Shown: positions 1-34,684, counted from the stretch's first letter. The stretch is DNA of 34,684 nucleotides from Candidatus Rifleibacteriota bacterium (GCA_012517355.1 JAAYVD010000115.1:1-34684); one strand, 5' to 3'. Program-made: numbers and translations. The notes: generated from the sequence alone by a model not told the origin.

Positions 1-2766
1 CATGCGGCGCTGGCGGGGCTTGAAGCTGGCGAGGCGGGCTTCCCCGTCCTCCCAGTCCTGCAGGCGGACGCCATGGCCGAGGGCGGCCAGGGCGGCCAGG
101 GCGCGCGCCAGGTCGGCGACGCCGAACCGCTTGCCCGCCGAGGCATCGACGGCGATGACCTGGTGCGGGCGCTGGCCGAGGATGGCCTTGATCAGCCCGC
201 CGATCTTGTTGCCGGGCCCGGTCTCGACGAAGGTGCGGATGCCGGCGTCGTACATGGCCTCGATCAGGCTGACGAAGCGGACCGGGTTGGCCAGTTGGCG
301 GCCGAGGAGGTCGGCCATGGTGGCCGGGTCGGCGGGGTACGGCTGGCCGGTGGTGTTGGCGAAGACCGGCAGCGAGGTGGGGCGCAGCCCGGCCTTGTTG
401 ACCTCGGCCCGGAAGGGTTCGGCGGCATCGCTCACCAGGGGGCTGTGAAAGGCCCCGGCCACGGCCAGGACGGTGGCGCGGATCTTCCGGGCGGCGAAGG
501 CGGCTTTCGCCTGCTGGATCGCGGCCGTGGAACCGGACAGGACGGTCTGCTCGGGGGCGTTCTCGTTGGCGATGCTGATGGTGAGCTTCTCTTCGGCGAT
601 GACGGCGGCGATGGCCTGGCGGGTGGCGGCAACGGCGATCATGCCTCCCCGGTCGCCGCTCCCCTGGCCCATCAGCTCGCCGCGGCGCCGCGACAGCTTC
701 CAGAGGGTGTCGGTGTCGAAGGCGCCGGCGGCGCAGAGGGCGGGCAGCTCCCCATACGAGTGGCCGGCCGTCGCGGCGGGCGTGAACCCGAACCGCTGCA
801 GGACGCGGAAGGTGCCGTAGCCGACGGCCCCCAGGGCGGGTTGGGCGACCCGGGTGGCGCGGAGGGCGAGATCCTGTTGCTCGCGCAGAGCGGGGTCGAG
901 GGTGGGACGGGGGTAGATGGCGGCGGCCAGCCCTGGCACGGCACGGTCGGCGTCGCGCACCGTGTCGAACGCCTCGGGGAAGGCGCAGACCAGGTCCGTG
1001 GCCATGCCGACGGCCTGGGACCCCTGGCCGGGGAAGATGACGGCGGCCGGTTCCGCTCCCGGGGTCGAGGAGAACCAGACTCCCTCCGGCAGCTGGAAGG
1101 AGGCCGGGCCGGCGGGGTCGGCCAGCCGCGTGCGGGCGGCGGCGAGCAGGTCGGCGCGGGCGGTGCGGCCCGCCTCCTCGACCAGGGTCAGGCGGCAGGC
1201 ATCGGTGGCGCGGAACTGGTGCCGCGCGCGGGCGGCGGCGATGTCCGCCGGTTCCCCGGCGGGGGCCTTCACGAACGCGTCGAGCCGCGCCAGCACCTCC
1301 TGCCGGGTTGCCCCGGAGAAGGCGAGGATCTCGGCGCGGCCGTCCCAATCGGTGGTTTTCTTGTCGGGGCCGGCCTCCTCGAGCAGGGTGTGGAAATTGC
1401 TTCCCCCGAACCCGAACGAGCTGACCCCCGCCCGGCGTGGGGTGGCCGCGTCGGCGAACCAGGGGCGCAGCTCGGTGGCCAGGTAGAAAGGGCAGCCGGG
1501 CGTCAGCAGCTGCGGGTTCGGCTGCGAGATCTTGATGGTCGGGGGCAGCACCTTGTGATGCAGCGCCAGCGCGGCCTTGATCAGGCCGGCGGCCCCCGCG
1601 GCGGCCTTGGTGTGGCCGATCTGCGACTTGACCGACCCGAGGGCGATCCAGGGTTCCGTGCGGTCGGGGGTCTGGAAGACCTCTTTGAGGGCGGTCAGCT
1701 CGATCTCGTCCCCGACCTTGGTGCCGGTGCCGTGCGCCTCGATCATCCCGACGGAGTCGGTGGTGACCTTCGCCTCTTCGTAGGTGCGCCGCAGGGCGCT
1801 GGCCTGCCCGGTGGCCGAGGGGGCGTAGATCGCCTTCCCCTTGCCGTCGCTCGAGGTGCCGACCGACCGGATCACGGCATAGACGTGGTCGCCGGCCGCG
1901 CGGGCGTCGGCCAGCCGCTTGAGGACCACCATGCCCAGGCCCTCCCCGAGGATGGTGCCGTCGGAATCGACGCTGAACGGGCGGGCGTCGCCGGTCGGGG
2001 TCAGGGCGGGGGTCTTGCTGAAGCACATGTACATGAAAATGTCGTTGAAGGTGTCGACCCCGCCGGTGATCACCATGTCGGCCCGGCCGGTCTCCAGTTC
2101 CATGACCGCGAGGTGGACGGCGCTCAGCGAGCTGCCGCAGGCGGCATCGGTGACGCAGTTGGTCCCGCCCAGGTTCAGGCGGTTGGCGATCCGGCCCGCG
2201 GCCACGTTGCCGAGCAGGCCCGGGAAGGAATTCTCCTGCCAGGGGACGTACCCCTCGGCGATGTTGGCCATGACGTCGCGGGCGATCTCGTCGGGAACCC
2301 CTGCCTGCTGCAGGGCGCGCCGCCAGATAGGATGTCCCAGGCGGGCGCCGAGAGGGATGACCAGCTCGAGGGTCCCGGTGAGGCCGAGAAGGACTCCGAT
2401 CCGGCTCCGGTCGAAGGTGCGGTCGGGGCCGTAGCCCGCGTCGAGCAGGGCGCCGCTGGCCACGACGAGGCCCAGCAGCTGGGAGGTGTCGATGGCTTCC
2501 AGGGCCTGCGGGGAGATGCCGTATTCGCTGGGGTCGAAATCGGTCACCGGCAGGAAACCACCCCGGCGGCAGTAGGTCTGGTCGGGCGCCTTCGGATCGG
2601 CGTTGAAGTAGTCCTCCGGCCGCCAGTGCGTCGGAGGGATCTCCGTGATGGCGTCGATCCGTCCCTTGATGTTGCCCCAATACTCGCGCACCGACTGGGC
2701 GCGGGGGAAGAGGCAGCTCATGCCGATGATGGCGATGGGTTCCGGGGTGCGTTCTTGTCTGGTCAT
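1..2766 (-). CDS. PUFA-synthase-like ketosynthase-acyltransferase megasynthase, 3' end outside window
   Basis: This is the N-terminal 922 residues of a large multidomain synthase, open to the left edge. It begins with a beta-ketoacyl synthase (about residues 8-450) that opens EPIAIIGMSC. The active-site Cys210 lies in TDAACGSS, His345 in EAHGTGT and His385 in GHTKAAAG, so the condensing triad is intact. An acyltransferase follows (about 570-880), with PGQGSQ, nucleophile Ser670 in GHSYGE and His774 in GAFHSP. KS-AT order directly downstream of pfaD matches PfaA/Pfa2-type polyunsaturated fatty acid or secondary-lipid synthases. HglE-type glycolipid synthase or an iterative type I PKS is also possible, because ACP, KR and DH domains would lie outside the window. 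The ATG at 2766 was chosen because it precedes the KS core by the usual short leader, although its Shine-Dalgarno match is weak. The product should be cytosolic and use malonyl-type extender units loaded on ACPs. Confidence 0.9.
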   Translation of the reverse strand, partial: MTRQERTPEPIAIIGMSCLFPRAQSVREYWGNIKGRIDAITEIPPTHWRPEDYFNADPKAPDQTYCRRGGFLPVTDFDPSEYGISPQALEAIDTSQLLGLVVASGALLDAGYGPDRTFDRSRIGVLLGLTGTLELVIPLGARLGHPIWRRALQQAGVPDEIARDVMANIAEGYVPWQENSFPGLLGNVAAGRIANRLNLGGTNCVTDAACGSSLSAVHLAVMELETGRADMVITGGVDTFNDIFMYMCFSKTPALTPTGDARPFSVDSDGTILGEGLGMVVLKRLADARAAGDHVYAVIRSVGTSSDGKGKAIYAPSATGQASALRRTYEEAKVTTDSVGMIEAHGTGTKVGDEIELTALKEVFQTPDRTEPWIALGSVKSQIGHTKAAAGAAGLIKAALALHHKVLPPTIKISQPNPQLLTPGCPFYLATELRPWFADAATPRRAGVSSFGFGGSNFHTLLEEAGPDKKTTDWDGRAEILAFSGATRQEVLARLDAFVKAPAGEPADIAAARARHQFRATDACRLTLVEEAGRTARADLLAAARTRLADPAGPASFQLPEGVWFSSTPGAEPAAVIFPGQGSQAVGMATDLVCAFPEAFDTVRDADRAVPGLAAAIYPRPTLDPALREQQDLALRATRVAQPALGAVGYGTFRVLQRFGFTPAATAGHSYGELPALCAAGAFDTDTLWKLSRRRGELMGQGSGDRGGMIAVAATRQAIAAVIAEEKLTISIANENAPEQTVLSGSTAAIQQAKAAFAARKIRATVLAVAGAFHSPLVSDAAEPFRAEVNKAGLRPTSLPVFANTTGQPYPADPATMADLLGRQLANPVRFVSLIEAMYDAGIRTFVETGPGNKIGGLIKAILGQRPHQVIAVDASAGKRFGVADLARALAALAALGHGVRLQDWEDGEARLASFKPRQRRM

Positions 2767-3208
2767 GGTGTCACCGAGTCCTAGATAAAGTGAGTCCGCC
2801 GGTCGCGGGTGAACCACCGTGACCGGAGCGACGGGGCGGTTGGCAGATGGGTCTCCATACTCCTGGGGAAAGAGGGAATTCGGACTGACATGCTACCACG
2901 GAAGGGCCATTTTGGCGACCCGAATTTTCCTCCCCGGATCAGGGAAGTCACCCCCAGATCCGCTCCCGGAAACTGTTCTCGGATTTCCAGAAGTCCCCCC
3001 GTCCGTGATGGCCCACGGGAATGCCCACCCGGGACCCACCTGCATGAGCCTGTTCGCGGGACGCCCTCATGTGGAAACCGTTTTCCAGAGTGCCCCCGGC
3101 GGGGCCGGGGTCGTTCATGACGGGAGAACCTTCGGCGAAGGGCTTTTGGCAGCCATCGACCGGGGACGCGGTCGCCCCGGGGAACCGCCAGCCGGTCCGG
3201 GGGTTCCT
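2767..3208. other. 442-nt non-coding gap between pfaD and the KS-AT gene
   Basis: I find no credible gene here. Frames that stay open have no ribosome-binding site and a codon composition unlike the neighbours. The stretch contains the leader hairpin at 2799-2826 near the megasynthase start and several imperfect inverted repeats (for example GGAAA-CCG-TTTTCC around 3071-3086). It is unusually long for a gap between two genes of one pathway on the same strand. It could hold a second promoter or a processing or attenuation element. I found no convincing -35/-10 pair for the downstream gene. Confidence 0.6.
2799..2826 (-). promoter_or_regulatory. leader hairpin upstream of KS-AT gene
   Basis: CCGGTC (2799-2804) pairs with GACCGG (2821-2826), and inside it GGTG (2808-2811) pairs with CACC (2815-2818) around an AAC loop. 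This gives a two-part stem with a small internal loop. It ends about 32 nt upstream of the megasynthase ATG, so in a transcript from pfaD it would sit in the untranslated leader just before translation begins. A role in attenuation, mRNA stability or protein binding is inference. Confidence 0.4.
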
Positions 3209-4843
3209 CTAGCCGAGGGAGGCGGTCAGACGCTCCTCGAGCTGGTCGGCGGTCAGGGGTCGCAGGTCGGCGGCGGCGGCCGGCAAAGGGACCCCCTGCG
3301 CCCGCAGCAGGTTGCCTCGCAGGACCACCGCGGCTCCGTAGAGCAGGTTGTGGGCGATCCCGGTGACCCGGCGGTTGGCCGGGGCCTCGAGGTGGGAGCC
3401 TTTGGCCCACTCGTTGAAGGCGCCCATGGCGGGGCCGCACCAGACCTGGTAATCCATGCGGCGGCCCGGGTCGCCGGCGATGGCCCATTTGGGGGAATGG
3501 CCGAGGTACCACCGGAAGACGAGGGCCATCAGGTGTTTGGGATCCTGCTCGGCCCGTTTGACCTGCCCGGGGTCGCGCTCCAGGAAGAAGGCGCGCGTCT
3601 GTTCCCAGATCTGGGAAAGCGGGGCACGGAAAACGTTCTTTTCGAGGGTGTCGCGGTCGGCGGGGGAAAGGTCCTCCAGCCGGCCGTGGGCGACGTAGAG
3701 TTCGTAGAGTTTCCGGGCGCGCATGGCGAACATGGTGCCGCGCTTGAGGACCTGGACGGTGACCCCCATCTCGAACATGTCGCCGGCCGGGGCCATGGCC
3801 ACGTCCGCCTGGCCCGACTGGGCGAGCATCTCCCGCACGGCGGCGGAGGTGCCCGACTCGACGCAGGCCTGGTGCACCGACCCGTTGAGCAGGTACGCCG
3901 CGCCCATGGCGAAGGCGGCCGCCGCGGCCTGCGGGGTGGCGAGGCCGCCGGCCGCCCCCACCCGCAGGGGCAGGGAAAACCGGAACTGGGCCTGCTGGCG
4001 GTCCCGCAGGGCGAGGAAGGTGGGCAGCAGGCAGACGGCGGGCCGGTTGTCGGTGTGGCCGCCGGAATCCGCCTCGGCGGTGAGGTCTTGGGCCATCGGT
4101 ACCTCGGTGGCCAGCCGGGCTTGCTCCGGGGTGAGGTGCCGGGCCGCGACCAACTCCAGGACGAGCTTCTCCGGGGGGGGGGCGAAGAACTTCGAGGCCA
4201 CCTCGACGCGGGAGGCCTTGGCCACGATCCGGTTGGGGGTCACGATGCAGCCGTCGGGCCCGCGATGGATGCCGGACAGCCGGTATCGCACGAGGGGAAG
4301 GGTGATGGTCAGGAAGGCCGAGGCTTCGACCAGGTGCACGTTCCGGCGCAGCAACAGGTCGACGAGGGCGTCCTCGAGGCCGGTCTCGTTGGGGCTGTGG
4401 ATGAGGTTGACCCCGAAGGGAATCGCGGGCGACACGCGTTGCAGGCCGTCGATGGCCTCCTCGACCCAGGCGGGGGACTGGCCTGCCGCGCCGACGAATC
4501 CCAGCATGCCGGCCCGACCCAGCGCTTCGGCCATGGCCGGCGAACTGATGCCGTGGGCCATCGACCCCCCGAGGTAGGGAAGGCGCAGTCCCAGGTCGGC
4601 GAGGAATCCCGGGTCGCCGAGTTCGTCGATCCGGAGGGGCGAAACCGTCCCACGCAGGGGCAGGGCGGCGGGGGAAGGGGCTTCCGGTTGCCAGACGGCC
4701 CGCCCGGCCGTGGCGGTCGACCACCGGCCGTCACGCTCGACGACGAAGACCGGGCGCTCGATCGCGCGCAGGGCTTCGGTCAGTGGTTGATCCCCGTCCC
4801 GCAGGGAATCGCCGGGTCCTTCCCACCAGCACGCCTTCCGCAT
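3209..4843 (-). CDS. pfaD: PfaD family enoyl reductase of PUFA/polyketide synthase
   Basis: The 544-residue protein is a full-length PfaD homologue, the stand-alone FMN-dependent enoyl reductase (2-nitropropane-dioxygenase-like TIM barrel) that reduces enoyl-ACP intermediates for PUFA synthases and some trans-AT polyketide synthases. Visible family signatures are GGSMAHGISS near residue 92, NLIHSP in the following strand, and the flavin/active-site motif EADSGGHTDNRP at residues 257-268. A barrel segment GAAGGLATP and the family's C-terminal helical region (QVWCGPAMGAFNEW, LEAPANRRV) follow. The ATG at 4843 has AAAGGA eight bases upstream; the frame continues upstream to 5164 but only through the promoter. 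It is the first gene before the KS-AT megasynthase, the order known from myxobacterial pfa1-pfa2 clusters. Function is confident; the final product (long PUFA, glycolipid or polyketide) cannot be told from here. Confidence 0.93.
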   Translation of the reverse strand: MRKACWWEGPGDSLRDGDQPLTEALRAIERPVFVVERDGRWSTATAGRAVWQPEAPSPAALPLRGTVSPLRIDELGDPGFLADLGLRLPYLGGSMAHGISSPAMAEALGRAGMLGFVGAAGQSPAWVEEAIDGLQRVSPAIPFGVNLIHSPNETGLEDALVDLLLRRNVHLVEASAFLTITLPLVRYRLSGIHRGPDGCIVTPNRIVAKASRVEVASKFFAPPPEKLVLELVAARHLTPEQARLATEVPMAQDLTAEADSGGHTDNRPAVCLLPTFLALRDRQQAQFRFSLPLRVGAAGGLATPQAAAAAFAMGAAYLLNGSVHQACVESGTSAAVREMLAQSGQADVAMAPAGDMFEMGVTVQVLKRGTMFAMRARKLYELYVAHGRLEDLSPADRDTLEKNVFRAPLSQIWEQTRAFFLERDPGQVKRAEQDPKHLMALVFRWYLGHSPKWAIAGDPGRRMDYQVWCGPAMGAFNEWAKGSHLEAPANRRVTGIAHNLLYGAAVVLRGNLLRAQGVPLPAAAADLRPLTADQLEERLTASLG

Positions 4844-4877
4844 GGTCCGTGTCCTTTCGGGGAGATGCGTCGCGCCG

Positions 4878-4898
4878 ACCCACGGGGCCGGCGTGGGT
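4878..4898 (-). promoter_or_regulatory. inverted repeat in pfaD 5' leader
   Basis: ACCCACG (4878-4884) and CGTGGGT (4892-4898) form a perfect 7-bp dyad with a 7-base centre. It lies at or just after the start site expected from the pfaD promoter, so it may be a second operator half-site pair or an RNA hairpin at the 5' end of the message. Confidence 0.4.
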
Positions 4899-4902
4899 GG
4901 GG

Positions 4903-4931
4903 AGTGTACCGGTTCCCCGGGGAATTTGCAA
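4903..4931 (-). promoter_or_regulatory. pfaD sigma70-type promoter with palindrome in spacer
   Basis: Read on the minus strand, TTGCAA (4931-4926) and TACACT (4908-4903) are separated by exactly 17 bases, a good match to -35 and -10 boxes. The spacer contains the perfect 12-bp palindrome TTCCCCGGGGAA (4913-4924). A dyad between the two boxes is a classic place for a repressor or MerR-type regulator. The start site would fall near 4896, giving a leader of about 50 nt. No regulator gene for it is visible in the window. Confidence 0.6.
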
Positions 4932-5124
4932 CCCTGCTCGGGCGTCATCCCTGCGGTGGTCACCGCTTGGGGGGCGAAAATCGCCTGAGACCGACCCTGC
5001 CGAGGCCCCACCCTGGAGTCGGGAAGGGTCGGAAAGGTCGGGCGGTCGTCGGAACCCCCGTCCGGACAGGGCGGGAGACGGGGGCAACCATCGCCGCCAG
5101 GAGGGGTAACATTCCCCCATGACG

Positions 5125-5133
5125 TGGTAAGAT
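5125..5133 (+). promoter_or_regulatory. candidate extended -10 for C39-like peptidase gene
   Basis: TGG followed by TAAGAT (5128-5133) matches an extended -10 element (TGn-TAnnnT) 30 bases upstream of the ATG at 5163. There is no strong -35 at 17-bp spacing, as expected for extended -10 promoters. The ribosome-binding site GAGGAGG is at 5151-5157. Confidence 0.4.
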
Positions 5134-5162
5134 ATGGGCGACTGCAGATCGAGGAGGATTCC

Positions 5163-6026
5163 ATGGAAACGCATCTCGCCTGGCGAAACCTGGCCCTGGT
5201 GATGGTCCTGATGTTTGCCGTGACCTGTTTCGCCGAGGTCGATCTCGACGAGACCCTGTCCCAGCACGACCCGAAAGGCAGCGGTGGTCAGGCCCTGCAG
5301 GCCCAGACGTCGAACACCCCCGCCCCGGCCGCGGCTCCCGCTCCGGCGGCCGACGATCCGTGGATCCGGATCATGACCCGGCTGACCAACATTTTCGACC
5401 GGTTGACGAAGATCTTCGAAAAGCTGGTCGCCATCAAGGGGAAGAACCCCTCCGGCAAGAAACCCAAGGACGAGAAGGCCGACAAGGACAAACCGGCCAA
5501 GGACAAACCCAAGCCGGGCAAGGACACGACCACCGGCCCCAAGCAGCCGGAGGTTTCGGGGAACCGCGTCTATGTCGACTGCCCCAAGCGCACCCAGTTC
5601 GACCCCGCCAACGGCCAGTACCAGAACTCCTGGTGCGGCCCGACCTCGCTGGGCATGGTCTACCAATACTACGGCCGCAAGGAGACCACCAAATCCATCG
5701 CCAGCCGGGTCTACACCCCCGGGTACGGCACCGATGCCTGGAAGGTGAGCGCCGACCCCAAGAAAAACGGGTTCCCCGGCACCTACATGAAGGAAAAGGC
5801 CGACATCGCCTTCCTGCGGGCCCGGTTGAAGGAGGGCAAGCCGGTCATCGTCAACGTCGAGGTCGCCTGGAGTTCCGGCCACTACATGGTGGTGGTGGGC
5901 CTCGACGGTGACAAGGTCATCGTCAACGACCCGGGCCGCACCGAGGTCCGGCGCGAATTCAGCACCTCCTGGTTCCTTTCCCAGTGGAACGGCCGCAACC
6001 GCCGGGCCATCGTGATCCAGAAATAA
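5163..6026 (+). CDS. exported C39-like cysteine peptidase family protein
   Basis: The 287-residue protein has a signal peptide (cleavage probably after Ala24), a low-complexity region and a Lys/Asp/Pro-rich stretch (about 93-130), then a C-terminal papain-like fold of the Peptidase_C39_2 type (about 135-287). The predicted catalytic residues are present: Gln154 and Cys158 in QNSWCGPTS, His240 in SSGHYMVV and Asp256 in VNDPG. In other proteins this family includes bacteriocin-leader peptidases and many secreted C39-like hydrolases whose substrates are unknown. There is no ABC transporter here, so a peptide-export role is unlikely; a periplasmic or extracellular protease acting on wall or surface proteins is the simpler guess. 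Start choice rests on GAGGAGG five bases upstream; an in-frame GTG at 5124 lies within the promoter. The next gene follows after 23 nt, so the two are probably one operon. Confidence 0.8.
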   Translation: METHLAWRNLALVMVLMFAVTCFAEVDLDETLSQHDPKGSGGQALQAQTSNTPAPAAAPAPAADDPWIRIMTRLTNIFDRLTKIFEKLVAIKGKNPSGKKPKDEKADKDKPAKDKPKPGKDTTTGPKQPEVSGNRVYVDCPKRTQFDPANGQYQNSWCGPTSLGMVYQYYGRKETTKSIASRVYTPGYGTDAWKVSADPKKNGFPGTYMKEKADIAFLRARLKEGKPVIVNVEVAWSSGHYMVVVGLDGDKVIVNDPGRTEVRREFSTSWFLSQWNGRNRRAIVIQK

Positions 6027-6049
6027 TCCCCCCCGGAGCCGACGAACCC

Positions 6050-7009
6050 ATGAAAACAAGACATTCCTGGTTGGTGATGCTGGCCCTGGTCCTGCTGGCC
6101 CTGCCCCCGGCCGTCGCGGCCGAGACGCTCGATGTCCTCTCCCTGGCCTTCGTGGATGGCCCCCAGGGGGTCGGGGCCCCGACCCCGGACAAGGCGATCG
6201 ATGATTTCACCGGTCCGACGGCCTTCACCGTCGACCCTGACGGCAACATCTACCTGCTCGATGCGCCGCGGTTCTGCGTCAAGGTCTTTTCCCCGGACGG
6301 CCGGCCGGTGCGCACGGTCGATTACCCCGCGGCCACCGTCGCCGGTAAACCGGTGCTCGGTATCGACCTGGCCGTGGACGCCCGCGGCGACCTGTTCGTG
6401 GCGAACGCCACGGAAGGCCTCATCTGGAAGTTCGACGGCCAGGGGAAGCTCGTGGCCATCCTGGGGCGTCAGGAGAACGGCGCCAGCCTGTTCGAGCTGT
6501 TGCACCGGCTGGCGGTCGATTCGCAGGGCGGCCTCCTGGCGGGCGAGGGCATGACCACCAAGGTCATCCGCCTGTCGCCGGACGGCCGCAAGACCGCCGT
6601 CCTGCCCGAGCCCTTCTATCCGCCGGTGGTGGGCCCGGGTGATGAACTGGTGATGGTCAAGACGGGGGCCTCCCCCAACCGGGCCGATGTCAAACTCTGC
6701 TCGGCCGACCAGAAGACGGTCCGCCACCTGGCCACCATCGAGATGGAAAAACCCCTGCTGAACGCGGCGCCGGTCGGATACGACGCCCGCGGCCACCTCT
6801 ACCTGTTCGTGGTGGTCGGGGAGTTCGGCGACAACTACGAGGCGGCCTACGTGCTCGAACTCGACGGGGAAGGGAAGACCTGCCGCCGGGTGCAGCTTCC
6901 CGAGTCTCCCGGCATCGGTATGAACCGGTACCTGGGGGTGACGCCCGACGGCCGCATCCTGAAAGCGGACGCCGACGACAAGACCTTCCGCATCGTCGAA
7001 TACCGGTAG
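6050..7009 (+). CDS. exported NHL/SMP-30-like beta-propeller protein
   Basis: The 319-residue protein has a signal peptide ending near Ala24 and then repeated blades of the NHL type. Two clear examples are TAFTVDPDGNIYLLD followed by VKVFSPDG, and LAVDARGDLFVAN followed by IWKFDGQGK. A third Asp-Ala-Arg-Gly turn (GYDARGHLYLFV) and a terminal VTPDGRIL blade complete about five to six blades. NHL propellers usually bind protein or carbohydrate partners and have no intrinsic catalytic signature, and I see none here. GGAG lies 11 bases upstream of the ATG. It sits 23 nt behind the C39-like peptidase, so the pair is probably co-transcribed and may work together outside the cytoplasm; this partnership is inference. 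Confidence 0.75.
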   Translation: MKTRHSWLVMLALVLLALPPAVAAETLDVLSLAFVDGPQGVGAPTPDKAIDDFTGPTAFTVDPDGNIYLLDAPRFCVKVFSPDGRPVRTVDYPAATVAGKPVLGIDLAVDARGDLFVANATEGLIWKFDGQGKLVAILGRQENGASLFELLHRLAVDSQGGLLAGEGMTTKVIRLSPDGRKTAVLPEPFYPPVVGPGDELVMVKTGASPNRADVKLCSADQKTVRHLATIEMEKPLLNAAPVGYDARGHLYLFVVVGEFGDNYEAAYVLELDGEGKTCRRVQLPESPGIGMNRYLGVTPDGRILKADADDKTFRIVEYR

Positions 7010-7503
7010 TCTCACCCGGCTGCCCGGGTCCCCCAGGATCCCCGAATGGTCTGGGAACCCGGGCGGCCGCCCTCCGGCCGGGCCCCCCCTGCCGAGGCAC
7101 CTCCATCTGGCCTCCTCGCGAATCCAGGGGGTTGCCGCCATTCTCCCTCATCATCGATCCGAAGATTCTCGACACTCCAGCATCCCGACTGACGCATCCA
7201 TTCCTCTTTCTGCATCAACCCATCGATTCTGACAAGGCCGATCATGCTTGCGACTCCCTTCGCCACTTTCCCCCTGTTTTCCTTTTCCCCTGCCGTCTTG
7301 GAGGTTTCTGTCGAAATGCTGAAGTCTCAGATTTTCTGAGGAATGGTGATTCGCGCAGGCCTCGTCCCCATCGACCCGTCAGGCCGAAGCAGCCCGGAAA
7401 CCGCTTCAGAGCGCTTCGTGAGGATTGCCTGGGGGCGGGACGGAGTTGCGGGGAAGGGACGGATTGCGTTACCCTGTGGCATCCAACCCCGGAGTCCCGG
7501 CCG
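7010..7503. other. 494-nt intergenic region with 3' hairpin and weak promoter
   Basis: No gene is supported here. Just after the propeller gene, ACCCGG (7014-7019) and CCGGGT (7024-7029) form a short GC hairpin that could end the upstream transcript. From about 7130 to 7400 the sequence is clearly less GC-rich than the rest of the window and contains CTCAG-ATTTT-CTGAG as a small dyad. Near the next gene, TTGCGG (7446-7451) and TTACCC (7469-7474) are 17 bases apart and could be a weak promoter. A small RNA cannot be excluded but nothing shows one. Confidence 0.5.
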
Positions 7504-8376
7504 ATGACTCGCCCCGCCCCTCCCCGGTATCCCTGGCCTCTCATTGCCGTCCTGCTGCTGCTGTGCGTGCAGGTATTCTTGGCCGGGCCCGCTTGCGGCC
7601 AGGGGTCTGCCCCGGCGACCCCGCCGGTCACCGTCCGGATCGGCCTGGTCTACACCGCCACCCAGGCGGTGGCCCTGGCGGGCGGCCAGGACCCGCTGGA
7701 CCAGTATCGGAAGGCCATCGCCCGGCCCGGGGTCGAGATCGTGCCTCTGCTGGTGAGCGATTCCGAATTCGTCACCAACGAGAAGACCCGCCTGCTCGAC
7801 GGCCTGGTCCTGCCGGGGGGATGCGATATCGATCCGGCCCTGTATGGCGAGGAACCCCACCATCTGCTGGAAACCGTCGACCGGTCGCTCGATTCGCTCG
7901 AGTTCTTCCTGCTCGAGTTCACCCGCAAGATGCGCCTGCCGGTGCTGGGCATCTGCCGCGGCCACCAGGTGATCAACGTCTTCCTGGGCGGCTCCTTGTA
8001 TCAGGATCTTCCCTCGCAACTCGACGGGGAGGTCAGGGTGTCCCACCGCCGGAAGGAAGACGGCGAGACCCGGCGGGTGGCGCATGGCATCGCGGTGGCG
8101 ACCGGGTCCCGGCTGTTCGAGGTGTTCGCCACCGCCACCTGGGACGTGAACTCCTTCCACCACCAGTCGGTCAAGAAACTGGGCAACGATCTGCGTGCCA
8201 CGGCCTGGAGCGCGGATGGGGTCGTCGAAGCCGTCGAAGGGACGACCGACTGGTATGTCCTCGGCGTCCAGTTTCACCCCGAAAAAGACCTGCAACGGGA
8301 TCCGCGCCTGGCCCTGGTGTTTTCCGCCTTCGTCGAGGTGGTCCGCGACCGGCGGGCCCGCGGCGACGGCCGCTGA
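7504..8376 (+). CDS. exported class I glutamine amidotransferase-like (peptidase C26) hydrolase
   Basis: The 290-residue protein belongs to the gamma-glutamyl hydrolase/PuuD-like branch of class I glutamine amidotransferases. The family marks are LVLPGGCDIDP around residues 101-111, the nucleophile elbow GICRGHQ with Cys151, the substrate-loop region NSFHHQ, and the His258/Glu260 pair in QFHPE, so the catalytic triad is complete. Cytosolic PuuD cleaves gamma-glutamyl-GABA. Here an N-terminal hydrophobic segment (about 11-32, ending GPACGQG) predicts export, and Cys31 could be a weak lipobox, so a gamma-glutamyl peptide or folate-type polyglutamate hydrolase acting outside the cytoplasm is inferred. 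GGAG is nine bases upstream of the ATG. The next small gene starts 26 nt downstream. Confidence 0.82.
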   Translation: MTRPAPPRYPWPLIAVLLLLCVQVFLAGPACGQGSAPATPPVTVRIGLVYTATQAVALAGGQDPLDQYRKAIARPGVEIVPLLVSDSEFVTNEKTRLLDGLVLPGGCDIDPALYGEEPHHLLETVDRSLDSLEFFLLEFTRKMRLPVLGICRGHQVINVFLGGSLYQDLPSQLDGEVRVSHRRKEDGETRRVAHGIAVATGSRLFEVFATATWDVNSFHHQSVKKLGNDLRATAWSADGVVEAVEGTTDWYVLGVQFHPEKDLQRDPRLALVFSAFVEVVRDRRARGDGR

Positions 8377-8402
8377 CCGGCCGGAACGGGGAAGGAGCGA
8401 TC

Positions 8403-8579
8403 ATGGGCGGAGAGAAGAAGGTCCATACGATGTGCGGCCTGGGCAAAGACCTGAAGGGAAAGGCCCTGGCGGAATTCGTCGAGGTGGTGCGCAAGCCGAG
8501 GTTCTACTGCGAGCGATGCCACCGCGTCGCCCGCCGGAAGAAGAACCTCTGCCAGCCGGTCCGTCTTCCGAAGCCCTGA
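8403..8579 (+). CDS. small CxxC protein of unknown function
   Basis: The 58-residue basic protein is preceded by AAGGAG and starts 26 nt after the C26-type hydrolase gene, so it is probably translated from the same message. Cys36 and Cys39 form a CERC pair, Cys50 follows ten residues later and Cys11 is near the N-terminus, with His40 beside the pair. This is enough to bind one zinc ion or form a redox pair. From memory, similar short proteins with a YxCxxC-xRVA pattern and a later LCxP occur as uncharacterised proteins in other bacteria; that was not checked. No function is assigned. Its stop codon lies inside the left arm of a strong hairpin. Confidence 0.7.
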   Translation: MGGEKKVHTMCGLGKDLKGKALAEFVEVVRKPRFYCERCHRVARRKKNLCQPVRLPKP

Positions 8580-8602
8580 CCGAGCGGGGCGCTCGGTCAG
8601 GG
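8574..8602 (+). terminator. strong hairpin overlapping stop codon of the small CxxC gene
   Basis: CCCTGACCGAGC (8574-8585) and GCTCGGTCAGGG (8591-8602) are perfect 12-bp arms around the loop GGGGC. The TGA stop codon at 8577-8579 is part of the left arm. No U-tract follows, so it is either a terminator needing a factor or a 3' stabilising structure. It closes the hydrolase/CxxC transcription unit. Confidence 0.6.
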
Positions 8603-8827
8603 CACACGCCAACCGTTGGAAACGCTGTCAGAGCTCGAGGAGCTCCGCCCCTCACGCCCACCTCGCCAGGGAGCACAGGCCCCTGGATCCCTTTTCCCTG
8701 CCGGGCGTCTCTGCTGACCATGAGGGTTTCAGCCTTCCGATCGCCCTGTCTCCATCCAGGTGTACCGGAGAGGAAGGTCGGTGTAGTATACTTCCCGGAA
8801 CCAACCGTACCGGGAGGGTGATCCCAG
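8603..8827. promoter_or_regulatory. upstream region of the HEAT/vWA gene with TATACT -10
   Basis: The 225-nt region has no gene. TATACT (8787-8792) is a good -10 box 36 bases upstream of the GTG start, but the -35 region is poor, which suggests an activator or an alternative sigma factor. GTACCGG occurs twice as a direct repeat (8762-8768 and 8807-8813) flanking the -10. GAGCTC-GAG-GAGCTC (8631-8645) is a small dyad of unknown role. The ribosome-binding site GGGAGG is at 8812-8817. Confidence 0.4.
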
Positions 8828-11800
8828 GTGTCAGATGCATTCGCGCAGGCGGCGGCGAAGCTGACCTCGCCCCAGGAGGCCGAGCGCAAGGCGGCCGTGC
8901 TCGAATTGTTCGGGCTGAAGGATCCGCGCGCCATCGACCTGCTGGCCAAACGGGTCGATGCCGACACCGCGGCCGAGGTCCGCTACCAGGCGCGTCGAGC
9001 CTATTACCTGCTGCGCGACGAGATTCCCAACAACCCGGCCGAGCCGTTCCTCGAACTGCCTGACGGCATCAGCCTCGACGATCTCGAGAAGATCCTGCAC
9101 GACGAGAACCCCCGCATCCGCCATGAGGGCATCGTCCTGGCCGAGAAACTCGATGCCGGTTCCGTCGCCCCCTTCCTGCGGTCGGCGATCGCCGTCGAGA
9201 AGAAGATCGCCCTGCAGGCCGAACTGATCGTCGCCCTCGGGCGGGCGGGCGCGCGGTGCGACATCCCCACCCTGGCCGCCTTCCTGGCCGCGCCCGAACC
9301 CCGCATGCGGATGACGGCCATCGAGGCCCTGAACCGCATCGGCGGGGTCGAGGCCCTCGAATACGTGGTTCCCCTGCTGCGCGACGCGGACAACCGCGTG
9401 CGGGCCCTGGCGGCGAAGGTCCTGGAACCCCTCGACACCGGGGACATGCTGAAGATCCTGAAGAACCTCGCCCTGGCCCCCGAGCCCGCCTCGCGCGACG
9501 CGGCCATCTTCACCCTGCAACGGTACAAGGCGCCCCAGGCCGCCCGCCTGCTCGGCCACCTGGCCCTCAACGACCCCGACCCGGGGCTGAAGGAAAAGGC
9601 CCGCGCCGCCCTCGAGGCCATGGCCAAGGGCAGCGAGACCGCCCGCAAGGTTCTCGAGTCCATGACCCGGCCCCCCGAGCCGGAGGACGACCCCAACGCC
9701 CCGGCCGTCGTGCCGCTGGAGGGGAACACCCTGCCGGCCCCTCCCGACCCGAACGCCCCCCCAGGCTCTGCCGCCGCCGCGCAGACCAAGGTCATGGTCG
9801 TTCCCGGGCTTCCCAAGAAGCTGGTCAAGAGCATCTGGTGGGGCGATCCCGCCCAGCGGGCGGCCGCGCTGAAGGAGGCGGCCCCCCTGCTGCGGGCCGA
9901 GCATCTGCCGTTTTTGCTCCTGCGCCTCGACCGGGAGGACGATCCGCGCGCGCTGTCGCAGGTGGTCACCCTGATCGGCAAGCTGCATTCGGTCCTGGCC
10001 TACGCGGCGATCATCAAGCATTTCAAACACCCTGACGACCGGGTGCGGGCCAACGCCATCGACGCCGCCATGGCGATCGACCCATCGACCACCCCCGACC
10101 GGGTGACCGGCTTTTTGAAGGACCCCAACAACCGGGTGCGGGCCAGTTCCATCATCGCCTGCGCCACCCGCCCCGGATTCGAACCGCTGGCCTTCGTGCG
10201 CGACCTGGCGAGCGGGGACGACCCCGCCTGGCGGCGCAGCGCCCTGTTCGTCATCAACCGGCTCAAGCGGCCCGCCTTCCTGGAGATCCTCGAGTTCCTG
10301 GTGAAGGACGATGACATGGAGGTCCGGCACCTGGCCTACAAGGCCATCTCCGACTATGCCGGCCGGGGTGTCAAGGGGGCCCGCGAACTCGCCGAGACCG
10401 CCGGCAAGGCCCTGGCGCGGGAACAGGGCGCGAGCGGCAAGTTCGACCAGGACTTCCACAAGGCCATGAACGAGATGCGGGCCCCGCCTCCGCCCAAGAA
10501 GGTCGTGCGGCCAGGCGGGAAGTCGGCCACCGAGGAGTTCGGGGAACAACTGCTGGGCCGCGACGGGATGAAACAGGCCGGCCAGAAGGTGAAGGATTTG
10601 CAGGCCCAGGCCAAGGTGGCGACCGACAAGGTCAAGGAATCCCTGGCCACCGTGCACTGGCGGGAGCTGCCCGCCCGCCTCGCCGGGAACCTGCCTCTGG
10701 CGCTCATCCTGGCGGCCCATGTGCTCAGCGTGACGGTCCATTTCCAGGTGGGGGCGAGCTGTCGCCTGCTGTCCCTGTTGGCCGCCGGGCTGGCGGTGGG
10801 GGCCGCTGGCCTCGGCCGGGCGCGGCAGGTTCCGGCGGTCGCCGGTCTCCTGCCCCTGCTCCTGCTGTTCGCCCCCCTCGTCGCCGTTCCGCTCGGCATC
10901 CAGGATGCCGATCTCACCGGTGGCCCGCGCCAGGACGGCGGGCCGGAAACCGGCCCTGCCTCAACCGTTGCCGGCCTGGCCTCTCCCGCCACCGGCCCCC
11001 TTCCGGGGCGCCCCGCTTCGTCCCCGGCCGTGGTGAAGGAGCCTGTCCCGCCGGTGGAGCCGCCCGACGGCCCCAAGCCAAAAGGTCCCACCGTCAAGCT
11101 CCTCGAACCGGCCGCTGGCACCCGCATCTCCGGCGACCTGCTGATCAAAGCCAGGATTCCCGTGAAGGCGAAAACCGTCGAGTTCTTCTTCGAGAAGACC
11201 CATCTGAAGACCTTCGAGAACCAGGCCGAGGGGACCTGCGAGCACCTCGTCCCCGCGGGCGACCCGCTGACCCCCGGGCGACGGGTGGTCAAGGTGGTGA
11301 TGACCGACGAGACCGGCCGCCGGACGCAGGACCAGGCGGTCGTCGAGGTCCTGAAACCGCTGGTGAGGGTGGCCATCGGCCATCCCCCCGATGGCGGCGG
11401 CTATTGGCGCGACGACCGGTTCGTCGCCACGGTGACCGGGGAGGGCTGCGACCAGGTCGAGTTCCTCCTCGACGGGGCGGTGATCCGGTCCTTCCCCGCC
11501 GACTCGACCGCGTCGGCCGCCCGGTTCGAGCTGCCGGTGCCGGTGGCCACCCTGAGCGTGGGCCAGCACGCGTTCGAAGTCCGCGCCACCATGGACGACG
11601 GGCGCCTGGCCACCGATTCCGTCTCCTTCCGGGCCCTGGTGCCCATCCCGACCGTCCGGTTCGTCTCGCCGAAGGACACCGAGGAGGTGTTCGGCCAGGT
11701 CCAGGTCGTGATCGAGGCGGACAGCGGCTGGAAGGAGACGGCCATTCGCGAGATGGTCTGGTATCTCGACGGAGTGCGGAAGGACGCGACCGCCTCGCCG

Positions 11801-13027
11801 ACCATCCAGGCCACCTGGGAGACCGCCGACGTGCCGACCGGCCCGCACGAACTGGTGGTCACCATGGTCAACGAGCTCGGCCGCACCGCCTCGGCGACGG
11901 TGCGCGTCAACCTCATCCAGCCGGTGTTCTCAGTGACCGTCAAGGGCATCGCGCCCGGTCAGGTGCTGACCGGCGATGCCATGGCCACCGTGGAGGTGGT
12001 CGACGAGACCCCCGGGGCGAAGATCGACCGGGTGACCATCAGCCTCGACGGCAAACCCTACCAGGTGTCGAAGGAGAAGTCCTTCCTGTTCACCCTGCGC
12101 ATCGACGACCTGCTGCCCGGGAAACGGAACCTCGCCGTGGAGGCGGTGCGCACCGACGGCAAGACCGCCAAGACCGTCCTGCCGGTCGTCGCCAATCCGC
12201 GTGACCGGCGCACCGTGTTCTTCGCCGCGGCCGACGGCGCCGGCCGTGCCGTGCCGGTCACCGACCTGGCCAGCCTCACGCTGGTGGTGAAGGAGGACGG
12301 GAAGGCCGTCGGCAGCTACACCCTGCAGCCGGCCGGCGCGGTCCCCCTCCGGTTCGGGATCCTGCTGGACCAGTCGGCCAGCATGAAAGAGGACCAGAAG
12401 CTGGTCCTGGCCAAGAAGGGGCTCGCCGCGTTCATCGACGCCCTGCGTCCCGAGGACCGGGCCTTCCTGGTCACCTACTCCGACACCGCGCAGGTGGCCG
12501 CGGAATTCACGGGGGAACCGACGAAGCTGCACCAGGAGCTGGAATATCTTGCCCCCAAGCGGGGCAGCGCCCTCCTCGATGCGGTGAACCTCGGGGTGGA
12601 ACTCGCCAATCGGGCCGGCGGGCACACCGCCCTGGTCCTGCTGGCCGACAGCGGCGATGAGGCGGTCAACGGGCGGGCCAGGGCCAGCCTGCACCAGCCG
12701 GGGGCGATCCTCGAGTTCGCCAAAAACGCCCACGTGCAGATCTTCACCGTGAGCCTGGGAACCCTCGCCCCGAGCCTGGTAGGCGATGCCGAGGCGGAAC
12801 TGCGGGCCCTGGCGAAAGAGACCGGCGGCCGCCACCTGCGGGTGGCCAACCTGGGCGAGCTGCCGGCCGTCCTGACCGGGCTGATGCGCGAACTGCAGGG
12901 GCGGGCGCGGCTGTCCTTCCGGTCCCCGTCGGGAGACCCCGACGGGAAGTGGCACACCCTCGAGATTGCGGCTCCCGGCCGTCCCGACCTGAGGTTCCTC
13001 TACAAGCCCGGGTATCAGGCCCGGTAG
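8828..13027 (+). CDS. giant HEAT-repeat / three-TM / Ig-like / von Willebrand A fusion protein
   Basis: The 1399-residue product starts with GTG, ten bases after GGGAGG. HEAT-type helical repeats fill about residues 1-280 and 335-520, separated by a Pro/Ala linker. A charged helical segment follows, then three hydrophobic spans at about 621-639, 646-664 and 671-693. After a Pro-rich linker come several beta-rich, Ig-like modules (about 760-1150), recognisable by repeated VEFFFE/VEFLLDG/VWYLDG strands and P-x-G-x-H/R turns. A vWA domain ends the protein (about 1165-1375), with the MIDAS motif DQSAS at 1181-1185 and Asp1274 in LLADSGD. There is no signal peptide. Three spans would put the HEAT part in the cytoplasm and the Ig/vWA part outside, a plausible trans-envelope sensor, scaffold or adhesion protein. 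This topology is inference, and no enzyme domain is visible. It stands alone between a terminator-like hairpin and an intrinsic terminator. Confidence 0.85.
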   Translation: MSDAFAQAAAKLTSPQEAERKAAVLELFGLKDPRAIDLLAKRVDADTAAEVRYQARRAYYLLRDEIPNNPAEPFLELPDGISLDDLEKILHDENPRIRHEGIVLAEKLDAGSVAPFLRSAIAVEKKIALQAELIVALGRAGARCDIPTLAAFLAAPEPRMRMTAIEALNRIGGVEALEYVVPLLRDADNRVRALAAKVLEPLDTGDMLKILKNLALAPEPASRDAAIFTLQRYKAPQAARLLGHLALNDPDPGLKEKARAALEAMAKGSETARKVLESMTRPPEPEDDPNAPAVVPLEGNTLPAPPDPNAPPGSAAAAQTKVMVVPGLPKKLVKSIWWGDPAQRAAALKEAAPLLRAEHLPFLLLRLDREDDPRALSQVVTLIGKLHSVLAYAAIIKHFKHPDDRVRANAIDAAMAIDPSTTPDRVTGFLKDPNNRVRASSIIACATRPGFEPLAFVRDLASGDDPAWRRSALFVINRLKRPAFLEILEFLVKDDDMEVRHLAYKAISDYAGRGVKGARELAETAGKALAREQGASGKFDQDFHKAMNEMRAPPPPKKVVRPGGKSATEEFGEQLLGRDGMKQAGQKVKDLQAQAKVATDKVKESLATVHWRELPARLAGNLPLALILAAHVLSVTVHFQVGASCRLLSLLAAGLAVGAAGLGRARQVPAVAGLLPLLLLFAPLVAVPLGIQDADLTGGPRQDGGPETGPASTVAGLASPATGPLPGRPASSPAVVKEPVPPVEPPDGPKPKGPTVKLLEPAAGTRISGDLLIKARIPVKAKTVEFFFEKTHLKTFENQAEGTCEHLVPAGDPLTPGRRVVKVVMTDETGRRTQDQAVVEVLKPLVRVAIGHPPDGGGYWRDDRFVATVTGEGCDQVEFLLDGAVIRSFPADSTASAARFELPVPVATLSVGQHAFEVRATMDDGRLATDSVSFRALVPIPTVRFVSPKDTEEVFGQVQVVIEADSGWKETAIREMVWYLDGVRKDATASPTIQATWETADVPTGPHELVVTMVNELGRTASATVRVNLIQPVFSVTVKGIAPGQVLTGDAMATVEVVDETPGAKIDRVTISLDGKPYQVSKEKSFLFTLRIDDLLPGKRNLAVEAVRTDGKTAKTVLPVVANPRDRRTVFFAAADGAGRAVPVTDLASLTLVVKEDGKAVGSYTLQPAGAVPLRFGILLDQSASMKEDQKLVLAKKGLAAFIDALRPEDRAFLVTYSDTAQVAAEFTGEPTKLHQELEYLAPKRGSALLDAVNLGVELANRAGGHTALVLLADSGDEAVNGRARASLHQPGAILEFAKNAHVQIFTVSLGTLAPSLVGDAEAELRALAKETGGRHLRVANLGELPAVLTGLMRELQGRARLSFRSPSGDPDGKWHTLEIAAPGRPDLRFLYKPGYQAR

Positions 13028-13052
13028 GCGGGGGAAGCGGACTTTCTCAGGG

Positions 13053-13084
13053 ACCGCTCCCCGGAGAGGGGCCACGGTTGTTTT
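13053..13084 (+). terminator. intrinsic terminator after HEAT/vWA gene
   Basis: ACCG (13053-13056) pairs with CGGT (13075-13078) and CCCC (13059-13062) with GGGG (13068-13071) around the loop GGAGA. The stem runs directly into TTGTTTT (13078-13084). A GC-rich stem followed by a T-tract 26 nt after the stop codon is a normal Rho-independent terminator and one of the few T-tracts in the window. Confidence 0.6.
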
Positions 13085-13167
13085 GCCCTGCCATTCGTGC
13101 CGGCCAGGGGGGCCTCGGCCTGGTACCGGACTCCGGAAGAAAAGCCATTTCGGGCCCGGGGGCGGGC

Positions 13168-13213
13168 TTGCGGGGATGGGCGGGTTCGTGATATATGACT
13201 GACCGGTCAGTCA
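13168..13213 (+). promoter_or_regulatory. efflux operon 1 promoter and TetR operator
   Basis: TTGCGG (13168-13173) lies 17 bases before ATATAT (13191-13196), or 18 before TATATG (13192-13197). The -10 runs straight into the perfect 18-bp palindrome TGACTGACCGGTCAGTCA (13196-13213), the standard form of a TetR-family operator. Its position over the -10 and start site predicts that the TetR protein encoded next blocks polymerase and represses itself and the pump genes until a ligand binds. Confidence 0.75.
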
Positions 13214-13257
13214 GAAACCCGCGGGCCGTTGCCCACCATCATCGCAGGAGTCGCCGC

Positions 13258-13839
13258 ATGGGACGCCCCCCTTTCGACAAACGGGAAAAGATCCTCGCCG
13301 CCGCCATCGACTGCTTCAGCACCCAGAGCTTCCAGGACGTGAAGCTCGACCGGGTGGCCGAACAGGCAAAGGTGGCCAAGGGAACCATCTACCTCTATTT
13401 CCAGAGCAAGGAAGACCTGTTCTGCGAGTGCCTCCTGCACGACCACGACGGCATCTACCGCCGGGCCGAAGCCATCATCGCGGGGAAGGGGACGGCCGCC
13501 GCGCGGCTGCAGAAGCTGGTCGACCTCCAGGCCGAGGCCTTCGCCCGCAAGGGTCCGATGATCCAGCAGATGATCCAGATGGGCCCCACCTTTCCCCTGA
13601 AGTCCGCGGTCATCACCCGCGTGCACGCGCACCTGCGCCGGGTTGTCGACATCAACTCCCGCCTGTTCCGCGAAGGCATCGATTCCGGCGAATTCTCCGG
13701 CCGCTTCAGCCCCCGGCAGATGGCCGTCATCCTCTTGCAGGTCTTCGATCTCAACGTGAAGTTCCGGATGTTCCAGGTGCCGGCGCTGGCGCCCAGAGAC
13801 GTCTCGGCCGCCCTGGTCAAGCTGTTCGGGCACCAATAA
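13258..13839 (+). CDS. TetR/AcrR family repressor of efflux operon 1
   Basis: The 193-residue protein has the canonical N-terminal TetR helix-turn-helix: KREKILAAAIDCFS, then VKLDRVAEQAKVAKGTIYLYFQSKEDLF at about 22-49 of the protein. A divergent ligand-binding helical domain follows. The ATG at 13258 has AGGAG seven bases upstream; an ATG at 13195 in the same frame is rejected because it lies in the operator. The gene is the first of a TetR-TolC-HlyD-RND operon and the operator palindrome is directly upstream, so self-repression plus repression of the pump is the expected mode. The inducer is unknown. The outer membrane channel gene starts 11 nt after the stop. Confidence 0.93.
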   Translation: MGRPPFDKREKILAAAIDCFSTQSFQDVKLDRVAEQAKVAKGTIYLYFQSKEDLFCECLLHDHDGIYRRAEAIIAGKGTAAARLQKLVDLQAEAFARKGPMIQQMIQMGPTFPLKSAVITRVHAHLRRVVDINSRLFREGIDSGEFSGRFSPRQMAVILLQVFDLNVKFRMFQVPALAPRDVSAALVKLFGHQ

Positions 13840-13850
13840 GGAGACATTCC

Positions 13851-15557
13851 ATGCGTTCCACCGCACTCCCCCTCTCCCTGATCCCCGTCCTTCTCGTCCT
13901 GGCCCTCATGGCTGGGCACGGCCTGGCCCAGCCCGCCTTCGCGGCCGGCCTGGGTTCTGCCGCGACCGAGGCGGCGGGGGTGGGCCGTGCCGAGAAACGG
14001 CAGGTCCCCGGCGGGCCCGCGGCCAACGACCTCGGGCCGGCGGCCATTGACCTCGGGCCCGCGGCCGCTTCCCCGGAAGCGACCGGGGAAAGCACCAGCG
14101 GAGCCGCCACCGGAACCACCACCGGAACCACCACCGAAACCGGCACGGAGACCGCCGGAGAAGCCCTCGCGGACGGTGCGCCGGCCATCACCGGGGACGC
14201 GTCCGTGGTCGGGATTCCCGCGGACCCGAAGACCGCCGGGGTCGAAGGCCGGGCGGCGGGTGACCCCTCCCTGGCCAGTTGGCCGGTCGACCTGGAAGAC
14301 CTCCATATCGAGGACGTCCTGCGCCTGGCCCTGGAGCGCAACCGGACCGTCATCGGGGCTCGCGAACAGATCGAGGTGGCCGAGGGCCAGGTGAAGCAGG
14401 CCCGCGCCGTCGGGGGGACGAAGCTGACCGGGAAGTTCACCCAGACCCGGCTCGACGGGGTCGGCTCGGCGAATCTGGGCGGCCGCAGCGTCAAGATGGG
14501 CAACGAGGACGTGCAGAAGGCCTACGTGGAAATGGCCCACCCGCTCTTCCTGGGCCGGCGGGACAAGGCGGCCCTCGCCGCCGCCCGCCTGGGCCGGTCG
14601 GCCGCGGAGGCCGGGTTCACCCATGCCGGGCAGCAGGTGCTGCAACTGGCCACCATGAAATGGTTGTCCTGGCTGTATGCCCGCGAGGTGGAGAAGGTCA
14701 GCCGGAAGGATCTCGACCTGGCGAAGGCTCATCACAAGCTCGTTTCCGCCCGGGTCCGGCAGGACCAGGCCTCGAAGTTCGAACTGCTGCGGGCCGACGT
14801 GCGGCTGGCCCAGGCGCGCAGCAAGCTGCGCCAGGAGACCAACAGCGTCGACCTGGCCCGTCTCGACCTGTTGCGGGTGCTGTCGCTGCCTCCCACCCTG
14901 CCGGTCGCGACGCGGGACCGCCTGGCCCTCCTCGAGTTCCCCACCGACCTGGAACACGACGCGTCCGAAGCCGTCGGGCTGCGGGAAGACCTGCGCATCA
15001 AGCGCCTGGAGGCCCAGATGGCCCGGCAGGGACTGCGGGCCGCGCGCGGCGAACGGCAGCCGACCCTGAATGCCTTCGGGCAGGCGGGCAACGAGTTTCC
15101 CTCCTCGAAAGGGGGCCTGGGCGGTGTCACCCGCAAGGGCTACTGGAACGTCGGCGTGGCGGCGGAGCTTCCCCTTATCGACGCCGGCCAGCGCCAGGGC
15201 AGGATCCAGGAGGCGCGGGCGAAGGTGGCCGTGGCCGAGAACGCCCTCCAGGACGCCCTCGAGAAGGCCCAGGTCGAGATCCGGCAGGCCCTGCTGAACC
15301 TGCAGACGGCCCGGGAGGTCGTCGATGCCCAGCAGGAAGCGCTCAAGCAGGCCGAGGAGGCGCTCCGGCTGGCCGGGGTCAAATACGAGAACGGGATGTT
15401 CACGCAGGTCGAGATGTTCGACGCGGAGAACGCCTTCCTCAATACCAACCTGCAGTATCTGCAGGCCGTGTTCGCCCATCACCAGGCCCGCGTGTCCTAC
15501 CTGCTCGCCACCGGCCGTCTCGGCCGGGACCTGCTCGCCCCGCCGTCCAAACGCTGA
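13851..15557 (+). CDS. TolC-family outer membrane efflux channel 1
   Basis: The 568-residue protein has a signal peptide (cleaved somewhere between Ala26 and Ala32), then a Pro/Ala/Gly/Thr-rich linker of about 110 residues, then two outer-membrane-efflux (OEP) repeats from about residue 150 onward. The OEP part starts LHIEDVLRLALERNRTV and shows the long heptad helices typical of TolC, including QARSKLRQETNSVDLARLDL and ALKQAEEALRLAGVKYENG. It should form a trimeric channel through the outer membrane that docks with the membrane fusion protein and RND pump encoded downstream. Most TolC homologues have no such linker between signal and barrel; part of it is encoded by a 12-bp tandem repeat. 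AAGGAG precedes the ATG, and the fusion protein gene begins 13 nt after the stop. Confidence 0.9.
   Translation: MRSTALPLSLIPVLLVLALMAGHGLAQPAFAAGLGSAATEAAGVGRAEKRQVPGGPAANDLGPAAIDLGPAAASPEATGESTSGAATGTTTGTTTETGTETAGEALADGAPAITGDASVVGIPADPKTAGVEGRAAGDPSLASWPVDLEDLHIEDVLRLALERNRTVIGAREQIEVAEGQVKQARAVGGTKLTGKFTQTRLDGVGSANLGGRSVKMGNEDVQKAYVEMAHPLFLGRRDKAALAAARLGRSAAEAGFTHAGQQVLQLATMKWLSWLYAREVEKVSRKDLDLAKAHHKLVSARVRQDQASKFELLRADVRLAQARSKLRQETNSVDLARLDLLRVLSLPPTLPVATRDRLALLEFPTDLEHDASEAVGLREDLRIKRLEAQMARQGLRAARGERQPTLNAFGQAGNEFPSSKGGLGGVTRKGYWNVGVAAELPLIDAGQRQGRIQEARAKVAVAENALQDALEKAQVEIRQALLNLQTAREVVDAQQEALKQAEEALRLAGVKYENGMFTQVEMFDAENAFLNTNLQYLQAVFAHHQARVSYLLATGRLGRDLLAPPSKR
14109..14144 (+). 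repeat. 12-bp tandem repeat in TolC1 linker
   Basis: ACCGGAACCACC occurs twice in perfect tandem (14109-14120, 14121-14132) and a degenerate third unit follows to 14144. It encodes Thr-Gly-Thr-Thr units of the disordered linker between signal peptide and channel domain. Twelve-base units keep frame, so copy number could vary between strains. Confidence 0.6.
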
Positions 15558-15570
15558 AGGAGTCGCCGCC

Positions 15571-16998
15571 ATGAAGACCTCCAACTCTCCAGACCGACAC
15601 GACGTCGGAAGTGCCACTTTGCCGCCAGGGTGGGTGGCGCGAAATGCCCGTTCCGCAACCCGCCAGGGGACGGCCCTGGCCCGGAACCTGTTGCTGCTCG
15701 GCCTCGTCATCGCCCCGGCGATCCTCCTGACCGGGCCGGCCGGGAACGGACCTGCCGCCGGGCGGGCCCTGGGCGCCGCCGAGGCCGCCTCGCCGACCAC
15801 CGTGGCCGGACCCGCGTCCGGCCAGCCGCAGGCGACGCCGGTCATCGCGCAGAAGGTCACCACCGGCGACATCCACCTGCAGCTCGTGACCTCGGGCGAG
15901 GTCGAACCCGCTCTCGGGGTCGATCTCTTCCCCAAGATCAGCGGCCAGATCGTGCAATTCAACGTCAGCGAGGGGTCGGTGGTGAACGAGGGCGACCTGG
16001 TGGCCGAGATCGACCACCGCATCCAGGACACGCAGCTGGAGCAGGCCGAGGCGGCCCTCACCGTGGCCCAGGCAGCGGTCGACCTGCAGGAGGTGATGGT
16101 CAAGACCGCCCAGTCGGGGGTGACCGCCGCCCGGGCGCAGGCCGACGCGGTGCGGGCCCAGGTGACCAACCTGACGGCCAGCCGGGCCCGCCTCGAGAAG
16201 TTGCACAAGGAGGGAGCCATCTCCCGGCAGCAGCTCGACGACGTGACCGCCCAGCATGACGCGGCACAGGCCCAGCTGGTGGCAGCCACCTCGAATGTCA
16301 ACCAGGCCACCGACGGCATCCTGTCGGCCCAGATGAACCTGAAGATGAAGCAGGCGCAGCTGGTGCAGGCCAAAGCCAACCTGCACGCCGTGCAGGTCAC
16401 GCGCGAGGACGCCTTCATCAAGGCCCCGTTCCAGGGGATCGTCACCCGCCGGCATCTCGACCCGGGCGCCATGGCCAACCCTAGCCAGAAGCTTCTGCGG
16501 CTGGAGAAGATGAACCCGGTGAAGGTGATCGGCACCCTGGTCGAGAAGAACCTGCTGCTGCTGCAGCCGGAGCGCACCGAAGCCCGGGTCCGCACCGACA
16601 GCATCGCCGAGGAGTTCATCGGCACCGTGGCCAAGATCTATCCGGCCATCGACCCCAAGACCCGCACCGGGCAGTTCGAGGTGATCATCGACAACCCAGA
16701 GCGGAAGCTGCGCTCCGGCATGTTCGCCAACATCCGCCTGTTCCTGGAAACGGCCAAGGGAGCGGTGGTGGTTCCGCGGGATGCCCTGCTCGCGCACAAT
16801 GGCGACCGGGCCGCCATCCGGGTCACCCCGGAGGGGATCGCGGAAAAGGTGAAGGTCCGGACCGGCATCGTCCAGGAGGACCGGGTGGAGATCCTCGACG
16901 GGCTGCAGCCGGGTGACACGATCGTCACGCAGGGGCTGGAGTTCATCCGGGTCGGGGCGCCGGTCAAGGCGATCATCCAGCAGGAAGACCAGCCATGA
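15571..16998 (+). CDS. HlyD/AcrA-type membrane fusion protein of efflux system 1
   Basis: The 475-residue periplasmic adaptor has an N-terminal hydrophobic segment after a charged leader of about 38 residues (RNLLLLGLVIAPAILLTG). A biotinyl-lipoyl-like first half follows (LFPKISGQIVQFNVSEGSVVNEGDLVAEID), then a long alpha-helical hairpin of about 140 residues (repeated Gln/Ala heptads), the second lipoyl half (IKAPFQGIVTRRHLDPGAMA), and beta-barrel and membrane-proximal domains ending at VRVGAPVKAIIQ. No lipobox cysteine is visible, so it is probably anchored by the hydrophobic helix. It bridges the RND pump and the TolC-type channel. The stop codon overlaps the RND start as ATGA at 16995-16998, a sign of translational coupling and fixed stoichiometry. 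Confidence 0.93.
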   Translation: MKTSNSPDRHDVGSATLPPGWVARNARSATRQGTALARNLLLLGLVIAPAILLTGPAGNGPAAGRALGAAEAASPTTVAGPASGQPQATPVIAQKVTTGDIHLQLVTSGEVEPALGVDLFPKISGQIVQFNVSEGSVVNEGDLVAEIDHRIQDTQLEQAEAALTVAQAAVDLQEVMVKTAQSGVTAARAQADAVRAQVTNLTASRARLEKLHKEGAISRQQLDDVTAQHDAAQAQLVAATSNVNQATDGILSAQMNLKMKQAQLVQAKANLHAVQVTREDAFIKAPFQGIVTRRHLDPGAMANPSQKLLRLEKMNPVKVIGTLVEKNLLLLQPERTEARVRTDSIAEEFIGTVAKIYPAIDPKTRTGQFEVIIDNPERKLRSGMFANIRLFLETAKGAVVVPRDALLAHNGDRAAIRVTPEGIAEKVKVRTGIVQEDRVEILDGLQPGDTIVTQGLEFIRVGAPVKAIIQQEDQP

Positions 16999-19900
16999 AC
17001 CTCTCCGTCTACGGGGTGAAGTGGCCGGTCACCACCTCGATGATCTTCCTGGCCATCGTGGTCCTGGGCGGGTTCGCCTGGACCCAGGTGGGCATCGACC
17101 TGATGCCCGACTTCGAGATTCCCGCCATCACCATCATCACCTCCTATTCCGGGGCGGGCCCCCAGGAGGTGGAGTCCCGCATCACCGAGCCGATCGAGGA
17201 GACGGTCTCGACGGTGCAGAACGTGGACGAGGTCACCTCCACCTCCTTCGAGGGGGTGTCGGTGGTGACCGTCAAGTTCAACTGGGGCATCGACCTGGCC
17301 GAGGCCACCAACGACGTGCGCGACAAGCTGGACCTGGTCAGCAAGCGGCTTCCCGACAAGGCCGAGAAGCCGATGATCTTCAAATTCAACACCTCGATGA
17401 TCCCCGTCGTCATCCTCGGGGTGACCGCGGAGGAGAGCTGGGACAAGCTGGCCCGCATCGTCGACAAGCGGGTCATCGAACAGCTCAAGCGCATCCCCGG
17501 CGTGGCGACGGCCATGGCCCGGGGCGGCGACACCCGCGGCATCCTCGTCCAGCTGAACCGCGAGCGGATGCAGGCCACCGGCCTGACCGGGCGGCAGATC
17601 GTCACCACCCTGTCGAACCAGAACCTCGACAACCCGGGCGGGCATCTGCGGAGCGGCACGTTCGAGTACCTGATCCGCACGCCCGAGGAATTCAAGAAGG
17701 TCGATGACATCGGGGCGGTCGTGGTCGCCAAGACCCCGGGCATCGTGCGGTTGCGCGACGTGGCCGAGATCAAGGACGGGTTCCTCGAGAAGGTCGGCGA
17801 TTTCGTGATGAACGGCAAGCGGGCCATCGGGGTCATCGTCCAGAAGCAGTCCGGGGCCAACACGGTCGCCGTCTCGAAGGCGGTGGTGGAGGGCATTCCG
17901 GCCATCCAGGCCCAGCTGCCCGCCGACGTGAAGCTGCAGGTCTTCTTCGACACCTCCGAGTTCATCCGCAACACCATCCGGAACCTCACCTTCACGGTCC
18001 TGGTGGGCGGCATCGTCGTGTTCCTGGTCATCTTCTTCTTCCTGCGCGACCTGCGCGCCAGCCTGATCGTCTGCACCACCATCCCGACCTCGCTGATCAT
18101 CACCTTCCTGCTGATGTACCTGGCCGGCTACACGATCAACCAGATCACCTTGTCGAGCCTGGCCATCGCCATCGGCATGGTGGTCGACAACGCCATCGTG
18201 ATCATGGACAACATCAAGCGCTATCTCGACCGCCGGGTGTCGTCCCGGGAAAGCGCCATCTGGGGCTCGGTCGAGATGGGCACCTCGGTCATGGCCTCGA
18301 CCCTGACCACGGTCGTCATCTTCCTGCCCATCATCTTCACCGGCGGCATCACGCAGATCATCTTCGGTCAGCTGGCCACCATCGTCGTCATGGCCCTGCT
18401 GGCCTCGTTGTTCTCGGCCCTGATGCTGACCCCCATGATGTGCTCGTTCCTGCTCAGGCCGGCCCGGGCCGATCGCCCTGCCTCGCGCACGTGGTATCTC
18501 GAGGCCCTGGAAGGCGCCTACCGGCGGTTCCTGGAGTGGGCCCTCGATCACCGGTTATTGGTGGTGGCCACTTTGGTGGGCATGCTGGTGTTGTCGCTCG
18601 GCCTGATGCGGATGGTCGGGACCGAGTTCATTCCCGAACAGGACCAGGGCCGGATGGTCATCCGCTACGAGATGCAGACGGGAACGCGGCACGAGATTTC
18701 CGGGGAGATCGGGAACCGGATCGCCGCGGTCGTCCGGGAAAAGGTGCCGGAACTCCAGGCCGTCGTCGTGCGGTCGGGGCGGAGCAGTGATTCCATCTAT
18801 GCCGCCATCTCGGGTTCCAAGGAAGCCTCCCACACCGGGCAGGTCGAGTTGCGGCTCGTTCGCAAGGAGCAACGGAAGCGCGGGATCAAGCAGATCATCG
18901 AGGACCTGCGGCCCGAGCTGGGAAAGATCCCCGGGGCGGTCATCCGGTTCGACGCGGGCGATCCCCTGGCCAACATGATGGGGGCCGGCGGAGCCGCCTT
19001 CACCCTCAACCTTTACGGGCACGACCTGACGATGGGCATGGCCTATGCCCAGGACCTGGTGAAGGCCCTGGGGTCCGTCAAGGGGCTGAAGGACCTGGAG
19101 ATCAGCCAGCAGCTCGCCCAGCCCGAGCTGCAGGTGCTGGTCGACCGGGAGAAGGCCTCGAGTCTCGGCCTGAACGTGACCGACGTCGGCAAGACGGTGG
19201 AGCTCTGCTTCAGCGGCGACGACACCGTGAAATATCGCGAGGAGGGCGAGGAATACGATATCGAGGTGCGCCTGCGGGAGCAGGACCGGGTGAAATTCGA
19301 CGACCTGGGCCAGGTGCCCCTGCAGAGCCCGACCGGGCAGACGGTGCGGGTGGAGAACGTGGCCCAGGTGAAGCAGGCGTTCGGCCCCACGCGCATCACC
19401 CGCAACGAGCAGGAACGGTTCATCCAGGTCACCGGCCAGGTCTACGGCCGGGGTTCGGGGGAGGTCGCCAATGACGCGGTGGCGGTCATCAACTCGATTC
19501 CGCTGCCCCCCGGCTTTTCCTGGCGGTTCGCCGGGAACGAGGAGGAGCGGCGGAAGTCCTTCTTCCTCATGATCGAGGCCGCGGCGCTCGGCATGATGCT
19601 GGTCTACATGGTCATGGCCTCGCAGTTCGAGTCGCTGCTGGCCCCGTTCATCATCTTCCTGAGCGTCCCCTTCGGGTTCACCGGGGCCGTCCAGATCCTC
19701 GCGCTGACCGGGCATCGCGTTTCGGTCGTTTCCCTGCTGGGGTTCATCATCCTGATCGGGATCGTGGTCAACAACGGGATCGTGCTGATCAGCTACATCA
19801 ACATCCTGCTCCAGCGCCGGATGGATCTGCGGGAGGCCCTTCTCACGGCCGGACAGCGGCGGCTGCGCCCCGTGCTCTCGACCACCCTGACCACCATCCT

Positions 19901-20090
19901 GGGCATGGCCCCCATGGCCATGTCGACCGGCGAGGGGTCGGAGGTCTGGGTGCCTCTCTCGTTGAGCGTCATCGGCGGCCTGGTCATCTCGACCGCCATG
20001 ACCCTGGTGCTGATGCCGGTGCTCTATTCCCTCTTCAGCCGTCGCCTGCTCAAGACCCTGGGGGTGACCCAGGCCAAGGCCAGAGGATGA
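16995..20090 (+). CDS. RND (HAE1-type) multidrug efflux permease 1
   Basis: The 1031-residue protein is of full RND length with 12 predicted spans and two large periplasmic loops. It opens with the conserved VKWPVTTSMIFLAIVVLGGFAWTQ and GIDLMPDFEIPAI segment. TM4 contains GMVVDNAIVIMDN, so the first of the two AcrB proton-relay aspartates is kept (Asp398) and the second is Asn399. TM10 has GIVVNNGIVLIS with Asn926 and Asn927 where AcrB has Lys940-Asn941. This D-N/N-N pattern is common in the SwrC-like branch of HAE1 pumps and still allows a proton-coupled mechanism. Substrates (drugs, lipids, surfactants) cannot be named. Translation is coupled to the fusion protein by ATGA overlap. Confidence 0.93.
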   Translation: MNLSVYGVKWPVTTSMIFLAIVVLGGFAWTQVGIDLMPDFEIPAITIITSYSGAGPQEVESRITEPIEETVSTVQNVDEVTSTSFEGVSVVTVKFNWGIDLAEATNDVRDKLDLVSKRLPDKAEKPMIFKFNTSMIPVVILGVTAEESWDKLARIVDKRVIEQLKRIPGVATAMARGGDTRGILVQLNRERMQATGLTGRQIVTTLSNQNLDNPGGHLRSGTFEYLIRTPEEFKKVDDIGAVVVAKTPGIVRLRDVAEIKDGFLEKVGDFVMNGKRAIGVIVQKQSGANTVAVSKAVVEGIPAIQAQLPADVKLQVFFDTSEFIRNTIRNLTFTVLVGGIVVFLVIFFFLRDLRASLIVCTTIPTSLIITFLLMYLAGYTINQITLSSLAIAIGMVVDNAIVIMDNIKRYLDRRVSSRESAIWGSVEMGTSVMASTLTTVVIFLPIIFTGGITQIIFGQLATIVVMALLASLFSALMLTPMMCSFLLRPARADRPASRTWYLEALEGAYRRFLEWALDHRLLVVATLVGMLVLSLGLMRMVGTEFIPEQDQGRMVIRYEMQTGTRHEISGEIGNRIAAVVREKVPELQAVVVRSGRSSDSIYAAISGSKEASHTGQVELRLVRKEQRKRGIKQIIEDLRPELGKIPGAVIRFDAGDPLANMMGAGGAAFTLNLYGHDLTMGMAYAQDLVKALGSVKGLKDLEISQQLAQPELQVLVDREKASSLGLNVTDVGKTVELCFSGDDTVKYREEGEEYDIEVRLREQDRVKFDDLGQVPLQSPTGQTVRVENVAQVKQAFGPTRITRNEQERFIQVTGQVYGRGSGEVANDAVAVINSIPLPPGFSWRFAGNEEERRKSFFLMIEAAALGMMLVYMVMASQFESLLAPFIIFLSVPFGFTGAVQILALTGHRVSVVSLLGFIILIGIVVNNGIVLISYINILLQRRMDLREALLTAGQRRLRPVLSTTLTTILGMAPMAMSTGEGSEVWVPLSLSVIGGLVISTAMTLVLMPVLYSLFSRRLLKTLGVTQAKARG

Positions 20091-20357
20091 GCCGGACTCG
20101 TCGCGGCTCCCCTGGCGCTGGGCGGGAGGTGTGTGGCGCGCCCCCCCGGGGCGGCCATGGGGCCCGGCCGCCATCCGGTCGGCCGGAGGCGGATGGGGGG
20201 AATGGGAACGGGCTGCGGCGGGTGAGCCCCTCGGCCTGGGAGCACGCACGGCCGGGATCCGGCCCCGTCACCGTGAACCCGGGAGGGCGAAGGCGCGGGG
20301 CGAGCCGAAATGGGTGCCGGGGGACGGTGGTCCCTTCGGCGGGATTGGAGGTCTGAC
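20091..20357. other. 267-nt gap after RND 1 with small dyad
   Basis: The gap contains GGCCGG-GAT-CCGGCC (20250-20264 with three-base loop), which could be a terminator or processing hairpin. A frame from the ATGA overlap at 20087 stays open to 20356, just before the next gene. Its 89 codons include many codons ending in A or T and give a Gly/Arg/Pro string without features, so I treat it as non-coding. Confidence 0.5.
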
Positions 20358-20648
20358 ATGGAAATGCTGGTGATCGTCTGCAGCAGCACGATGCAAGGCG
20401 AAGTGCATGCCTTCTTCGAGAGGAACGGCATCGACAACTACACGAAGATCCCCGAGGTGACGGGGTCGGGAAAGGGGGGCGGCACCCGGCTGAACGACGA
20501 GATCTGGCCGGGGGTCAACACCCTGTTCCTGGTCGTCGCCGGCCCGGGGCCGGCCGCCGCCCTCAAAGCCTGGGTCCGGGAATACCGCCGGGAAGAGGTG
20601 CGGGAAGGCCTGAAACTCTTCTCCCTGGCCCTCCAGGAAATGATCTGA
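20358..20648 (+). CDS. PG0541-family PII-like transporter-associated protein
   Basis: The 96-residue protein resembles the PG0541 family of small, PII-like-fold proteins found beside RND transporter genes: a first strand MEMLVIVCSS, a variable T-loop-like segment rich in Gly (SGKGGGTRLNDEIWPG), then the strand NTLFLVVAGP and the closing helices KAWVREYRREE. PII-like proteins are trimers that bind small ligands and dock to membrane transporters, so a regulatory role for RND 1 is likely, but no ligand residues can be fixed. GGAGG lies six bases upstream of the ATG. The gene follows the pump after 267 nt, and its stop codon is one base from that of the convergent cyclase gene. Confidence 0.72.
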   Translation: MEMLVIVCSSTMQGEVHAFFERNGIDNYTKIPEVTGSGKGGGTRLNDEIWPGVNTLFLVVAGPGPAAALKAWVREYRREEVREGLKLFSLALQEMI

Positions 20649-20649
20649 A

Positions 20650-23600
20650 CTACTTGGAGGTCAGGCGGGTGACGCCGTCCCAGTCGGGGGGCGGGGGGGC
20701 GGCGGCGTAGAAGCGGCAGCGCTCGAGGTACATCTGCACGCACTTGTCGGCGACGCCGGGGCGGACGCATTCCCCGAAGAGGCGTCCGGCTTCGGCGAAC
20801 TTCCGCTGGTAGTACAAGGTGATGGCCTCTTCGTACCTGTCCAGGATGGTTGACTTGTACTCGAGCTCCGGGGCGGGGGCCCCGCTGAAGACCTCGTGGA
20901 TCGCCACGGCGCGGTCCTTCCCCTTGACGGCGATCCGGTCGACGGTGCGGATGAGGAAGTCCTGGCGCCGGACCAGCCGTTCGAGGGTCGAATCGGTGAT
21001 CAGGATCCCGGCGCCGTAGACCTTGGTCTGACCCTCGATGCGCGAGGCCAGGTTGACGGCGTCGGAGATGACGGTGGCGTTGATGCGGTGGCGCTCGCCG
21101 ACCGTCCCGAGCATGAGGGTGCCGGTGTTGAGGCCGATGCCGATCCGGATCGGCTCCAGGTGCTCCTGCCGCCGGATCGCGTTGAACCGGTCGACCGCCT
21201 GCAGGGAGCCGACGGCCGCCCGGACCGCGTCGTCGGGCGAGGTGGGGAACAGGGCCATGACGGCGTCGCCGATGTACTTGTCGATGAACCCGTGGTGCTC
21301 GCGGATGACCGGCCCGACGTTGCCGAGGTAGCCGTTGATGAAGTCGATGTTCTCCTTCGGGGACAGTTTCTCGGAGATGTTGGTGAACGACCGGATGTCC
21401 GAGAAGAAGATGGTCATTTCCTTCTGCACCTGGTCGCCCAGGCCCACCTCGAGGATGTCGGGCTTGCCCAGGATGGTCAAGAACTCGTGGGGGACGAACC
21501 GGTTGGCGGCCTCGTTGAGGCGTTGCTGGAAGGCCATCTCCCGGGCGTGCTGGGCCTTCTTCCAGGCGACGTAGCCGGAGACGGAGCCGAAGAGGGCGGC
21601 CGCATAGAGGCAGTAGGCCCACCAGGTCTTCCAGGGCGGGGGCGGGATGACCAGGGTGATCGCGGTGCCGGTCTCGTTCCAGACCCCGTCGTTGTTCGAG
21701 GCCTTGACCCGGAACACGAAGCGGCCGCCGCTGAGGTTGGTGTAGGCGGCATAGCGCCGGTTGCCGCAGTGGATCCAGTCGGAGTCGAAACCTTCCATCT
21801 TGTAGGCATACCGGTTGCGGGTGGGGGCGACGAAGTCGAGGGCGGCGAACTCGAACGAGAAGAAGTTGTCGCGGTAGGACAGGTGCAGCTCGGGGCGGTC
21901 GGCCAGTTCCCGGGCGGTCAGCACCACCTGGTCGAGCTTGCGGAAGGTGGTCAGGACGACGGGCGGGGGCCGGGTGTTGTAGGTGATCCGGTCCGGGTAG
22001 AAGGCGTTCACCCCGTTGATGCCGCCGAAGAACATCTCGCCGTCGGGGGCCTGGCAGAACGACCCCATGTTGAATTCGTTGCTCTGGAGCCCGTCGTCGA
22101 CGGAGAAGGTGCGCGCCTGGCCGGTGGCGGGGTCGAGTCGGGTGAGGCCGTTGTTCGTGCTCATCCAGAGGGCGCCCTGGCGGTCGGCCAGCACGCCGTA
22201 GACGGTGTTGTTCGAGAGCCCGTCGCGTTCCGAAAACAGCCGGCAGCGGCCGGTCGTCCGGTCGAACCGGTTCAGCCCGTTCTTGGTGCAGACCCACAGG
22301 GCGCCCTGGGCGTCCTCGAACACGGAATACACGCGGTTGTGCGAGAGCGAGTCGGGCCGGGCGGGGTCGTGGGCGAACAGGTCGAACCGGCCCGTGGCGG
22401 CGTCGTAGCGGTTGAGCCCGTTCTCGGTGCCGAACCAGAAAAGGCCCGTCGAGTCCTGGAACACCGTGCGCACCCGCTTGTGGCTCAGGCTGTTCTTCCC
22501 GGCCACCGGGACGAGAAACGAGAAGGTGGCGGGGTCGGCCTCCTCGCGGGGCGCGGAACTGGCGGTTGGCGTCGCCATCCCTGGCGGCACGGGGGCATTG
22601 CCGAGGTCTTGTCGGTCTTGGCCCGAGACGGAGTCGGAGCCGGGGCCCGAGCCGGGGACAGGGCCCGAGCCGGGGACAGGGCCCGAGCCGGGCACGGGGC
22701 CAGGGACGGGGCCGGGGACGAACCGGCAGACACCGCCGTAGGTCGCCAGCCAGAGGTTCCCCTCGCGGTCGCCGGTGATCTTCATGATGTCGCGGCAGTC
22801 CGGGGAACCCAGGAAACGCAGGTCGTCGAGGAAGCGGGTGAACCGGCCGGTCTGGCGGTCGAACCGGTTCAGCCCGCTGTCGGTGCCGATCCACAGGGTC
22901 TGGTGGGCATCCTCGAAGATGGCCTGGACGACGTTCGAGGTGAGCGAGGTCGGGTCGTCCTCGCGGCTCCGGAAGGTGGTGAAGGTGCCGGCCGTGCGGT
23001 CCCAGCGGCAGAGGCCCTCGCTCTCGGTGCCGAACCAGACCATCCCTGCGCTGTCGACGAAGATGGCCCAGACGCTGTTCTGGGGAAGGGAACCGGGATC
23101 GGCGGGGTCCCGTTGGATGTGGGCGAACTTCGGCCGTACCAGCTTGTTCAGCCCACCGGTGAAGGTGCCGAACCACAGGGTGCCGTTGTCGTCCTCGAAG
23201 ATGTTCATGACGTCGTTGTTGGACAGGCTGAACCGGTTGGCGGCGTCCTCCTTCCAGGAGGAAAACGTCTGGCGGTCGCGGTCGAAGAGGTTCAGGCCGC
23301 CTTCGGTGCCGACCCAGAAGCGGCCGGAACGGTCTTCGTGGAGGGCGGTGACCCGGTTGTGGCTGAGGCTCGTCGGGCTCTGCGGGTCGTGCCGGAAGAC
23401 GGTGAAGGTGCGCTTTTCGCGGTCGAGCAGGTTCAGTCCGTTCCTCGTGCCGATCCACAGGTTGCCCCGACGGTCCTCCCGGATCGCGTTGACGCAGTCG
23501 TCGCTCAGGCTGGAGGCGACGGCCGGGTCGTGCGGGAAATGAAGGAACCGGCCTTCCTTCTCGAGGAAGAGGTTCAGGCCGTTCTCGCGGGTGCCGATCC

Positions 23601-24183
23601 ACAGGCTGCCGGAGGCGTCCCGGCAAAGGGCGGTGATGCGGTCGCCGCTGATCGAGCCGGGGTTCCCCGCCTCGTGCCGGAACTTGGTGGATGTCTGGCG
23701 GACCGTGTCGAAGCGGTTCAGGCCGTTCTGCTCGGTGCCGACCCACAGGGTGGTGCCGTCGGGGTCGGCGAGCAGGGTGAAGATGAAATTGTCGTTGACG
23801 GCATCGGTGTTGGACGGGTCGTAGCAGAAGGTGGCGAACCGTCCGGTCTTCGGGTCATACCGGTTCAGGCCGCGTCCCCGGGTGCCGATCCACATGACGT
23901 CGTGGCGGTCGATGGCCAGGCAATAGACGTAGTTCTCGCCGAGGCTGTCGGGGTTGGCCGGGTCGGTCTTGTACTGGACGAACCCGCTGCCGTCGTACTT
24001 GTTCAGGCCGTCCTGGGTGCCGATCCACAAAAAGCCGGTTTTGTCTTGTGCGATGGCGTTGACGGTGTTCTGCGACAACCCGTCCTCGATGGTCAGGTGG
24101 TGGAATTTGAGATTTTCGGCGGCGGGGAGCGGCGAAGCCGCCAGGAGGAAAATCAGGAGAAGTCGCAGGAGTTTTCTGGGCAT
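20650..24183 (-). CDS. double beta-propeller / Y_Y_Y / TM sensor adenylate cyclase
   Basis: The 1177-residue protein has a signal peptide (about 1-22). It then carries 14 Reg_prop-type repeats (LWIGT-x-x-GLNR-Y/F-D), enough for two seven-bladed propellers as in hybrid two-component sensors of Bacteroidota. A Pro-Gly linker interrupts the repeats between numbers 10 and 11. A Y_Y_Y domain (about 737-845), one membrane span (about 851-872) and a class III nucleotide cyclase domain (about 890-1090) follow, then a short helical tail. The metal-binding Asp929 (FFSDIRSFT) and Asp973 (KYIGD) are present. Lys969 and Thr1037 sit at the base-selecting positions, with Asn1044 and Arg1048 at the transition-state positions, so an active adenylate cyclase is predicted. 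The periplasmic propellers would sense a polymer or surface ligand and control cyclic AMP. GAGG is ten bases before the ATG. It is probably in an operon with the hydrolase 29 nt upstream. Confidence 0.92.
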   Translation of the reverse strand: MPRKLLRLLLIFLLAASPLPAAENLKFHHLTIEDGLSQNTVNAIAQDKTGFLWIGTQDGLNKYDGSGFVQYKTDPANPDSLGENYVYCLAIDRHDVMWIGTRGRGLNRYDPKTGRFATFCYDPSNTDAVNDNFIFTLLADPDGTTLWVGTEQNGLNRFDTVRQTSTKFRHEAGNPGSISGDRITALCRDASGSLWIGTRENGLNLFLEKEGRFLHFPHDPAVASSLSDDCVNAIREDRRGNLWIGTRNGLNLLDREKRTFTVFRHDPQSPTSLSHNRVTALHEDRSGRFWVGTEGGLNLFDRDRQTFSSWKEDAANRFSLSNNDVMNIFEDDNGTLWFGTFTGGLNKLVRPKFAHIQRDPADPGSLPQNSVWAIFVDSAGMVWFGTESEGLCRWDRTAGTFTTFRSREDDPTSLTSNVVQAIFEDAHQTLWIGTDSGLNRFDRQTGRFTRFLDDLRFLGSPDCRDIMKITGDREGNLWLATYGGVCRFVPGPVPGPVPGSGPVPGSGPVPGSGPGSDSVSGQDRQDLGNAPVPPGMATPTASSAPREEADPATFSFLVPVAGKNSLSHKRVRTVFQDSTGLFWFGTENGLNRYDAATGRFDLFAHDPARPDSLSHNRVYSVFEDAQGALWVCTKNGLNRFDRTTGRCRLFSERDGLSNNTVYGVLADRQGALWMSTNNGLTRLDPATGQARTFSVDDGLQSNEFNMGSFCQAPDGEMFFGGINGVNAFYPDRITYNTRPPPVVLTTFRKLDQVVLTARELADRPELHLSYRDNFFSFEFAALDFVAPTRNRYAYKMEGFDSDWIHCGNRRYAAYTNLSGGRFVFRVKASNNDGVWNETGTAITLVIPPPPWKTWWAYCLYAAALFGSVSGYVAWKKAQHAREMAFQQRLNEAANRFVPHEFLTILGKPDILEVGLGDQVQKEMTIFFSDIRSFTNISEKLSPKENIDFINGYLGNVGPVIREHHGFIDKYIGDAVMALFPTSPDDAVRAAVGSLQAVDRFNAIRRQEHLEPIRIGIGLNTGTLMLGTVGERHRINATVISDAVNLASRIEGQTKVYGAGILITDSTLERLVRRQDFLIRTVDRIAVKGKDRAVAIHEVFSGAPAPELEYKSTILDRYEEAITLYYQRKFAEAGRLFGECVRPGVADKCVQMYLERCRFYAAAPPPPDWDGVTRLTSK
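22643..22720 (-). repeat. 18-bp tandem repeat encoding Pro-Gly linker in propeller sensor
   Basis: The plus-strand unit GGGCCCGAGCCGGGGACA is present as two exact tandem copies (22643-22660, 22661-22678) and a third, diverged copy plus remnants to about 22720. It encodes PVPGSG units on the minus strand. The block sits between propeller repeats 10 and 11 and adds about 60 flexible residues together with flanking low-complexity sequence. Confidence 0.75.
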
Positions 24184-24212
24184 GGCGAAGAAACCTCGAC
24201 AGGAATGGAATC

Positions 24213-24941
24213 TCAGAGGTGGCGGAGGAACCAGGTGCCGACCTCGACCCAGGTGGCCTGCCAGTCCTCCTGGCGCATCATGTGGCCGGAGTCGGGGAAG
24301 TGGACCGCGTGCAGGCGGTCGGGGCAGTCGGCGTAGAGGGGTCGCAGCCGCTCGGCGAAGGCGCGGGCGGGGTCGGGCGGGACGGTCTCGTCGAGGCCTG
24401 CCGTGACGGTCAGGAGGGGAACGGGGGGGAACCGGTCAGGGCTTCGGTGGGGGGCGCGGCCGGCCGGTGATTCCCAGGCGGGGGAGGAGATGATGGCGGC
24501 GGTGGCGTCGGGGCGGGTGTCTCCCGTGAGCGTCGCGTAGGTCAGGAACCCGCCCATGGACACCCCGGCCAGGCCGACCCGGCAGCCCAGGCTGCGCAGG
24601 TGGCCGATCAGGGCCTCGGTCTCCGCGGCCCATTCGTCGATGATCCCCAGGAAGATGCGGCTGCGGGCGGTGTCGCCGGGTTCCCGGCCGAGGGCGGCCA
24701 GGCGGCCGTCGTCGCGGTCGCCGTGGCCCGGGGCGTCGGCGGCGAGGACGGAGAACCCGAGCTGGGCGAGGCCGAGCATCTCGGGTTCGTGGGTGCGGCG
24801 ATGGGCGGTGAGGCCGTGGGCCACGATCACGACCCGGTCTGGGGCGGGCATGGGGTGGGTCGGGCTGACCGCGAACAGGGGTCGGCCGGCGAACTCCTGG
24901 GGGAGGGTGGGGCGGGAAGCGGTGGACCCGGGGTGGGACAT
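24213..24941 (-). CDS. alpha/beta hydrolase (YjfP/dienelactone-hydrolase-like esterase)
   Basis: The 242-residue protein has the alpha/beta-hydrolase core: oxyanion-hole region VAHGLTAHR near residue 41, LAADAPGHGDRD near 67, nucleophile elbow GVSMGG with Ser128, Asp184 in TAGLDETVPP and His220 in DSGHMM. The triad is complete, and no signal peptide is visible, so it is a cytosolic serine hydrolase, probably an esterase of unknown substrate. The ATG at 24941 has AAGGAG nine bases upstream; an in-frame TTG at 24950 directly abuts that site and is rejected. It lies 29 nt upstream of the cyclase gene and 117 nt downstream of the M20 gene, behind a hairpin. Confidence 0.85.
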   Translation of the reverse strand: MSHPGSTASRPTLPQEFAGRPLFAVSPTHPMPAPDRVVIVAHGLTAHRRTHEPEMLGLAQLGFSVLAADAPGHGDRDDGRLAALGREPGDTARSRIFLGIIDEWAAETEALIGHLRSLGCRVGLAGVSMGGFLTYATLTGDTRPDATAAIISSPAWESPAGRAPHRSPDRFPPVPLLTVTAGLDETVPPDPARAFAERLRPLYADCPDRLHAVHFPDSGHMMRQEDWQATWVEVGTWFLRHL

Positions 24942-25002
24942 GGTCGACAACTCCTTGGACCATCGACGGGGAAGGGCCCCAGGGGTGGCGGGATTTCAGG
25001 AA

Positions 25003-25040
25003 CCGGGCCGGCCGGTGCCCGAGGCGACCGGCCGGCCCGG
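25003..25040 (-). terminator. perfect 14-bp hairpin after M20 hydrolase gene
   Basis: CCGGGCCGGCCGGT (25003-25016) and ACCGGCCGGCCCGG (25027-25040) are perfect arms with a ten-base loop. The hairpin starts 18 nt beyond the stop codon of the minus-strand M20 gene. There is no clear T-tract, so it may be a partial terminator that lowers expression of the hydrolase and cyclase genes downstream, which have no obvious promoter of their own. Confidence 0.6.
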
Positions 25041-25058
25041 AGGATGGGCCTGCGGAAG

Positions 25059-26387
25059 TTACTTGCGGGCGCGGGCGGGGGCCTTTTTCGCCGGAGCCTT
25101 GGCGGGGGCCTTTTTCGGCGAAGCGGCTTTCGGGGCAGGATTGCCGGCCGGGGCGCGGTGGGCGAGGTGGAGGGCGGTGAGGGCGAACACCTTGGCGTCG
25201 CCGAGGAGGTTGTCGAGGAAGCAGTACTCGTTGGGCTGGTGGGCGACCTCATCGAGCTTGCTGTAGACGACGGCGGGCAGATTGAGCTTGCGGAAGAAGG
25301 CGGCGACGGTGCCGCCGCCGATGCCCTTGGGCACGCCCTTGACGCCGTGGACGGTCTTGATGGCGCTGACGATGCTGGTCACCAGCGGATCGGCGGGATC
25401 GGTGGGGGGGGCGGCCTCGCCGCGCTGGACGTTCTCAAAGGTGATGGTGACCTTGTGGGCCTTCTCGACCTCCTTGGCCAGGCGCCGGATCTCGGCTTCG
25501 ACCTGCTTGAGGGGGTAGCAGGGGAGCACGCGGGAGTCGAGGTAGAAGACGTCTTCGGCGGGCAGGGTGTTGATGTTGGGGATGTTGTTTTCCTTCTTGG
25601 TGGGCTCGAAGGTGCTCATCGGCGGGTCGAACAGCTGGTCGGACTTGGGGAAGGTCTTGTAGAGGGAATTCAGCCGGACCACCAGGTCGCTGGCGGCGCG
25701 GAAGGCGTTGCGGCCTTTCTGGGGCATCGAAGCGTGGCACTGCTTCCCGTGGGTCATGATCTTCAGCCACCAGATCGACTTCTCGGCCACCTCGACCATG
25801 CCGCCGTCGGGCTGGCCGCCGTCGGGGACGATGAACATGTCGTTCTTGCCGAACAGTTCGGGGTGGTGCTCGCACAGCCAGCCGGCGCCGTACTCGCTGC
25901 CGGTCTCCTCGTCGGCGGCGAACAGCAGCCCGACGTTGAAGGGGGGGCGCCAGCCGGTGTCCATCATGGCGCGCACGGCCAGGAGGCCGGAGACGAGGCC
26001 CTGGTGGTTGTCCTCGACGCCGCGGCCGATCAGCTTGCGGCCTTCGATGTGCAGCTTGTAGGGGTCGGTCTTCCACAGCGACAGGTCGCCGGGGGGGACG
26101 ATGTCGGTGTGGGCCATGATCCAGAAGGTGCGATCGCTTTTCGTGCCTTTGTACAAGGCCACGATGTTGGGCCGCACGCCGCCCTTGGCCGCCTTGTGGG
26201 GGGCGTCGTACCGCTTGACCGAGTCGAACTTCAGCTTCCTGAGCTCCTTCTCGAGCCAGACCGTCTTGTCGAGTTCGCCGGTGCCGCCGCTGTCCGGCGT
26301 GATGGCCGGGATGGCCACCAGCCCGCGCTGCAGCTCGATCGCCCACTTCTCGTACCCGTCGATCTTCTTGAACAGATCCTGTTGCAT
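25059..26387 (-). CDS. M20 family metallohydrolase with Lys/Ala-rich tail
   Basis: The 442-residue protein is a member of the ArgE/DapE/carboxypeptidase G2-like M20 family of two-zinc amidohydrolases. The metal and catalytic residues are visible: His93 and Asp95 in MAHTD, Asp126 in RGVEDNHQG, the Glu160-Glu161 pair in ADEETGSEYG, and a late His in EVAHQPNEY. A dimerisation domain lies in the middle (THGKQCHASMPQKG). No signal peptide is visible, so it is a cytosolic peptidase or deacylase whose substrate is unknown. The last 25 residues are a histone-H1-like run of Lys/Ala/Pro (KKAPAKAPAKKAPARARK), which the family lacks. GGAGG lies eight bases before the ATG. It is divergent from the TetR 2 gene. 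Confidence 0.9.
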   Translation of the reverse strand: MQQDLFKKIDGYEKWAIELQRGLVAIPAITPDSGGTGELDKTVWLEKELRKLKFDSVKRYDAPHKAAKGGVRPNIVALYKGTKSDRTFWIMAHTDIVPPGDLSLWKTDPYKLHIEGRKLIGRGVEDNHQGLVSGLLAVRAMMDTGWRPPFNVGLLFAADEETGSEYGAGWLCEHHPELFGKNDMFIVPDGGQPDGGMVEVAEKSIWWLKIMTHGKQCHASMPQKGRNAFRAASDLVVRLNSLYKTFPKSDQLFDPPMSTFEPTKKENNIPNINTLPAEDVFYLDSRVLPCYPLKQVEAEIRRLAKEVEKAHKVTITFENVQRGEAAPPTDPADPLVTSIVSAIKTVHGVKGVPKGIGGGTVAAFFRKLNLPAVVYSKLDEVAHQPNEYCFLDNLLGDAKVFALTALHLAHRAPAGNPAPKAASPKKAPAKAPAKKAPARARK

Positions 26388-26438
26388 GTCATGCCTCCGG
26401 TTTCGGGATGAAGGAAGTATACACCATGGACCCGGAAC

Positions 26439-26467
26439 TTGACATCCGGGGCGCGGGGGGGTATCAT
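26439..26467 (+). promoter_or_regulatory. efflux operon 2 promoter
   Basis: TTGACA (26439-26444) and TATCAT (26462-26467) are separated by exactly 17 bases, a full-consensus -35 and a five-of-six -10. This is the best sigma70-type promoter in the window. The start site would be near 26474, within the inverted repeat at 26469-26486. Confidence 0.8.
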
Positions 26468-26468
26468 C

Positions 26469-26486
26469 CGCTACTCGAAAGTAGCG
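26469..26486 (+). promoter_or_regulatory. inverted repeat at start site, candidate TetR 2 operator
   Basis: CGCTACT (26469-26475) and AGTAGCG (26480-26486) are perfect 7-bp arms with a CGAA centre. The dyad covers the predicted transcription start, right behind the -10 box, where a TetR repressor would block initiation. Its sequence differs from the operon 1 operator, so the two regulators should not cross-bind. Confidence 0.6.
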
Positions 26487-26500
26487 AAAAGGAGATGTTC

Positions 26501-27121
26501 GTGTCCACTCCCAAACAGGCCGAGCGGTTGCAACGGATCCTCGAGACGGCGCTGGTCGAATTCAGCCGGGCGGGGTTCGCCGAGGGCAGCCTCGACCGGA
26601 TCGCCCGGGAGTCCGGGGTGGCCAAGACCACCATCTATCGCCACTTCACCAACAAGGAAGGCCTGTTCCAGGCGGTCTTCCAGGTCGCCCTGGACCGCCT
26701 GTCCAGGGTCATCCGGGTCCCTCCCGGCCGGCGGGGGTTCGAGGAGCGCCTGCGGCACGGGCTGCGGAACCTCCTGCGCGAGGTGGAACGCGACCCGGCC
26801 ATCTTCCTGGTCTTCCGGACGATCGGCCCCAATTCGTCCGTCCCCGACCCGGACCTGAACCGGGAGCTGATGGATGCCTACATGGCCCGTGGCGAATGGG
26901 TCATCCAGGAACTCCGGACCGCCCAGTCCCAGGGCCTGGTGCGCCGCGACCTCGACCCCGAGCGGTTCTACATGGTGCTCCTGGCCATGGTCCACAGCCA
27001 GGTCTATCTCCGGATCCGCCGGGGGAAGGGCTTCACTCTGGGAAAGAGCGCCGAACTCATCGGGGACATCCTCTTCCAGGGAATCGGGCCGGCCGGGCCG
27101 CGGGCCAGGGCCGGACGATGA
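26501..27121 (+). CDS. TetR/AcrR family repressor of efflux operon 2
   Basis: The 206-residue protein has a typical TetR N-terminal domain: ERLQRILETALVEFS followed by GSLDRIARESGVAKTTIYRHFTNKEGLF, then a ligand-binding domain with a C-terminal FTLGKSAELIGDILFQG helix. I take the GTG at 26501 as start because GGAG (26491-26494) is six bases upstream; the ATG at 26495 directly abuts that site. It leads the second TetR-TolC-HlyD-RND operon and has a candidate operator at its start site, so it probably represses itself and the pump. The channel gene begins 59 nt after the stop. Confidence 0.9.
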   Translation: MSTPKQAERLQRILETALVEFSRAGFAEGSLDRIARESGVAKTTIYRHFTNKEGLFQAVFQVALDRLSRVIRVPPGRRGFEERLRHGLRNLLREVERDPAIFLVFRTIGPNSSVPDPDLNRELMDAYMARGEWVIQELRTAQSQGLVRRDLDPERFYMVLLAMVHSQVYLRIRRGKGFTLGKSAELIGDILFQGIGPAGPRARAGR

Positions 27122-27180
27122 CCTCCATCTCACGAACCCCCGGCCAGGGGGGTCGCGCACCTGGCGAAAGGGACTCCATC

Positions 27181-28995
27181 ATGAACCGACGAACCGTTTC
27201 TCTTCCCCAGGCGGGAATCCTCCTGCTGATGTTGGGCCTGGCTCAACCCGCCCTGGCGCAGTCCGAAACTCCGGTGGCCGGCCCCGATCCGGCGGTCGTG
27301 GTTCCGGCCGACCCTGCCGTCCCCGCCTCCGACGAGAGGCCAGACCTGGAAGTCCCAGGCTTCAGAGGCGACGGGAAGGGTGTCGCTGGCGACCCCGGGG
27401 CCACCCGCCCGGCATCCGGTGTCGCGGATGCGCCACCGGCGCCCGGCGTGGTCGATCCCGAGCCCCCGGGCCGGGATGACGGGTCCCCCTCCGGACCGGC
27501 AGTGCCGGCGTCGCCGGCGGCAACCGCCGGGCTGGTGCCGGCCGCCCCCGGTGCGGGGGATTCCCTGATCGGTGGCCTTCGCGAGCGGCTTCTGGATCTC
27601 CGGGCCCGGACGGCCCGGCAAAAGAAAGGTCTGGAGCTCACGGGCGACCCGGTCGCTCCGGGGCCGGTCCAAAGCGGCCCGCCGGAACCCTCCGCGGATC
27701 TCCCTGCCCCGGCCCTCCCGTCGGAAACGGCTCCGGCCACGGGCACGCTGACCCTGGCCCAGGCCCTGCAGCTGGCGCTCGCCAACAACCGCGAGATCGC
27801 GAGCCAGCGCAGTTCCCTGGCCATCTCCCGCGAACAGGTGCGGGAGGCGCGCACGCACGGAGTGCCGACCCTCAACGTGCAGAACCTGCAGACCCACGTC
27901 GACCGGCTGACCAGCCTGGGTCCGGTGACCATCGGGCTGCACGACACCAACATCTCCCAGGTCGTCCTCAAGCACCCGCTCTACACCTTCGGCCGGATCG
28001 AGAACGGGGTGCGGGCGGCGCAGGAGGTCTCGGGGGCGGAACGGCTCGCGCTGCAGGCCAAGGAGGCCGACGTCGCCCTGCGCGTGATCCAGGCGTTCGT
28101 GCAGGTCCTGAAAAAGCACAACCGCGCGACGATCGCCGGGGAGACGCTGGCGGTGCTGCGGCGGCACCTCGAACTGACCCGGACCCTGTTCGAGGCGGGC
28201 GTGGTGCTGAGCACCGACGTCGCCACGACCAAGGTGAAGGTGCTCGAGGCGCAGCAGAAGCTGATCGAGGAGGAGAACGCCTGGGCCATCGCCCGCGAGA
28301 CCCTGGCCAACCTGCTGGTGGTGCCGGTGTCGACCCTGGGCGAGCCGGCCGGCCTGGCCGGCGGGGCGCTGCCCGGGCCGGTCTGCGCCCCGGCTCTGGC
28401 GGAAGGGCGGGTCGAGGACAACCCCGAACTGCGCCGGTTCGAGGGCCTGATCCGGGGCCTCGACCGCAAGAAGCGCGTGGAGCGGGCGGGCACCCTGCCG
28501 ACGGTGGGCCTGCAGGCCAACTGGTCGACGGGCAACGCCTACACCGAGTTCTACGAGAACTGGAACGCGGTGGTCGTGGTCGACCTTCCCCTCTTCGAGG
28601 GGGGGCTGGCCCGCAGCCGCGCGCAGCAGGCCCAGCACGAGATCGACCGGGCGGTGCAGGGGCGCGAGCTGGTGCGCGAAAGCCTTCAGCTGGCGCGGCA
28701 GACCAGCCTGCTGCGCCTGCACGAGATGGAGAAGAAGATCGCCCTGTCCGAGGAGGCGGTCAAGACCGCCCGCGAAAACCTCGACCAGAACGAACTGAAC
28801 TACAAGGAGGGGACCGTCCTCAACACCGACGTCCTGGAGGCCCAACTGCTGCTGAACGACGCCAAGGTCTCCCTCAACAACGCCCTGTTCGACTACATCT
28901 CCTGGCAGGCCGAACATGCCAAGCACGTCGGCCGCCTCGGAGAGTTCCTGCGGGCCGTCCTCGGCCCCGCCGCCGATTCCCTGCCCAGCCTGTGA
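27181..28995 (+). CDS. TolC-family outer membrane efflux channel 2
   Basis: The 604-residue protein has a signal peptide (cleavage after Ala26 in ALAQ), a linker of about 160 residues that is rich in Pro, Ala, Gly and Asp, and then the OEP repeats from about residue 187 (LTLAQALQLALANNREIASQR). The second half shows the usual second repeat (ARENLDQNELNYKEGTVLNTDVLEAQLLLNDA). It should be the outer membrane channel of efflux system 2. The linker contains an Arg/Leu helix (LIGGLRERLLDLRARTARQKKG) between disordered parts, which channel 1 lacks, so a specific docking role is possible. AAGGG is nine bases upstream. The next gene starts 16 nt after the stop. Confidence 0.9.
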   Translation: MNRRTVSLPQAGILLLMLGLAQPALAQSETPVAGPDPAVVVPADPAVPASDERPDLEVPGFRGDGKGVAGDPGATRPASGVADAPPAPGVVDPEPPGRDDGSPSGPAVPASPAATAGLVPAAPGAGDSLIGGLRERLLDLRARTARQKKGLELTGDPVAPGPVQSGPPEPSADLPAPALPSETAPATGTLTLAQALQLALANNREIASQRSSLAISREQVREARTHGVPTLNVQNLQTHVDRLTSLGPVTIGLHDTNISQVVLKHPLYTFGRIENGVRAAQEVSGAERLALQAKEADVALRVIQAFVQVLKKHNRATIAGETLAVLRRHLELTRTLFEAGVVLSTDVATTKVKVLEAQQKLIEEENAWAIARETLANLLVVPVSTLGEPAGLAGGALPGPVCAPALAEGRVEDNPELRRFEGLIRGLDRKKRVERAGTLPTVGLQANWSTGNAYTEFYENWNAVVVVDLPLFEGGLARSRAQQAQHEIDRAVQGRELVRESLQLARQTSLLRLHEMEKKIALSEEAVKTARENLDQNELNYKEGTVLNTDVLEAQLLLNDAKVSLNNALFDYISWQAEHAKHVGRLGEFLRAVLGPAADSLPSL

Positions 28996-29011
28996 CCCGG
29001 GAGGTCCACCC

Positions 29012-30280
29012 ATGAAGCCACGCACCATCCTCCTGCTGCTGCTCGTCCTCGCCGTCCCCCTGGGGATCGGCATCGCCTGGCGTCTCCAGGCCATCCGCGG
29101 CGCGCCGAAGGTCGAGAACATCGCCGACTTCCAGAAGAAGAGCGGCATCCCCGTCGTCCTGACGAAGCCGGTGCGGAAGGCCGTGACCGAACGGCTGTCG
29201 CTGCTGGGCACGGTCACCCCCTGGAAGGAGGTGCAAGTCTCGGCGCGCGTCGGCGAGGAGATCACCAGCTCGGCCCTGGTGCTGGGGCTCGATGTCACGC
29301 GCGACCAGGTCGTGGTCGAACTGTTCGACGAGGTGCTGGCCCTCCGGGTGCGGCAGGCGGAAGGGGCCCTCGCCCAGGCCCAGGCCATGCTCGACAAGCT
29401 GCGGGCCGGGGCCCGCACCCAGGAGGTGAAGCAGAGCGAGGCCCGCCTGGCCGCCGCCGTCGCCGCTGCCGACACGGCCGAGAAGGAGCTGAAGCGGGTC
29501 AAGGAACTGCTGGGCAAGAACGCCATTCCCCAGCAAAAGGCGGAACAGCTGGTGGCGGCCTACGAGGCGGCCCGCGCCGAGCTGAGCGGGGCGCAGCAGC
29601 AGGTCAGCCTGGTGAAGGAGGGGGCCCGCACCGAGGACATCCGGGGCGCCGAGGCGGCGGTGGTGCAGGCCCGCGCCGCCCTGGAGCTGGCGCAGGTGCA
29701 ACTGCGGTTCAGCCGCATCCGGGCGCCGATGGACGGCACGGTTTCCCGCATCATGAAGGAGTTCGGCGAGCAGACCGAGTCGGGGAAGCCCGTCTTCGCC
29801 ATGGTGGCGCTCGACCCGGCCTTCCTCGACGTCGACGTGCCGAAGGACGAGATCCGGCGGGTGCGGTCCGGCATGCCGGCCCGCATCGCCGACGAGCGCA
29901 GCGGGTTCACGGTCGAGGGAACGGTCGCCGAGATCAAGCCGGATGCCGAGCCCCATTCCCGCACCTTCCTGGCCCGCATCCGGTTCGCCAACCCCGACCG
30001 GCGGTTCCGGCCGGGCATGTTCGCCCGGGCCGTGCTCGACCTCGAGACCCGCGAGGGGGCGCTGGTGCTGCCCAAGGACTGCCTGAAGACGACCGAGGAG
30101 GGGACCGGCGTGTTCGTCGTCGCCGGCGGCCGCTCCTCCTACCGCGCGGTGCAGACGGGCCTGCGGGGCGAGGACGAGGTCGAGATCCTGGCCGGCCTCG
30201 ACGACGGCGCCGAGGTGGTGCTGCAGGGGCAGAAGAACCTGGCCTCGGGCACCGCGGTCGACCCGGTCGAAAGGCTCTGA
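29012..30280 (+). CDS. HlyD/AcrA-type membrane fusion protein of efflux system 2
   Basis: The 422-residue adaptor begins with an uncleaved-looking membrane anchor (RTILLLLLVLAVPLGIGIAW). It has a first lipoyl half with GTVTPWKEVQVSARVGEEI, a helical hairpin of two repeat-like Ala/Glu arms that each contain a GARTxEV/D sequence, the second lipoyl half (FSRIRAPMDGTVSRIMKEFGEQ) and the beta-barrel/MP domains. GGGAGG precedes the ATG. It lies five bases upstream of the RND start, so the genes are co-translated. It differs clearly in length and hairpin from the adaptor of system 1, so the two systems are not recent duplicates. Confidence 0.92.
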   Translation: MKPRTILLLLLVLAVPLGIGIAWRLQAIRGAPKVENIADFQKKSGIPVVLTKPVRKAVTERLSLLGTVTPWKEVQVSARVGEEITSSALVLGLDVTRDQVVVELFDEVLALRVRQAEGALAQAQAMLDKLRAGARTQEVKQSEARLAAAVAAADTAEKELKRVKELLGKNAIPQQKAEQLVAAYEAARAELSGAQQQVSLVKEGARTEDIRGAEAAVVQARAALELAQVQLRFSRIRAPMDGTVSRIMKEFGEQTESGKPVFAMVALDPAFLDVDVPKDEIRRVRSGMPARIADERSGFTVEGTVAEIKPDAEPHSRTFLARIRFANPDRRFRPGMFARAVLDLETREGALVLPKDCLKTTEEGTGVFVVAGGRSSYRAVQTGLRGEDEVEILAGLDDGAEVVLQGQKNLASGTAVDPVERL

Positions 30281-30285
30281 GCCGT

Positions 30286-33200
30286 ATGAACCTCGTCGGA
30301 CTGTCGGTCAAGCGGCCGGTCCTGGTCTCGATGGTCCTGGCCTTCCTGGTCGTGCTCGGCCTGTTCTCCTACAGCCGGATCGGGCTCGACATGCTGCCCC
30401 GGGTCGACATCCCGGTCATCACGATCATGACCGTGTATCCCGGGGCCTCGCCAGAGAATATCGAGACGCTGATCTCGAAGCCGATCGAGGACGCGGTCAG
30501 CTCGACGAACGGCATCGACAAGCTGCGTTCCGACTCGTACGAGGGCGTGTCGAACGTCATCATCGAGTTCGACGACGACGTCGACGTCGACGAGGTGGCG
30601 GCGGACGTGCGCGAGAAGGTCGGGGCGATCCGGGCCAACCTGCCCGAGGACGCCAAGGAGCCGGTCATCCTGAAGATCGACATCAACGCCCTGCCGATCC
30701 TGAGCCTCGCGATCACCGGCGAGCGGCCGACCGAGGAGATCTACCGGCTGGCCAAGGACCAGGTCAAGGACGAGCTGCTGAAGATCGACGGGGTGGCCGA
30801 CATCGATTTCATCGGCGGCCGCGAGCGCGAGATCCTCGTCGAGGCCAACCTGGAGACGCTGAAGGCCTACGCCTTGTCGCCCGTCACGCTGGCCGGCCTG
30901 CTCAAGCAGAAGAACCTGAACCTGCCCTCGGGCCACATCACGCACCCGCGCAAGGAATACACGATCCGCATGGACGGCGAGTTCCAGAGCGTCGACGAGG
31001 TGGCCCGCATGGGCGTGCCGACGTCCTCGGGCAAGCCGTATCTGGTGCGGGAAATCGCCCGCGTGCGCGACGGCTACGAGGAAAAGCGCCAGGAGGTGCG
31101 GCTGAACGGCCGGAAGGCCGTGGCCATGGTGGTCAAGAAGCGCTCCGACGCCAACTCGGTGCGGACGGCGGGGCTGGTGCTGGCCAGGGTCGCCGAGTTG
31201 CAGCAGAAGCTGCCCGACGACATCCGGATCGAGGCGGTGCGCAACCGGGCCACCTTCATCGTCGAGTCGGTCGAGGATCTGAACGGCAACATCGTCAGCG
31301 GCATCCTGATCACCGCGGTCATCCTGTTCGCCTTCCTGCACTCCTTCAAGGCGACGTTCGTGTCGGTCCTGTCGATCCCGATCTCGATCGTGGCCACCTA
31401 CACGCTGCTGTATGCGGCCGGGTTCACCCTGAACATGATGACCCTGATGGCCCTGGCGATCAGCGTCGGCGTCCTGGTCAACAATGCGATCATCGTGCTC
31501 GAGAACATCTACGTCAAGCTGGGGAAGGGGCGGTCGATCGTCGACGCGGTCACCGAGGGGACGGGCGAGATCATGGTGGCGGTCTCGGGATGCACCCTGA
31601 CCAACGTGGTGGTGTTCATTCCCATCGCCTTCATGTCGGGCATCATCGGCCGGTTCTTCTACCAGTTCGGCATGACCGTCACCTTCGCCACCTTCGTCTC
31701 GCTGCTGGTGGCCTTCACCCTGACCCCGATGGCCGCCCGCTTCCTGCTCTCGGCCCGGGATGCCGACCCCGAACAGAAATTCCGGTTCGGCCGCTGGTGG
31801 GACGCGATGTTCGGGCGGCTGTCGCGGGTCTACCGGTCGGTGCTCGAGACCTGTCTGCGGTACCGGGTCGTGGTGCTGGCGGGAACGGCTGGACTGGTCC
31901 TGGCCAGCTTCCTGCTGGCCCCCTTCATCGGGTTCGAGTTCGTGACCGAGCCCGACCAGGGCGAGTTCGACATCACCGTGAAGATGCCGCCGGGTTCCTC
32001 CCTGGCCAACACCGACGCCATCCTGCGGAAGATCGAGGCCAGCCTGCAGGCCATGCCGCAGGTGCGGTTCGCCCTGACCAAACTGGGCAAGACCGAGTCG
32101 CTCATCGGCGGGTCGGGCTCGGGCACCAACATCGGCGAGATCAGCGTCAAGCTGCGGGCCGACCGCGGCATGTCCACCGACCGGTTCATCGCCCTGCTCA
32201 CCCCCCGGGTGGCCAACCTGCCCGAGGCCGAGCTGAACATCCGCAAGACCGGCCTGATGGGCACGAACGAATCCAAGTTCCAGGTCGACATCACGGGGGA
32301 CGACATGAAGACCCTTCAGGACCTCGAGGGGAAGGTGCTGGAGATCGTGCGCAGCACGCCCGGCACGGTCGACGTCCTCAGCAGTTTCCAGAGCGGGAAG
32401 CCGGAACTGCGCATCCTCCCGCGCCGCGACGAACTGACCCGGTTCGGGGTGACCGAGACCTTCCTGGCCATGACCCTGCGCACCTACTTCGAGGGGGCCA
32501 CCGGGGCCACCTATCGCGAGGGGGACGACGAGTACGACATCCGGGTGCGCCTCGATGCCCAGTCGCGCCTCGACATCGCGGCGGTGAAGGACATGCTGAT
32601 CATCACGCCCGCCGGGGTCTCGGTTCCCCTCGCCCACCTGGCGCGGGTCGAGGAGACGAGCGGCCCGGTCCAGATCAACCGCAAGTCGCGCACGAAGCTG
32701 ATCAAGATCTCGGCCAACATCGCCGGCCGCAGTCTCGGCGAGGTGTTGAACGACGTCAAGGCGAAGACCGACCGGCTGCCGCTGGGCATCGGGTACTCGA
32801 TCTTCTTCGCGGGCGAGATCGAGCGCATGAGCGAGTCGTTCGAGAGCCTCGGAACGGCCATGCTGCTGGCCACGGTCTTCACCTACATGCTGCTGGCGGG
32901 CCTGATGGAGTCGCTGATCCATCCGTTCACCATCCTGACCACCTTCCCGGTGGCCTTCCCCGGCATCATCCTGGGCCTGTTCTTCACCGGGCAGACCCTG
33001 AGCATCTTCTCGCTGATGGCCGTCGTCATGATGATCGGCATCGTCGTCAACAACGGCATCCTGCTGATCGAGGAATACGAGCTGCGCACCGCCGGCGGGA
33101 AGAACGTGCTGGAGGCGGTGCTCGAAGGCTCCCCCGAGAAGCTGCGGCCGATCATCATGACCACGGTGGCCACGGTCGCCGCCATGGTGCCGCTGGCCCT

Positions 33201-33462
33201 GGGCCGGGGCTCCGGCGGCGAGATGCGTGCCGCCATGGCCACGGTGTCGATCGGCGGGCTGCTGGTGTCGGGGGTGATGTCGGTCATCCTGATTCCGATC
33301 CTCTACTTCATCGTGGAGGGCCGGCTGCGGCCGTTCATCCGCGGCGGCCAGCTGGTGGCCGCCACCCTCGGCCAGCCGGTCAGGCTGGAGCGCGACGATC
33401 GCGAGGAGATCCCCGAGGAAACTCCCGAGGAGAACGAAGTTTCGGCCGGGCAGGGGGGGTGA
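30286..33462 (+). CDS. RND (HAE1-type) efflux permease 2 with Asn-Asn in TM4
   Basis: The 1058-residue pump has full RND architecture, opening SVKRPVLVSMVLAFLVVLGLFSYSRIG with DMLPRVDIPVI, and two periplasmic domains. The proton-relay segment of TM4 reads GVLVNNAIIVLEN: both positions that are Asp407 and Asp408 in AcrB are Asn (399 and 400). TM10 has GIVVNNGILLIEE with Asn922-Asn923 in place of Lys940-Asn941. Thus the relay acids used by AcrB are missing in both halves, although the acid in VLEN is kept. The pump may use another coupling residue or a different energy source, or may move substrate passively. The gene is intact and in a complete operon, so it is not decayed. Confidence 0.92.
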   Translation: MNLVGLSVKRPVLVSMVLAFLVVLGLFSYSRIGLDMLPRVDIPVITIMTVYPGASPENIETLISKPIEDAVSSTNGIDKLRSDSYEGVSNVIIEFDDDVDVDEVAADVREKVGAIRANLPEDAKEPVILKIDINALPILSLAITGERPTEEIYRLAKDQVKDELLKIDGVADIDFIGGREREILVEANLETLKAYALSPVTLAGLLKQKNLNLPSGHITHPRKEYTIRMDGEFQSVDEVARMGVPTSSGKPYLVREIARVRDGYEEKRQEVRLNGRKAVAMVVKKRSDANSVRTAGLVLARVAELQQKLPDDIRIEAVRNRATFIVESVEDLNGNIVSGILITAVILFAFLHSFKATFVSVLSIPISIVATYTLLYAAGFTLNMMTLMALAISVGVLVNNAIIVLENIYVKLGKGRSIVDAVTEGTGEIMVAVSGCTLTNVVVFIPIAFMSGIIGRFFYQFGMTVTFATFVSLLVAFTLTPMAARFLLSARDADPEQKFRFGRWWDAMFGRLSRVYRSVLETCLRYRVVVLAGTAGLVLASFLLAPFIGFEFVTEPDQGEFDITVKMPPGSSLANTDAILRKIEASLQAMPQVRFALTKLGKTESLIGGSGSGTNIGEISVKLRADRGMSTDRFIALLTPRVANLPEAELNIRKTGLMGTNESKFQVDITGDDMKTLQDLEGKVLEIVRSTPGTVDVLSSFQSGKPELRILPRRDELTRFGVTETFLAMTLRTYFEGATGATYREGDDEYDIRVRLDAQSRLDIAAVKDMLIITPAGVSVPLAHLARVEETSGPVQINRKSRTKLIKISANIAGRSLGEVLNDVKAKTDRLPLGIGYSIFFAGEIERMSESFESLGTAMLLATVFTYMLLAGLMESLIHPFTILTTFPVAFPGIILGLFFTGQTLSIFSLMAVVMMIGIVVNNGILLIEEYELRTAGGKNVLEAVLEGSPEKLRPIIMTTVATVAAMVPLALGRGSGGEMRAAMATVSIGGLLVSGVMSVILIPILYFIVEGRLRPFIRGGQLVAATLGQPVRLERDDREEIPEETPEENEVSAGQGG

Positions 33463-33492
33463 CATGAGCCCGCCTTGGGGAGACGCCCGCGC

Positions 33493-34684
33493 ATGACCGG
33501 GTTCCTGCAATACCTGGCGGGGGCCGCCCTCGTGGTGATGCGCGAGTCGGTGCGGGCCTTCCTGGTGCTGATGGCCATCGGCTTCGGGTTCCTCGGCCTC
33601 GAGGAACTGGGGATCGCCTGGCGGGAAAGCCAGCCGCGCCCGATCGCGGGGCCGGCCTTCTGGAAGGGGTTGGGCGCGGAGCGGTGGGTGCGGCTGCAGG
33701 ACTGCCTGCTGGTGCCGTCCCTGGCCACCGGCACCGGGAACCAGGACGAGATGGTCATTCCCGTCGTCGAATCGCCGGAACGGGTGTCCGAGCCGACCCG
33801 GGTGTTTTTGCTGGCCCGGGGCGGGGAACTGGTCGATCATTGCCGCGCCCTCGCCGCCGACCCGGTGCGGCACCTGGCCGCCATCCGCGCGGTGCGGCCG
33901 GCCGAGCGGCCGCCGGCGGCCGGACATCCGGCGGTGGGCGGGGCGGGCGTGGGTGGAAACCCGGCTCCTGGTGGACGGCCGGGGCCTGCGACGGGGGGGC
34001 CGGCCGTACCTGCGGAGACGGCTGCGGGCGGGTCGGGGCCGGGCCCGGCGACCGAGGGCGGTGCCATGGCTCCTGCGGCGGAGATGCCTTCGGGCGGGCG
34101 GTCGCCCGGCCCGGCCGCCGCGGGCGCGGTGGGGCCGGCGTCCGGGGCGTCTCCGGGATCGCGGGCGGAGGCCTTCCCGCAAGAGTTCACGGCCTCCGCG
34201 GGGGACCAGGCCGGGGGCTTCGCCGAGAAGAAAGCCGTGGCGGAAAGGGCCAGCGAGATCCCGTCTTCGCGGCAAACCTCCTCGGCGGGCCCGGTCGCCG
34301 GTGGCCTTGGATCCCGGCCGGCGGCCCTGGCGGAAATGGGGCCGGAAGCTTCGTCCTCCCGGGCGGCCCCGACCGGAAGCCAGACCGTCGCGGGTTTCGG
34401 GACCGGGCCGGACGTGCCGGGGGAGCCGGTCTTCCTGGTCAGGACGGTGGAGGGGTTCCGCCTGCCGTCGCGGCAGGTGCGCGACTCGCCGATCGGCGAA
34501 ACCCTGCAACAGGCCTTCGTGCCGGCCAGCGTGCCGGAGGTGATCGTCGTCGGGAGGCGGCCTTCGCTGGTGGGGGCCCTGGTGCTGGTTCTGGGGCCGC
34601 TCGCGGTGGTCCTGGCGGCCAACGTGCTGACCTTCTGGCGGCCGGTGAACGGGTTTCCCCTCGGCTGTCTGCTCTGGCTGGTGG
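33493..34684 (+). CDS. membrane protein of unknown function in efflux operon 2, 3' end outside window
   Basis: The visible 397 residues have a hydrophobic N-terminal span (about 7-38, VVMRESVRAFLVLMAIGFGFLG), a soluble part (about 40-135) with MVIPVVESPERVSEPTRVFLLARGG, and a Pro/Ala/Gly-rich linker (about 138-300). A small folded segment follows (FLVRTVEGFRLPSRQVRDSPIG, about 318-355), then a second hydrophobic region (about 358-380) that continues to the edge. I do not recognise the family. GGGGAGA is nine bases upstream and the gene starts 30 nt after the pump stop, so it belongs to operon 2 and may be an accessory or regulatory partner of the Asn-Asn pump. Confidence 0.75.
   Translation, partial: MTGFLQYLAGAALVVMRESVRAFLVLMAIGFGFLGLEELGIAWRESQPRPIAGPAFWKGLGAERWVRLQDCLLVPSLATGTGNQDEMVIPVVESPERVSEPTRVFLLARGGELVDHCRALAADPVRHLAAIRAVRPAERPPAAGHPAVGGAGVGGNPAPGGRPGPATGGPAVPAETAAGGSGPGPATEGGAMAPAAEMPSGGRSPGPAAAGAVGPASGASPGSRAEAFPQEFTASAGDQAGGFAEKKAVAERASEIPSSRQTSSAGPVAGGLGSRPAALAEMGPEASSSRAAPTGSQTVAGFGTGPDVPGEPVFLVRTVEGFRLPSRQVRDSPIGETLQQAFVPASVPEVIVVGRRPSLVGALVLVLGPLAVVLAANVLTFWRPVNGFPLGCLLWLV

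What the first reader, a model, noticed from the sequence alone, without database searches (positions are those of the whole stretch)
8828..13027. HEAT-TM-Ig-vWA fusion as a possible trans-envelope system in one protein
Cytosolic-type HEAT repeats, three spans, several Ig-like modules and a MIDAS-bearing vWA domain occur in one 1399-residue chain. An odd number of spans would join an external adhesion domain to an internal scaffold, an architecture I do not know as a described family.
Basis: partly seen in the sequence, partly recalled or inferred. Interest (0 to 1): 0.62.

Follow-up and report, generated by a model that had tools for sequence, protein, structure and literature searches.

The report
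Membrane-spanning HEAT–Ig–vWA scaffold protein family
A little-studied group of bacteria (Ozemobacteraceae) makes a single protein that probably holds a scaffold inside the cell and, across the inner membrane, carries a stalk ending in a possible adhesion domain; the parts are known, this assembly appears undescribed, and its job is unknown.

Summary
ORF 8828-13027 is one intact 1399-residue protein: two HEAT lobes, a long helix running into three membrane helices, a disordered linker, four Ig-like domains and a C-terminal vWA domain. The same order, with 47-54% identity, occurs in five other Ozemobacteraceae genomes of three genera (one cut by its contig end), so it is not unique to this genome. 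Three spans are predicted in all five orthologues; in the window protein the first is weak on one of two scales. Charge distribution and relatives support HEAT inside, vWA outside.

The three spans match the first three of a seven-span domain in sister proteins (7TM, often an extra vWA, the same Ig stalk and vWA). These occur in five other genomes of the phylum, in three families; no genome was found with both forms. The HEAT–3TM form therefore looks like a lineage-specific remodelling: a HEAT cassette gained, four spans (an even number) lost, sidedness kept.

"Trans-envelope" goes too far. The organism looks diderm, so the protein most likely crosses the inner membrane and projects into the periplasm. 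The metal site (MIDAS) is altered in two of five orthologues, so adhesion is unproven. New variant of a known kind; most likely a receptor or tether.

The parts
8828..13027 (+). Whole gene: HEAT-HEAT-helix-3TM-linker-Ig x4-vWA protein, 1399 aa
   Evidence: ORF; coding-type GC by codon position; orthologues
8831..9670 (+). HEAT lobe 1 (residues 2-281), predicted cytosolic
   Evidence: Pfam HEAT_2; AlphaFold2 helices 2-280
9671..9790 (+). Proline-rich, partly disordered linker between the HEAT lobes (282-321)
   Evidence: pLDDT mostly below 60
9815..10363 (+). HEAT lobe 2 (330-512), the most conserved region (67% mean pairwise identity)
10379..10480 (+). Helix 518-551 after HEAT lobe 2
10526..10681 (+). 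Cytosolic part of a 74-residue predicted helix (567-640) leading into TM1, with conserved KSATEEFGEQLLG..DG motif at its start; residues 610-612 have pLDDT below 50
10682..10747 (+). TM1 (about 619-640); weak on the Hessa-type scale in the window protein
10763..10822 (+). TM2 (about 646-665)
10832..10897 (+). TM3 (about 669-690); preceded by an inside loop with two basic residues in all six HEAT-form proteins
10934..11083 (+). Disordered linker (703-752), predicted extracytoplasmic
   Evidence: pLDDT below 50 over model residues 119-166
11084..11362 (+). Ig-like domain 1 (753-845)
11363..11641 (+). Ig-like domain 2 (846-938)
11642..11920 (+). Ig-like domain 3 (939-1031), Pfam Big_7
11921..12205 (+). 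Ig-like domain 4 (1032-1126)
12206..13024 (+). C-terminal vWA region (1127-1399), TIGR03436 / VWA_2
12368..12382 (+). MIDAS DxSxS (residues 1181-1185); further MIDAS residues Ser1247 (12566-12568) and Asp1274 (12647-12649)

Best explanation
It is an inner-membrane receptor or tether. Two HEAT lobes in the cytosol act as a docking platform, joined by a long helix to a three-helix membrane anchor. Outside (most likely in the periplasm) a flexible linker and four Ig-like domains form a stalk that presents a vWA domain to a ligand in the cell wall or on the outer membrane, so that ligand state outside and partner state inside are coupled in one chain. The HEAT-3TM form arose inside Ozemobacteraceae by adding a HEAT cassette to, and removing four spans (and an extra vWA) from, a 7TM-vWA-Ig-vWA ancestor. 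Supported here by sequence and prediction: domain content, three spans, N-inside/C-outside, recurrence, relation to the 7TM family. Inferred: direction of remodelling, periplasmic site, ligand binding, cytosolic partner, coupling. The confidence is for topology plus the general receptor/tether role; topology alone I would put at about 0.85.
For: Full-length orthologues in G001, G002, G007, G014 and one cut at its contig end in G010. Three KD spans in all six proteins. Basic residues: N-side loops 4 vs 1 in the window protein; 10 vs 4, 8 vs 1, 13 vs 3 in the 7TM relatives; two basic residues in the TM2-TM3 loop in all six. TM1-3 match the first three spans of the 7TM relatives (hhalign E 2.8e-14; 1.8e-6 against a three-row 7TM profile; one unrelated HEAT-7TM control 0.73). 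3 and 7 are both odd, so remodelling kept sidedness. In other phyla related Ig/vWA regions sit behind an N-terminal hydrophobic segment of signal-peptide type. Cytosolic HEAT lobe 2 is more conserved (67%) than Ig/vWA (45-55%) or TM (33%), as expected for a conserved inside partner.
Against: No conserved gene neighbour. MIDAS is altered in G014 (D to G) and G002 (third residue S to T), with Ser for Thr in genus g1, so ligand binding through a metal is not general. Both models have low pTM (0.43, 0.38), so relative domain placement is not informative. TM1 of the window protein is weak on one hydrophobicity scale. No experimental data exist for any member that I could find.
Confidence: 0.6

Rival explanations
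1. It works like the Bat-type vWA proteins: a membrane-anchored vWA protein of an envelope stress or protein-assembly complex, with HEAT as the cytosolic assembly surface and no adhesion.
For: The closest solved vWA relatives by sequence include a 'hypothetical membrane spanning protein' (4rck) and an 'aerotolerance-related membrane protein' (4jdu). BB0173 of Borrelia is an inner-membrane protein with three TM helices and a periplasmic vWA (PMC5700661).
Against: No NCBIfam Bat hit in the window protein; only sub-cut-off Bat hits in relatives. No MoxR ATPase among the neighbours that were scanned. In BB0173 the vWA lies between TM2 and TM3, here after all spans.
Confidence: 0.2
2. It is a signalling receptor of a Ser/Thr kinase pathway: the ancestral 7TM-vWA-Ig-vWA protein senses outside and its kinase partner sits inside; in the HEAT form the HEAT lobes replace kinase docking.
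For: In G038 the 7TM form lies directly downstream of a Ser/Thr kinase with an FGE-sulfatase domain; in G029 a kinase gene lies about 3 kb away. A long helix joins HEAT to TM1.
Against: No kinase found next to the HEAT-form genes that were checked. The kinase pairing is a single close case; G029's is on the other strand with a transporter gene in between.
Confidence: 0.12
3. Both halves lie on one side: one hydrophobic segment (TM1 in the window protein) does not span, leaving two spans.
For: TM1 of the window protein does not pass the Hessa-type threshold used.
Against: All five orthologues have three spans on both scales, the charge pattern fits N-in/C-out, and 7TM relatives also have odd parity.
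Confidence: 0.08

Closest known systems
TIGR03436 'acidobact_VWFA' VWA domain-containing proteins
   Same: The vWA region scores above the curated cut-off (86.4 vs 81.25 bits)
   Different: The model covers only the vWA region; the Ig/vWA relatives I looked at in other phyla have a signal-type N-terminus and no HEAT or multi-span anchor
BatA/BatB-type inner-membrane vWA proteins (e.g. Borrelia BB0173, PMC5700661; PDB 4jdu)
   Same: BB0173 is an inner-membrane protein with three spans and a periplasmic vWA with MIDAS
   Different: vWA lies between TM2 and TM3, no Ig stalk, no HEAT, gene beside a MoxR ATPase
7TM-(vWA)-Ig-vWA family of Ozemobacterota found here (G005, G008, G029, G037, G038)
   Same: Homologous TM1-3 and Ig/vWA module, odd span number
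   Different: No two-lobe HEAT N-terminus (only a short HEAT-like stretch, not significant, in G029); four further spans; an extra vWA in G005, G008, G038
Two-lobe HEAT proteins with other membrane modules in the same phylum (L093, L094, L095, L039)
   Same: HEAT lobes 29-36% identical to the window protein
   Different: C-terminal multi-span domain unrelated by profile (tested for L093-L095), no Ig or vWA found

Membership tests
TIGR03436 acidobact_VWFA | Profile score above curated cut-off | tested here: met
   86.4 bits vs 81.25
Metal-binding vWA (MIDAS) | DxSxS, Thr, Asp motif intact | tested here: inconclusive
   D1181/S1183/S1185/S1247/D1274 in the window protein; D to G in G014, S to T in G002; metal binding not testable here
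HEAT repeat proteins | HEAT_2 score above cut-off and tandem helical pairs | tested here: met
   114.4 bits vs 27.7; predicted helical repeats
BatA/BatB | Bat-family profile above cut-off | tested here: not met
   No NF047508 hit for the window protein; relatives 22-40 bits vs cut-off 380
BatA/BatB | Neighbouring MoxR AAA+ ATPase | tested here: not met
   Flanking genes scanned are peptidase C26, TetR, OEP, HlyD, RND; not every window ORF was scanned
7TM-vWA-Ig-vWA family (this work) | Homologous membrane domain and Ig/vWA module | tested here: met
   TM1-3 hhalign E 2.8e-14, Ig/vWA 25-33% identity to the window protein
7TM-vWA-Ig-vWA family (this work) | Seven spans | tested here: not met
   Three spans; the 7TM profile finds nothing in HEAT-form genomes at E 0.001
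Adhesins | Binds a ligand or surface | not testable with these tools
   Needs binding assays

The most novel reading that the evidence does not exclude
A one-chain bacterial counterpart of integrin-style coupling: a cytosolic HEAT scaffold and an external MIDAS vWA domain linked through a long continuous helix, so that inside binding changes outside affinity or the reverse.
Probability: 0.12. Interest if true: 0.75.

Novelty: new variant of a known kind. Interest (0 to 1): 0.42.

Why it matters
It gives a clear example of domain shuffling across a membrane: a scaffold added and four spans removed with sidedness apparently kept. It also brings to light a related 7TM–vWA–Ig–vWA family whose seven-span domain had no Pfam hit. 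If the coupling idea holds, it would be a compact model of how a bacterial cell links an inside scaffold to an outside binding domain.

Tried and rejected
Single-protein scan of genome contigs found nothing; the alignment scan found five orthologues, all in Ca. Riflebacteria/Ozemobacteraceae or a related MAG. Conserved operon: rejected; only G001 and G002, near relatives, share neighbours; my simple gene caller works poorly on the lower-GC genomes G007 and G014, so their neighbourhoods are weakly tested. HEAT in the G029 relative: profile comparison with the HEAT lobes not significant (E 0.047), so not counted as the same order. HEAT hits in G003 and G004: a HEAT–multi-span protein and a contig-end fragment. 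Fold search of the C half: low TM scores (0.10-0.21 by query length), mostly generic beta-domain matches, not informative on function; of the N half: generic HEAT/karyopherin/PP2A-A matches. No paper on this architecture found.

Full report
What is there. ORF 8828-13027 (+) encodes 1399 residues from a GTG. Its GC by codon position is typical of coding sequence, and orthologues begin at matching places. Pfam finds HEAT_2, Big_7 and VWA_2; NCBIfam finds TIGR03436 above cut-off. AlphaFold2 on window-and-locus alignments gives HEAT lobe 1 (2-280), a poorly ordered linker (282-321), HEAT lobe 2 (330-512), a helix 518-551, a poorly ordered stretch, a 74-residue helix 567-640 that runs into the membrane, further membrane helices 646-665 and 669-686, a disordered linker, four Ig-like domains and a vWA domain. 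Mean pLDDT is 80-81, pTM 0.38-0.43, so domains are credible but their mutual placement is not.

Where else it occurs. The genome is a member of Ozemobacteraceae (Ca. Riflebacteria / Ozemobacterota): the named records behind the orthologues are Ca. Ozemobacter sibiricus BY5, a Ca. Ozemobacteraceae MAG, two Ca. Riflebacteria MAGs and bacterium CG2_30_54_10. I take the window's own placement from its kinship to these. Among 40 genomes of the phylum, the HEAT–3TM–Ig–vWA order is in G000, G001, G002, G007, G014 and, cut at a contig end before the vWA is complete, G010: three genera. Among about 340 genomes of other phyla in the same kind of search, only parts of the Ig/vWA module were found at E 1e-30, and the five loci of these that I opened each have an N-terminal hydrophobic segment of signal-peptide type and no multi-span anchor.

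Related form with seven spans. G005, G008, G029 and G038 encode proteins with seven predicted spans (G029 by hydropathy; fewer of its spans pass the Hessa-type scale) and the Ig-like stalk; a C-terminal vWA is read in G005, G029 and G038, and in G008 it is on another contig. G038's frame appears broken before its second vWA. G037 has matching fragments on two contigs. G005, G008 and G038 also carry an extra vWA before the Ig-like domains, which looks degenerate in G005. The window protein's TM region matches their first three spans with hhalign E 2.8e-14 (two-row profile) and 1.8e-6 (three-row profile); one control, the C-terminal membrane domain of the HEAT–7TM proteins, gives 0.73. A search for the 7TM domain finds it in those five genomes, plus two weak partial matches (G031, G035), and in none of the HEAT-form genomes. 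A FastTree tree of the Ig/vWA region separates HEAT-3TM and 7TM sequences with local support 1.000 (nine sequences, unrooted). Because the 7TM form is in three families and the HEAT form in part of one, I infer that the HEAT form is derived. The HEAT lobes have relatives in the same genomes joined to other membrane modules, so the cassette is plausibly borrowed. In the own genome more than 50 different open frames carry a HEAT_2 match (my count from the list); of 25 such frames examined, 9 have predicted membrane segments. A HEAT fusion is thus not rare in this organism.

Sidedness. Spans are three in all six HEAT-form proteins by hydropathy. On a Hessa-type scale the five orthologues again show three, the window protein two, its TM1 falling outside the threshold. 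Basic residues near the membrane are 4 vs 1 on the N side in the window protein and 10/4, 8/1 and 13/3 in three 7TM relatives, for which I set the span limits by hand. The inner loop between TM2 and TM3 has two basic residues in all six. HEAT has no signal peptide by inspection. All this fits HEAT inside, Ig/vWA outside. An Omp85 homologue is present and TolC/HlyD/RND genes lie next door; LptD was not found by Pfam. The cell is therefore probably diderm and 'outside' probably means periplasm. Four Ig domains and a vWA could span much of a periplasm, but this is an estimate, not a measurement.

Function. No neighbour is conserved. HEAT lobe 2 is the most conserved part (67% mean pairwise identity), Ig and vWA less (45-55%), TM about 33%. 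I read this as a conserved inside partner and a faster-changing outside ligand; this is inference. The MIDAS of the window protein is complete with Ser for Thr, but G014 has lost the first Asp and G002 has Thr for the last Ser, so metal-dependent adhesion is not a family-wide property. My preferred mechanism is a receptor or tether coupling an outside ligand to an inside HEAT platform, at 0.6 including topology.

Against known kinds. It is a member of the broad TIGR03436 vWA family by score. It resembles Bat proteins such as BB0173 (three TM helices, periplasmic vWA, inner membrane; PMC5700661) in anchoring but fails the Bat profile and the MoxR-neighbour test, and its vWA position differs. 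Papers searched did not describe a HEAT–TM–Ig–vWA protein; this library holds open-licence papers only. I file it as a new variant of a known kind.

Noticed in passing
L038 5335-9297, L041 6529-9429, L044 4713-8867, L054 2325-5096: A conserved seven-span domain (GFW..CL..Y.SLGF.VG...P.E..GFL..P..QP..L.LN.VLP..M.R..IPN) with no Pfam hit, joined to Ig-like and vWA domains in three families of the phylum.
   Followed up: partly
L054 326-2245 and 2325-5551: In G038 the 7TM-vWA-Ig protein lies directly downstream of a Ser/Thr kinase with an FGE-sulfatase domain; the second vWA is in another frame, which looks like a frameshift or assembly error.
   Followed up: partly
window 13195-20090 and 26896-33462: A TetR-TolC-HlyD-RND efflux set beside the finding; about 6.8 kb further on, an outer-membrane efflux gene and an ORF at 30286-33462 that resembles an RND pump by BLAST (it matches the same L048 gene as the first pump).
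   Followed up: no
window 20650-24183 (-): A large protein with 11 Reg_prop propeller repeats, a Y_Y_Y domain and a C-terminal adenylate/guanylate cyclase: looks like a propeller sensor with a cyclase output.
   Followed up: no
own genome: Very HEAT-rich genome: 153 HEAT_2 matches in more than 50 different open frames.
   Followed up: partly
window 8403-8579 (+): Possible small cysteine-containing protein (58 aa, MGGEKKVHTMCGLG...CERC...C) just upstream of the finding, at the end of the ORF listed at 7425-8579.
   Followed up: no
L038 3192-4313: A second vWA protein (373 aa) lies two genes upstream of the G005 7TM form, separated by an adenosine deaminase-like gene.
   Followed up: no
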